From assembly GCA_037833965.1 (NCBI GenBank), contig AP031359.1:3716001-3780000 (forward strand): a stretch of 64,000 nucleotides of DNA, in the 5' to 3' direction. Below are positions 1 to 64,000 of this stretch, in pieces. The notes beneath the pieces are model-generated. The model was not told where the DNA came from, made no database searches, and saw only the letters and a program-made list of their open reading frames with translations. Origin of the DNA: Marchantia polymorpha subsp. ruderalis. Its lineage: Eukaryota; Streptophyta; Marchantiopsida; Marchantiales; Marchantiaceae. Both the position numbers and the translations under genes were made by a program. Position 1 is the stretch's first letter. Each line of letters opens with the position of its first letter.

Positions 1-233
1 CGGATTTTGCGCCTTGCGCCGAAGGGATCATACCTTCAAAGCTCGCAGGGAGGGTGGTGCCCTTCCTTGACGCTGCACCCAACTCCTAGATTCTACGAGG
101 TCCCTCGAGAATCTCTGCGATCTTCCGAATTCACTCTATTTTGATGCACCGAAGGCTATTTACACTGCTGCCGTGGTACAGTTTTTCAAAAATGTTTTAA
201 TTTCCTCCAAATTACCAAAAGTGGGGTACCACA
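1..233 (-). repeat. End of another LTR-like element (TGTGGTACC terminus)
   Basis: Read on the minus strand, a repeat begins with TGTGGTACCCCAC at position 233 and runs left out of the window. Its right edge interrupts the coding region of the LTR copy at 234-1556: the region up to 234 aligns with the plus-strand copy near 46740-46930, then similarity stops at 233. The TG start and the TGTGGTACC sequence resemble the TGTGGTGCC start of the giant LTR family found throughout the window, so this may be a further subfamily. The other end and any target-site duplication are outside the window. Confidence 0.45.
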
Positions 234-1126
234 GCATGATTCCCACTATCTAAGTCTTTGCCATCCGCGACTCAAGTATTGGGTCTTTCTCGTCGTCTGC
301 AAGTATCTTCCGCCTCTTCGCCATTTGCTTTTTTGGCCGCTCTCGTGTCGGAAGAACATCCACCTGCATTGATCCGCGCGCTGTCCTCTGAGGTGGCACT
401 TCAGTTTAAACATTGTCTTCTTCCTCTCTCTACTCGCTAGACTCGATTGCCAAAATTTCCCGTTTCTTCAAAAATCGCTTCTCCTCCTCCTTCGTGAGTA
501 ATTCCATCCCCCGATAGAAATTCACTATGTAAGGGGTTAGGTGATTAACCAATCTTCTCTCCCATCGGGCACTCGCATTGACCCAAATTAGATCGTGAAA
601 GATACTCGCCCAATGTACTTGTTTCCCCTTTAAGACGCGCTCGAAGAAGCCGACATGCCAAGCAGTGACATAAGTCGTGCGTTGCAGTCGCAGGATGTGC
701 ATGACTTCCAATGCAATCGCACGCCTCTTCAGATCGTTGAAATCCGCGGACTCCATCCATTCATTAATTCCATCCATTCGTTCCTGATCGCGCGTTCCAG
801 AAGAGTGGGGCAAAAGAGAATTCTTCTGCGCGGGTTATCTTCACGCTATCCTTCTCGAACATATAATCCCTGTCTCCTGCGCACGGCCCGAGCACTTTTG
901 TCCAGTGCTTGATTGTCCACAACATCGGATTGCCGCGGAGATCCTCTCCTTCGTTCTGGTTCTTGTCCATGATCTCCTTATAAATGCTTGCCGATACGCA
1001 ATTCCAATTTCACAAGAGAAAATCTAGATGCAATTCGCTGAGCTCCCGTCTATAGGATCGCAATTCCTTGTGAGGCACATTCAACAGAACCAGTTTCCAC
1101 ACCTTGGGCGTCTTGGATGGCGCCAT
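234..1126 (-). pseudogene. LTR-borne coiled-coil protein, N-terminal part, broken
   Basis: The reading frame starts at ATGGCGCC (1126, minus) with the motif MAPSKTPKVWKL. It continues through LRGNPMLWTI-HW, then DYMFEKDSVKITRAEEF, then FFERVLKGKQVHWASIFHDL and VNFYRGMELLTKEEEKRF near 480. Frameshifts and stops separate the pieces, so it is not functional as it stands. The same motif order occurs in the copies at 25400-28676, 38550-41108 and 46061-48628. I do not recognise the N-terminal domain. The frame is cut at 233 by an inserted element. Confidence 0.6.
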
Positions 1127-1556
1127 CTTTCTAATTGTGTCTTTGCTGCTAACAAGGTTGATTGATTTTGCTCTCTCTCGATCTCGCTTGATATCACAAT
1201 GTCGGCGCAAATGTCCTCGTCACACTCTTACCCTCGATGCCCTAACATTCCTTTCACGCGCGCGAATTGGTACCCTCGGCGCATGCGAACCTTGATTTGC
1301 CCTCCGCCAATTCAAATTGAACTTCGTCGACTTTGCCAAAGACCCGGCTATTACATCCTTCAAAACAACTGCGCTAAAGGTCCAAAGATCCAAAAGTCTT
1401 CGGCCGAAGGCGAATCCTACTTTCTTTCTCTGTCTACCTAGTTTTTCCATAATTCTCCTAACTCCTACAACTTAGTACTTGTATGTCTACGTTCTAACAC
1501 GAACATGTTTAAGTTTTTGTTAATTTTGTAAAAAACAAAAAAAATTAAGCAACACA
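234..1556 (-). mobile_element. Giant LTR, copy 1 (5' portion)
   Basis: This is the first part of a giant-LTR copy on the minus strand. It starts with TGTGTTGC at 1556, followed by an A/T-rich leader of about 430 bp and the start of the LTR-borne reading frame. The left side is cut at 233/234 by another element. Position 1556 abuts the interior of a plus-strand copy of the same family (1557 onward), so copy 1 probably inserted into copy 2. The matching target duplication would lie left of the window. Confidence 0.7.
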
Positions 1557-3153
1557 TGGAAGGAGGACCTTCAACGGTACAAGCTGAAGCCCCAATGGAA
1601 GTAGCAGTGGAACCTTTGAAGAAGAGGACGAAGATAGCTAATCTAAGTCTTTCACCTTTGGAGCAGACGCGATCTATGGGGAGTGAGGAAGTACCTCAAC
1701 TGAAGACAAGTGAAGAGTTGGCGAGGAAGCTCACGCTGAGTGAAGAAATACTTAAGCAGGTTGTTGAGCAGGTTGGAGGGACCGTGGTAGATGCCACTGA
1801 TATTCCATCGCCGCCATCTCTTGAAGAAGATGTAAGACCCGAAGTAAAGAAGAAAACTTGGGAGGAGGAACCAAAGGAGTTAGAGTTTGCCTTCCCTGAT
1901 TTCCTGCAGGATAGTGTAGTACCTTTACTGAAGTATCTAGATAAGAAGAGAGAAATGTATAATGTGAGGAAAGAATCAGAATCCTATGTAAAGTTAGTAA
2001 GAATTAGAACCCAGCTTAAGAGAGCGGTGGCGGTGAAGTAAGAATTAGAACCCAGCTTAAGAGAGCGGTGGCGGTGAAGAGGGAGTGGAATTCTGCAAAT
2101 GCAATGGTGAAGGAACGAGTTGCAAGCTTGACAGCCGAGTGTGCAACCACGAGAGTGACATTGCAAGAGCAAGAAGACCATCTTCGAGCGAAGGAGATGG
2201 AGTGTGAAGTCCTTCGACTGAACTTAGCCAAGGAGTACAATATTCGTGCGACATTAAAACAAGAGTGTATCAGTCTTCGGGCCGCCAATGAGAATGTACA
2301 AAATGTAACAGTGGAGCTATGCGAGAAAATGGAGGCATTCAAGGGGGCCTACGCCGCGAAAGTGCAACGTGTGGAGGAATTGGTTGTGGCTTTGGTGAAG
2401 CGCGATTAGTTGCACACTGAGGAGTAAGCTAAGGCGGAACAGCAAAGAGCCGAAGAGGAACGGATAGCCAAAGATCTTCGGGGACAGATTCTTGCAACGA
2501 AGACGGAGCAAGTAGAACTTTGGAGTAGTATCGCGAAGCTTGCAGATGATCGTGATAAGGAGTTCAAACGCGCGGAGAAGCTAGTGGCGAGTTTGGCAGA
2601 TGTACTCCCAAGCACTCAATCGAATTGATTGATTGGGCCAAGAAATTGGCAGATTGTGGAGCGGCCAGATCTTCGAAGGTCGAATGTAAAGTAATTTGAA
2701 TCGGAGTGCAAACGGTTACAGGAGCAATTGAAGTTAGTTGTTGTGCAGCAGGAAAAGTCGCAAGCGAGAGTGAAAAAGGCAAAGGCGGCATACCAACAAC
2801 TGTGAGGCAAGACAACCGACGAATTGCGATTGCGTGTAGAGAAGTGGCTGTGCGGATTTGCGATGTGGGACGTGCAAAGGCTTAAGTGGTTGAAGTTGGA
2901 TTCGCTGGAGCGATGGTTGATGAGTGTGAAGGCCAGCGGGTCCGCGGAGCACAAACAATTAGTATGATTACTTAATTCTTTCTCTTCAGGATTAGAAGAG
3001 GCCCGAGTGAACATAGAGATGGAGATTGTAAACGTATTGCGTAGGTTAGGAGCCGACGGGAGCTCAGAGGACGCTGTAACCGCTGCGTCGGATGGCACCG
3101 CACCTAAAAGTAGTTTACCTCAGACGGTTGAGATGCCTAGGAGATCAGAGTGA
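1557..3153 (+). pseudogene. LTR-borne coiled-coil protein, C-terminal part, broken
   Basis: This is the downstream part of the LTR-borne protein. The motif LTLSEEILKQVVEQVGGTVV is followed by the core FPDFLQDSVVPLLKYLD (codons from about 1892) and then long E/K/R/L-rich heptad stretches typical of coiled coil, up to about 2950. The last part ends near TGA at 3151. A 41-bp tandem duplication (1997-2078) and several stops break the frame. The best preserved stretch is 1556-2041. The function is unknown. No zinc knuckle, protease or polymerase motif is visible. Confidence 0.6.
1997..2078 (+). repeat. 41-bp perfect tandem duplication
   Basis: The 41-bp unit starting GTAAGAATTAGAACCC occurs twice in a row (1997-2037 and 2038-2078). 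It shifts the frame of the coiled-coil reading frame. The identity of the two units suggests a recent slippage or duplication event. Confidence 0.9.
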
Positions 3154-3158
3154 ATAAA
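3151..3158 (+). terminator. Conserved poly(A) signal of the giant LTR
   Basis: TGAATAAA lies at the end of the LTR-borne frame and carries AATAAA. It is followed by GT-rich DNA (GTGTGCTTGTGTGTCTTG, about 3241-3260), the usual layout of a polyadenylation site. The same octamer occupies the same place in the copies ending at 49144 (plus) and beginning at 24821, 37298 and 38011 (minus). Confidence 0.55.
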
Positions 3159-3749
3159 AAGGCCCAAGGCTCTTTTCTTGGGGGGCTAATCTGTCAATTG
3201 GCTTGTCTTGGCTGTCAATCTACATCCATTGTGGGCGTCTGTGTGCTTGTGTGTCTTGACACCATGTATGGTGCGCTCTAGTTTGTCAAAGATATCGCAT
3301 CTAGAGTTGTGTGTCTCCAACCTGAATATTCTGAGTGAGCCGGGGGCTATGCGAGATTTAAGCAAATTTGGGTCTGGATATTCGGGTCAGTGAGTCAAGA
3401 CTATGCAATTTTGAGAAGTTTTCTCCTGAAATCATAGTGTGGGGTCAAGGACGATTCTCACAGGTGTCGATTGGAAAAGTTTCAGGCTGTGTGTGTGTGT
3501 TTATACTCTGCTCTTCGGGCCTTTGGCTGTAATCGGGTAGTGTTTTCAGGGAGTAACATGTGCCTAAGAAGTGAAACTCTTCAATAGAATGTTAACTAGT
3601 GACAAATCGTGACTCTTTGTGTTGCATCTGTCTCTGTGAGAACGAATCTATACCATTATGCTCCATTTTGGTATTTGTTGGTTATCACAATCACAAGTCG
3701 TCCTCACTAGATCACCATAATATGCATGAAACCACATCCGATAAGTTAC

Positions 3750-4470
3750 GTAGTCCCATTGCACACTAAATATCTTGGCAAACCTACGTATGGTCATGAC
3801 AAAGCGAACATTGAAAGATGATAACACATTCTACAAAACCTTCCATACCTTCCATCACAGGGTGTGACTCCTAAAGTATTTAAAACAGACGTGAATATAA
3901 ATGAATATAGAATATACTCAATGTTCAAACAAGTCCTTGAAAACATCCATCTACTTATTCATGCTTGGACAAAAACGCTCCAAAAGAGTACATCAAAATC
4001 CTTTCAACAGCCATATGAGACTTCCTACAATACATAGAATGTATTCCACGAATAAGGAATGCACATAAAAGAACTTCTTGTAAAACATAGAATCCATATA
4101 CATCTGATGAGCACTCACTTGTATGTTCAACATTGTAGCAGAGAATAGAGGACATGACATTAGAATCTTGTCAATGTCATTTGAACTTGCGTTCAAGCTT
4201 TTGAGATAATTGTCTACAGGTAACAAACTGTCTCCACGTCGTTGTCCAGCAGTAATGATCTTCTAATCAGCACGATATCAATGTGCTCTCTACGTACGCC
4301 TAATTCCATGAGGTATTTGACAAGCAGATCCAACTTCTTCGTGGAATACTCTGTTAGAAGCACCGGATATCATACCACCAGCTTCTTGACATCTCGTAAT
4401 TGCAATTCCGTAATTGCACAATTTCTACATACTTATGAAGCTCAATGTGGATCAAATCCTTAGATCCACA
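3750..4470 (-). pseudogene. mTERF-like repeat protein fragment, decayed
   Basis: Minus-strand translation gives LVKYLMELGVRREHIDIVLI followed, after a frameshift, by LPVDNYLKSLNASSNDIDKI and LMSCPLFSATML. The alternation YL--LGV---I--VL---P-LL is the signature of mTERF repeats, which are organellar nucleic-acid-binding proteins common in plants. About two repeats are readable. The remainder down to 3750 is full of stops and only loosely repeat-like. This is a pattern-based call. It may be a captured gene fragment or an old duplicated copy. Confidence 0.35.
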
Positions 4471-4810
4471 AAATCCACCTCAAAGAAAAAAAGTTTAGTT
4501 AAACGCAAGTGTATGTTTGTGGAAGAACAAACTTCATCATGACCTCAAGAATAAAATTCGCATTCAAAAATCTATCATTCTTGTAGAACTCACAGTTTAC
4601 CTAACTATATTTTCTAAAGCATAAGAGCAAAACTTTCACCTTGTTTTGAAATTTTTTAGCCCTTGTAGGGACTTTCCCTTTGCATAAGGTAGTTAATCAT
4701 ACCTTTTGTGATCATGATTAGTCATATAAAGTCTCCAACATCATCTCAGATCAAGGAGAAAAATACATCTTGACTACCTTCAAGAAATATTGCATTAGTA
4801 AAGGCATATA
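4471..4810. other. No gene recognised
   Basis: A/T-rich stretch between the mTERF-like fragment and the TGTGGTAACG terminus at 4811. It contains no reading frame, RNA or repeat that I can identify. Confidence 0.5.
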
Positions 4811-6200
4811 TGTGGTAACGTAGACTTTTCATTTTTTGTCGAAAAGAGGAAGTTTGAGAAGTAGAAGATTGGTAATTTCAAACTTTTAGGATAAGAATGT
4901 GACAAAGTAAATTAAATAGTGGATTCTCTAGTAGAAGTCAAGTTAGAAATAGTGAAATCCATTTAGCTAGCTTTTTTTGAAGTTAGTGTTTCTACTTGTA
5001 GGTAGTAAAGTTGAATTATATGACTTATGATCCACTAAAGTAGATGATTCATAACTTTTTCAATTAGTGGCGATTTGCCTTAGGCAGAAACTCAATAGAT
5101 AGAGCTTGGCGTGTTCATTCTAATGAGCCCAAGAACACTGAAAACGGGTAAGAAAATCCTGAGTTACAAATGTATGCAACGAAGGACATGGTTCGGCGAA
5201 AAGACTTTGGACTTTGGAGATAGCACCTTCGGCGTTACAGCAGAAGGAACTTTGACAAAGTGAAAGGCGGCACCAAACAGAAGGAAAATTCAAACACTTA
5301 TATTATCAATTTGCACAAGTTCACTATGCGATTAGGGCGTTGAATTACATTGGCAAAAATGGGAGTTCCGCGCCAACATTTTGCAAGAGTGCATTTGTGA
5401 ATTGGAAGCTTAATGAGAATTGCAAGTGAGAAATTGAGAGCACAGCAATAAAGCGATCTTTGGAACTTTGATTGTTGGCGTTGAGGGTACCAAAATTCGG
5501 ATTGAGAACATATCGGCAAGAATTGATAGCTGCCAAGCTCAATTTCTTGCTGCGGAGTTGGAATTGAGTTTCCGCAGCAGTCGTGAAGGAGTGGCAGGAA
5601 GGACGTGCGCCGGACGCCGAAGTACTTCGCGGCAACCCGGAGAGCTAGACAATTGAGCACAGGCACAAGTCTTGGAACCATGTGCAGGTGATGACAGAGA
5701 TTACACCTACGACAGCTAGAGTGTGAAGGTGACCTAGGCGGAGTAGAAGACCTTCGCAAAGAAATTCAAGACACCTTGCTTGCACAAAAACGGATGGCAG
5801 ATGACGGAGTACCGCGATCGATTGAGACGCAATTTGACAATAACATTGATTCAGATTCTGCGACCGTCAAAAACGAATTACATGGCAACATGGTAGATCG
5901 GAATCGTGAAACGTGCGGTGTCAGGGAAGCCGATTCACTAGGCTCGCATTCTCTTGAGTACTACGCGCAGGAACGTCAAAGAAATATTTGGAAAATTGAT
6001 GAACTATCTGTCCCCGTTCTTCATCAATTTCTACCTAGGTATGAGGTTGTTGATTGCAATAGAGCAAGAGAAATTTCCGCTTGAGAGGAAAATTGCAGAC
6101 AATGAACGAGTGTTGGGAGGCAATGAAGTTGCTAGTGAGGAGGAAAACATTGAACATGCACCAACTGCACTGGCTAGCTCTGACTCACATACTTAAATAT
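4811..6200 (+). mobile_element. Divergent giant-LTR copy (subfamily C), truncated
   Basis: The stretch starts with TGTGGTAACGTAGACTTTTC at 4811, which parallels the TGTGGTGCCTAG start of the main family. A long leader and a diverged copy of the LTR-borne frame follow. The order of landmarks is kept: a LRGNPE-like motif (frame-disrupted, near 5620), an acidic patch, then YLSPFFINFYLGMRLL near 5980-6040, which is equivalent to HLTPYIVNFYRGMELL in copy 1. The 3' half (coiled coil, poly(A) signal, TTACA end) is missing. Copia RNase H sequence begins just after 6200. Confidence 0.5.
5300..6196 (+). pseudogene. LTR-borne protein, subfamily C, N-terminal part
   Basis: The frames at 5468-5656, 5776-6084 and 5954-6196 together give a diverged version of the N-terminal region of the LTR-borne protein. 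They end in FFINFYLGMRLLIAIEQEKF and an acidic tail. Stops and frame changes break it. Similarity to the copy at 46061 is in motif order and spacing rather than base identity, so this copy is older or from a separate lineage. No coiled-coil part follows. Confidence 0.45.
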
Positions 6201-6214
6201 CTTAATTTTACAAA

Positions 6215-6800
6215 GCACTATTGCATTTTATACCAGCGTGGCACTCCTTTTCTGCTCTGAGGTTTCACAGATGCAGATTATCTCAATTGCAAAAACACTT
6301 GGCGATCAATTGGTGCCTACTTCTTTCAACTCAATTTGGACATGTTGCATGGACAGCAAGCAACAACCCACTGTCTCCGACAGTACAACCAAAGCATAAT
6401 ATAAGGCGCTTTTAAAGGGTGCCAAGGAGACTGTCTACATTCAACGTTTACTTCAGGAGCTCAACGTTCTGCCTCTTGCTCAAGTTCCAATTGGCTGTGC
6501 TGACATCCAAATTCATCAAGACCTCAAGATTGTTGTTACTCCTACCAAGGCTAACATCAATCTATCCTACAATAATCAGGGTGCAATCAAACTTGCTCAA
6601 AATCCAGTTTTTCATGCTAAAACCAAGCACATTGAGGCAAAACATCACTTCATTAGAGAACGGGTTTTAGATGGAGCAATTGCGCTTGATTATATTCACA
6701 TGAATAAAACCCCTGCCGATTTACTCACTAAATCGCTGCCTTGCTTCAAGTTGCTATGGAGGTTTGATCTAGGCAAAAACTATAAGACCTGCACTAATTT
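6215..6800 (+). pseudogene. Ty1/copia RNase H, decayed
   Basis: Plus-strand frames give FTDADYLNCKNTWRSIGAYF, then LSYNNQGAIKLAQNPVFHAK, TKHIEAKHHFIRERVLDGAI and NKTPADLLTKSLP. These are the catalytic and C-terminal motifs of copia RNase H, the last domain of copia pol. Several stops and frameshifts are present. No integrase or RT belonging to this copy is visible upstream, because it abuts the truncated LTR copy at 4811-6200. The 3' LTR should follow, but I cannot define it. Confidence 0.75.
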
Positions 6801-6884
6801 CCAATGTCGGTTGACTCCTGCTGGTTCACGAATATATCTTCACTTGGCTATCTCCCTATCATCATTATCGCATTGAGTAATATC

Positions 6885-7064
6885 ACACTCGGTACCTAGG
6901 TAAATATAGTACTCCATCATGAAATAAATAGCTAGCTTTACTCTAGCAAAACTCTTCTTGACACCACCTGAATGTTTATAGATATGCGCTTGGGCAATGA
7001 CCCAGGAACTATACACGCCTATCTTCCTACCGAATGCTACTTCATAGTACATCCCGTTCCTCAT
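6885..7064 (-). pseudogene. RNase H hybrid-binding (Cauli_VI-like) domain fragment
   Basis: Minus-strand translation begins MRNGMYYEVAFGRKIGVYSS, followed by W, then a GGVKKSFA stretch. The pattern YY-V--GRK-G-Y-SW--------GA-KSF is that of the small N-terminal hybrid-binding domain of eukaryotic RNase H1, which also occurs in plant transposable elements. Only this domain (about 50 residues) is seen. It has no adjoining RNase H catalytic domain in frame. It could be a TE-borne domain or a gene fragment. Confidence 0.45.
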
Positions 7065-10000
7065 CCCTTCAACAGCACAAGCTCAATCCATCATGACTAA
7101 GAAATACGCCCTCATGTCCTTTCCGGATGGCAGACAGTCTACCTCTATATGTTGAGGTTATTATGTCTCCTCGTGATAGTTTGTCGACTCTGCCTTTTGT
7201 GATATTTCTCTGATAGCGACCGGTTTCAATGTCGCAAACAAGGCTTAGTAGACTGCATCAAACAATAAACACAAGCACACGGCAATTACCTTTAGATAGC
7301 TTGGATGGCCATCACTGATAGAAAAATTTCCTCAAGAGAGTATGTTGGAAGACCTAATTAGTCCAAGGAAACTAGGGCTAGCCAACATTAGATCACTGAA
7401 CATGTTTGTCTTAAGTGTAGATTCTTAGGTGGTAATCGAAATTTTACATCTTAGGTTAGTAATTAGGAACATTGATGTACTTATGCAAGGTGCTTACTTA
7501 AGCATCTTGCCACCCTGTTTAAAGCAATTTCATTCTTATTATATAACAACACCCAGCCGCTACGTTCCTTCACAGTTGTTTGAAGACTTGTTGGCACCAT
7601 TCCATCCGAGATGTTGGCCGAGGGTTGCTTGTCCTTTGCCACTATTCATAGAAGCTAGATTGATTCCACTACCATCAAATCATCTTTCTAGCATGCCAAA
7701 GTGCCCATCGGCAACTGCTCCACTACCCACAGCAAGATTCACATGCCATGGTTGCTAGTTTCTGAAAGTTAGAGAGCTAGAACTCTCAAGACCACAATGG
7801 CGTTTTGAAAATCATCTGTCCAATACTTGTCCTAAACATGTTTTGCAAGTTATCATTGTTGCTCCCTTTTTTCAATTGGTTGATGTCATTTTTTACTTCT
7901 TTGTCTTGCGAAAACATGTCGATGGCCAATCCAAAATTTCCTTTGCTATCATCATTGTTCATTTATGTCTTCAAATGAAATATGTTCTTCAGCAAATATG
8001 TCACCTTTGTAGCTTTTTTTTTGCTCCAATAAAAATTGATTGTTGTGGGATCACTTGCAATTTTTTCATGCTAGGTCTGCAAGTTGTTTTGAGCTATAAT
8101 ATCATTTTTTGAGATAAAAAGCAAAAAATTCGTAAATTACAATTAGAGAATCAAACACATACACACAACACCAACAAATACATGATTTTCCATTATAAAG
8201 CTATGTCCACAAAAACCATAAGATTCTAATGAAACTAAAAGTGTTTGAAGCAAGTTATGACTCATATTCCTATATTGTGGATAGCAGAATTCTTGAACCT
8301 AACTCTAACTAGTGTTAAGCTAATTAGAGCTAACCTTATACTTGAATAGATACTAACAATTTTATCTTAGGTTAGTTTAGATCTAGTTAGAGTTTAGTTT
8401 ATGTTGTCATTATAAACGAGAGCTATGAAAAGCTCTCATTGAACAATTTAGGATTTTTTAGTAGTAAAGCCATTCTGATCATTCATAGACGTAGACCAAA
8501 GTGATAAATCACGCACTCTATTCACATCTCTGTGTATGTTTATGGTTTCTTGTTTTTCCTTGTGAAAGAACATAATAATTGATAGTACATCAAAATGATG
8601 TCTAGCTTTTTTGTGCATAAGCTTGTCCCTCTCACTCTTGGATTTTATGTGAAGACAAAAATGTATTGGTTCATTAGCTCAAATTTATTGCCATCTATCT
8701 ATCAACCTGCAATTGCATGAAATTAATGGAGTGAACTGCATCTTGTTGTCTGGTTTTATTGTTGGAGTCTTCACGGATTGGTGATTGTGGCGCTAATGGA
8801 TAGAGCCGAGTTAGTGGAGCCTTGCAGGTGGACCCACAAGTAAATTAACTTCTAACGAGAAGAAAAATTGGAGTAAAGTTTTCAATAATTTGATTGATGG
8901 CTACATTGATTTTGAAGATGTATTGGCTGTTGGATCAAATCACAAAGACAAAACAAGAATACACATACATATCAAAGTGCCAACACAAGCATACAAAGAA
9001 ACTCAGAAACAAAGCATATTGGTTTGTCACTATAGCTACTTCAACATAAACTTAAAACAATCTTTATTGATAAAAACCCTAAGATGTTTGCTGAAAGCTT
9101 TAGCTTCCTCTATGTTTATCAATAGCAAAACCAAAATTTTAAATAAGGTTAAGCTAGTTGAATTTAGTTTAAACCTGAGTTTATTTTGACAAATTTTTCT
9201 CTTGTCATGTTCTGAGATAATAATCCTCCTAATCTATATAAACATTATATGTTAAGTCTTAGAAAGATATCTAGCATAGATTATTTTTAAACCAAAACAA
9301 GATAATATATATATATATATATATAAATTACTATTAAAATTTACTTGTGCTCTTCATGAACAACCTACAAAGTAGCATAATGTTTACTAAATTTTTACAA
9401 AAAAATAAATTTGATCAATGCATTAGCTAGATTGAATATATTGTCCATTTTGACAGTATATTTTTCTTTCACAATATGATATTTATTGTTGATAAATTTC
9501 ACTATGTTATACATCACTTGAGTTGCAGCAAGATATTATCCACTTTAACTATCATAATGAAGATTGATAGCCTAATTTTTCAATATCACTTCAGTGATAA
9601 GCCTATTCAATCAAATAGTTTCTTTGTTGCTTTTTGCTACCGCTATGTATTAAGTTTCAGTTATGGATTGAGCTGATCAATTTTCCAAAATATATTTTCA
9701 ACTAATGCATCTATTATCAAATATAAACACATATCCGTAGTAGATTTCTTCTTGTCTCGATCTTGCCAATAATCAACATCAACTTAGTCTAGCAAAAATT
9801 TGATATTGTTTAATAAGCCATCAAACAAACAAGATAATACTTAGTACTTTTTAGTTATTTAAAATTTTATTTCATTGCTTTTCAATGTACCTTATGTGGA
9901 TTTAAGTGCACAAAGTTCAAGGGCATCAACTGAGTGTATGCTGTGCAGGAATCGAGAACTGAGAGGATGGTGGTGTGGAAGACCGTGTTGGTTCATCTCG
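7065..10000. other. A/T-rich intergenic DNA, no gene recognised
   Basis: No reading frame here matches a family I know. Around 8290-8470 the sequence has a copia-LTR look: a TATAAACGAG box at about 8414 and a GAGAGCT/AGCTCTC hairpin just after it. No LTR partner is visible. An (AT)n run lies at about 9305-9326. The remainder shows only short frames consistent with chance. Confidence 0.5.
9305..9326. repeat. (AT)n microsatellite
   Basis: Uninterrupted AT dinucleotides in A/T-rich intergenic DNA. Confidence 0.9.
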
Positions 10001-13000
10001 TAGGAAAACTGCTAATGAGGAAGACCAGACACTTCGTCCGCCTAGAGATACTCGGTCTTGGAAATAAAGATGGCGTTCATCCACTAAATTCTAACCGAGT
10101 GATCAAAAGCTCAATCAAGTGCTCGCAAGTTCAGTCCAGTAAGCGCCCAATAACAAACTTTAACATTAAACCGTGAAGGGAATTTATCTCAAAAGTACAG
10201 AGATAAACAGTTTATAACTAACATCACACAATTGAAACCCCTCGGAATGCCAGTGTCTTCTTTCTAAAACAAAAGGGATCAATCTAACCATGTAGATCCA
10301 AACAGGGTGAGGACGCACGAAGTATTGAACATTGTACTTCGTACACCCTAGAAGACCACGCATAATAACCACGCATATGCTAAAAGATGTATAACGCACG
10401 CATATGTATCAAAGAAGATCAAGACTACATGTGCGTCATGTAGGTTATCAGGATATAAAACGACAAAATGATGCGATAATGATATATAATGAACCATATT
10501 TGAAAATCACGAAAATGAGACTTTCAGAATCCAATACCCACAAATGCATATGGAGCAAATGGACATAGGTGACTAAAAATTATCTCAGAAACTTCTCGAC
10601 CAGAAAATTTACCCAAAGCTCCAAACCATCACAAGCCAGCCTTGTGTCAAGAACCAAGTCATGCTTCAAAACTTAAAACCGCTACCACTGGCCTTAGACT
10701 TTGGGGTTTAATAACGTCACAATCAAACCACCAAGAGTTTTTACAAAAAAACTATGGTCAAAACAATGCAGGTTCAAAACATCAAAGAAATGACATGTTC
10801 ACATAATCCATCCGATACCTACCGACCCTGAAGTCGTTTTAATAAGAGAGGTACACTTTCCGAGTGTAGAGCATGCTCTCATCTGCGTAAATTTATGTGA
10901 AACGATTGAGTACAAGTACTTAGAGAGGGACGCAGGGCTATGACTAACATGAAAAGTTGTGGCATTACAGTGAAATTATAACGTGACTTGGAGCCCGGTA
11001 AAAAAATGGAGAATGAATTCTTTGCACGTGTGATCTAGGCATACTGTGATCATCAAGAACGTATCCTGATGAGGATCAGTGACATGCAATCCAGTCCGCT
11101 GCTGGTTGTACGTGGCTGAGAGCAAGCGAAAGTCGAGTGCAGCTGAAGTTTGAGAAAATAAGCCACCTGCAAGATCACTGATACTATCCAATGCCCACAA
11201 TTGGAAAAGAGATAGTGACTACTCACTACTCTGAAAAATTTTAACCCGCAAGAAATTCAACCGCCTGTTCAAATGACGACATAGCAAAGACTCATAGCTG
11301 AAATCGCGGCGTAAGATATTATCCCCAATAGCCTCTGAAACCCGACGAGGTAGACCAAAATCCGCCATAGAAAGTGTATATCCTTGCTGCATCAATCACT
11401 ATGCTGTTCTCCAGCGAGAATGTCAGTACAGCTTGAACTAAGCAAATATGAAAGATGAAATACAGAAACACTTTGACTTCATCGGCGTCCTTTCACGTGA
11501 AGTAGCTGGGCCAAAGAACCAGTACTCTTGTCACGAGTTTTCTAGTGCAGGAGAGAAGCCAGTGAAAACTCGAGCCAAACAATGTGAATTTGCCCACATG
11601 AAACCTGCAGAGGAACAACTACAGAGAAGCTGATGGGCCCAAAGCACTTTTCTTGGGGAAAACACAATCCAAACATTCAACAAAGGACGGAGCAAACACT
11701 GGACGCAGTCTTTCTCCATTACGTGGTGAAAATTGTTCCTGATTGATTGAAAATTACAGGCTAAAACTCTACTCTAAGTTACTCCACTCTAAACATTGTA
11801 ACGCGGTTGTACGTTGTACAAGCAAGGATAAGGTGTAACTATGATTTCAAATATGAACCCCTTCGCATGAATTCGAACAACAGTTTGAAGTTCAGTCAGT
11901 CACATTTACGCACGAGAGTATCTTCTAGCCTTTCTAAACATGCAGCCACGGCTAGTAAACACTGTATAGAGATACAGTATATACTAGTAGTTCCTACCAC
12001 TTTGTAAGTGTTCAAATTATTCAGTGTTAGAATAAGTAACTGCCTAAAAATCTGTGTGATAAAGTTAGTAGATTCTCACATGTATGTAAAGCCATACATG
12101 CTGTCTTCATCAATTGGTTTTTCACCTGACCATGTGCTCAGATCTGAGGACATGTCCAGGTTTGATGTGCGAGCTCTGTGCAGCTGTTCGAAGCTAGTTA
12201 CGAGTAGCAGAGTAAGTTTTCTAGCTTCGGCAGGCTTTTATTCGGCCTGTCAATATCTCGGTATTGACTGGAGTATCAGAAGCCCGCGACTTCGGTACCA
12301 AAAGGTAGTACCAAAAAAAGCCATCTGCATAAGTTGGAACCTTCTCCAACAATCAGGGCAGGTTCACACTGCTTACGTAATCATTGCTTCACGTAGCAAT
12401 CGTAAGACTTACGGGTAAAATTATCTACTGGGCAGATGAAGATGGATCCCAGGTGAGACCAAATGTAGACTTCTAAACCAGAAGCACGCCTGTCCTCTTC
12501 AGTGTCTTTGAAACTTCTAAAGTGTGCTCTGCGGCACACGAATAAATGGGGACTTCAGTTTTGCTATTTGAAACAAGATCATCTGTCGGGTCGTGATCAC
12601 CCACCTTGTCACATCTCCACCTTACAGGACCTAACGTATAGACCTTAAACCAAGATGCCTGGAGCAAGATGCCTGGTTTGTTGGAAATAATACAAATCGA
12701 AGAAATACAGTTCTCTTGCTTTGATCCAACAAATCCTTGATTAAATGGAAACCCGAAATTTTTCCCACCAACAAAAGAGAGGTCTGTGATATGACTGCAA
12801 TCCCCATTTATTCACCAAGAGTCTCAACGATGAGAAAGAAACACATAGCAAACTGATCCCAGACAGAGGGTAAACCAATGACACAAAACTCGTGATAATT
12901 ACAAAGATAAAGAAAATTAGAAAACTGTCAAAGGTGCGTCAAGAAGCATGATCCATATCATGTGTATCGAGGCTGCCTAGCTTCACAATCATCTACTCTC

Positions 13001-13148
13001 TGTTCTCATTCAACTTTTCTCTCTCAGAACCATGCACCGACGACTTCTTCCAGATGCTAGCAACAGGCAATACCGCTTGAGCAACCAGAAATATTACATC
13101 ACTATGTCCAACGCTACTTCACTTCCCATTAAGCTGCTGACTATGACC
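10001..13148. other. Region downstream of the heat shock factor gene, no gene recognised
   Basis: Base composition is more balanced here than in the flanking A/T-rich blocks. Short frames exist on both strands (for example 10976-11200 minus and 12008-12418 plus), but none shows a domain I recognise or a convincing chain of exons. The part next to 13148 should include the 3' untranslated region of the minus-strand heat shock factor. A 10-nt stretch, GCAAGATGCC, is partly repeated at about 12650-12675. Confidence 0.45.
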
Positions 13149-14887
13149 TCAAGGCTTCGATCCTGGAGCAAGCTGCTCCATCTGTTCAGCAAGCTGATCA
13201 ACACTCGGCTTGTTACTCCACCATTGTACACTCCCCATAGGTTCTCCTTCTCCTTCACGTGCAGCGTTATCTCCGAATTCCGTTTCCTCAGTCTCAGTTT
13301 CTGAAGAGTCGGGATTTCCCCGCAGAAACTGCTCCCAGAATACATCATTTATGCCTGGGGCGACTCCCGCACTATCTACGCCAGTCCCTGCATCGTCTGC
13401 AGGAGAAATACGACCGGCACTGCTGCTGATACCACAATCCAGGGCTACAGATTGTCCATTGCTCTCTATTGCGGAAACATCTGTTAGTGAGGATTGTATC
13501 AGATAATTACCACCCTCTAGAACGTTAGCAGTTGCTTGAGCTCCTACTTGTGTCCCTGCAACAATGATGGGAGAGGAGGGAGTAAGACAGGCAGCCGTCT
13601 CCTCCGGCAATTCGTCGACTGATGAAATGGGAAACCCGTCGGTCACAGGAACATGCATCTCGGTAAGAGTTACTCCGGACTGTCGGTTCAAAGAGCTGCC
13701 CTCCTGCAACTCTTCTGCGCGCCCTGACCCCATGTCACGGAACAAGGCTTCAAAGGAATTGTTCGCTTCCATCTTTGTCGTGGATTCGGTGTTGTTGAAC
13801 AGATGCAAAAGGACGGCTCGGGCAGAGTCAGTTGATGTATTTGGCTGGTACTTCACTATTTGGCCTTCTGAGGCAGACCCAGAGCTTCCAGAGTCCCCAG
13901 CCCCTTCCTGTTTCGGTAAACGCCTCCTTTTCCGGTCAGTGGCGACACGTTTGCTGTTCTCTTGTTGCACAAGCTGAGCCAGAAAGCTAGGATTTTGCAT
14001 TGCCTTCGCCAAAAAGGACATCATTTGTTGCTGCCTCTGTTCCGTGACCTGCAGTCGCTGGCCCATAACCTGCAATTCACGCTCTGTCGCCTGCTGCTGT
14101 TGTCTCAATCTAACCAACTCCAGCATCAAAACGTTCTTGTCCCTTTTAAGGCGTTCAATCTCCCCTTCCAAACCAAATTTGCCTACCTCTACACAGGGCC
14201 CAAGAGTTGAACTTTGCGATGGTGGTTGCGGCTGAGGCTGATTGTGAGACACAGGCTTTCGGCGGTGAATATTCTTCAATAAATGTCTTTGGCCGCGGAG
14301 GAATCCTTCATTCGCAAACTCCCAGCGATCGGGATCTACTTTGCGGAAACCCTGCACATATATAATAGCACAAAATTTCATCGGTTGAGTTCAAAAGTAC
14401 AGAACAGATCTCACACATGGACATCACGCTATTTCAAGCCTATTCCAAGTCAAGCATTGAAAACGGAAAGTCTAAGTACACTCTTAGGGCAATCTTTTCA
14501 TTGCAATTCATACAAAACGGAAGCATCTTGTCTTACATAGGTGTTGAGTTGCCGCACAAAACTGGAGAAATTGTTGTGCTTGAAATACTTTGGTAACAGG
14601 TCTCGAGCAAACTCTGGGGGGTTCCACACAATGAAACTGTTGCTACTACTGCTCCACGAAACAACTGCATCTGTGGCAGGATCGTCCACCATGTCATAAG
14701 TTTTATTGAGGAAAGGAGGAGGCCCACTACTCTGGAGTCCATCCATTGGCTGAGGACCAGATGAAGTAAGAGGCTTCTCCGAAGATGTGGCCGGACCACT
14801 TAGACGCAAATTTTCTCTAGAGTCTTCAGGCCACCTTAAGATTGAATTTTCTGACGGGGAAGTAGTCATCATGTGCGAGCAGTACAA
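13149..14887 (-). CDS. Class A heat shock transcription factor (HsfA1-like)
   Basis: Two exons on the minus strand: 14887-14537 and 14351-13149. The 185-bp intron has GT/AG ends and lies after FVRQLNTY, the conserved intron position inside the DNA-binding domain of plant Hsfs. The protein is about 517 residues. The winged-helix DNA-binding domain covers about 57-150 ([14 protein letters not shown], then [20 protein letters not shown], then [15 protein letters not shown]). The HR-A/B coiled coil (about 178-246) has the extended class A spacing. A basic nuclear localisation signal, DRKRRRLPK, lies near 256-264. An AHA-type activation motif (NDVFWEQFL) lies near 452-460, and a leucine-containing C-terminal tail ([11 protein letters not shown]) looks like an export signal. 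The protein trimerises and binds heat shock elements in the nucleus. Starts at residue 1, 6 or 7 are all possible. All domains look intact. Confidence 0.95.
14352..14536 (-). other. Intron of the heat shock factor gene
   Basis: The donor GTAAGAC follows codon TAT (14537). The acceptor is TATATATGTGCAG, ending at 14352, with codon GGT restarting the frame. Joining the exons restores the conserved [13 protein letters not shown] stretch. Confidence 0.93.
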
Positions 14888-16460
14888 CGAGCTGGAGTCC
14901 CATTTAACCGAGAAGGGCCGAGCGATACCGACCTGTTAATGTACTTCCCGAGCAAAGGCAGTTCACGATGCTTGCAATACAGTGCTGCTGCTGCTTTTTC
15001 ATCCTCGCATAGGTAAGGGTTTCAAAGCGCGCCTCTCCAAACTTGAGCTCAACTAGTTTGGGTGTGCAGACTGTACTACGTCTGTGCACAATACTTTACC
15101 AGGGGGTCAATCAATACCTGCCTTTGACCAAAACCTCCGAAGAAATTGTACACTCCGAAGGTCAGTTCTGACATAGAGGTTGCACTCCAGTGGTACAGCG
15201 CCACGGTGATATGATAATTTTGAATAGATGGCCACGAGGATTTCTTGACCAGTCTTCGACCACAGTCACTGTGATGGGAGTGAACTTTATCTTTACGGAG
15301 ACATGGTGCAGCTGAAATCTTCACTCCAGACGAGAAATAATTCAGTTTAGCGCTAGTGGGGAAGAAATGGTGGCGTAGAGTGGAATGTACTCAAGAAGAA
15401 CTCGAAGAAGCTTTAGATAGGATTCGGCATAGTACCTAATGTGACAGTACAGAAAATTCAGGGTTTAGGGTCGTGCACATTCCAAAGTGAAACTCCTGAC
15501 ACCTAACTCGAAAACTTTCACCTCCTCCACGGCTATCAAAGTACCCTGATCAAGCAGCACACTCTAAGCTGCCAGTTTCTTGCGATCTTCACAAGGACTC
15601 TTCTCAGGTTAGAACCTTGAGGCAGTAATCACATTCCACATTAACACCAATGTGAGCTGAATTTTCAAAAGACCTCTCTCGCCTTCGATAGTCACATTGA
15701 AGTGGATCTGATTCCACGGAGTCCTTCGCGTGTTACGTTGCAAGTTTGTTAACAGTAGTCACGCTATCCATACCAGGTAGATTCGATCCGGTCTAGTGAT
15801 CACGGCCGTTCAATTCGTCTACACAATCGTCTCTACGAATGACAAAATTCTTCACATAAATAAGATCCGCCGAAGTCACCAACGACCGCTTCAGTTCCAA
15901 TTCTTTCTTCTAGGGCTAGTTCTCATGGGCTCGAAGGTTAGATACTGTTATAAAAAGTCTCTGTAATGCCTCGAAATCGTCGGCTCCGGTCCTTTCTCCC
16001 TAGGTAATGATAACTACAGTGGCAAGACTCATAAGGTGACTTATCACCTGGTGCCTACGAGAAGCGCCGAACAGCCCAGCCTTCACCTCGATCCTGGAAA
16101 CCCTTCTCCGTATTCATTCCGACCAAGCTGTACCTTCCACCTTGAAGATTCGATGGTGCTGCTTCTCTTGCGGGTTCCTCTTCCTCCGCCCACTCTTCAA
16201 ATCACAAAAGCTGAAATAGCTCAATCTCTAGGACCGACCTATTCAAGGAGTGTCTCAGGTGCAAACTCAACCTTCCAAATTTGTACGTTGTATTCTGCTC
16301 GAGGAAACCCCGTTGAATCAACCTTCGTCAGCTCCCCCACACGACGTTTCTAAACCTGACGCAGCAGGTACGGCACGGAAAGGCAATGCAAGGGAAGGAA
16401 AGTACGATGCGAGCCTATTCGCAATTCATCTTCAGTTTAGCCGCTAGCCTTAATACTGCC
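14888..16460. other. Upstream region of the heat shock factor gene
   Basis: This presumably holds the 5' leader and promoter of the minus-strand Hsf gene. I see no clear perfect heat shock element (nGAAnnTTCnnGAAn). A plus-strand TATAAAAAG at 15949-15957 precedes a C-rich frame (16036-16353) that has no recognised domain, so no gene is called there. Confidence 0.4.
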
Positions 16461-17115
16461 CACATGTTGAAATGAGTATGAGGTGATTGGGAGTAGTACG
16501 TCACTTCTCATTGTACAAAGATGATGCTCGTGATACAAAAGCATGTTCTAACTCTTGATAAACAAGAAGAATTTTGTGGTTACTCTCATGGTTCACTCCA
16601 AAGTTGAGGTTGCAGTACACTTGTTGTCCAATTTGTGCCTGGTAGCTAATATGTGCCTGACGGACACGAGTACCTCAATTTTACAGTAGATTTTACTTTG
16701 ACAAAGCAAGATGGAAGCAAATATTACTTCTTTGACCAAATCAATGACGGGTATACTCAAGAGTAAAATATTTTGGCTTCTTCTTCAGTATGTAGGGTTT
16801 AATGAGAATTTTATGAGATGGGCTAAGTGTAAAGAAATATGAAGACCTATGAAGCCATGCGGATGAAAGCAAAGAAGAAACCTCATGCTAATAGTTCTAC
16901 TTTAGTTTGATAATTATTTGTATATGTCCTAAGTACGAAGTATATAATTGTATAGAAACAACATGAGTATCTTAACTAATCTAATGTGAGTGTATTTCAA
17001 TGCACATCACTAATAAATGTTCTTTGCAGATATAATATTTAAAATTAAATCTTAGGATACAAAATATTTCCTTCGTGATATCCGATACTTTTTAGTATGG
17101 TAGATTTTTTTGCAA

Positions 17116-17118
<3 letters not shown>

Positions 17119-17152
<34 letters not shown>

Positions 17153-17160
17153 CATACATT
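17119..17160. repeat. (TA)n / (CATA)n microsatellite
   Basis: A run of TA repeats is followed directly by CATA repeats. Confidence 0.9.
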
Positions 17161-19864
17161 TGCAACTCTAATATGTGTACATGAATGATTACAATAATAA
17201 TAATCTAACTCTTATATATAAATCCTGTATATGAAGGTTTGCTCGATTCTGCCCCATTCCCTGATCTATGATTTTCATTTATCATTCCCTCTAAACCTTA
17301 TGATGTTGTTTGTAAATAACCACCAAGACTGCAACTCCAATATAAATATTTCCTAAATGTAGACAATTAAATTGTATATAAACGTTCATTTTAAACAGAT
17401 ATTAATAACCATTAAGAATCAAAGCACAAACCACATTATTAATGCCACCACAGTTAGATATATACAAATTTTGAATGAAGTATTAGTCACACGAACATCT
17501 ACAATGCATAGAATGATATTTAAATGTATGAACAAAAAAGATCTGAATGGACGAAGTAGCTTCAAGCATAAATACATAATTGTGGAAAAAAAACTAATTT
17601 GAGAGTAAAGACCCAATGCATTATGAACAATCTATTCTCTGGTACTTTATTTGATACCATCAATGAGATATAGTAACTCATTAATGGACGTAACAAGCAT
17701 GTAACAAAAACTATGAATATTACAATTTATTTTAATTCCTAACATTATCATATTCAGATGGATTCAAAGTATAATTTAATTGAATTTTCATACCGATTCG
17801 TATGGCTTGATGAATATTTATGCATAGTAGGTTTTTCTAAATAAGAAATTTTTTACTTGTCAAATTACTTAATATGATCAATAATCTTAGAGTATCACAT
17901 AGGTATAACTTCAAAATTGGAAAAAAAACAATACTCGTTCTTTGATGAGATCATGTGTCTAAACTATCAAGCAAGTTACAAATAAACATAGATGTTCAAA
18001 ATAATGTAAATAAAAAAATTGAATATATTGTTAGATTAAACTGTTGACACTTTCACGATATGAAGAATTTACATAAAACTGTATAAGAAATGTGATGAAA
18101 TATATGTGATTCAAATCTCAAGAAAAGTAAACGCAACTTATCTTTCTAACTTGTGATTTAAAACATTTTAAGATAATCAATCTATATATTTTATTATATA
18201 TATTAATATGTCTTGTAAGATAATAATGTCATGAAAAATTAGACATAATATATGTAATATATTTTTGCATTGTCACTTATCTACTAATAAAACTGAATGT
18301 CACGAGTCTTCTATTAGTTTGTAAATATGGTTCGAACGATTGAACAAGTTTTTTTCTTGCTTCAATTTTATTCTAGTCTTAATGGTTTGGCTATAGTTTT
18401 GCTATGGAACATTTATTAAAGAAAGCTGATGATTTGTCCTCTGCACTTTTATTGGCTCTCTCCCCTTTTTGATTATACATTTTACAATAATAGTTTGTTG
18501 TAATTACTAAATTTATTTTTCTTTAAAAACAATATAAATGAAATGAGTAACTTCACGAGTAATGTACACTCTGTTGAAGCCATGATTCAAAAAAATTGAA
18601 TCTATAAATAGTGGATCAATTTGTGGATATATAATAATTATTATGGTAGGTGTAAAGTGAATAATTCTACCCAATTTGTTCACAATAAAATTATTTGTAA
18701 CAAGGTTTTTTAACTCTCACATAAACTATAAGGTGACATGTCTTCATTTTTCTTTACAAAAATATGTTCTAATCAACCAGCTATTGTTTGTTACATGCCC
18801 TGATTTGTTGACAATATACACAAGATCATGTGTGGGTACATTTTCGTGCACTCTGATGCCAATTGATCACAAGTTGCTAGCGACAAAAGATAGATCGTAA
18901 GCTGGTTGTTCGTATCCTGCTTTCGGAGAGCGAGGTCATCATCTCTGGTTCTCGGCATGTGCCTTTGACTTCAATCCAGGGTAATAGTGCCTAGTTCTGT
19001 TGCTTGCTTGGTAGCATTGAATCAGGGCAGGTGGTGGCATGCTTGTCCCGCGTCGCTTCTTTCCGTGATGTTAAAACCTGTGTGCTACAAACTCATCTTT
19101 CACGTTGAGTTGAGAGTTGGCACTCACCGAGAATTGCCGCACAATATTAACGGAGAGAGCATTTCGAACTGAAGGCAATCCCTGTGTCTTTGATCATTGA
19201 TATGCCAGGTTTTTGCTCATGAATCTCCTCTTTTATGAATTCCAATCAAGCTTCGAGTGGTCGGGCTGAGCCGAACTTCTTGTTTGTTCTGTATACTCCA
19301 AGGTTTAGTCCTCGTGAGTTGAGCTGAAACAGATGATGACATAATGCCTCAGTTCCGAGTCCGAGTTCCCGATTTTATTTTTATATCATTTGGTATAAAC
19401 ATTTATTAAATTTCAAAAAAAACTTTATTTCATTTTATTTTATTCACAATTTTGAAAATGTTGTTCACTTTCACATGGCTCATGGTGGCTGAGTTATGAA
19501 TTTTTTTTTCATTCATTGTTGATAATTCTTGTAATTGCAAAATTCTTATATGATGCTTGTAAAACGTCAACTTTTACAAGCAAACCTTTTTTTATATTCC
19601 AGGTTATGAATGTCATCATGTCTTCATCTCACTTCATTGCTTGTGTAACTTTATTTTTATCAATGGTTTTGAAGTCCATATTGACAACATGATTCCTTAT
19701 ATTAAATGATGTTTTCATAGTATTTTTCACCATATTATCTTACAAGACATATATAATATATATCTATATCTATATTTTGTACACAATGTTAGATAGATTT
19801 GATTTGTGAATCATGATAATTTTTTTAATTCAACATGTATAAACAAAAAGATTGCTGAAAATTG

Positions 19865-19869
19865 CACAC

Positions 19870-19915
<46 letters not shown>
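19865..19915. repeat. (CA)n-(TA)n compound microsatellite
   Basis: A run of CA repeats passes into a run of TA repeats in A/T-rich DNA. Confidence 0.9.
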
Positions 19916-19918
<3 letters not shown>

Positions 19919-21636
19919 GCAACATTATAAATGATGAAGTCAGATTACACAATGTAAATAACAACTGGAAGTATGCCTCATATCCTTGACTCCGTTATTT
20001 GAATAATTAATTTTCCATTTTAATACATCTGAATGTCTAATCACAAATAATATTCTTCATAAAACAAAGATGAATTTTGAATAAATTAGGAGTTTATCGT
20101 TTTCGTATTAATTTTTTACATGCACCTCCATAATTTTCAAAGTACAAAGTACTTTAAGGTCTTTATTTTACATGCAGATGAGTGATACTATAAATGTTTC
20201 AAAATTTTAGTATTTCATTAAAATTTCCTATTTCCTGAAATGTAATCTACATTGAGTAAAAATCAATTATATGTTAGATATCACAACACTGAACACTAAA
20301 AGCAAAGATCTTTCAAAAGATGTAACATAGATTTTCAAGATGAAAAATACTTCAAATGAATTGTCTACCTCATATATACCTCAGCATGTACCAAAAATAG
20401 ATTTTATCCCATTCAATCATAGGCTTCAAGTGAATGACATGAAAAATGTATCTCACTAATACAAAAATTATAAACGCGTTGTTTTCAACTAACACAGTCA
20501 GGTCTTACCGTAAAAACCTAAGTATTATTGTGGTGTAGCTCTAGACTACCACTTTCAATTTCCATCTTAAAAACCTAAGGATAACTGAGATGTTCTTCAT
20601 AACTAACACACATTAATTTTATTTGAAAAATGAATGGTTGATTAAAATATCGCTATGTACTAAATGATCAATTTTTCATTCAAAAAATATATGAACTAGT
20701 TACATGTTATTCTCAATTAATACACTTAGTCTTTAACTACCAAACACATGAATTGTTTATATGATAACTATTAAAAATCCATAAGAAATTTTTTTAATTT
20801 ATTTTCTGGATGATGAAAATGATATTTTTATTATTTAAATAGTGAAATAAATTTAATATGCATTTGAGATTAATTACATTTGACATTGATCTTACTACAG
20901 TATATGCAAAATACAATATCACGTTTCAATCAAATCAATTTGCATTGAGAATATGAATTAAAATTTCAGATTTTTCCAAGAGTATTTAAAATGGATAATG
21001 TTGGATGATAATTTATTTTATAATAAGAGAATTTTATGATTAATATTTTAATAAAAACTAAGTATAATTGAAAAAGCTCACAAGTAAATAGGTGTTATTT
21101 TTTGGGAAAAATGCATCAAATCATATCATAATTTTTTCAAGATCAATTATGCAAAATTCACGTATTGACAACAAATATAGCTAAAAATACTATCTAATTT
21201 AATATTTTAGTCACCAAATTATTATTTTTTATAACAAATTACGAATATTGTCTAAAGCTGTACACCCTATAGTAGATCAAATGATGATAACCATATTGAT
21301 ATAAAATATATTGAAATAAAAAGTAAAATATTTCATTTGTAACAAATTTCAAATGACAATAGTTCTAATCAAGTTGATGCGATGATCAAATCAAATATTT
21401 AAGGATATTTTTCAATCATTGGTCTAGTATGTAGATTTTGAAAAAAAACAAACTTGTATTCTGGTATGTTTATATATAAATTTACTCTCTCAACTTCATA
21501 TTGGAGTTAGTTTGCTTTAGTTATAATAATGCGTTCATGAAAGCTATGAAGAAAGAAAATATAATTACAATCTATGCAACTTCAACATCGTAGACAACCC
21601 AAGATTCAAGCCAACTTCTAGTTCAATACAAGGAGT

Positions 21637-22000
21637 ATGAAGATATATTCAAAAAAAAAAATGCAAAATAATTCTCTCAACATCAATTGTAATATTGTGG
21701 AATTGACCTTCAAGAAGAATTTCAACCATCTTTTGAACCAATGTACAATATTTTTCAAAAAAAGCTTGCCTCATTGTAGCAACAAATCTACAAAACCTTT
21801 TAATCCTCTATTAGGCAATCTGAGTCGGCGGCACAAGCTTCTAACTTTTTTGTGAAGAAAAAAGATGTTTCACTTTTTGTGGCTTATCAAAGATTGACTA
21901 AAATCACAATCAAGAATCAATATTCATTGACTTTGGTCTTTGAACTTCTTGATTTGTAGGTCAAACAAAGATATATACAAAAATTAATCTTTGAGGAGCT
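21637..22000 (+). pseudogene. Gypsy reverse transcriptase relic, A/T-degraded
   Basis: The plus-strand frame after about 21830 reads FFVKKKDVSLFVAYQRL and then TKITIKNQYSLTLV. This matches the gypsy RT N-terminal block (FVKKKDGSLR--VDYRALNK-TIKNRYPLP). The upstream frame 21637-21855 is a decayed linker from protease to RT. Codons are drifting toward A and T, consistent with ageing by C-to-T change. No RT catalytic YxDD block remains. Confidence 0.6.
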
Positions 22001-22640
22001 TACAAATTGATGCGAATTAAAAGAAGTGACCAATGAAAAATCACATCTCAAACAAGCTATGGACATTTTGATTAATACGTTATGCATTTTGGTCTTATCA
22101 ATGAACCACATCTTCTGATAATTTTTGATGACTTTGTTGTTTGTTATTATTGTGGATGTCAACTTTATGAATAGACCAAAAGACTAAAGTGAAAACGTAT
22201 CAAAATAGACCAAAATCCATCAAATTTCTAACACAAAACTCAGATAAATATTCAAAATGAAAAAATCTAAAGTCATATACATATAAGAATGGATACAATT
22301 TGTGGTGATAAGAGTGATGTACAATATTTTGAGATTTTCTATATATACTTTAAGCAAACTCAAGCCACATCAACTAAGACTTCAATTAGTTTGAAAGAGG
22401 TTTACATAACCATCATTTGAGTTGTGATACTTGTCTCCACAATATAAACACAAATGTCTCCATAAGGCAGTGTTTTTCTATTTAATTAACTTGCTAACTC
22501 TTTAAGTATCAATAAGCATCAAAATTGAGGTCAAAGTGCTTGAAGATATTTGGCAGGCTGGAGTTGTCTCGTTTGCTTCATAGGGTTCAAAGAGCAATTG
22601 TTTCTTTTGTTCTTGCTAAAAAAAAGCAGATTGTTGTAAT
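22001..22640. other. A/T-rich DNA, no gene recognised
   Basis: No recognisable reading frame or repeat. It lies between the gypsy RT relic and the copia 3' region. Confidence 0.5.
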
Positions 22641-22924
22641 CTATTGTCAGAATAATGATTTTTGACAAAGTTTTGATTTGGACAAGTTTTTCATGGTAAA
22701 TTTCACAGTGAGCAAACCAACAACACAATAAACACAGATTACACACGTATAACGTGGTTCAGCCTTAGGGGCTACGTTCACTGAGGAATACACTTGAGAG
22801 AGTTTACTACTTGAAATGAAAAACATATTCTCACCTGTAGAAGCATTAGAGTATATATATCCAAGGTAGGCGACTAATCTCTGCTATAAATAGCTACATA
22901 TGGGGTTACTCTTTAACCGGAGTG
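22641..22924 (-). mobile_element. Copia 3' end, LTR-like part (edges uncertain)
   Basis: The sequence contains AACGTGGTTCAGCC and GGGGCTACG near 22752-22775, a phrase common in plant copia LTRs, with a TATA-like run (GAGTATATATATCC) near 22851. It lies directly beyond the tandem array and pol remnant of the minus-strand copia element, where the 3' LTR is expected. I could not place either LTR boundary. Confidence 0.4.
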
Positions 22925-23900
22925 AATCTCAACAATCTCTCCCTTAACTTGCATTAAGATGTCTCGGTAACCTCTTTAACCTATATTATTACTTAGCGGG
23001 ATGTTCTAGACGGATTCCTAACACAAGTCCATTCTTTAAACAAGAGTTAACTAGAACTAAGCCGTAACCATAACATGATAGAGTAATAATATATAGAAAT
23101 AACTCAACAATCTCACGTTAACTCATGTTAAGAAATATCAGTCACCTCTCTAACCTATATTATTACTCCCATAACGAAATTGAGTAATAACATACAGAGG
23201 TAACTCAACAATCTTCCCCTTAACTCATGTTAAGTATTTTCAGTGATCTATCTAATATATATTATTATTCCCATAGCAGAATAGAATAATAACATACAAA
23301 AATAATTCAAAAATCTCCCCCTTAATTTATGTTAAGTATTTTCAGTGATCTATCTAACCTATATTATTATTCTCATAACAGAGTAGAATAATAACATACA
23401 ACAGTAAATCAAAAATCTTCCCCTTAATTCATATTAATGAATCTCAGTCGCTTCTCTAACCTATATTTTTACTCCCATAACATGATAGAGTAATAACATA
23501 CAAAGATAACTCTACAATTTCATCCTTAACTCATGTTGAGGAATCTTGGGCACCTCTCTAACCTATATTTTTACTCCCATAACATGATATAGTAATAACA
23601 TACAGAGATAACTCTACAATTTCATCCTTAACTCATGTTGAGGAATCTTGGTCACCTCTCTAACCTATATTTTTACTCCCATAACATGATAGAGTAATAA
23701 CATACAGAGATAACTCTACAATTTCATCCTTAACTCATGTTGAGGAATCTTGGTCACCTCTCTAACCTATATAATTACTTTGTGGGAAGTTATAGATGGA
23801 AATCTACCACAAGATCTCTCTTTAAACAAGAGTTAACTAGGACTAAGCCGTAGCCATAAGAGTATATAGTAATAATATTTCAAAGGTATTATACAGAGGT
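22925..23900. repeat. 102-bp tandem array, eight units
   Basis: Eight consecutive units start at 22925, 23101, 23202, 23304, 23406, 23508, 23610 and 23712. The six inner ones are 101-102 bp. The first (176 bp) and last (189 bp) carry an extra stretch of about 75-90 bp that includes TTTAAACAAGAGTTAACTAG. Each unit has a start like AACTCAACAATCT, then CTTAACTCATGTT and TCTCTAACCTATAT, and ends near GAGTAATAACATACAGAG. Units 6-8 are almost identical over their shared part, so the latest expansion was at that end. The array lies directly after the copia pol remnant. Confidence 0.9.
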
Positions 23901-24755
23901 AACTAAAAACCATATTTTTTACTATTGCTAGAGCAATATCAGGCCTAGTGCACACCATTAAATACATGAGGCTATCTACAGCTTCTTCATAGGAAACAAA
24001 TGACATTCTTTCTTTCTCCACAACATCTGTAAGACATTGAGCTACAGAGAGTTTAAAATGTGTTGGCAGAGGAGTCCATGCTACTTTCGAATCGACCATG
24101 TTGAACATGTCAAGTATACGTCAAACATACTTGCCGAGACTCAACCATAGCTTCTTCTGTTCAAAATTCCTATAAATAACCATGCTTAATATCCTCTTTG
24201 ACTTTCCCATATCCTTCATCTTAAATGCAAACTTTAGCTGACTATTGCATTTATCAACATCGGATTGATTTTTTGCCAAGATGAGCATGTCGTCAAAGTA
24301 AAGTACTAAAATGATGAGATTGAATGTCTCATCATTCACTTCTTCATATAGACACAAGGATCATACACGCTTTGTAGAAAACCTTGTGCCTTCATAAACT
24401 CATCAAAACGTGTATTCCATGCCCAGGAGCTTGCTTCAGTCCATACAATAATTTCATCAATCTACAAACCAAACTCTCATGGCCTTTGACCTCAAAGCCA
24501 ATTGGTTGTCTCATGTAGATCCCCTCTTCTAAATATTCATAAAGAAAGGTTGTAACCACATCCAACTGGTCCATAACAAGATTGAATATTGCAGCCTAAT
24601 TATAACATACTTTGCCACATGCAAAAAGTCCTCGTTATAATCCAAACCTTTCTCTTGTGTGAAACCTCTAACCACCAACCTGGCTTTAAAGTCTCTCGCC
24701 TCATCTCATGCTAGATTGTCTTTCTGCTTGTACATGCACTTGGAGTCAATCAATG
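23833..24755 (-). pseudogene. Ty1/copia reverse transcriptase, broken
   Basis: Minus-strand frames in order: DSKCMYKQKDN and FKARLVVRGFTQEKGLDYNE (about 24600-24750), QLDVVTTFLYEYLEEGIYMR with QPIGFEV and CRLMKLLYGLKQAPG (about 24392-24574), VLYFDDMLILAKN (the YxDDM catalytic block, near 24300), and YLMVCTRPDIALAI (about 23940). These are consecutive copia RT blocks. RNase H is missing: the frame ends at the tandem array. Stops at 24715 and several frame breaks show it is dead. The right edge, 24755, is where gypsy DNA was inserted. Confidence 0.85.
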
Positions 24756-24820
24756 TGTGATAACCAACAATTATCAAAATGAAGCTTAATGATAAAGATT
24801 TGTTTCCACAGAGACAGATG
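24756..24820 (-). mobile_element. Giant-LTR 3' terminal fragment
   Basis: Read on the minus strand, this 65-bp piece ends in TTATCACA at 24756 and matches the last 65 bp of the LTR copy ending at 3689. It is cut at 24820 by the complete LTR that starts at 24821. It therefore records an earlier insertion into the copia element that was itself hit by a later one. Confidence 0.65.
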
Positions 24821-25362
24821 TGTAATGACAGATAAATACCAAAATGGAGCATAATGGTATAGATCCGATCCCACGAGTACAGAAAAAAACACAAAAGTCA
24901 CGATTTGTCACAAGATAACATTCTATTACGAAGTTTTACTTCTTAGGCCAATGCTACTCCCAGAAGACACTACTCCAGCTAGAGCCGAAGACTCACAGGG
25001 TAGTGCAAAACCGTACTCACAACCTGAACCTTTTCCAATCAAAACCTGTGAGAATCGCAAGCGATCCCACACTCATATTTCAGGGGGTAAACCTCCCAGC
25101 ACTGCAAAAATCTCAACACAGTGACCTGAATACTCAGACCTGAACTTGCTTAAATCCCGCAGTAACCCAAGGCTACCCAAGACATCTAAGCTAAATACTC
25201 ACGACTCCCTATGCGGTAACCTCGACAACCAGGAGCGCCTTGTGCTCATAGTCTGGATCACACACCAGCACATAGACACACAACGAAGACAGAATGACAG
25301 TTGAGACAAGCCAATAGACAGAAAAGCCCCTCCAAGGAAAGAGCCTTGGGCCTCTTTATTCA

Positions 25363-28300
25363 CAATGGCAAATATGGGATATCAACCGCCTGAGGCGAAT
25401 CGGTCCCAAGGGCTGTGCTGTCCAATATAACGGTTACAGCATCGTCTGAACTACTCTCTACTCCTAATCTACGCAACACGTTTACAATTTCTACTTCTAC
25501 ATTCTGGCGCGCCTCATTCAATTCCTATGAAAATGAATTAACTAACTCTACAATCTGTTTGTGCCATGCGGATCCGTTGGACTTCGCGCTCATCAGCCGT
25601 CGCTCGAGTAGATCTAGCTTCAACCACTTCACCGAATCCAATCCCCACATCGCGAACCCGTTCAAGCACTTCTCTAATCGCAATCTCAACATGTCGGTTG
25701 AATCCTCCCGCAGCTGACGGTAGGCATCATCTGCCTTTTGCATTTTCCTTTGCGACTCTTCCGATCTCATCTCCGCCTTTCCTAACTGCTCCCGTAACCG
25801 TCGACAGTCAGATTCAACATTTAATCTACATTCGACTTCCGAAGACTTGGCCGACTCGCAATCTGCCAATTTCTTGGCCCAATCCTTCAATTCTTCTTTG
25901 TGCTTCTGATATCCTGCTGACAGACTTGCTGACAGCACCTCCGCACGTCGGAATTCCATTTCGTACTTCGCGTCAATCTCCGAGATTTCCCTACGAAGAT
26001 CTTCCTCCGCCGTCTTCGTACCTGCGAGCTTGCCCTAAAAATCTTTGGCGATACGAGCTTCTTCGGCTCTTCGGGCTTCCAACTTAGCAAGTTCCTCGAC
26101 ATGCGTCTTCTCTTGCTTCTCCGCAACAGCGATCAGCCGCTCCGATCTTTTACTTGACGCCTTGTAAGCTTCCATGGATTTCTCCAATCTTGCCATCAAA
26201 TCCACTGTTACTTTCTGGGCATTTTCATTAGAGATACGAAGTTCTCCACATGTCTCTTCCAACTCTGCACAGCGCCCGGATTCCTTCTCTAGGTTCAGCT
26301 GCAGTACTGTGCACTTAGTTTTCTTCTCCCGAAGCTGGGCTTCTCGCTCTCGCACCAATGCAGTTTCGGACTCCCACTCCCTCTTCACTGCAACTGCTCT
26401 CTTGAGCTTCGTCATATTCCTAATCATTGGTACATAGAATTCTGGCTCCTCCGTTACAGCATACTTCAGTCTCTTCCCGTCCAAGTACTTCAACAATGGA
26501 ACTACACTATCCTGCAAGAATTCATGAAATGTAATTTCCAATGTCTTCACATCTTCGCCCGAAGTCTTCTCTCCTTCTTCGGGTCTCACCTCTTCCACAG
26601 GAGATGTCGGCAGTGTAATGCCCTCGGCTTCTACCACCGTCTCTCCAACCCTTGCGACAACCTGTTCCAGAATCTCCTCGCTCAGAGTAAACTCCTTGTC
26701 CAGGTCCTCGTTCATCTTCATCTGAGGTGTCCCTTCGCCTTGCGCAGACCGTGTCCGCTCCAAAGACAGAGAAATCAGACTTACCAATTCCGTTCCCTCC
26801 TTCAAAGGTTTTGCCGGTATATCTGCCGGAACTTCGATTGACACCTCTGAAGAGACCCCTAACTCCACAAGTCGCATTACCTTGCTAGTTGCGATAAGCT
26901 CGTTCGCGTGTCGCAATTGCTCATTATACACATCTGTGCGTGCCACAATCCTACCCCAAAGCTCCATCTCTCAGTCTTCATCACGACGACCTCTCGCCGA
27001 AGGTCTTTGGTCATGCGTTCTTCTTTGGCTCTACACTCCTTCTCCTTAGCCAAGTTCAGCCGAAGGACTTCACACTCCATTTCCTTTGCCCGAAGGTGAT
27101 CCTCTTGCTCTACAAAGTCACCTTCATGGTCGCGCACTCGGACGACAAGCTCGCAACGCTTTCTGTTGCCCTTGCAATTGCTTCCACTCACTCTCTCTTC
27201 ACTGCCACAGCGCGCTTAATTTGAGTTCTGTTCCTCACTAATTGTTCATAGGATTCTATCTCCTTCGTGACAGCGTACTTTTCTCGCTTCCCATCCAAAT
27301 ACTTTAGTAGAGAAACCACGCTATGCTGCAAGAATTCTGGAAATAAAACTACTAACTCCTTCGCTTCTTCCTTCAAAGCCTTCTCCTCAACTTCGGGTCT
27401 TATCACTTCCTAAGGTGGTTGTGGCGAGGGAATCTCAGAGAAGTCCATCATCGTCTCCGTAACCTGCGCTACCACCTGCTCCAATATCTCTTCACTCAAA
27501 GTAAGTTCCTTTGCCTGCTCTTTGCTCGTCTTTGGCTGTGGTACTTCCTCCCCGAAGGCTTCGTCCTCTCCAAAGGTGGAAGACTTGGACTTAACGTCGT
27601 TGTTCTTTACTCTGAAGGTTCCACTTCTTCCTTTATCGGGTCCTCGTTTTGTACTTCCAAAGGTAATGCCCCTTTAGTCCAAATATTCGACTCCTCTCTC
27701 GTATCTTCGTCCGTCGTAGATGTAACTGCCTCCAACATGGCAACACTATCCTTCGAAGACGCGAATACTACCACCTTGCGGTTTGCTTTCTCCTTCGGCC
27801 TGGCCCGTCGCTTTGGCGTCTTCAGCTGCGTTATCTGTGTCTCGGCCATTCGCTATTTTGGTCTTCAGACTTCGCCGCTAGCGTCGGCTACCTTCTGTCT
27901 CTTTGCCGGTCTCCTATCCGATTGGTCTTTGACTGAAACGACATTCACTCGAACTGGTTCCTGTGATGTCCTTCGAGGAGACTCTTTGGCTTGGATGTCG
28001 TCTTCTTCCTCAGTGCCTTCATCTGAATCAATCGTCAACACCTCCCGCTCCTTGGGGAATCACTTTTTCTCATTCTTTGTTAGTAACATCATCCCTTGAT
28101 AGAAGTAGGGTGTAATGTGGTTAATCAAACCTCCCTTCCATCTAATACTGACGTTAATCCAAACTAGGTCGTAGAATATCTTCGCCCATTGGATTGCTTT
28201 CCCTTGCAATGCGCGATCTAAGAATCCGACCTGCCATGCTGTGACGTAGATCATAAGATATGCATCACCGCTAGCACAACTGCTCGCCTCATCGGGTCGC

Positions 28301-28676
28301 AATATTCCACTATCAGCCATCCGTTTGTGCTCAATCGCAAAATCTTGAAGGGTGACGCGAATGTAAACTCTTCGGCGCGCGTCACCTTCACACTCTCCTT
28401 TTTGAATACAAAGTCGCCATCGTTCCCAGCGCATGGTCCCAAGATCCTCGTCTAGTGCTCGAGCGTACACAACATCGATTGTCTCAGAGATTGGTGCCCT
28501 TGAGCCGATTGTTGTCCATCATCTCCGTGCTGATAATCGCCGATACCCAATTCCAGTCCCACAACAAAAAAATCCAGGCGCGTCGTGATCAGCTCCAGTC
28601 AATACTTTCTAAATTCAACATCGGGCACCTTGAGCGAGACCAATTTTGGCACAATAGCTTTCGTGGATCGCATCAT
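25363..28676 (-). pseudogene. LTR-borne coiled-coil protein, broken, with duplicated core
   Basis: The frame begins at ATGATGCG (28676: MMRSTKAIVPKLVSLKVP) and runs through KVTRAEEFTFASPFK, VGFLDRALQGKAIQWAKIF and GMMLLTKNEKK to a nuclear-signal-like stretch, TPKRRARPKEKANRK (27607-27849). The core FLQ-SVV-LLKYLDGKR-KYAV then occurs twice, near 27300 and near 26490. Long coiled coil follows (26035-26967, the longest open piece at 310 aa, and 25525-25959), ending at the TGAATAAA poly(A) signal. Several stops and frame changes break the gene. The function is unknown. The basic patch and coiled coil suggest a nuclear self-associating protein, which is inference. Confidence 0.6.
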
Positions 28677-28986
28677 GTCTCTGATTGTGTCTTCCCTGCT
28701 CCAAGAACCTCTTGATTGCAATTCCTTCTCTCTCGCATAATGTCGGGGAGCGAAATGTTTGCTTTGTGCCCTTACCCTCGACGCCCTAACGGTTCCCACA
28801 TGCGCGCAAATTGGCAGTCGCAATGCGTGAGGTTTTTGTCCGACCCTTGGCAAATTCAAATTGTGACCACCAAAGATGTCTGCGCCAATGATCCGAAGAT
28901 CCAATTTCATCGGATCGGATTTCATCTTCCTTTTCCTGGTTAACTAATTTTCATTAAATCTTCTAACTTCTACGACTTAAAACTTA

Positions 28987-28994
28987 AATTTATA
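28987..28994 (-). promoter_or_regulatory. TATA-like box of the giant LTR (copy d)
   Basis: TATAAATT lies about 68-75 nt inside the LTR start. Equivalent boxes occur at 45047 (TATAAG, plus) and 45952-45958 (TATATAAG, minus), each 71-72 nt from its own LTR start. The constant spacing across copies argues for a real promoter element at the very edge of the LTR. Confidence 0.5.
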
Positions 28995-29061
28995 CGTTCT
29001 TTAAAAAATTTGTTTAAATTTTACTTCTTTATGCAAAAATTGAAAAAACTAGGCATCACAT

Positions 29062-29082
29062 GCTTTCCTCCCCATTTGTGAG
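29062..29082 (-). promoter_or_regulatory. Polypurine tract of gypsy element
   Basis: On the minus strand, CAAATGGGGAGGAAAGCA directly precedes the LTR start TGTGATGCC. A near-identical tract, CAAATGGGGAGGGGAGTA, precedes the LTR at 42656. This is the plus-strand priming site expected immediately upstream of a 3' LTR. Confidence 0.75.
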
Positions 29083-31178
29083 CGACCCCGCGAACACTTC
29101 AAGAATAGTAATTCTTCAATCGCCAGCCGTTCACATGAGTCCTCATCATCTAGCCAGAGAGTTCTGCCAATTAAATTGACCCATTCGGAAACACTTCTAT
29201 TACTTGATAGGGTCCCATCCATCGTAGATGTAGCTTCCGTGGAAACATGACATGCCGACTGTCATACAATAAAGCTAGATCTCCTTTGAGCAACGTCACC
29301 GGTCGAATTTATTTGTTGTATGTCTCTTTTCTTTTCAATTGCACCTGCTCCGTACGGTGCATCGCTTCTTGTCTACGCTCTTCCAAGGATAACACCTCCT
29401 ACAACCAATAAAGTTGACTCTCTTCCTTGTCAAGTCATCGGCGATCCAACAGCTAATGAGTGGGCACTTCAAACTCAATAGGAAGGATTGGATGCTTACC
29501 ATATTTTAGGAAGTACGATGTCTGCTTGGTAGTCACCTTCTCTGCCGTACGATAGATCCATAGTGCGGCTGGTAGCTTAGTATCTCAGTCATGTGCATGA
29601 CTTAATGTGAACTTTAGCGATATCTTGTAGAGCAATCCGTTTGAGTTCTCCGTTAGCCCATTTGCCTTTGGGCTGTAAGGGGTTGTCTTTTGATGCTTAA
29701 TCTGGAAGTGGAAAGTGAGGTCCTCAATGTTTGAATTCAAGAAGTGTGTTCGTCAATCACTGACAAGTTCTAGTGGGCATCCGTATCTTGTAATAATAAA
29801 TTCAGACAAGAACTTAGACACGGTCGCCGCATCTTCTCTTCGAGTAGCCTTCGCTTCTATCATCTCGGTGGCATAATCCATTACCACTAGAATATATCGT
29901 CTTTGAGTATGTTTGGTAGCTCGTTGAATCGGCTCCACGAAGTCAATTCTCCATTTTTTGAAAGGTGCTAAGGGCATAATTGGAACTAACGGCCAGCGCG
30001 TAGTAGGAGTTCGTCTTTCTGTTCTTTGATAGTATTCACACCAATGAATGTAATCGTGCACGTCCTTGAACATAGTAGGCCACCAGTATCCTGCATTCAT
30101 AATCTTTGCCACCGTGTTCTTAGTGGCATAATGTACTCCAACATCTTTGGTATGCTTGGCTGCAATAACTCGTTCTACTTTCGTGACCTCCAGAAAGCGA
30201 CATTGCCGCTCATCAAGGAGCAGCTTGAATAGCATCCCGTGTTGGATCTGGTATGGTCCAGCCTTGTGTATAAAGACTGTACGCTGCTCTGCATTCATCC
30301 CCTCTAGACATTATAGAGTAAGTGAGTAGCGGTAAAGGTCCACGAACCGTGAGTGAGGGCTCGCCGCTCGTCAAGGAAACCATCAACCAACTCTGGCTCT
30401 TCAGGTTGCGTCCACAGCCGAGACATGTAATGTGCATTTTCATGATGGATACCCTTCCGAGTCTGTACCCTAAAAGTAAACTCCTGTAGTAATAGTATCC
30501 ACCTTGCAATACGTCCTGATAAGTTGGCTTTCTTCATCAAATGTTGTAGAGCATAATGATCTACATGGAAAACAAAGCCATAGCCTAGCAGATAGTGTCA
30601 AAATTTCATCACCGAAAACACCATACCCAACGCCTCGCGTTCCGTCGTGATGTAATTTTTTCAGCTGCTGACAATTGCGTGCTAGCAAAGTAGATCGGAT
30701 AATCTTTTTTGTTTTCATCTTTTTGGCTTAGCACTATCCCAATGGCGAAGGCTCAAGTATCCACAAATACGTGGTACGTTTTTTCCAAGTCGGGACTACG
30801 TACAACCGGTGCAGAGGTAGCTTGAGTTCTTCAAACGCTCTTTGTTGCTCCTCTCTCCATTCGTAGGGCTTATCTTTCTTCAACAGCTTGGTAAGGCTGG
30901 CCGCAGTGACCGCATATAGATAAATGAATATTCTATAGTAGCCAACGTGCCCCAAGAAGGCTCGCAGCTCCAGAAGGTTCGTTGGTGGCTATAGAGCCAT
31001 GATGACTTTGACCTTCTCTTTGTATACTGCTATTCCTTCGGCGGACACTCGATGTCCTAACAAGATGCCGCTTATCATGAAAAAGAAGCATTCTTCCGGA
31101 TGAAGAGACAACTTAGACTCCCTGCACTTTTTGAATGTCTGCTGTAAGTGACTAAGGTGTTGATCGCAAGGTCCAATT
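29083..31178 (-). pseudogene. Ty3/gypsy pol: RT end, RNase H, integrase (broken)
   Basis: The minus-strand order is RT C-terminal end (MGHVGYYRIFIYLYAVTAAS, 30734-30955), RNase H (30470-30718 and a thumb-like GRIARWILLLQEFTFRVQTR), integrase with a degraded zinc-binding region and the catalytic-core start FKKWRIDFVEPI through ITRYGCPLELVSD (29753-30298), then a C-terminal GPYR-type region near 29200. The RT catalytic block is missing: the element is cut at about 31178 against copia sequence. No chromodomain is evident after the integrase. Many stops are present. It matches the pol at 42680-44970 and belongs to the same family. Confidence 0.82.
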
Positions 31179-31193
31179 TTGCAAGGCCCAATG

Positions 31194-31800
31194 AATTGAT
31201 GGCAAATATTTCACCTTGAATCCAATTTGAGTATCAACTTGTATGCGCCAACTTTTGAAGGTTGAAAACACCTCAGACTTGTGGGTTATAAAATATACCC
31301 ACAAGCGGAGTAATCATCTATAGAAGAAACATAGTACAACTTTTCATATAGTGAGGCAACAAGAGAGGATCCCCACATGTCACTATGTACATACTCTAGT
31401 TTCTCTGTGGAACTATGAGTTCCAATGTCAAAAGCTTGTCTACGCTGTTTTTCCATGATGCAATGTTTACAAAATAACAAGTCAAATTTACCCAAACTAG
31501 ATAACACCTTTGTTTTTTTATCAAGAAGAGACATGTATTGATCACTCATATGGCCTAATCTAGATTGCCATACATAAGACATCTCAACGCAAGATATGGT
31601 TAGGTGAACTTCGTCACAAGTAGTGATGACCTCTAATAAGTACATGTTATTATGCTTGTATCTCCAAAGAATAACCTTTTTATCACATGATCTAATATCT
31701 AACACGCCTTGCCTAGAGCTTCATTCTAAGCCGTGTGAGTCCAACACTCCAAGAGAGATCAAGTTGTCATGTATTTTTGTATATACTAAATTTAAACATC
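31194..31800 (-). pseudogene. Ty1/copia GAG-pre-integrase and integrase start
   Basis: Minus-strand frames give IHDNLISLGVLDSHGLE, then VWQSRLGHMSDQYMSLLDKK, FCKHCIMEKQRRQAF, EYVHSDMWGSSL, YYVSSIDDYSACGYIL, and after a stop HKSEVFSTFKSWRIQV. This is the copia GAG-pre-integrase zinc region followed by the integrase core start. The frame stops at about 31194 where gypsy DNA begins. The RT of a copia element in the same orientation resumes at 24755, so both parts may belong to one element split by the gypsy insertion, with about 300 codons lost between them. Confidence 0.8.
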
Positions 31801-32690
31801 AAGCTAGGGTTTATGTTCCCGTAGAGTATAGGGTCGATAAAGACTTGAAGAATGTCAATTTTTTGAGTCGAGCCTATAGCGTTGGACGAGCGAGTGTCCT
31901 CAAGCGTCGACATGGATTCTCAAGACGAGTGGGTTGGGCTCAATTTATGTATGTAACGGTTTTGTTGCCACTGGAGTATTCAAGACTAATGCGTTTTCTA
32001 GTGAGAAAAAACACGTTATTTCACTCGAATAACACAGTTTCTCGTTAGAGATCGTACAAAGCCGATGAGGATGATTGAGGTTTTGGCGATTTACCTCACT
32101 TGTAAAACTTTGGAGTTTGAAGTGGTTTTGGGCGGTAGGCTGTATAAAAAAAGAAGAATTTTTCGTGGTAATTTTGAGAGTCTAGGTGATTTTTGCACTC
32201 AGATTCCACTAAAAGGTCCAAAGATTTTACTTGGTGGGAGATTTTTCGCGTGTGTGACGATATCGACGGATGTTATGGTCAAGGAAATTTTTGAAATTGA
32301 AGTGCAAAAAGACGAGAGTGTGATTCTTGCTGTCCTTTGGGTTTTTGACTCCGCTGCGTTTGTGTCAAAGTGGATTGAAGACGTGATGGCGTGATTGAAG
32401 TCTCAAGAGCAGGAGTTGATGTAGGTCGATCAAGGAAATGTTCGGCCTACAGGGATTGGATATATAGCAGAAGGACAAAAAATTTAAACGGGAAGAAGAA
32501 GTGAAGTAAATAGAACTTATTTATCAAATTTACGTGTTCGAACAATAGCCGTCTTAAGTAGATTGTGTATTGGAGCTCTGACAAGTGTGGCAAACTTTAT
32601 GGACACCCGAGAAGAGTCTTGTGAAATTGGTGAAAGTCTTGATGTTCAATAGCGGAATTCACTTGGGTTGGACAGTATTGATCATCAATT
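31801..32690. other. Unassigned sequence, probably transposon-derived
   Basis: Two plus-strand frames (31623-32048 and 32065-32394) overlap this region, but neither shows a domain I recognise. The 109-aa frame at 32065 has no obvious homology motif. It lies between the copia integrase and the gypsy pol remnant, and may be LTR or untranslated DNA of the second gypsy element. Confidence 0.4.
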
Positions 32691-33037
32691 TTCCTCTTGG
32701 AGGTTCCAAGAAAAAATGTGAATTTTAGTTGGCTGCAATTCGAAATAAATTTTGCTGGGTAGGAATTTCCGGCCATATGAGGTGAAAGCTAGAAAGGTGC
32801 AGCACTTACTCACATTTTGTTCGCTTGTGGTCGGAGCAATTGATCATCTGGTTGGAATAGTCGATGGAAACTCGACTATGTGAAAACTAAACTCCATAAT
32901 GTCATCCTCTTGGCTAGTGCATGGGTTCCGACTCACACCGTCCAACATTTAAGTTTGCAGCTCCAGGTCTATGCATCACTTGGAAGTCATACTCTTGTAA
33001 GATGAGACCTCATCGTGCCAGCTTCTCTGTAGGCTTG
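32691..33037 (-). pseudogene. Gypsy element 2, end of RNase H region
   Basis: The minus-strand frame reads ARWGLILQEYDFQVMHRPGA and then ANLNVG, followed by DGVSRNP. This continues directly from LKWLMESDKL on the other side of the inserted LTR (36345 onward): GCTTG is the shared 5-bp target site. Integrase of this element is not visible further left. Confidence 0.7.
33033..33037. repeat. Target-site duplication GCTTG (left)
   Basis: GCTTG at 33033-33037 flanks the LTR start and recurs at 36345-36349 directly after the LTR end. Removing 33038-36349 rejoins the gypsy RNase H frame. Confidence 0.88.
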
Positions 33038-36000
33038 TGTGATAGGCCAGTTTTTTCATTTTTTCGGAAATAAGATAGTAGGTTGGGAGATTGATGTCAC
33101 TTTTAACTTTTAGGGTAGAAGTAATTAGATTAGAACAGAATATGTCTGTTACGAGGTAGAAAAGGTAGTAGTAGCAACCTTGAGGTACTCTCAGCCAAAG
33201 CAAGGGCCTTCAGGAGATAAGTGAGGTCCTATTCCGGCGGGACATATCGAGAAGAAGGAAGATTGGGTTCTTCTGAGTATCTAGACAGGTACTCAAGAGA
33301 GGGTACTCACCATGCACGAATGAGGACCTCGGAGCTTTGCGGTTACATGAACGGTGAAGGACACCCGTGGACGTAAAAGATAGTGCCGCACGGGAAAGAA
33401 TTTGAATGGGGGCACCTTCAATTCACACGCATGGGAAACCGTTGCGATGGCGGGGTGTACCCAAGGAGCCAAGAGCTTGACGCTTGCATTTCATGAACAC
33501 ATTGTGCAATCGACGCGGGATAAAGGCGCGGAGACGAGAACGGAGGGAACCAACGATGACGCGACCGATCAAATTGCATGTTCTGCGAGTGCCCGAAGTC
33601 GGATTATGAGCTTATCGCCGCGATTTGATTCTCACAAAGATGGATTTCCTGTTGTGGGATTGGAATTGGACAAGCAATGCGATCATTCACGAGTGGGATA
33701 ACAATGGGTTGACGAAGCCACCGGGCTATCGAACCAATCCTGATACCTGGCAAATTTGGGATTGGAAGAAGGTACTTGGTCGGTGCGCGGGGGATGTCGG
33801 TTAAATTACATTCGATAGAGAGAGTGTTCGAGTGACGAGAGAGGAGGAAAGAGCTTATGTCGACCTGTTCAAGCATCCCCGCACGTAGAAGAATGGTTAT
33901 CGCACAGTGTGGTATCGTGACCGATTGAGGCGAAACATTGAGATGGCTTTGATGCAAATTCTTCATCCGTCTCGATCAACCTATATGATGACTTGGCAGG
34001 TGGGATTCATCGAGAGAGCATTGCGAGGAGATCGTATTCATTGAACGTGTATCTTCTGGACAGCCACCCGGCAACACATCGGGCTGATTCAGGGAGGGTC
34101 TACTTGTTATTTGTCTCCGTTCTTGATTAACTTCTACAGGGGTATGGAAATATTGACTCCTGCAGAGATTGAAGCCTTTCCATCGTGAGAAGTACCACAA
34201 GAAGGAGAAGAAGTGGTGTTGGCTAACGAGGTCAACTCGGACCTTGAGGGCAAACTGCGGAAATCACTCCAGCAGAGGAGAAAGCGGTTTCGAGACCGGC
34301 AAGACTCACAGCCGAAGAAGAAACGAAGAATCGATGAGGCCACCGTAGCAAAGGACCGGTAACGACATGCGGCTCTCATTGAGATGCGATCACCAGACTT
34401 TCGGGCCAGGTCGAAGATGAAGGCTAGGAGGTTGATTCTGGAAGAGTATAGTAGCACGGAGAGTAGAAGGGCTGCGGCAAGAGATCCACCTATGCTGGAA
34501 GCAGGGCCAGTGGCGATGGCATCCACAGAGAAGGAGAAATCGATGGGGAAGAAGCCTTGAATTATAGAAGAACGGCCGACGCCTGTTAAGCCACAACGGG
34601 CTCCAAGGAAAGATAAGCGGAAGGCGGTCTTGACTGAGGAAGTTCCTTTGAGGCAGAATGAGGATCCTTTGGAGGGCATCCGGATGAAGGTCCCTCGGGA
34701 ACGGGCCGCTGAGGTAAAACGATGTCGTCGGACACTTAAGAGGACCTGTGGCATTGGAGGAAGACGTCTTCTAGGCCGTAGAAGACGTAGCAGTAGCTCA
34801 AAGTGGACTGTAGAAGGTAGCCTCACCCGAGACCTCCACTAACACAGTCATACTAGAGACGGGTGAGGAACCCTTAGCAAAAGAGATACAGTCACCAGTC
34901 CCTGGTGCCGCCGATATGTTGTGTGTGCAGGTACTTCCGTTGCTCCAGTACCTCGATCGGAAGCGGGAGAAGTATGCAGATGGCCGCACCAATGAAACCT
35001 ACGTGGAGATAGTGCGTAAGCAAACACGGACCAAGGTAGCGGTGGCGGCTGAGGTCGCCGCGAAGGAACGTAAGAGTTAGCCAACAGAAGCAAGGTACCA
35101 AGCACTTCAGAAGAGGCTCGCTAAGGAAGTTGAGAAGCGAAGACATTCGGAGCAAGTTTGCGAGGGTCTTCGAGAGGACGTGGAGAGAGCCAAGTGCGCA
35201 AGTGTGGATCTCTTGAGGAGGCTAGAGGCATGCAGGACCGCATACGACGCCGAGTCATTGAAGGTTGATGAGCTGTCAGCTGCCACAAAGAAGCGGGAGC
35301 AAGAGTACCAAATTGAGTTGGCGGTGAGGCCGAAGAAGCTAATCAAGTACTAAGCTGCGCGGATTTTGAATCTGGAATTAATCGAGAAACTAGAGGCGCA
35401 GTGAAGTGAACTGAGCACGTAACGGTTGCAAGCTAAGGAGCAGTTATACGAGGTGGAAACGAAATTGATGGAGGCCGAGGGAAAGAATCGGCAATAATCC
35501 AAGGAGACCCGTGACGTCTTAACTGCGAGAGTGGAGCAGTGTTTGCGCGGGTATGTCTTGTGGCAAATTGAATCACACAACGGACTTTGGTTACGCAAGA
35601 TTGAGTATTGTGCAGCCGAATTGATAGCGCGAAGCGGACGGCGACATCGCCGGTTAGCCAAGAAGCTCGAATCGCATCTTACGAGATCGCGGGACGCGGT
35701 GGCAAATCTGGAGTTAGAATTAGTAGGCGTTTTGAGAAGATTAGGTCTAGAGCGGAGGTTAGAGGGAGCGGCAACTGCCGACTCCGCAAGTGTAGGACCT
35801 GTTCGGTGCTCACATCGTAGCGGGTAACAGTTTTGGTTGTTAGGAATAAAGTAGTCCAAAACATTGGCCTTGGGGGTTTTTTCTCAATTTAGGTTCTCAC
35901 TTTTGAGAGGTACTTTGGTTTGTCAAAGATACCGCATCCAAAGTAGGGGCCCCAATTTGAATGTTCTAAAATAGCGATTAGCTAGTGACAAAATTTAAGC

Positions 36001-36344
36001 AAAATTGCGATTGGCAGCTGCCAATCGCATGCAGGTACTCTTAGTGTACTACTTGGGAATTTTCCCCCCTGAATCTTAAGTTGAAGTTGCGATCAACCTC
36101 AGAGTTGTTACAATTGCTTGTTTCAGGTGTGTGTGTGTGTGTGTCTTACGCTGCATTGTGTGTCCTCCGAGAGACCTCCAAGTCAAACACTTGTAATACT
36201 TCTAGGAGTGACAGTAGCTTGAGAATTCAAACTCCTAAATAGACCGTTAAGAACGTGACAATTGGTACTCTTTGAGTTGTTTTCGTCCTCGTGGGATTGT
36301 ATCTTTACCACTATGCTCCATTTTGGTATTTATTTGTCATTACA
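33038..36344 (+). mobile_element. Solo giant LTR, subfamily B, with TSD
   Basis: A 3307-bp unit starts TGTGATAGGCCAGTTTTTTC, ends GTCATTACA, and is flanked by GCTTG on both sides. It sits inside a gypsy RNase H coding region. There is no second LTR, no primer-binding site and no gag-pol, so it is a solo LTR. It carries a diverged version of the LTR-borne frame, an AATAAA near 35844, and the conserved terminal string CCATTATGCTCCATTTTGGT-type end. Its sequence differs strongly from the other copies while the layout is the same, which supports a distinct subfamily. Confidence 0.8.
33406..35826 (+). pseudogene. LTR-borne coiled-coil protein, subfamily B, broken
   Basis: The frame starts near ATGGGGGCACC. 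Landmarks in order: WQIWDWKKVLGRCAGDVG (about 33757), TWQVGFIERALRGDRIH (about 33990), FLINFYRGMEILTPAEIEAF (about 34124), a basic region (RRKRFRDRQDSQPKKKRRI, about 34280-34330, nuclear-signal-like), the core VLPLLQYLDRKREKYA (about 34932), and coiled coil to about 35500. The protein differs from subfamily A at most positions yet keeps the order and the core, as expected if the protein sequence was once under selection. Several stops are present. Its function is unknown. Confidence 0.6.
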
Positions 36345-36349
36345 GCTTG
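36345..36349. repeat. Target-site duplication GCTTG (right)
   Basis: Right-hand partner of the GCTTG at 33033-33037, directly after the LTR terminus at 36344. Confidence 0.88.
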
Positions 36350-37297
36350 TCAGACTCCATCAACCACTTGAGCGGCTGGTGATCTGTGACAAGGTAAACT
36401 ATGCACCAAACAAGTAACACTTGAAGTGTGCCATAGCCCACACTGCTGCCAAACACTCTTCCTCGTACAAACTATATCACGACTCCGCTACATTGTTCAA
36501 ACGACTAGCATACACAATCATAAATTCCTTGCCCTCATCATCACGCTGTGTCAACACCGCTCCAAGTTCCAACATACTCCAATCAATGTGCAACTTGTAT
36601 GGATGACCTTTGACGAGTATCTTCAAGATGAGAGAAGCCACCAACCTGGCCTTGATTTCAACAAAAGCTCTCTCCTGTTCATCTTCCCATTGCCACTCAT
36701 GATGCGACTTTAGCAACTAGTTCAAAGGTTTGACTATAGCGATAAACGCCTTCACATATCTCCGGTAGTAGTTTGCCAAACCCATGAATGCACAAACTTT
36801 ACTCACATTTGTTGGACGAAGGATGCGTGCAATAGCCTGCACCTTTGCTTGTTGAACTCCCAAACCACATGGGTAGATCACATGACCCAATTACTCAACA
36901 TTCTCCTGGAAGAACTTACACTTCTTCATATGTAACTTTAGACCATGACACTTCAACCACTTAAACACAATCTGCAAATGATGTTTGGTGTTGTTCCACC
37001 GTGTAGCTAAACACCAAGATATCATCAATGTAGCATCTGACAAATCTAGCCCCTCTAGGATACTGGCCATAACTCTTTAAAACTCGGCAGGTGCATTCTT
37101 CAACCCAAAGGGTAAGAATCACCATTGATACAAACAATCCTTGCCGTGAGAGATTTTGCTCCAAAACGCTGTCTTGGCCTTGTACTCATCTTGAATTGAC
37201 AACTGATAATCACTTGCCCGAAGATCTAAAGTGTTGAAAATCTTTGCATGTTTCACCACATTGAAGATCTCCTTAGATCTAGGCATGGCATACTTAT
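36350..37297 (-). pseudogene. Gypsy element 2 pol: RT and RNase H (broken)
   Basis: The minus-strand order is RT blocks KYAMPRSKEIF and KIFNTLDLRASDYQLSIQ, then TAFWSKISHGKDCLYQW (37119-37319), the catalytic RCYIDDILVFS (YIDD near 37019-37030), the connection block, and RNase H (HHEWQWEDEQERAFVEIK, then KLHIDWSMLELGAVLTQRDD and FMIVYASRLN, 36477-36716). The RNase H aspartate block is recognisable, though the pieces are separated by stops. The RT N-terminus is cut at 37297 by the end of the LTR at 37298. This family differs from the pol at 42680-44970. Confidence 0.82.
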
Positions 37298-37454
37298 TGT
37301 GATAATCATCAAATACCAAAATGAAGCATAATGATATAGATTTGTTCCCATAGAGACAGATGCAACACTAAAAGTCACGATTTATCACTAGTTAACATTC
37401 TATTGAATAGTTTAACTTCTTAGGTACATGTCACTCCCAAAATACACTACTCGA

Positions 37455-37495
37455 TTCCGGCCTAAAAAGGCCGGAAAGGCCTTTTTAGGCCGGAA
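37455..37495. repeat. 41-bp inverted repeat (18-bp arms)
   Basis: TTCCGGCCTAAAAAGGCC, a 5-nt spacer GGAAA, then the exact reverse complement. The other LTR copies have no such structure at this place, so it arose within copy e. Confidence 0.93.
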
Positions 37496-37970
37496 AAGGC
37501 AGAGTATAAACACACACACACACACAAAATGAAACTTTTCCAATCGACACCTGTGGGAATCGCCTTCAACTCCACACTATGATTTCATGGAGAAACTTCC
37601 CAGAATTGCACACTTCCGGCTCATTGACCCGAATATCCAAACCCAAATTTGCTTAAATTCCGAATAGCCCCCCGCTTACTCAAAACATCCAAGTTGGACA
37701 TACACAGCTCTAGATGCGGTATCTTTGACAAACAAGAGCGCACCATGCACGGTAACAAGACACACAAGCACACAAATGCGCACAATGGGTACAGGTAATA
37801 GCCAAGACAAGCCAATTGATAGAAAGCCCCCCAAGGAAAGAGCCTTGGATCTCTTTATTCACTCCAACCTCCTAGATATCTCAACCGCCTCAAGGAATCT
37901 GCTATGAGGTGCGATGCCATCCGACGTAGCGGTTAAAACGTTCTTTGAGCTTTCGTCGGCTTCTAACCTA

Positions 37971-38004
37971 CGCTATACGTTTACAATCTTGTAAACGTAT
38001 AGCG
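37971..38004. repeat. Hairpin at the LTR insertion junction (14-bp arms)
   Basis: CGCTATACGTTTAC, loop AATCTT, then GTAAACGTATAGCG. The left arm and the first five loop bases belong to the target LTR, and AATCT is the target-site duplication. The right arm is part of 21 extra bases (37990-38010) between the duplication and the inserted LTR. Confidence 0.92.
37985..37989. repeat. Target-site duplication AATCT (left)
   Basis: AATCT occurs here and at 41526-41530. Between them lie 21 filler bases and the LTR 38011-41525. Joining the flanks recreates the ACGTTTACAATCTCCATTTC order seen in other copies. Confidence 0.78.
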
Positions 38005-38010
38005 TTTACT

Positions 38011-41000
38011 TGTAATGACAAACAAATACCAAAATGGAGCATAATGGTATACATTTGATCCCACGAGTACAAAAACAACCACAAACAAAAGTCATGATTT
38101 GTCACAGAATATTATTCTAGTAAAGAGTTTCACTTCTTAGGCCAATGCCACTCCTAGAAGACACTACCCAGCTAGGGCCGAAGATCTGCAGAGTAGTGCA
38201 TAACCACACTCATAGCCTGAAACTTTTCCAAACAACGCCTGTAGGAATCGCTTGCAATTCCACACTTATATTTCAGGGGGAATACTTTCCAGCATTGCAT
38301 ACATCCCAACACACTGACCAGAATACTCTGATTGAACTTGCTTCAATTCCAAGGAGCCTCGACTACTCAGAACATTCAAGTCGAATACACATAACTCCTT
38401 ATGCGGAAACTTCGACTAATAGGAGCGCACCGTGCTCAATGTCTGGATCACACACCAACACACATACACAATGGATACAGGCTTACAGTCAAGACAAGCC
38501 AACTGACAGAAAAGCCCCCCAAAGAAAGAGCCTTGGATCTCTTTATTCACAATGGCAACTCTAGGATATCAACCGCCTGAGGCGAATTGGTCTCAGGGGC
38601 TGTGCCGTCCGATGAAGCGGTTACGGTGTCATCTGAACTTACATCTACTCCTATCCTACGCAACACGTTTACTTCTACATTCTGGCGCGCCTCATTCAAT
38701 TCCTCTAAAAATATATTAACTAACTCCACAATTTGTTTGTGTTCGGCGGATCCGCTGGTCTTGGCGCTCATCAACCGCCCTCTCCAGCAAATCTAACTTC
38801 AGGCACTTCACCGTTTGCAATCCCCACATCGCGAACCCGTTTAGACACTTCTCTAACCGCAACTTCAATGTGTCGGTTGTCTCGTCCCGTAGATGATGGT
38901 AGGCCTCCTCTGCCTTTTCCATTCTCCTTCGCGACTCTTGCGATCTCATGTCCACCTTACCTAACTGCTTCCGCAACCGTCAACATTCCAATTCAACCTT
39001 CAATTTACATTCAACAGCCAAAGTTCTGGCCGATTCACAATCTATCAATTTCTTGACCCAATTCGCCAATATCTCCTCATGCTCTCCTCACCCCCTATGT
39101 CAGACTTGCTGATAGCTCCTCTACACGTCGGAATTTTGTCTCACACTTACTCTCAATCTCCAAAATCTTGCTACGAAGATCTTCTTCCGCCGTCTACACC
39201 TCTGCAATTTTGCCCTGAAGTTCTTCGGCGATACGAACTTCTTCGGCTCTTCGGGCCTTCAACAAAGCAAGTTCCTCGATATGTTTCTTCTCTCGCTCCT
39301 CCGTAGTGGTGATCATTCGCTCCGATTGCTTAATTGCCTCATCATATGCTTCCCTAGATTTCTCCAACCTTCCGAGCAAATCCACTGTCATCTTCTACCC
39401 GGTTTCGTTAGACTTGCGAAGTTCACCACAGGTCTCCTCCAACTCTGCACATCGTCCGGATTCCTTCTCTAGATTCAATTGCAGTACTACGCACTTAATT
39501 CCTTCTCTCGAAACTGGGCTTCTCGCTCCTGCAATGTCACCTTCACTGCCGCGCACTCGGTTGTCAAGGTTGCCGCTCGCTCCCGTGCCAATTCAGTCGC
39601 GGAATCCCACTCCCTCCTTACTGCAAGTGCTCTCTTGAGCTGCGTTTTATTTCTTATCATCTCTACATAAAATCCTGCCTCCTTGGATATAGCATACTTC
39701 TCTCTCTTCCAATCCAGATACTTCAGTAATGGGACCACACTATCCTGCAAGAAATCGGGGAAAGAAACGACTAACTCCTTCGATTCCTCCCGCGAAGTCT
39801 TCGTCGCTTCTACCGGTCTCACTTCTTCCGTAGGGGATGACGGCAGTGCACTGTCTGGGGCATCTACCACCGTCCCTCCAATCTGTCGCACAATCTGTTC
39901 CAGTTTTTTGTCGCTTAACGTTAGCTCCTTTACCAATTCCTCTCTCGTCTTCAGATGTGGTATTCCTTCACCCTCCGCAGTTTGTGTCTGCTCCGAAGAA
40001 AGAGAATTCCGACTAACTATCTCCATTCCCTCCTTCGAAGATTCCGCCAGTGCTTTTGCTGGAACTTCAATCAATACCCCCGAAGATTCTTTCCTCCCTA
40101 CAGGCTGTGTTGAATCGCCCGCTGCGACTTCGGGTGTACTCACAATCGGGGCAACTGTCTTTTCTACGCTGCTATGCGATACTTCTCCTCCCACTAACGC
40201 CCGATTCGCCCTCTTCTTTGGTCTTGCGCGAGTTTTCGACTGCCTGATCACATCTAATTCCGTTTTCGTTCTTCTTACTTCAAGTGCCAAATCTCCCTCG
40301 TCATCGCTCACTACTCTCCTTCTCTTCGTCACTCGTCTCTCCGGCTTTTCCCGTCTCCGCACAACTTCCATCTGAACGGGTCCTCGAGCTGTCGTGTGTG
40401 ATGGAATGGAGGGTTGACGGATATCGTCCTCGGTCCCTTTGCTGGACTTGGTCGTCACGACTTTGGAAATCGCTTCTCCTCCTCTCTTTTTAGCAACCCC
40501 ATGCTTCAGTAGAAAATCACCAAGAATGGATTGAGATGATTGACCAATGGTCCTATCTACCGATCGGATGCATTTACCCAGACAAGATCGTGAAAGATCC
40601 TTGCCCAATGTACTCCTTGTTAATTCAAGATTCGTTCAAAGAAACCTACATGCTTGGCCGTCACATACGTCGTACGTGCTGGTCGCAAGATGTGCATAAT
40701 TTCCAACGCTATCGCTCTTCTCTTCGGATCAATGTAATCCAATGTCTTCCACCCGTTCGTTTCCTATCTCCCGGAATTGAAGAGTGTTCCGTAAGAGAAT
40801 TCTTCGATGCGCGTAAGTCCCACGCTACCCTTTTCAAACAAAAGGTCTCCGTCGCTACCTGCGCATGGTCCCATCATCTTCGTCTAATGCTCAATTGTCA
40901 AGAGCATGGGATTACCTCAAAGCTCCACGCCCTCGGTCTGTTTCTTATCGATTATCTCGTTGCAAATACTCGCCGTGACGCAAGTCCAATTCTAAAAGAG

Positions 41001-41525
41001 GAATTCAAGTCGTAACTCGCTCAGCTCCCGTCCGAAGGGTCGCAATTCTTCGTAGGGCACCTTCATGGGAATCAATTTCTGCACCTTGTCACTCTTCTTT
41101 GGCCCCATGACTTTGATTCGCGTCTTCGTTGCTAGCAAGGTCGGTCGATTTTGCTCTTTCTCTCGCTCGCTTGTTCTTGCTCGATATCGCAATGTTTGTG
41201 CGAGGACTCCTGCTACTGCCCTTACCCTTGAAGCCCTAACATTACCTCCTCACGCGCCCACTAGAATTTCCGACTTGTGCGAACGTCTTTCGGCTCGTTG
41301 CGCGATTCGAAATTGAATCCTATGTCTTTGCCGCAGACGCAGCTCTTGCAAGGTCCAGAAAAGGCTGCGCTGAAGATCCAAAGATATTCGGACGTAGACC
41401 AATTCTAACTAATTCTATCATTTCTCCTCATAAGCTGCTCATTCTAACTTGTACAACTACTTTCTAGACAAATATCTTTTAGTTTTGTTGATTTTTAAAG
41501 AAAAACGGAAAAACTAGGCACCACA
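38011..41525 (-). mobile_element. Solo giant LTR with TSD (copy c)
   Basis: A 3515-bp minus-strand unit runs from TGTGGTGCCTAG (41525) to CATTACA (38011). The right flank AATCT (41526-41530) matches 37985-37989 on the left. It lies inside another giant LTR (copy e). No second LTR or gag-pol is present. It contains the best preserved version of the LTR-borne frame and the TGAATAAA signal at 38542-38549. A degenerate TATA position (TGTACAAG) lies about 71 nt from the LTR start. Confidence 0.8.
38550..41108 (-). pseudogene. LTR-borne coiled-coil protein, best preserved copy
   Basis: The frame starts at ATGGGGCC (41108: MGPKKSDKVQKLIPMKVP, then YEELRPFGRELSELRLEF). A 373-aa uninterrupted piece (39487-40608) carries a basic region (RREKPERRVTKRRRVVSDDE), a second basic patch KTRARPKKRANR, the motif LTLSDKKLEQIVRQIGGTVV, then the core FPDFLQDSVVPLLKYLD and a coiled coil. 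Shorter pieces at 39194-39391, 38716-38976 and 38547-38774 continue the coiled coil to the TGAATAAA. The paired basic clusters look like nuclear localisation signals, and the E/K-rich heptads suggest oligomerisation. Both are inferences. No enzyme motif is visible. Original length was about 850 codons. Confidence 0.65.
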
Positions 41526-42656
41526 AATCTCCATTTCTATATTGTCTCGCGTCTCTCTCAATCCAGAAGAGAAAGAATTAACTAACTAAACTAACTGTTT
41601 GTGCCTCGCTGATCTTCATACTCATCAACCGTACCTCCAGCAAATCTAACTTCAGCCACTTCAGCGTTTGCACTTCCCACATCACAAATCCGCGTAGGCA
41701 CTTCTCTACATGCAAACGCATACCGCCAGTCGTATCATCTCGCAGCTGTTGGTTGCCGCCTCCGCCTTTTTCACCCTCATCTTCGACTCCTCCAACTGCA
41801 CAGCAAGTAACTTCAACTGCTCTTGCAACCGACCACAATCCGATTCAAATCTTACTTTACATTTGACCTCTGAAGACATGGCCGCTTAGCAATTTGCCAA
41901 TTTCTTAGCCCAATCAGTCAATTCGATTGCGTGCTTCCGGAGTACACACGCCAGATTCGCCATGAGCTCTTCCGCGCGTTGTAACTCCTTATCACCATCA
42001 TCAGTAAGCTCCGCAATCATACTCCGAAGTTCCACTTGCTTCGTCTTCGTCAGAGCAATCTAACCCCAAAGATCTTCGGCTATCCGTTCCTCTTTGGCTC
42101 TTTGGCTTCTCTCAAAATTCTAGGTGTAATTCGATAAGCTTTCGCCTATAGGGTCGCAACTCCGCATAAGGCTCCTTCAGCGGAACCAATTTTGTGCACC
42201 TTGGCTATCGTGAGCGGCGCCATGTTTCCAATCGTCTCTTCAGAGCTATCAAGGTCGAGTTCAATTCACTCTCTATCTCTTGATATCGCAATGTCGCCGC
42301 GAGTGTTCTTGTTGTGCCCTTACCCTCGATGCCCTAACGTTCCTCACATTCGCGCGAATTGGTACTCTCGGCGCGTGCGTATCTTGTCCGGCCCTTTGCA
42401 AATTCAAATTAAAATTTGTCGTCTTCGCCAAAGGCTTGGATGTTGCATACTCTAAAATGGCTGCGCTGATGGTCCGAAGATGTGAAGGTCTTTGGCCGAA
42501 GGCGAATTCCACTTTCCTTCTCTAACTAGCTAAATTTCTCGTAATTCTCCTATCTCCTTCGACTTAGGACTTGTATGCATACTTTCTGACATGAATATGT
42601 TTAAGTTTTTGTTATTTATGCAAGAAAACAAAAAAACAAAAAAACAAAGCACCACA
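41526..42656 (-). mobile_element. Giant LTR copy e, 5' part (3' LTR of gypsy element 3)
   Basis: The sequence begins TGTGGTGCTTTG at 42656, directly after the polypurine tract of the gypsy pol. It contains the leader, the start of the LTR-borne frame (MAPLTIAKVHKIG near 42224), then, after an internal deletion near 42118, the C-terminal coiled coil (41578-41838). It continues at 37989 across the nested LTR. The total preserved length of about 1.8 kb shows that about 2.4 kb of the coding region has been lost. Confidence 0.75.
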
Positions 42657-42680
42657 TACTCCCCTCCCCATTTGTGAGCG
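42657..42680 (-). promoter_or_regulatory. Polypurine tract of gypsy element 3
   Basis: On the minus strand, CTCACAAATGGGGAGGGG and AGTA immediately precede the LTR start TGTGGTGC. This is the plus-strand primer site and identifies the following LTR as the 3' LTR of this pol. Confidence 0.8.
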
Positions 42681-44970
42681 ACCCCGCGAATACTTCAGGA
42701 ATAGTACTTCTTCACTATCCAACCGTTCACGCAGGTCCCTAGCATTTGTCTTGAGAGGTCTGGTAACTGTATCAATCCATTCGGAAACACTTTTACTACT
42801 CGATAAGGTCCCATTCATCATAGGTGTAACATCCTGGGGAACCTTACATATTGACTATCATAAAGTAAAGCTAGATCTCCTTTGAGCAGAGTTTCCGACT
42901 AGATTTGTTTGAAGTAAGCTTCCTTTTTTTTCAGCAGTATCTGCTCCGTTTGATGCTTCACTTTTTGTCTGCGTTCTTTGAAGGATAGCATCTTCTACAA
43001 TTGATGAAGCTGACTTTCTTCCTCACCAAGTCTTTGGCGTTCTAATAGCCGATGAGTAGGTACTTCAAACTCAATCGGTACAATGGGATGTTGATCATAC
43101 GTTCGAAAATACGGCGTTTGTTTGATGGTCACCTTCTCGGTGGTACGATAAGCCCATAGTGCGGCTGGTAGCTTGGTATCCCAATCATATGCATGACTTA
43201 CTGTAACTTTCAGTAGTATCTTGCAAAGCAACCCGTTTGATTTCTCCATTAGTCCATTCGCCTTTGGGTTAAAGGGGGTCGTCTTTTGATGCTTAATTTG
43301 GAAGTGGAAAGTAAGGTCTTCAATCACTGAATTCAGGAAGTGTGTTCCTCTATCACTGACCAGTTCCAATGGGCATCCGTATCTCGTGATAATAGATTCA
43401 AACAGAAACTTTGATACGGTCACCGCATCATCTATTTGAGTGGCCTCTGCTTCTACCATCTTGGTAGCATAATATGTGCCTACTAGAATATATCGTCTTT
43501 GGGTCTGCTTCGTAGCTGGTTGGATTGACCCCACAAAGTCAATTCTCCATTTCCCGAAAGGTGCTAAAGGCATAATGGGCATCAATGGCTACTGCGTAGT
43601 GGGAGTTGGTCTCCACACTTATCTGGAGTTCTCTCCTCTCGCAGTTATCACATCGTTGAATGTAATCATGTACATCTTTAAACATCGTCGGCCACCACAC
43701 ACACATGCACATTTTGAATGTATACTACATTCAAAATCTTTGCCACTGTGTTCTTGATGGCTTAATGGCCTCCTAAACCTTAAGTGTGCATTGATGTGAT
43801 AACTCGTCCTACTTCTGTGACCTCCAGACAGCGACACAGTCGCTCATCCGGGAGTAGTTTGAATAGTACCCTATGTTGAATTTGGAGGAACTAGCCTTAT
43901 GGATAAAGACTGTACGCTGTTCTGCATCCATTCCTTCAGGACATTGTAGAGTAAGCAAATAACAGTAGAGATCCGCGTATCGTGAGTCCCGACTCGCCGT
44001 CATCTGGAAGAGTTGCTCATCTGGAAAATCATTAGCCAACTCTCCTTAGGTTGTGTCCATAGTCGAGACAGATAGTGTGCATTTTCATGATGGATCCCTT
44101 TCCGTGTCTGTACTGTAAAGATGAACTCCTGGAGCAGTAACATCCACCTTGCAATTCGTCCAGATAAGTCGGCCTTCTTCATTAGATGTTGCAGGGCATA
44201 ATGGTCTACATGAAAAATGAATTTGTAGCCTAGCAGATAGTGTCGGAATTTCCTCACCGAGAACACCATTTCCAACGCTTCTCATTCCGTTGTGGTGTAG
44301 TTCTTTTCTGCCGCCGACAATTTCCTGCTAGCAAAGAAGATCGGATTGTCCTTCTTGTTTTCATCCCTCCGGCTTAGCACTACTGCAATGGCAAAGGCCA
44401 AAGTATCAATGAATACGTGGTTTGTCTTTTCCCAATCCGGACTACGCAGAATCGGTGCAGAGGTTAGTTTCTCCTAAAGTTCTTCGAATGCCTTTTTGTT
44501 GCTACTCTATCCATTCATAGGGCTCATCCTTCCTCTGCAGCTTGGTGAGACTAGCTGCAGTGATTGCATACATATTGATAAATTGTCTATAATAGCCCAC
44601 ATGTTTGAGGAAGGCCCGAAGCTCCCGAAGATTCGTTGGCGGTTCCTAAGCCAAGATGACTTTGACTTTTTCCTCGTCCACAGCTATTCCTTCGGCGGAC
44701 ACTTGATGGCCCAACAAAATGCCACTTGTCATGAAGAAGAAGCACTTCTCCGGGTGAAGAGACAATTGTGACTCTCGGCATTTGTCGAACATATGTTGCA
44801 AGTGACTGAGGTGCTGATCACAAGGTCCGAAGACACATAAATCATCAATGAAGATCTTCAAAAATTTCCTAAGATGGTCCTGAAAAATGGTTGTCATCAT
44901 TCGTTGAAAGGTCGCATGAGCGTTACTTAATCCGAAGAGCATCTTATGGTATGCATAAGTTTCCCAATCG
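42681..44970 (-). pseudogene. Gypsy element 3 pol: RT, RNase H, integrase (broken)
   Basis: Minus strand: RT from MLFGLSNAHATFQRMMTTIF and FIDDLCVFGPCDQHLSHL (catalytic FIDD, 44646-44942), RNase H (FRHYLLGYKFIFHVDHYALQ, then GRIARWMLLLQEF, about 44000-44275), and integrase core (FGKWRIDFVGSI, ITRYGCPLELVSDRGTHFLN, PFNPKANGLMEKSNG, 42995-43585). The D-D-E catalytic core is recognisable. The final part has the GPYRVVKVFPNG-type C-terminus, with no chromodomain seen. Its RT N-terminal portion lies at 49150-49470, beyond an inserted LTR flanked by GTAGT. Confidence 0.85.
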
Positions 44971-44975
44971 GTAGT
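44971..44975. repeat. Target-site duplication GTAGT (left)
   Basis: GTAGT precedes the LTR start at 44976 and recurs at 49145-49149 after the LTR end. Removing 44976-49149 rejoins the gypsy RT frame. Confidence 0.85.
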
Positions 44976-45375
44976 TGTGGTGCTTAGTTGTTTTGTATTT
45001 TACAAATTAACAAAAACTTAAACATATTCGTGTTAGAATGTAGATGTATAAGTCTTGAGTTGTAGAAGTTAGAAGAATTATGGAAAAATTAGCTAGAAAG
45101 AGAAGGAAAGTAGGCTTCGCCTTTGGTTGAAGACTTTCAGATCTTCGGACCTTCTGCGCAGTCGTTTTGGAGAATGCAAAAGCCGGGTCTTCGGCAAAAA
45201 CGATGAAGTTCAATTTGAATTCGCGAAGTGCCGGTCAATGTTTGCACTCGCCGAGGGTACCAATAGCGTGCGTGAGAGGAATGTTAGGGCATCGAGGGTA
45301 AGAGTGCGACGACGACATTTGCCCCGACATTGCGATATTAAGCGAGAACGGAAGAGAGCAAAATCGATCGACTTG

Positions 45376-46028
45376 TGTAATGACAGATAAATACCAAAAT
45401 GGAGCATAATGGTATAGATCCGATCCCACGAGGACAGAAACAAACACAAAAGTCACGACTTGTCACAAAATAGCATTCTATTATGAAGTTTTACTTCTTA
45501 GGCCAATGCTACTCTCAGAAGACACTACTCAGCTAGAGCCGAAGACTCACAGGGTAGTGCAAAACCGTATTCACAACCTGAACCTTTTCCAATCAAAACC
45601 TGTGAGAATCGCAAGCGATCCCACACTTATATTTCAGGGGGAAAACTTCCCAGCACTGCATACATCTCAACACACTGACCCGAATACTCAAACCTGAACT
45701 TGCTTAAATCCCGCAGTAACCCCAGGCTACCCTAACATTGCCTTCTCCCGCGCCTCGTAGAACTCCCGACGCTTGCGAACATCGTCCGGCCCGTTGCATG
45801 ATTTGAAATTGATTTCGATGTCTTCGCCGAAGACGCAGCTCTTCGTACGTCCTTGAAAGACTACGCCGAGGACACAAAGATCCAAAGATCTTCGGACGTA
45901 GACAAATTCTAACTAATCCTATCATAACTCCTATAAATCTACTCTTTCCAACTTATATACCTATCTTCTACAGAAATATGTTTATGTTTTGTTAATTTTT
46001 AAAGAAAAACAAAAAAGTAGGCCCCACA
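45376..46028 (-). mobile_element. Internally deleted solo LTR with TSD ACTTG (copy b)
   Basis: A 653-bp minus-strand unit runs from TGTGGGGCC (46028) to CATTACA (45376). It is flanked by ACTTG at 45371-45375 and 46029-46033. Only the first ~298 bp and last ~355 bp of the giant LTR remain, joined near 45730. The whole coding region is gone. A TATATAAG box (45952-45958) remains about 71 nt from the LTR start. Removing it restores the leader GATCGACTTGGTTAGCAGC of copy a. Confidence 0.82.
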
Positions 46029-46060
46029 ACTTGGTTAGCAGCGAAGAGGCAATTAGAGAG

Positions 46061-48628
46061 ATGGCGCCACCCAAGACGCCCAAGGTGCGGACTTTAGTTT
46101 TGTTGAAAGTGCCATACGAAGAATTGCTACCCTATTGACGGTAGCTCAACAAATTTCATCTAGATTTCCTCGTGGAATTGGAATTGCATGTCAGCGAGCA
46201 TTTGTAAGGAGATCATGGACAAGAATCGGAACGAAGGAGAGGATCTCCGCGGCAATCCGATGCTGTGGACAATTGAGCACTGGACGAGTGTGCTGGAGCC
46301 GTGTGTCGGGGACGTCGGGGATTATATGTTCGTGAAGGATAGCGTGAAGATAACCCGCGCAGAAAAATTCACTTTCGCCCCTCTTCCGGAACGCGCGATT
46401 AGAAACGAATGGGTGGAAGACCGCAGATTATAAGGATCCGAAGAGACGTGCAATTGCATTGGAAGTCATGCAAATCCTGCGACCGCAGCGCACAACTTAT
46501 GTCACTTCTTGGCAGGTCGGCTTCTTCGAGCGCGTCTTGAAGGGAAGTCGAGTACATTGGGCGAGGATCTTTCATGATGCAATTTGGATCAATGCGAGTG
46601 CCTGATGAGAGGAAGGATTGGTTAATCGCCTATCCTCTTACAAAGTGAATTTCTATCAGGGGATGGGAGTACTCACAAAGGAGTAGGAGAAGCGATTCTC
46701 GAAAGAACTGGAAATTCTGGCAATTGAGTCCAGCAAGGAGACTGAGAAAGAAGATAGTGCCCAAATTGAAGATCCACCTTAGAGGACAACGTGCGGACCA
46801 GTACAGGTGGATGTTCTTCCGCCACGAGAGCGGCCAGAAAGGCGACTGGCAAAGAGACGGAAGATACTTACAAACGACGAGGAAGACCTATTACTGGAGT
46901 CGCGGATGGCAGAGACTGAGATAGCGGAAATCAGGCAGTCAAGGACTCGAGCTAGGCCAAAGAAGAAAGCGAATCGCGGGAGGGTTGTGTCAGATTCTTT
47001 AGACAGCAGTGTGAAGAAGACGGATGCATCAATTTTGGTTTCGGACGAAGACAAATAATGAGCCTACTCTTCAAGTGTTGGAAGGAGAACCTTCGGCGGT
47101 ACCAGCTGAAGTCTTAATGGAAGTAACAGGGGAACCTTCGGAGAAGAGGATGGAGACAGCTAGTCCAAGTTTACTATCTTCAGAGCAGATGCGATTTGTG
47201 GAGAGCGAGGACGTACCTCAACCGAAAACAAGTGAAGAGCTAGCAAAGAAGCTCACGCTAAGTGAGGAAATACTTGAGCAGATTGTTGCACACGTGGGCG
47301 GGACGGTAGGAGACATCATTGATATTTCAGTGCCGCCATCACCTGAGGAAGAAGGAAGATTTGAAGTAGCGGAGAAGACTTCGGAGGAGGGACCAAAGGA
47401 GTTAGAGGTTGCCTTCCCTGATTTCTTGCAGGATAGCGTAGTACCTTTATTGAAGTACTCAGACAAGAAGAGGGAAACATATACTGTGATGAGGGAATCT
47501 AGATCTTATGTGGAGCTTGTAAGTAATAGTACTAAGCTCAAGAGGGCAGTGGCAGCGAAGAGGGAGTGGAATTCTGCAATTGCGATGGCGAAAGAACGAG
47601 TTGCAAGCTTGACAGCCGAGTGTGCGATCACGAGGGCGACATTGCAGGAACAAGAAGACCGACTTTGACTGAAGGAGATGGAGTGTGAGGTCCTACGACT
47701 AAACTTGGTGAAGAAGTCCGATCTTTGAGCGACATTGGAACAGGATTGTAGCAGTCTTCATACCGCCAACGAGACTGTACATAAGGTATCCGAAATGGAT
47801 TGGAGGTTTGTGCGAAAGATTGGAGGCATCCAAGAGGGCCTACGCCGCGGAAGTGCAACGTGTGGAGGAATTGATTGTGGCTGCAAAGAAACATGATCAA
47901 TTGCACGCCAAAGAATTAGGTAAGGCGGAAGGGCGAAGAGCCGAAGAGGCATGGATTGCCGAAGATCTTTGGGGATAGATTGCTATGACGAAGACGAGGC
48001 AAGAAGAACTTCGGAGTAGGATTGCAAAGCTCATGGATGGTCGTGACAAGGAGTTTAAACGCGTAGAGGAGCTTACGGCAAGTCTGGCGGAGGCACTCCG
48101 GAAGCACGAAGGCGAATTGATATATTGGGCCAAGAAATTGGCAGATCGTGAAGCGGCCAGATCTTTGGAAGTCAAATGTAAACTAAGGATTGAATTAGAA
48201 TGCGAACGGTTACGAGAGCAGTTGAAGAGAGTTGCTCTGTAGCTAGAGGAGACGTAGAGGCTGCACACCGCTTGTTGCAAGACGAGACGACCGACACATT
48301 GCGGTTGTGTGTTGAGAAGTGCTTGCATGGATTTGCAATGCGGAAATTGCAATTGGTTAAGTGGTTGAAGTTGGATTCATTGGAGCGACGTCTGATGAGT
48401 GCGAAGGGCAGCGGATCCGCGTGGCACAAACAGTTAGTAGAATTGGTTAATTCTTTTTCTGAGGGATTGAAAGAGGCGCGAGAGAATGTAGAGATAGAGA
48501 TTGTAAACGTTTTGCGTAGGTTAGGAGCCGACGGAAGCTCAAAAGACGTTGTAACCGCTACGTTGGATGGTACCGCGAGAGTAATTCACCTCAGGCGGTT
48601 GAGATTCCTAGGAGATCGGAATGAATAA
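46061..48628 (+). pseudogene. LTR-borne coiled-coil protein (copy a), broken
   Basis: The frame opens at ATGGCGCC (46061: MAPPKTPKVRTLVLLKVP). Landmarks: LRGNPMLWTIEHWTSVLEPC (about 46240), VKITRAEKFTFAP, WQVGFFERVLKGSRVHWARI (about 46510), YKVNFYQGMGVLTKE (about 46640), basic EKRPERRLAKRRK-type region (about 46830), KTRARPKKKANR-like patch, LTLSEEILEQIVAHVGGTV (about 47250), core FPDFLQDSVVPLLKY (47414), coiled coil to about 48500, and a stop overlapping AATAAA at 48626. Total span is about 855 codons with several stops and frameshifts. It is the clearest end-to-end guide to the gene's original layout. The function is not known. Confidence 0.65.
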
Positions 48629-48629
48629 A
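48622..48629 (+). terminator. Poly(A) signal overlapping the stop codon
   Basis: TGAATAAA: the TAA stop of the LTR-borne frame (48626-48628) is part of the AATAAA hexamer. GT-rich DNA (GTGCGTGTCTGTGTGCTTG) follows at about 48702-48720. The arrangement is conserved in the other copies. Confidence 0.55.
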
Positions 48630-49144
48630 GAGGCTCAAGGCTCTTTCCTTGGAGGGCTCTTCTGTCAATTAGCTTGTCTTAGCTGTCCATTTGTATCCAT
48701 TGTGCGTGTCTGTGTGCTTGTGTGTCTTGCCACTTAGCATGATGCGCTTTGGTTTGTCAAAGATACCTGATTTGGAGCTGTGATTGTCCAGCTTGAATGT
48801 TCTGAGTCGCTGGGGGCTATTTGGAATTTAAGCAAATTCGAGTAAGGGTATTCAGGTTAGTGAGCCCGGAATATATTTGGGAAGTTTCCCCCTGAAATCA
48901 TAGTGTGGAGTCCAAGACGATTCCCACAGGTGTCAATTGGAAAAGTATTAGGTTGTGAATGTGATTATACTCTGCTTTTTGGCCGTAATCGAGCAATGTT
49001 TTATGGGAGTGACATCGGCCTAAGAAGTAAAACTCATCAATAGATAGTTACTTCGTGACAAAGTGTGACTTTTGGTGTTGCAACTATCTTTGTGGGAACG
49101 AATCTAAACCATTATGCTCCATTTTGGTATTTATTGTTATCACT

Positions 49145-49470
49145 GTAGTATACATGGTATTGTCCTTGTCCTGTTTGCGAATAGACACCTGGTTATACCC
49201 TGAGAATCCATATGGGAAGCTATAGCACTCATGCCCTGCCACATGATCTAGGATAGCATCCGTAAATGGCAACGGATGATGATCTTTCTTGATAGCTGCA
49301 TTCAGCATACTGAAGTCCTTACAAACTCAAAATTCCCTGATAGTTTATTCGGGACTATCACGATGGGTGAGATCCATTCGTTGCTTAATACCGGGTATAT
49401 GATCTTGGCCTCAAATATTTGTCAATCTTGTTTTTAACCAACAAAAAATACTTCACCCTGGTGGATCACC
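49145..49470 (-). pseudogene. Gypsy element 3, RT N-terminal part
   Basis: Minus-strand translation gives MLNAAIKKDHHPLPFTDAIL and GHECYSFPYGFSGYNQVSIR, then DNTMYTT, the first RT blocks of a gypsy element. The next RT residues (ETYAYHKMLFGLSNAHATFQ) lie at about 44970 across the GTAGT-flanked insertion. Upstream (about 49310-49430) a degraded EWISPIVIVPNK block is readable. Protease and gag are not seen. Confidence 0.78.
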
Positions 49471-50709
49471 AAACCCAGGTGTATCACCAAACCCCGATCT
49501 TCCACCTAATTTCCAACTGGCACCACTGCAAAATCGTCACCAAGTAGCCAAATCCACACCTGACGTTGTGCCCTCACTAAGCTACCCTAGCCCTACTAGC
49601 TTTGGCGTATGGGCAACCTAACCTGTCATCACCGCAAGAAGACTCTCACGGTCTACTGGTCATTACTTTAGTCTCATCGTGAGAGAAACAAAGATAGGCC
49701 AGCCGGTGATCAAGTCCAGCTCCCAATCGATAGCACACAAAAGTAAAACTACTCTAAAAATCAGCGTCATCCCTACACGGTCGCGCACCAGAAAGCAAGA
49801 CATGAGAGTATCTAGACACAAGCAAACAGCTAGCAACAACTCTCCAGTCTAAAAAAAACACAACACAAAACAAGACAACACACACGGGACATCGCATTGC
49901 ATCGCAATCCCGATTTGATCTCCATCGCCTCCTATCACTTTCCAATTTCAGCGGCTGCAATGTTACGTCTTTCACTCCGGGGTCACACTCCACTTCAATG
50001 AACACACTAAGCACTTAAAGCTTAATTTGTTTTTGACCACGTTATATATATATATAAAAAACACACAATGCTTTCAAAACTCAAATACTATAGTTGAGGG
50101 AAACCGGATGCAAACTCTTGAACTCTACAGAATAGTTTCTTAGAACTCTTAGTCCTAAATCTCTTCCTTGTTCTTCTTTTTTTTTCAATATATTTGTTTG
50201 TCAAGAAAGAAATAATGGATAATAGAAGGCTGATATAAAGTCAACTCGGCCTAAACTAGTTTTGTGTGCTGAAGCCACCAGAGGCAATTATATTGCACCA
50301 TCGAAATATTTCTACAAGAAGAATTGGGTGTAAGAAATCAAACTTCATATGCTATTCCATTTTAGAGAACAAGTTGTATATTTCTAGAGGTAGACAACTT
50401 GAAGTTTCATACTTGACCATCATTTACATCAGAAATTTGATATCTCTTTATGCTTTTTGTCTTCCTCTTCAAGCTTTGCATGTCACATGTTCAAAGAGAT
50501 GATTAGCGGATGTGATAACTTGGTCTTTGAGGTGGAATGTAATTGGCACCAGCTACTTCTGGCACTCTCCGAACGTCTATATGAGGAGTTTTTCAACATT
50601 GTTTGGAGCAAGCGAGTCTGTTAGATGCACTTTTATCAACTTCATGTGAATCATGTGCTTGTTTATTGTGAACGGAAATATCTACGTCCTTACATCATGT
50701 TATCGCCAA
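49471..50709. other. No gene recognised
   Basis: C/A-rich DNA to about 50030, then A/T-rich DNA with a short (TA)n tract at about 50042-50057. The first part may be the upstream region of gypsy element 3, but no gag or protease motif is visible. Two copies of ATCACCAAACC lie close together near 49464-49490. Confidence 0.45.
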
Positions 50710-50849
50710 GCATAGAACTGGATCTCATAGGCTTAGAGTTAAGGAAGAACGTTGATTTAATATTGATAGGAGTGAACGTGTTTGTAGGTTATGTGACGGT
50801 GGGCATATTGAATTTGAAAAGCATGTATTTGTTACTTATTAGAGATTGA
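50710..50849 (+). pseudogene. LINE-type C-terminal zinc motif fragment
   Basis: The plus-strand frame reads HRTGSHRLRVKEER, a stop, FNIDRSERVCRLCDGGHIEF and EKHVFVTY. The pattern C-LC---G-(I/V)E-EKH at the end is the zinc-binding region found at the C-terminus of many plant non-LTR reverse transcriptases. No RT domain can be read upstream. It is a short remnant in A/T-rich DNA. Confidence 0.5.
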
Positions 50850-52700
50850 TCTTTCAGATCTTTTTCCTTGTTTTTGATTTTTTGTTTGTATTGTATTTTG
50901 CAGCCTTTTGACCCTTTGGGTTTCTTGAGCTCGACCTATTGTCATTTACCATTTATCATTTATATCACTATCACGCTTCAACTTTGTTATCACATATCAA
51001 TCTCGTTCACAATAATCTACATTGTATGTATAAATGATTTGCTCTAGTTCCAGAAAAGCCATGATCTTCCATATCCACAGATTTTATTGTGGATCTTTCA
51101 AAGTCCAAATCTTTTGATTAAGTTTTGTTGTAATAAACCATTTGACAAAGATGACACACTTTTTAGTGATTTGTAGTTTTTGTAACATATTACTATATTT
51201 AAACTATGAATAAAATATATTCATTGATGTATTAAATTTTCAAAAATATTACAATAAGCATGATGTAATATGATAGAAGTAAAATTATGATTCCAAATTT
51301 TTATTTTTGTTTTTATATCACATCTTATTATATGAAATGTATTATATACATTACATTGAATATTTTTTTTATTGTAAATTTTAGATTTAATTTCAGGTAT
51401 TTTGTAATGTGATTAGATTTAACTTCTTTGTTGATGTAAAGGAGAAATATGTATATGTATTATTTTTTTTCTATCTGAGATAATTAATGAATATAATTTG
51501 TGATTTTACATGAATCACAAAGTAGAGAATGTGCATGGATATTTGAAACTTAAAAAAATAGCTTTAATTGTATCATAGATATTACTATGTTGAAATTTTT
51601 TATCAAAATAATGATTGAGATTTATTTTATTTTATTTTCGCAAATAAATGAGTGTATAATTGATGTAAGCAATGAATACATGGAAATTTGAAGGATGATA
51701 TAGAAGGAAATTTTTTTAAGCAAGAAAATTTCTATTGATTTTTGATATTTTGATAAACACAAAATTTTGATAAACACAAGCATTCAGATTTTATTCATGC
51801 TTAAGTAGATGTTTTGGTCATGTAAGGGAGTTTAAGGGAATACTCAAAGATCTGGAAGTTGTATAATACTATTTTGAAATGAAAATCTTATATTCATTTC
51901 AGATGACAGATAATATAATGCAAAGAGCCTGATGAGTATGAGAATATGTAATTGTAGCGACGAGATCTATACAGTGAGTTGAAGCGAGGGACATTGATAG
52001 TCAACATGATTTGAAAGTATTCGTGTTTCCAATTTCGACACATATCTAACGGGAAAGTGGATGATGCACACTGGCTGGTGATGTTTATAGACTACAAGGA
52101 AGAAGTTAGAAACTAACTCATTTACTATCAAGTCTAAATGCTTGTGTACGTAAGTTGTTGCAACATGCTACTGTCTTTCACTTAAGTAAAAGCACTTAAA
52201 GTTTCCTATTACTAGATAATCTGTAGTTATATGCAAAATCATCAAGAGGATGAAGTGAGTTACAATTGAATCTAAGGGAGTTCAGAGTTCAGTATCCACA
52301 TAATTTAAAATCTGAAGAGTCTTCTTGAATCTTGCTCTTTGTCTCATGCGTCGCTTCTTTTATATAGAGGAAGGGCTATGAGAGTAAACTCAGAAAACAA
52401 AAAGTGGAAGGCCGATGGAGCTACAATAGTAGTTCAGAAAACCCCAAGTTCCATTGCTTACTCAAATCCCCGTGGGAAAAAAGAACCCACAATGATCTTA
52501 AATGTCATATCATGTGCTTCGGACTTCGGACTTTACAAAACTCGCAGCTGGCATCATCGACTTAATTGTTTTTTGTCTTGTCAAGAAATCAATAATTGTA
52601 GGAAGTTTGAGGGGAAAATGACAAGACACCTCCGGTACATAGGCTGGAGATGGTTTAACGGCTTCAATCCATAGCAGATTTTTAAAGCATACTGAAGAGG
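50850..52700. other. A/T-rich intergenic DNA, no gene recognised
   Basis: T-rich and A-rich sequence with chance frames only. The frame at 52339-52674 (111 aa) shows no domain that I recognise and may be part of the untranslated or promoter region of the downstream BSL gene. Confidence 0.5.
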
Positions 52701-53393
52701 AAAAGCAAACACAAGTACTAACATTTAGAGATATCGGGGGAGCTATGCGTTTTCTGCTACAGACTTACCCTAAGAAGTATGCCCTTCTTTTGGCGTCTCT
52801 AGATTTGAAAGTTCTAAGAAGTTTCTCAGAGAGGTTATGTTCTGAAGCAAATGTGGTCATTGTTCGGAGATATCGAAAGGGACAGGGAGCTATAAGGAAA
52901 AGCGACGCTGACATAGATTGTTCAGAAATACCAGCTTCAGTTACTTAGTGAGAGAAGTGTGAGAAATACGTGATGTCACAAAAGCTCTAGTTGAAGTATC
53001 GCACCCAGACAGATGAGGCAATGAGGGCCGCCATTCTCGGTTCATCATATATACTGCACGTACTGCCCCGTGTAGTTTAGTTTAGATGGTGGATGGTTTG
53101 TCCTCCGAATCGTATTCCCCATCAGAGGAGAGATGAATACGAGAGCATTTCAAAGATGTCATCCGGGCAGAACCTCGAATCGTAGTGGAGTTTAGGAGCA
53201 TGGCTTCACGGAATGTGTTTAGTTCAGAAGGGGAATGTGTGCTGATTGTGTTCTGTCCTGCACTGGAAGCAGGATACACAAAATTTCAGTGTCGGGCTTA
53301 AGGCAATCTAGGTAAACAGCACTATGGAGACGCTAGTTTGTACATGATGCACAGCACCGTGTTAGAGATTGAGAATTTGGACTGTTTGGGTCT
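52701..53393 (+). promoter_or_regulatory. Upstream/leader region of the BSL-type gene
   Basis: The sequence becomes less A/T-rich and has short upstream frames (for example 52745-52948). An in-frame TGA at 53370-53372 lies just before the chosen ATG at 53394, so that ATG is the first in its frame. No firm TATA box or transcription start can be given. Confidence 0.35.
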
Positions 53394-56300
53394 ATGGAAG
53401 TGGATGCAGGCATGGGTGGGGAAGCTGATCAACAGCAAGGCCCGCTGCCGCACCAACAACAGCACCAACAGCTACCGCCGTCGATTTCAGGACCCAGGCC
53501 AGCACCTAGCTACAGAGTTGTGAGCGCAGTAATCGAGAAAAAAGAGGACGGACCTGGTCCTCGATGCGGTCACACCTTGACAGCAGTAGCAGCTGTTGGA
53601 GATGAAGGGTCCCCTGGGTTTATTGGACCTCGCCTTATTCTGTTTGGTGGTGCCACTGCTCTGGAAGGAAATTCTCACGCTGCTGGACCCCCAGCATCTT
53701 CTGGCGCAGGCATCAGTAAGGCTCGAACGATCCAAGTCTGATAAATTATGAGAGGATTAACTGTGTCATTTATATTCCGTTCTAAGGGGTTGTCTTCCAT
53801 TAGCACAGATACATAGAATGGTCTTTTGAGAATTCATTTCTTATCTAAAATTATGTGTTTTGTCTCTCGCCAGAATAGAACAATCCATCTGCTGTCTTCA
53901 AGACTTGTTGATGCTCAGGCTTAATCTCACTTCTTCTCTGCAGGGTTGGCGGGAGCTACGGCAGATGTGCACTGCTATGACATACACGCGAACAAGTGGA
54001 TGAGGTACTAGACTAGACCTTCATGAATGATACGGAAACAATTTAGCTGCGGGTGCGTATGCTTAAAGCTGAAGTTTTTATTCATTGTACGATGTAACTT
54101 CGACGCTGATCTTGAATCAGTGGGAGATCTCCATCTCTGGGGAGCAAATTTGAAAGCCCCTCCTTGTTTGCCAACTGGAGTTGACCGATTGTATCCAATT
54201 TGATCTTCTCAATTTACATCCAGATAAACTTTTGGCTCACGTTTTAAACTACAGCGTTCATCGCAGTAGAGAGTTTCCAATCGTGGTCGGCTGAAGTTGG
54301 CGTGTGTTGAAATGAACGTTGACTCGGCAATTAGCTTCGCGGAAGTCACATGCACTTAAGATTGCACCCCAAACTTGATAATGTTTTATGTTTGCTAGTT
54401 TTCCATGATTCTACTGTACTTCATGGGCATTCTCTTTTGGAAGCGGATCTCCTGTTGTTATGGCATGGTTCAATTTGCTGTTAGTGGCGAGAGATGCACC
54501 TTGACAATTTAGATTCCTTATGAAGGCAACGGTATTTAGAACTGCAAGAAAGAATGTTAATATAAAATTAGAAACATCTTATGTTCCTGTTTTCACGTAA
54601 CTCACATTGCTATGGTCATCCCGTGAAGTTTACGGTCTCTTGTTCTTTACCTTGTTCTAGATGTAAACTTGGTCCTAAAATTCTCTAAGGGAATATTACG
54701 AGCAGTCTTCTCACACCAGCAAGATTGTTATTTCTTTTCTCGTACATTGGGTTATTGGATGAAGCTCGTGCTGGGGTCCTGTCATATTGCTGTAGTTTGG
54801 CAGACGTCCGTGATGTTTGAGTGCAAAGTCATGTAGAGGATGTTGTACTAGGTTATGTAGGGACCAGCTCATGATTGTTATGGATCGTCGCAAGGATACC
54901 TTGTAGATGCCCCTTAGTTCAGTTTTTCACGTTTCTTCGTTTCTGGTTTTTAACTCCTATGTAGGTTGTGGTTGCGATTGTCATCGAGTACCAATGTTTT
55001 TGAAGGTCTTGGAAGGATTGTCCAATTTTACTATCTTTTGTCCGATTGTTGCATAAATCTTCTGAAAATGTTATAGAGACATGTTTTAGTTTAATTTCTA
55101 CTCTACTAGTATAGCAGCTCACTACGTTTTGGGTATAGGGATGAGAAACAAAGTGCCCTCTCTGGTGGGCTCGATACCAATAGACCAGACATAATTCATC
55201 GTAAGCTGCTTAGGCCAAATCTTCTAGTTAATATGTGCAAATTCAAAATCCAAATAATCGCCGAACTGTGCACTATGCTCAATTTTCACGTTGATTACTT
55301 CATCTTTATTCTGCTCCGTATCCTTAAAATGCAAGCCTGCACATCCCTACCTGGGTACCTTCGTGGTACCTGATAACATTTCTTATTCGAGTTCCAGATG
55401 ATTTTGATCCTAAATCTCCTCTTCTCTGGATTGGTATCTCCACCTTTTTGGCGTTTGCTCCCAATTACAGGCCTCGGCATCCGATTTTTCTTCAGGCTGC
55501 ATTCAAGTAGGTCATATGTCCATTCTCTTTGCGAAGCAAGAATTGTAACTAAGCTGCAGGTACAACTGGAACCCTATTGTATTTGGAGAGCTATCAAATT
55601 CGCTCCTAGCCCCACTGCTTACATTGAGTACTTGAATTCGATCTTGCTTCGTCTATATATCTATATAAATTGAGACTACATGTCTCACGGGGGTTGATGA
55701 GTTCTTGGAAATAGTGGGAGCGCATTGATGCACCCTCACTTTCTTCGTACGTTAGAGTCTGTCGTTTCCCATTCAGCATTGATAGGATCTATGCTAGCAT
55801 TTCCCTTCCTACTTACCGTCTGTGACCTTTTTCATGTTTCGCTTCGGATTCACCACCTCTGCTCTCCGTGAATCATTCAGCGCCCTTAGTCCTGCAATAT
55901 TTATGATTGTTGCTGTTGAATTCAGCCCTCTTGGATTCTTGCGTTCCTCACGGATTCTTACGCACGGTTTCTGTTGCGTTTTGCTCGTGGATTTGGCTTC
56001 TGTTGGATGCTTTCGCTTTCAGCTTTATTGAAGTACGTTCATGCTTCCGTAGTTTAATCTTAACGTGGGGTCTGTAGCTTTTATTATGCTCTCAATTTAC
56101 TGCCACACCTTATAATGTCACCCATAGCCCCAAGGCCCGTACTGAATTTTTTTACTTGGTCCCGCTATACGTATATGCATAAACACAAGCAGAACTGTTC
56201 CTCTTCGACTGGATCGAAACCCAGCGCGATGACCTCGAATTGAAACTTGAGGTTTTACAGCTGTCCATACTAAATGAGATTTCTGAAGGGGGCTTACGAG

Positions 56301-59133
56301 ATCTTGTAGATAGCGGGAGCGGCTTGATACATGCTTACTTTCTGCTCTGACTAGAGCTTCTGTTTTTGTATTTCGTAATCTTGTTCCATCCTTCCTCGGT
56401 TCCTCAATAGTACTTGGTTTTCTAAATTTCTCTTCCAGTTTTACTTTTTTTGTTGTTGAAGTTTCATCGTCACTTGATAGTTGGAATGGTACTATACGGT
56501 TGTCTGCATGCAAAGCCCCTGCGGTGAACATGTACTTCTTGATCAACGTAATCTTTACCTGCACACGACTTACGTTTGATTTGAACTATGTAAACCAGCA
56601 TCGGATTGTTACAGGATCAGGCTACATTCAAGTTTCTTATATTATGTATATTGTGCTCGTGAAAAGATCATGTCAGTAAGTTGCAGGTACATTTGAACTT
56701 CATTGTAGTGGCACAGTTTTGATTTCTGTGAGAGCCACGCCGCGCTTACTTTAGTTGATCTTGCTACATTTAAATGACTGAAGTTCCATCGCAGAAACCT
56801 TTTCGCCCCTGTATCCAGTGATGATGCAGCCGGGATCATGTGACGATGGTGTGATGCCTGTCGGGTAGATCTTGTCTTTGGTCCCTCGTTCCTCTCACGT
56901 CGGAATTGAGGAATTACACTGCACATTCTTTCTTAGTGTGTCAGCACTCTCTTATTTTAACCCGGTCCTTTATATTCAAGGCTATTATTGGTGCTTTTAT
57001 GATGATGTGCCTGCTGTTTCCTGCTTCTTTTCCATGAAGCTTATGCTTTCCACTCTGTGTTATTTCTCTGCATTCTCTCAGCACAATATGCCTCGCCTAA
57101 GTATCATCTGCTCTGCTTTACCTTTTCTACGTTCTGCATTATTCTTTAGATGCCATGTATGCGCCGCGTCTCTCTCCATTAATCAGTCAGAGCCCTTGCT
57201 AGTGTACTCCACCCGCGTGTGCTATTCGGTCTTGTACATCCTTAGCTCGTGTGGTTGATGGTGTAGTACTTATTATATAACTAGAACATGTTTGCTGATC
57301 TGGCATTTGACTCAGTCTGTGATCATGGGTTTTTGCATGTGCTCATAATCAATCAAGTTTACTGTAGTAAAATCTTGCTGAAGATTGCTTAAAGCTTACG
57401 TTTGGTTGCTTGTTTTTGTACATGATTTGCTGGTAACTCTCGTTCAATGTCTCTTTTTGAAAAATGAGGAGTAATCTCTCGAAGTTCTCTCTGGTTTAAA
57501 GTCTTGCCTCAAACTGCGGTGCTACATCTATCGTTGTGACATTCTCACTTATTGACTTGGATAAGAACCTGTCAGATATCGTTGATGGTCCATTCTTCAT
57601 TTTCTCGTTGGTCCATCAGTGCCTATGTACTCATTTGTTCTTTTATCCATGTTTCTTTCTATTTTATCTCTTATTCGTGGACTTTATCCTTTTGTTTGTC
57701 GTTTTTCACTTCCCTTTTCTGGAAGGCAACGTACGTCTGTCAGTATTCTCTGGTAATCAATACGTCTATGGTACCACTCCGAAGACATCAATTGTTTTTG
57801 TTTGTGTGGTGGTGTCTCTGGTTGAGTTGTTACTACCTACGCGTTCGTTGGGTGTTATCGAATCCTCGGTGATGTATTACTTGCTACTTGGATCTTTTAC
57901 TGTGATATTTACAGTGGATTTATCGTACAGTTGTTGCATTGATTCACTTTTACACGTCCATCTGAAATTGGTTTCCTCTTTTTGTGTGTACGGTGTTCAC
58001 GAACATATGTGTCTCTTTGTGTCTCTAGTCTCTAATCTCTAATCAGTCTCTTAGTCTCTAATCAGTACGTTTTACTGAAAACTCAAAGATGTCTTTGTCC
58101 AACCCTGTTCTTGTTTGCCCAGTATATCTCATACCGATTACGCTCTTTAATACTGGCTTTCTTGCTTACGCTGATCGTAAACAAGCCGTCTCTGTTCACG
58201 AACTTTTGCAGCATGTGGCATTTGGCGGATATCGTGCGGTTCTAAATCCTTTTGCCCTTTTCTCTGGTATATTGTGGTGGGGTAGTTTTCCTCTCTTTTT
58301 CCATGGAGCTTGGTTTTCGGATATGACTCCACTTTTTCTTTTACTACCAACTTCTGCCATCATTCGCAAAGTTTCTTATGTTGCCACCAACCCTAATATA
58401 TAGCTCAGGCATCGGTGGATGATCTTTTCTATTTTGCATTCTTCCGATCTACATAGAGTACCCTGTTTATGGGTGCACGGAACTCTCCTGTTTATTTTTA
58501 CGATTTATAGTTGTTCATCGAGTATCATGTAATTAGGTGGTCTTTTACGACTTGTCGTGCTTGTAGTCACTAACTTGAAAGCGCAGCTTGGTGATTGTTG
58601 ATTGCATTATCAAGTTATCATTCTGGGTACCTTGGCTGCCAGATGTGGAAACCTTATACTCATACCGTTTAGATACTTGTCCGTTTGTCGAAATAGCGAG
58701 TTTTAGAACTTTGTTGGTACAGTTTATCAACTTCACCCGATTCTATGTCCAACTGAGTGCATTTCTATTTTTTATGCTGTGTGAAACTACATGAAGTTAA
58801 GTAACCATCAAGGCGATGTATTGGGGTACCTCTTTGCCCGCAGACTTACTCCTGTTGGGGATCCACCCTCTCCTCGAGCTGCTCACGCCGCCACAGCAGT
58901 TGGCACTATGGTTGTGATTCAGGTGAAGATTTACACAACCTACTTTGAGATGGGCATTTGGCTTGCATGAGAGGAATTCATCTTTCTTGAGGTCCTATTG
59001 ACAATGCTTCAACAAAAGACTAAGAGCCAAGCATATTGCCATTGTTGTCTCAGGGTGGTATAGGTCCTGCCGGTCTTTCTACAGATGACCTTCATGTTCT
59101 TGACCTAACCCAGTCAAGACCTCGGTGGCACAG
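53394..59133 (+). CDS. BSL-type Kelch/PP1-like phosphatase, first four exons (partial)
   Basis: Exons 53394-53715, 53944-54004, 58844-58922 and 59054-59133 join in frame with GT/AG borders to give 180 residues. A Q/P-rich start is followed by EKKEDGPGPRCGHTLTAVAA, GPRLILFGGATALEGN, then RLAGATADVHCYDIHANKWM, RLTPVGDPPSPRAAHAATAV, GTMVVIQGGIGPAGLSTDDL and HVLDLTQSRPRWHR. This matches the N-terminal Kelch repeats of BSL1/2/3 (BSU1-like) phosphatases of brassinosteroid-type signalling in flowering plants. In that family more Kelch repeats and a C-terminal PP1-like Ser/Thr phosphatase domain follow. I do not see the next exon (VVVQGPGPGPRYGHVMAL-type) before 64000. Intron 2 (4839 bp) and intron 4 (over 4.8 kb) are unusually long. 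The gene continues beyond the window or is truncated. Confidence 0.88.
54005..58843 (+). other. BSL gene intron 2 (4.8 kb)
   Basis: The donor AG|GTACTA and the acceptor TTTGCCCGCAG border the intron, and joining gives codon AGA and an uninterrupted Kelch frame. It is T-rich on the plus strand throughout and contains degenerate repeat segments that recur in intron 4. Open frames inside (for example 57536-58042) show no recognisable domain and look like chance products of the T-rich composition. Confidence 0.8.
55689..56040 (+). repeat. Diverged intronic repeat, copy 1
   Basis: The stretch from GATGAGTTCTTGGAAATAGT (about 55696) to CTTTCGCTTTCAGCTTTA (about 56030) aligns with 60266-60590, with matches such as GATGAGGTCTTGGAAACAGC. 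Similarity is patchy but in the same order over more than 300 bp. The origin is unknown; it may be an old transposon or a tandem intron duplication. Confidence 0.55.
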
Positions 59134-60265
59134 GTATGACTGCGTTTCTCTGAAGGCTCATTTTGCTCTCGCATGAGAAAACAAGCTCTATTCGAAATAC
59201 TTGTATATCAAATCTCTGATCTTGTGCTCTGCGATAATACCGAAGCCCTGAACTTTGTGTAGGAATTCGTATGCATCCCAGAGTTGCCTTCTCTGTGGCA
59301 CGCTCTGGGCTCTGCCATGGATTGTAGAGTGAATTTATGTGTTGCCAACTATTGCTTAGGTCGCGTAATTTTGGCAGAATCCTGTGCATTGTATACACCC
59401 TCATGGTGCCGCCGAACTGCATAAAGGGAACATTATGCTTTCCTCTAGCTCCTTTGACTGTTTGAACTCACCTGACCTTATACCAAAATCTGGGTCAGCT
59501 TTTGGAACGAGAAACATACACCTATTTATGCCTTGATTTATCCGACTCCAAAGCTGCAGCACCCTTGAAGCTGCAGCACCCTATACTTTTTGGCCTAATT
59601 TATTGAAGAGTTGATGGGTTCCCACCATTAACCTTTGAACAAACCTAACCGGAGGAATTTATCACATTATAAGAGCCCTTTCACTCTCAGAAAAGTCTTC
59701 ATCTTTCGTCACCGTCTTCTGGGTGTGTTACTACTACCATCGCCAGCCAAAAATAGGACCCGGTGTCATCAGGCAACGACTAGTAGAATAGTAATGACTA
59801 TGGTCTTTTCCTAATCCGATCTCAGTACGGAATCTGAATCCGCGACATCCTGGATTGTCGAGCTGAAGTTTGTCGTTTAAGTGTCTGTCTTCATAATGGC
59901 TCATTTTTTTGGGTTACTATTTACGCTGTCACTCTTCACGTCTTGTTCATCGGCACTGACGCTTGTGTGTATGGAGACAATGCTTCACGCTTCACTCTAT
60001 TCTATTTTGAATTTGACAGCTTGAAGGCAATCTTGGTCCAATCATTCCAGTGTCTTACACACTACATGTTTGGTTACTGAGGAGGGGCTACTCTGAATTA
60101 TTAGCCATCTGTACAAAAGTTGAAACTACGATTGGGTTATGCGCACCCAGGATGAACTCTACCAGACTATCACTACTCTGTTTTATTCTCTTGGCTACAA
60201 AGTTGTTTATTTTCTCTGTTTAGGTCCGTCTATAATCCTTGCTTTGTGGAGAGGCCTCGGGCGAC

Positions 60266-60590
60266 TGATGAGGTCTTGGAAACAGCGTGAGCACATTGAC
60301 AAACGCTCACTTTTTTCGTCTCCGTTAGCCCTTAGGCATTCGGTATCGTCTGTATTCTTATTATCACGATTCACATCCACCGCCTCCATTCTACGTTGAG
60401 TCATCCAACGCCCGTTTCCTGCAAGGTTGAGCTGTCCACTTTCTTCCGTTGATGGTTTCTGTTGCCTGTTCATCGTCTTGTGCATTGTTGGATTATTTCA
60501 CTTCCAGCTACTTCCACGCATGATTTCGGTTTCTTGTTGCTCGAGGACTTGCACTTGATGGGATGTTCTTGCTTGGAGCTTTGCTCACGT
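60266..60590 (+). repeat. Diverged intronic repeat, copy 2
   Basis: Partner of 55689-56040. A further matching point, GCAGCCGGGTCTACGTGACG near 61049 versus GCAGCCGGGATCATGTGACG near 56827, suggests the duplication extends over about 1 kb with insertions and deletions. Confidence 0.5.
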
Positions 60591-63390
60591 GAGTTCATTA
60601 CGACTTCATGTCCACTGTTTTAATGTCCACTGTCCCGCAGTTCCGGAGTCCACAGATCTGCTGTATATGTCTCGATATGCTATTGCAGGGGTATGCTATC
60701 CAGGAAATCCTGCAAACTCAATCAAACCTTCTCAGCTAACTCAGGTTGTTTTTGTTATTTGACTATTTTCTAATCTGCTACAATGACATTATCGTGAATA
60801 CGAAAGAACAGATTCAGGTCTTCGACAATTCACTTAAGCCACAAGTAGCCACCGCAACAAATTACTTTTCCATACATCCTTTCCTGGATCTTCATAAGAC
60901 TAAACTAGGAATCGGTAGGCGCAGATAGATTGTTTCTCTCGCATAAGTGCACGTCGACAGCATTTAGCCTAAGCCATAAATCTCTTTGCCAATTCTATCT
61001 GATAGCAACCACAACACCCACTTATACTATCTATGCTTTTCTTTTTCCACTGGCGAAGCAGCCGGGTCTACGTGACGGGATTGTGTCGCTTCCGTTGAAA
61101 GTTTTTCGATGGTAACATTTTCGTCCGACTGTATCCTCTATACTCTACTTAGTTCTCAAACCACTGTCAACCCTACAGCTGGTCTCCTCCTGTATTCCAT
61201 AGTTTTGCTTCTTCCAGGCATTTTGCACTGATGCATCAGTTTGTATCTATCTATCTTATGGCTTCTATCCTTACACACGTTCCAGTTTTACCATCATCCT
61301 CTTCTCATTTAGTGTATTTCGGTGGCACCATTGAGACATGTCACCTACGTTTGTGATCCTTCGGTCTCTTGCATGCTTAGCCCTTACGGTGATCATGTAT
61401 TGTGTTATCTGAAGAAGGAGCTCGTCCACGAACTTATGGCCGAAATTGGAATCAGATGGATTTGACAAAAGTGACACATTTAATAGCCGTTTCAAAGGTG
61501 ACAGGTTTAAGTCCGCTCTCGGTAATGAATTCTTGTCTCCTTTGATACGCATTCACACCTGCTACGCGAGGTGGGGGAAGCGGGGTTCGCATTATCTACG
61601 TAATTATCGAGTCTGGGGTTATTAATGGCTTGAACGTTCACACCGGATATGAGGGTTTGTGTTTTTCACCTGACGTTTTAAAACGTTCCCTTTTTGGGCT
61701 AGCATCGGATGCCATATCCCTCCCACGACTGAATAGGTTTGAATATCAACATACGATTTGCTAAGCAGTGTTTCTTCGCTCGGAACTTCTTTCAAGTGCT
61801 GGTTCTCATTCGTATATATCCAGTTTGTTTGGTGGGGTGGAACTATCACTGATATCGAAAGAAACTATCAGAGGATAATCGCTTGCTCCGTGTGATGCAC
61901 TGTTACTCGAGCATTGTTCCCTTTTGTGTAGTACAAAATTTCGTGACTACGCGTATTGGGACTTACCCAGCTTCTACTTCTACAGCATTATGAGCGTTGA
62001 TGAAGTCGAGTTTCTTCAACATAGGAATATAATTCTTTTGCAGGCAGCCCACACGTATATAGTCCAGGGTCTTTAGCCTTTTCTGTCCATTCAGTGCATT
62101 TCAGGTCTTCGAAATTTGTTTGTTCATGACAATATTCTTCTTGTTTCCAAGTGCGTGGTATCTACCGGGAGACGTGATCATTGTAGCAACACGAAGTGCC
62201 TCAATCAAAGTTCAATCAAGCCTACGGCATGTGATCAGTACTTAGAAAGGTCGGGAAAGAAGTACGTAGGGGCTCCATGACGTAGTAATCTAAGAGGAAG
62301 ATCCAAGTTTCTTTCTTTCTCGTTGTCTCGTTCAAGTACAACGCTTTTTGTTAAAAGATTTGTTCTCGGCTGATCGAAACCGATAAAAGGAGGGCTTTGA
62401 CACGGTAATTTGCTGCGAGATGTCGCAGAATCTGCATTACTATTCATTGTCATGACTGTAGACGTTGGAGGTTCAGAAATGGATAGATTTAGAAAGTAAA
62501 GCCGGACCCGTTGCTAAGTAAACTGAGGCTTTAAGCGTCACTTCTTGAACATCCCCGACAACGGCAAGATTAGAGTATTCTTTCAATTCAAAGCTGGCTT
62601 TGTGAATCATCAGGTGCATCAGGTGGTGATACAAAATTGGAGAATAAATATCAAGCCCGGAAGACCCAAAGAGTCTAAAGGCATGAAACACAATACAAAA
62701 TACAGAGACAGAAGAGCTTAGGAGTCCAAACGGATTTGTGGGGAACTTCATCTAGGTGATGCCAACTGTGGCCCTACATCTCGCAATTTCGTGCAGAAAG
62801 CTTTGCCCTCCGGTACGCTCGGGTGATTACTCGGGGTTCGTATGATCGCAAACTGATGCTTGCGATCTTGGCGCTGATGAATGTTTTTGGGCCTTGGATG
62901 CACCTGACGTGAAGGCATGCATATATGTAACAAGGAAACGCTTGTCTGTCAAAACTGGTGTGTTTTGTCTTCACATGACTTCCGGATTTCTCATCAGCCT
63001 TTTCCGTGACCCCGCATTAAGTGTTTTGGTTTAATTCTTTTTTCGCATGCTAAGCCCTTGTGGGTGTCCACACGCTTTTTCAATTTATTCGTCCTCTCCG
63101 TCAACAAATTGTTTAAATTTAACCGTCCCTGGACTGGGGCACGGTCATTCCTACATTAAGGATGTACGGCTTATGTGCTGAATGTATTTTTGTTACAGGA
63201 TACTGGGGTTTTTTGTGATCTCAGTTCTGGTTGCATGTCTCCGCAGTGGTGACTAATTCTTTCCAGTTGCCTGGCTTCGATTGTTTATGCACGTTTATGT
63301 TGTGGTCACTTGCGATCCTTGCTTAAATTGAGCTTTGTCAATGCCGCGGCTCTGCAAACACGTAAGAAGCTCAGATTTACTGTTGCAGCG

Positions 63391-63427
63391 CACTTTACAA
63401 TCGCCTCAATCAGGCGATTGTAAGGTG
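63391..63427. repeat. Hairpin, 12-bp arms with extension
   Basis: TTACAATCGCCT, loop CAATC, then AGGCGATTGTAA. With one mismatch the pairing extends outward to CAC and GTG. No conserved neighbour is visible. Confidence 0.85.
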
Positions 63428-64000
63428 TAAGAGGCTTACAGCATTCTTGTGTCTGTCATTCCGTGATGCCTTATTTACCATTTTATCACTGGGTGTGAGA
63501 CCGTAATAGTAATCTTGGTTCGAACAGTCCTTTACGCAGTATACATTGCTGTGCAGGCAGCGCCAGACTTCTCTGCCAATGGCATTCCCTGGATGTTGCC
63601 CGGTAACCTGCATATCCATCCTGGTGATGCATACTGCCGTCCCGCCTTGCACGATTACAGCCAGATACCTATGCGCCTCGGTACATACTGATGACGCAGA
63701 CTGGTTGAGAGGTGGCAAAGTGATGGCTGCCACTCACCCGTGGATGTTGGTAACTGGACCCCGGATAGCATCTTCCGAGAGATCCTCAACCGCACACGTT
63801 TCAATGAAGCTTAATTTCCTTCTTCTATCCCTTTCTTCTATCGTTGGATATTCTGATTGCTCGTGTCATGAGGCTTATAAGCATGTTAGACATTGCACTT
63901 CACAACCAGGAATTTTTTCGCTTGTCAGGATCGCCTTTGTCTTTTGAGACCTGTGAGCATTTCTGATTGTCATTCATGACTTTTCGGTTTGCGACTATCT

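What the first reader, a model, noticed from the sequence alone, without database searches (positions are those of the whole stretch)
44976..49144. A giant LTR that carries its own ~850-codon coiled-coil gene
The same TG...CA unit (TGTGGTGCC to TTACA or TTATCACA, up to ~4.2 kb) occurs as solo insertions with 5-bp target duplications: GTAGT (44976-49144), ACTTG (45376-46028), AATCT (38011-41525) and GCTTG (33038-36344). None has a second LTR or gag-pol. Each full copy contains a coding region between a TATA-like box and an AATAAA. By structure this is an LTR, yet most of it is a gene. Large LTRs with frames are known in some plant elements, but I recognise neither this protein nor this layout.
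Basis: partly seen in the sequence, partly recalled or inferred. Interest (0 to 1): 0.85.

Follow-up and report, generated by a model that had tools for sequence, protein, structure and literature searches.

The report
Retrotransposon LTRs carrying their own gene
In a liverwort genome, a family of Ty3-type retrotransposons carries an unfamiliar, selectively maintained gene of about 760-860 codons inside its long terminal repeats, so many solitary repeats left behind in the genome are also copies of that gene.

Summary
The unit at 44976-49144 is a real LTR with a gene inside it. It is a 3.51-kb LTR inflated by a nested 653-bp LTR, sitting as a solo LTR (TSD GTAGT) in the reverse-transcriptase gene of a Ty3/gypsy element. 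"No gag-pol, no second LTR" holds for the four solo copies but not for the family: in the window the LTR begins directly after a purine tract and integrase at two places; elsewhere its 3' end abuts a primer-binding site and gag; one element on contig C1 has LTR-gene sequence on both sides of a ~6.14-kb interior. Of 17 complete copies, 16 have AATAAA 522-542 bp from the 3' end, but only 1 a TATA motif. The gene evolved under constraint (median dN/dS 0.26-0.32 between diverged copies). Its protein has an N-terminal domain with no credible Pfam or structural match and a long charged, probably coiled-coil tail. Every named homologue listed is from Marchantia polymorpha. I think it is an accessory factor acting in trans for its own family; that role is inferred. 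New variant of a known kind.

The parts
44976..49144 (+). Solo LTR (gene-bearing), 3.51 kb plus a nested 653-bp LTR and its 5-bp duplication; inserted in the RT gene of a minus-strand Ty3/gypsy element
   Evidence: TSD GTAGT on both sides; RT ORF 44649-44999 minus matches RVT_1 E=9.1e-13 and continues beyond 49149 (read by eye)
44971..44975 (.). Target-site duplication GTAGT, left copy
   Evidence: right copy 49145-49149
45376..46028 (-). Nested short LTR without the gene (653 bp), TSD ACTTG
   Evidence: its two halves match the 5' ~320 bp and 3' ~365 bp of the unit
46061..48628 (+). LTR gene, ~856 codons, decayed in this copy
   Evidence: tblastn of P0077 residues 1-745 in three frames over 46061-48574; 9 stops in 699 aligned codons
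48624..48629 (+). AATAAA at the end of the gene, 521 bp before the LTR 3' end
   Evidence: same place in 16 of 17 complete copies
42657..44975 (-). Ty3/gypsy pol (RT C-terminal part, integrase) directly upstream of an LTR start at 42656; purine tract TGGGGAGGGGAGTA before the LTR
   Evidence: rve E=1.8e-8 above Pfam cut-off, RVT_1 E=9.1e-13; junction
37298..42656 (-). 3' LTR of that gypsy element, internally deleted, interrupted by the 37990-41525 insertion
   Evidence: self-comparison; junctions
37990..41525 (-). Solo gene-bearing LTR (38011-41525) with 21-bp filler, TSD AATCT; gene at 38550-41108
33038..36344 (+). Solo LTR of a divergent subfamily, TSD GCTTG, gene at 33568-35731
   Evidence: tblastn 39.5-39.6% to P0077 and P0080 over the N-terminal part
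24821..29060 (-). 3' LTR, apparently a composite of two subfamilies, starting directly after PPT AAATGGGGAGGAAAGCA and pol
   Evidence: gene pieces 25363-28676
29061..33037 (-). Ty3/gypsy pol interior upstream of the 24821-29060 LTR (integrase H2C2 and rve in ORF 29753-30310)
   Evidence: Integrase_H2C2 E=4.8e-9, rve E=3.1e-6 (27.8 bits, below its cut-off of 32.6); 77-78% DNA identity to 42639-44828
231..3690 (.). Two further LTR fragments, minus 231-1556 and plus 1557-3690, the former apparently inserted into the latter

Best explanation
The unit is the long terminal repeat of a family of Ty3/gypsy retrotransposons, most likely of Marchantia polymorpha. A full LTR is laid out as: ~450-530 bp of 5' non-coding DNA, a sense-strand gene of ~760-860 codons, AATAAA at the gene's end, ~520-610 bp of 3' non-coding DNA, then PBS and gag-pol (5' copy) or flanking DNA (3' or solo copy). 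A complete element thus carries the gene twice, and LTR-LTR recombination, which removes gag-pol, leaves solo LTRs that still hold gene, polyadenylation signal and presumably promoter. The protein has an N-terminal ~230-residue domain of its own kind, in many copies a basic nuclear-localisation-like stretch, a conserved VVPLLKYLD-type segment and a long charged coiled-coil-like part. Shown: LTR anatomy, LTR-gene sequence on both sides of one interior, constraint on the gene, and age (subfamilies only ~40% identical in protein share the layout). Inferred: the protein is an accessory factor that works in trans, most likely in the nucleus on its own family's LTRs (activation, protection from silencing, or integration), in the way that foamy-virus Tas (recalled) or the VANDAL protein VANC serve their elements. 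Likelihoods: LTR identity 0.95; gene functional in active lineages 0.9; trans-acting nuclear factor 0.4.
For: LTR identity: LTR start follows integrase and/or purine tract in the window at 29061 and 42657 and in L055 and L075; LTR end followed by a spacer and PBS in L070, L045, L034, in L051 and in 5 of 100 listed LTR ends (L045 and L051 are two of these five); element A on C1: PBS-pattern match at 1415864-1415889, gag match 1414342-1415898, integrase match ending at the LTR start ~1409759, gene C-terminus in the 5' LTR (L074) and gene N-terminus in the 3' LTR (L075). Of 17 complete copies, 5-bp TSD exact in 7, one mismatch in 4, two not testable, two or more mismatches in 4, three of which are PBS- or PPT-flanked LTRs where no TSD is expected. 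Selection: 1747 pairs among 67 aligned copies (some copies counted twice through overlapping loci): median dN/dS 0.26-0.32 in the bins above dN 0.1, 0.46 for the 38 closest pairs; third-position share of differences 0.43-0.47 against 0.40. Subfamilies ~40% identical in protein share the place in the LTR. Near full-length gene models P0077 (762 aa) and P0076 (776 aa) exist. No strongly hydrophobic membrane-like stretch (maximum 19-residue mean 0.86-1.39 in four proteins).
Against: No expression, localisation or binding data. A KRRK/KRKW-type basic motif was matched in 8 of 21 inspected proteins; several are truncated models, and P0076 has KRRR at the place instead. The coiled coil is inferred from composition and a modest heptad signal only. 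No TATA box was found, so the promoter is not located. Nearly all aligned copies are decayed (stops in 64 of 67). A 653-bp LTR without the gene occurs with its own TSD: either it moved without the gene or lost it after insertion. Both LTRs of one element were seen only in part (about 1.2 kb each), RT was not read in that element, and the two LTRs' identity was not measured. The N-terminal model is of middling confidence (mean pLDDT 74.5) and matched no fold, so structure gives no function. The loci examined are top hits to a C1 query, not a random sample.
Confidence: 0.6

Rival explanations
1. The gene is a passenger: a host gene fragment once captured into the LTR and copied along without function.
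For: Most copies are decayed (stops in 64 of 67 aligned copies); no function known; no credible Pfam match.
Against: dN/dS 0.26-0.32 between diverged copies and third-position excess; N-domain and VVPLLKYLD-type segment kept across subfamilies of ~40% identity; no named homologue outside Marchantia among those listed (73 of the 193 hits were not listed, and the search reaches only relatives sharing short exact words).
Confidence: 0.08
2. The LTR protein is a structural or assembly partner (Gag-like or particle-associated coiled-coil protein), made from the LTR in addition to the internal gag.
For: Long coiled-coil-like tail suited to oligomerisation; retroelement accessory proteins often act in particles (recalled).
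Against: The element has its own zinc-knuckle gag-like ORF downstream of the PBS (L070 3796-4449, zf-CCHC below cut-off, E=0.017); no similarity of the N-domain profile to the gag-region ORF L070 2417-3133 (hhalign probability 0.1 of 100); basic nuclear-localisation-like stretch in 8 of 21 proteins.
Confidence: 0.25
3. The unit is an independent non-autonomous transposon (not an LTR) that moves with help from gypsy integrase and by chance often sits beside gypsy genes.
For: Most complete copies are solitary with TSDs (11 of 15 testable exact or one mismatch); only 5 of 100 and 5 of 39 listed LTR ends abut a PBS or interior.
Against: Abutment is exact and recurrent: PPT then LTR start at 4 loci, LTR end then PBS at several, both sides in element A. 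An excess of solo LTRs is ordinary (recalled).
Confidence: 0.03
4. The copies are a host gene family, domesticated from LTRs and kept by selection on the plant rather than on the element.
For: NCBI carries many as annotated hypothetical proteins; constraint signal.
Against: Copies are scattered, decayed, nested in other elements (window; L006/L076 inside a copia pol by eye) and concentrated on contig C1 (29 of the 69 LTR ends with 0-1 mismatch, on 2.3% of the assembly), which fits an accumulating transposon.
Confidence: 0.07

Closest known systems
Ty3/gypsy LTR retrotransposons of plants
   Same: LTR with TG..CA ends, 5-bp TSD, PBS after the 5' LTR, PPT before the 3' LTR, gag-like ORF, RT before integrase, integrase next to the 3' LTR.
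   Different: A ~760-860-codon gene under constraint fills ~70% of the LTR.
Mouse mammary tumour virus sag (recalled; not read here)
   Same: A protein-coding gene lies inside the LTR of a retroelement.
   Different: sag is ~320 codons, a superantigen with a membrane segment (recalled); here the protein is larger, without a membrane-like stretch, in a plant retrotransposon, and AATAAA follows the gene within the LTR. Sequence similarity was not tested.
Foamy-virus tas/bel and lentiviral nef (recalled)
   Same: Accessory genes overlapping LTR sequence; Tas acts in trans on the LTR.
   Different: Those overlap the 3' LTR only in part; here the whole gene lies inside the LTR.
VANC of VANDAL transposons (PMC13317346, passage seen)
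   Same: Proposed analogy only: an element-encoded factor that acts on non-coding motifs of its own family against silencing.
   Different: VANDAL is a DNA transposon (MULE); no sequence similarity was tested; the role here is inferred.
LARD elements and long plant LTRs (recalled)
   Same: LTRs of several kilobases.
   Different: Those long LTRs are non-coding as I recall them.

Membership tests
Ty3/gypsy LTR retrotransposon | Paired LTRs flanking the interior in direct orientation | tested here: met
   Element A on C1: LTR end (L074) and LTR start (L075) in the same orientation around ~6.14 kb; each LTR seen over about 1.2 kb only, outer ends and TSD not seen
Ty3/gypsy LTR retrotransposon | TG..CA termini and 5-bp TSD | tested here: met
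   7 exact, 4 one-mismatch, 4 poor, 2 not testable of 17; window TSDs GTAGT, ACTTG, GCTTG
Ty3/gypsy LTR retrotransposon | tRNA primer-binding site next to the 5' LTR | tested here: met
   TGGCGCCGYTGYCGGRGA-type site 17-25 nt after the LTR end in L070, L034, L045; the complement of the common form, TCCCCGGCAGCGGCGC, follows a T-loop-like GTTCGA at 19 places. tRNA-Asp is recalled; the anticodon check did not complete
Ty3/gypsy LTR retrotransposon | Polypurine tract before the 3' LTR | tested here: met
   AAATGGGGAGAGGAGT(A/T) or variants at L055, L075, window 29061 and 42657
Ty3/gypsy LTR retrotransposon | RT upstream of integrase, integrase last | tested here: met
   RVT_1 at 44649-44999 and rve at 42998-43588, both minus, then LTR start 42656
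Ty3/gypsy LTR retrotransposon | Gag with CCHC knuckle | tested here: inconclusive
   zf-CCHC E=0.017, 15.6 bits, below cut-off 20.8
Retroelement with a gene wholly inside the LTR (as MMTV sag) | ORF within the LTRs and expressed | tested here: inconclusive
   Position met; expression not testable here
VANC-like or Tas-like trans-acting factor | Protein acts on the element's own non-coding DNA | not testable with these tools
   Analogy only

The most novel reading that the evidence does not exclude
The LTR is itself a self-contained, selectively maintained gene unit: promoter, a 760-860-codon trans-acting protein of a new fold, and polyadenylation site all inside the repeat, so that solo-LTR formation, normally the death of an element, turns it into one more dispersed helper gene for the family.
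Probability: 0.35. Interest if true: 0.78.

Novelty: new variant of a known kind. Interest (0 to 1): 0.63.

Why it matters
LTRs are normally regarded as non-coding control DNA and solo LTRs as dead relics. Here most of the LTR is a gene that selection has kept, so relics may stay active as suppliers of a protein to the family. It offers a test, in a well-used haploid model plant, of how an element gains from a gene that is doubled in each copy and survives loss of gag-pol. It also means that many 'hypothetical proteins' in the public Marchantia gene set are LTR genes.
Full report
What was checked. The window is G000:C1:3716001-3780000 of a 241-Mb assembly in 9 contigs. Every named protein homologue listed is Marchantia polymorpha subsp. 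ruderalis: 65 of 75 (the other 10 are unnamed 'lgn' entries), every named one of the best 120 of 193, 21 of 21. The plant is therefore most likely that liverwort. C1 is only 5.59 Mb and may be a sex chromosome (inference).

The observation. TSDs GTAGT, ACTTG and GCTTG are exact; AATCT is exact but separated from the LTR end on one side by a 21-bp filler. The 44976-49144 unit is a 3.51-kb LTR that contains a 653-bp short LTR (45376-46028, opposite strand) plus its duplication. It lies in the RT gene of a minus-strand gypsy element: the ORF 44649-44999 minus matches RVT_1 (E=9.1e-13), and the rest of RT reads on beyond 49149 (by eye).

It is an LTR. Self-comparison of the window shows two blocks of pol, 29043-31174 and 42639-44828, 77-78% alike, each ending where the unit's 5' end begins; both junctions carry a purine tract. 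In L070 a unit's 3' end is followed after 17 nt by the PBS TGGCGCCGCTGTCGGAGA and then by a gag-like ORF. L045 and L034 show the same order, as does L051 by its flank and PBS match. A search with the L070 interior found 43 matches among 40 scored of 812 candidates, many starting at base 1, that is, at the LTR junction. Pairing gag and integrase matches by coordinate gives five interiors of ~6.1 kb on C1. For one, element A, I fetched 1.2 kb at each LTR: the 5' LTR holds the gene's C-terminal part, AATAAA, the LTR end and the PBS spacer; the 3' LTR starts after AAATGGGGAGAGGAGTA and holds the gene's N-terminal part. The LTRs were not read whole, their outer ends, TSD and mutual identity were not seen, and the RT of this element was not read.

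Complete copies. Of the 69 loci held (top hits to queries from this window, plus L069, so not a random sample), 17 contain the whole unit. TSD: 7 exact, 4 with one mismatch, 4 with two or more (L045 and L051 are followed by a PBS, L055 is preceded by pol and PPT, L067 is unexplained), 2 not testable. AATAAA lies 522-542 bp from the end in 16 of 17. TATAWA occurs in the first 480 bp of 1 of 17. A further copy of a younger subfamily (L006 with L076) has TSD ATAAA inside a copia pol (by eye).

Abundance. The LTR-end pattern gives 192 matches with up to 3 mismatches, control 0. Only 100 were listed, cut in contig order; of these, 5 are followed by a PBS. Of the 69 with 0 or 1 mismatch, which are listed completely, 29 lie on C1. 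Of 39 listed ends of a younger subfamily (the window's own row and four partial rows left out), 5 abut the interior. Solo LTRs and 3' LTRs therefore seem to dominate, though degraded PBSs would be missed.

The gene. Gene model P0077 (762 aa) reads from an N-terminal MAPTKKSEKVRKLVPLKVPYEDLRPF start to a ...VDIPEMPL end; P0076 (776 aa) starts alike and stops somewhat earlier. In this window gene pieces lie at eight places. The 33038-36344 unit belongs to a subfamily ~40% identical to both P0077 and P0080 over the N-terminal part; it has the gene in the same place between LTR ends, so the arrangement is old. Across 67 aligned copies (at least 250 codons each, some present in two overlapping loci) and 1747 pairs (pairs under 2% non-synonymous difference dropped as the same copy), 1700 of which fall in the bins, median dN/dS is 0.46 for the closest 38 pairs and 0.26-0.32 in the six other bins. 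This is what one expects if lineages that moved kept the protein and each inserted copy then decayed; 64 of the 67 copies hold stops. The alignment was guided by one protein and the method is simple counting, so the figures are approximate.

The protein. No Pfam family is above its cut-off in the LTR-gene ORFs tested; in a scan of 58 family members the commonest match was a weak Cu_amine_oxidN3 hit in 7 (best E=0.00043), taken for chance. The N-terminal domain was modelled from 58 rows: mean pLDDT 74.5, ten-residue block means 87-96 over residues 71-140 and 151-170, mainly helical; no Foldseek match with E<=0.001 and one weak second-look row. A basic KRRK/KRKW-type stretch after the domain was matched in 8 of 21 inspected proteins. 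The rest is rich in E, K, R, Q, L and A; a coiled coil is likely but was not predicted by a dedicated program. The N-domain does not resemble the gag-region ORF of L070.

Mechanism. With AATAAA right after the gene and the ATG ~450-530 bp into the LTR, each LTR can be a full transcription unit; the promoter is not located. If the genomic RNA uses the same ends, the gene lies in R and the full-length RNA begins with it, which would hinder gag translation unless a second start is used; this is open. One 653-bp LTR without the gene, with its own TSD, either moved without it or lost it afterwards, so it cannot settle whether the gene is needed in cis. A diffusible protein, kept by selection, distinct from gag and pol and present in every gene-bearing LTR, is best explained as a factor acting in trans on the family. 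I put 0.4 on a nuclear factor acting on the LTRs and 0.25 on a particle or assembly role.

Compared with what is known. It meets the tested features of Ty3/gypsy elements, with the gag zinc knuckle below cut-off. Genes inside LTRs are known in retroviruses such as MMTV (recalled). I found no plant case in the searches named in Tried and rejected, but the library is partial. Hence: new variant of a known kind.

Noticed in passing
37985-38011: Between TSD AATCT and the LTR end lies a 21-bp filler (37990-38010) whose first ~16 bases are the inverted copy of the adjacent host sequence ACGCTATACGTTTACA, as if the integration end had been repaired by fold-back synthesis.
   Followed up: partly
24821-29060: This 3' LTR looks like a mosaic: its 5' part and the gene up to ~27042 are of an old subfamily, the part from ~26970 down is of a younger one, and a stretch of the gene occurs twice (27559-27042 and 26769-25363).
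   Followed up: partly
45376-46028: A 653-bp LTR with its own TSD that keeps the 5' ~320 and 3' ~365 bp of the long LTR but lacks the gene; non-autonomous form, ancestral form or later deletion.
   Followed up: partly
contig C1 of the assembly: 29 of the 69 LTR ends with 0-1 mismatch lie on C1, which is 5.59 of 241 Mb; the family seems to have piled up on this small, perhaps sex-linked, chromosome, though the pattern came from a family first seen on C1.
   Followed up: no
P0044, P0020, P0160: Public Marchantia gene models join integrase (P0044 by eye, P0020 by Pfam) or RNase H (P0160) pieces with LTR-gene sequence: transposon genes annotated as hypothetical proteins.
   Followed up: no
23068-23779: Tandem array with a period of about 102 bp (self-comparison).
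   Followed up: no
5448-6094: Isolated fragment of the LTR gene's N-terminal domain near a copia-like RNase H ORF (copia by eye).
   Followed up: no
13149-14935 and ~53373-53741: Probable host genes beside the nested elements: a heat-shock-factor-like gene (minus) and a Kelch/BSL-phosphatase-like exon (plus); both named by eye, from recall.
   Followed up: no
L073:3-2507: An open 835-codon RT-RNaseH-integrase ORF on C9, ~60% identical in DNA over short stretches to the window pol; its LTR was not reached.
   Followed up: partly
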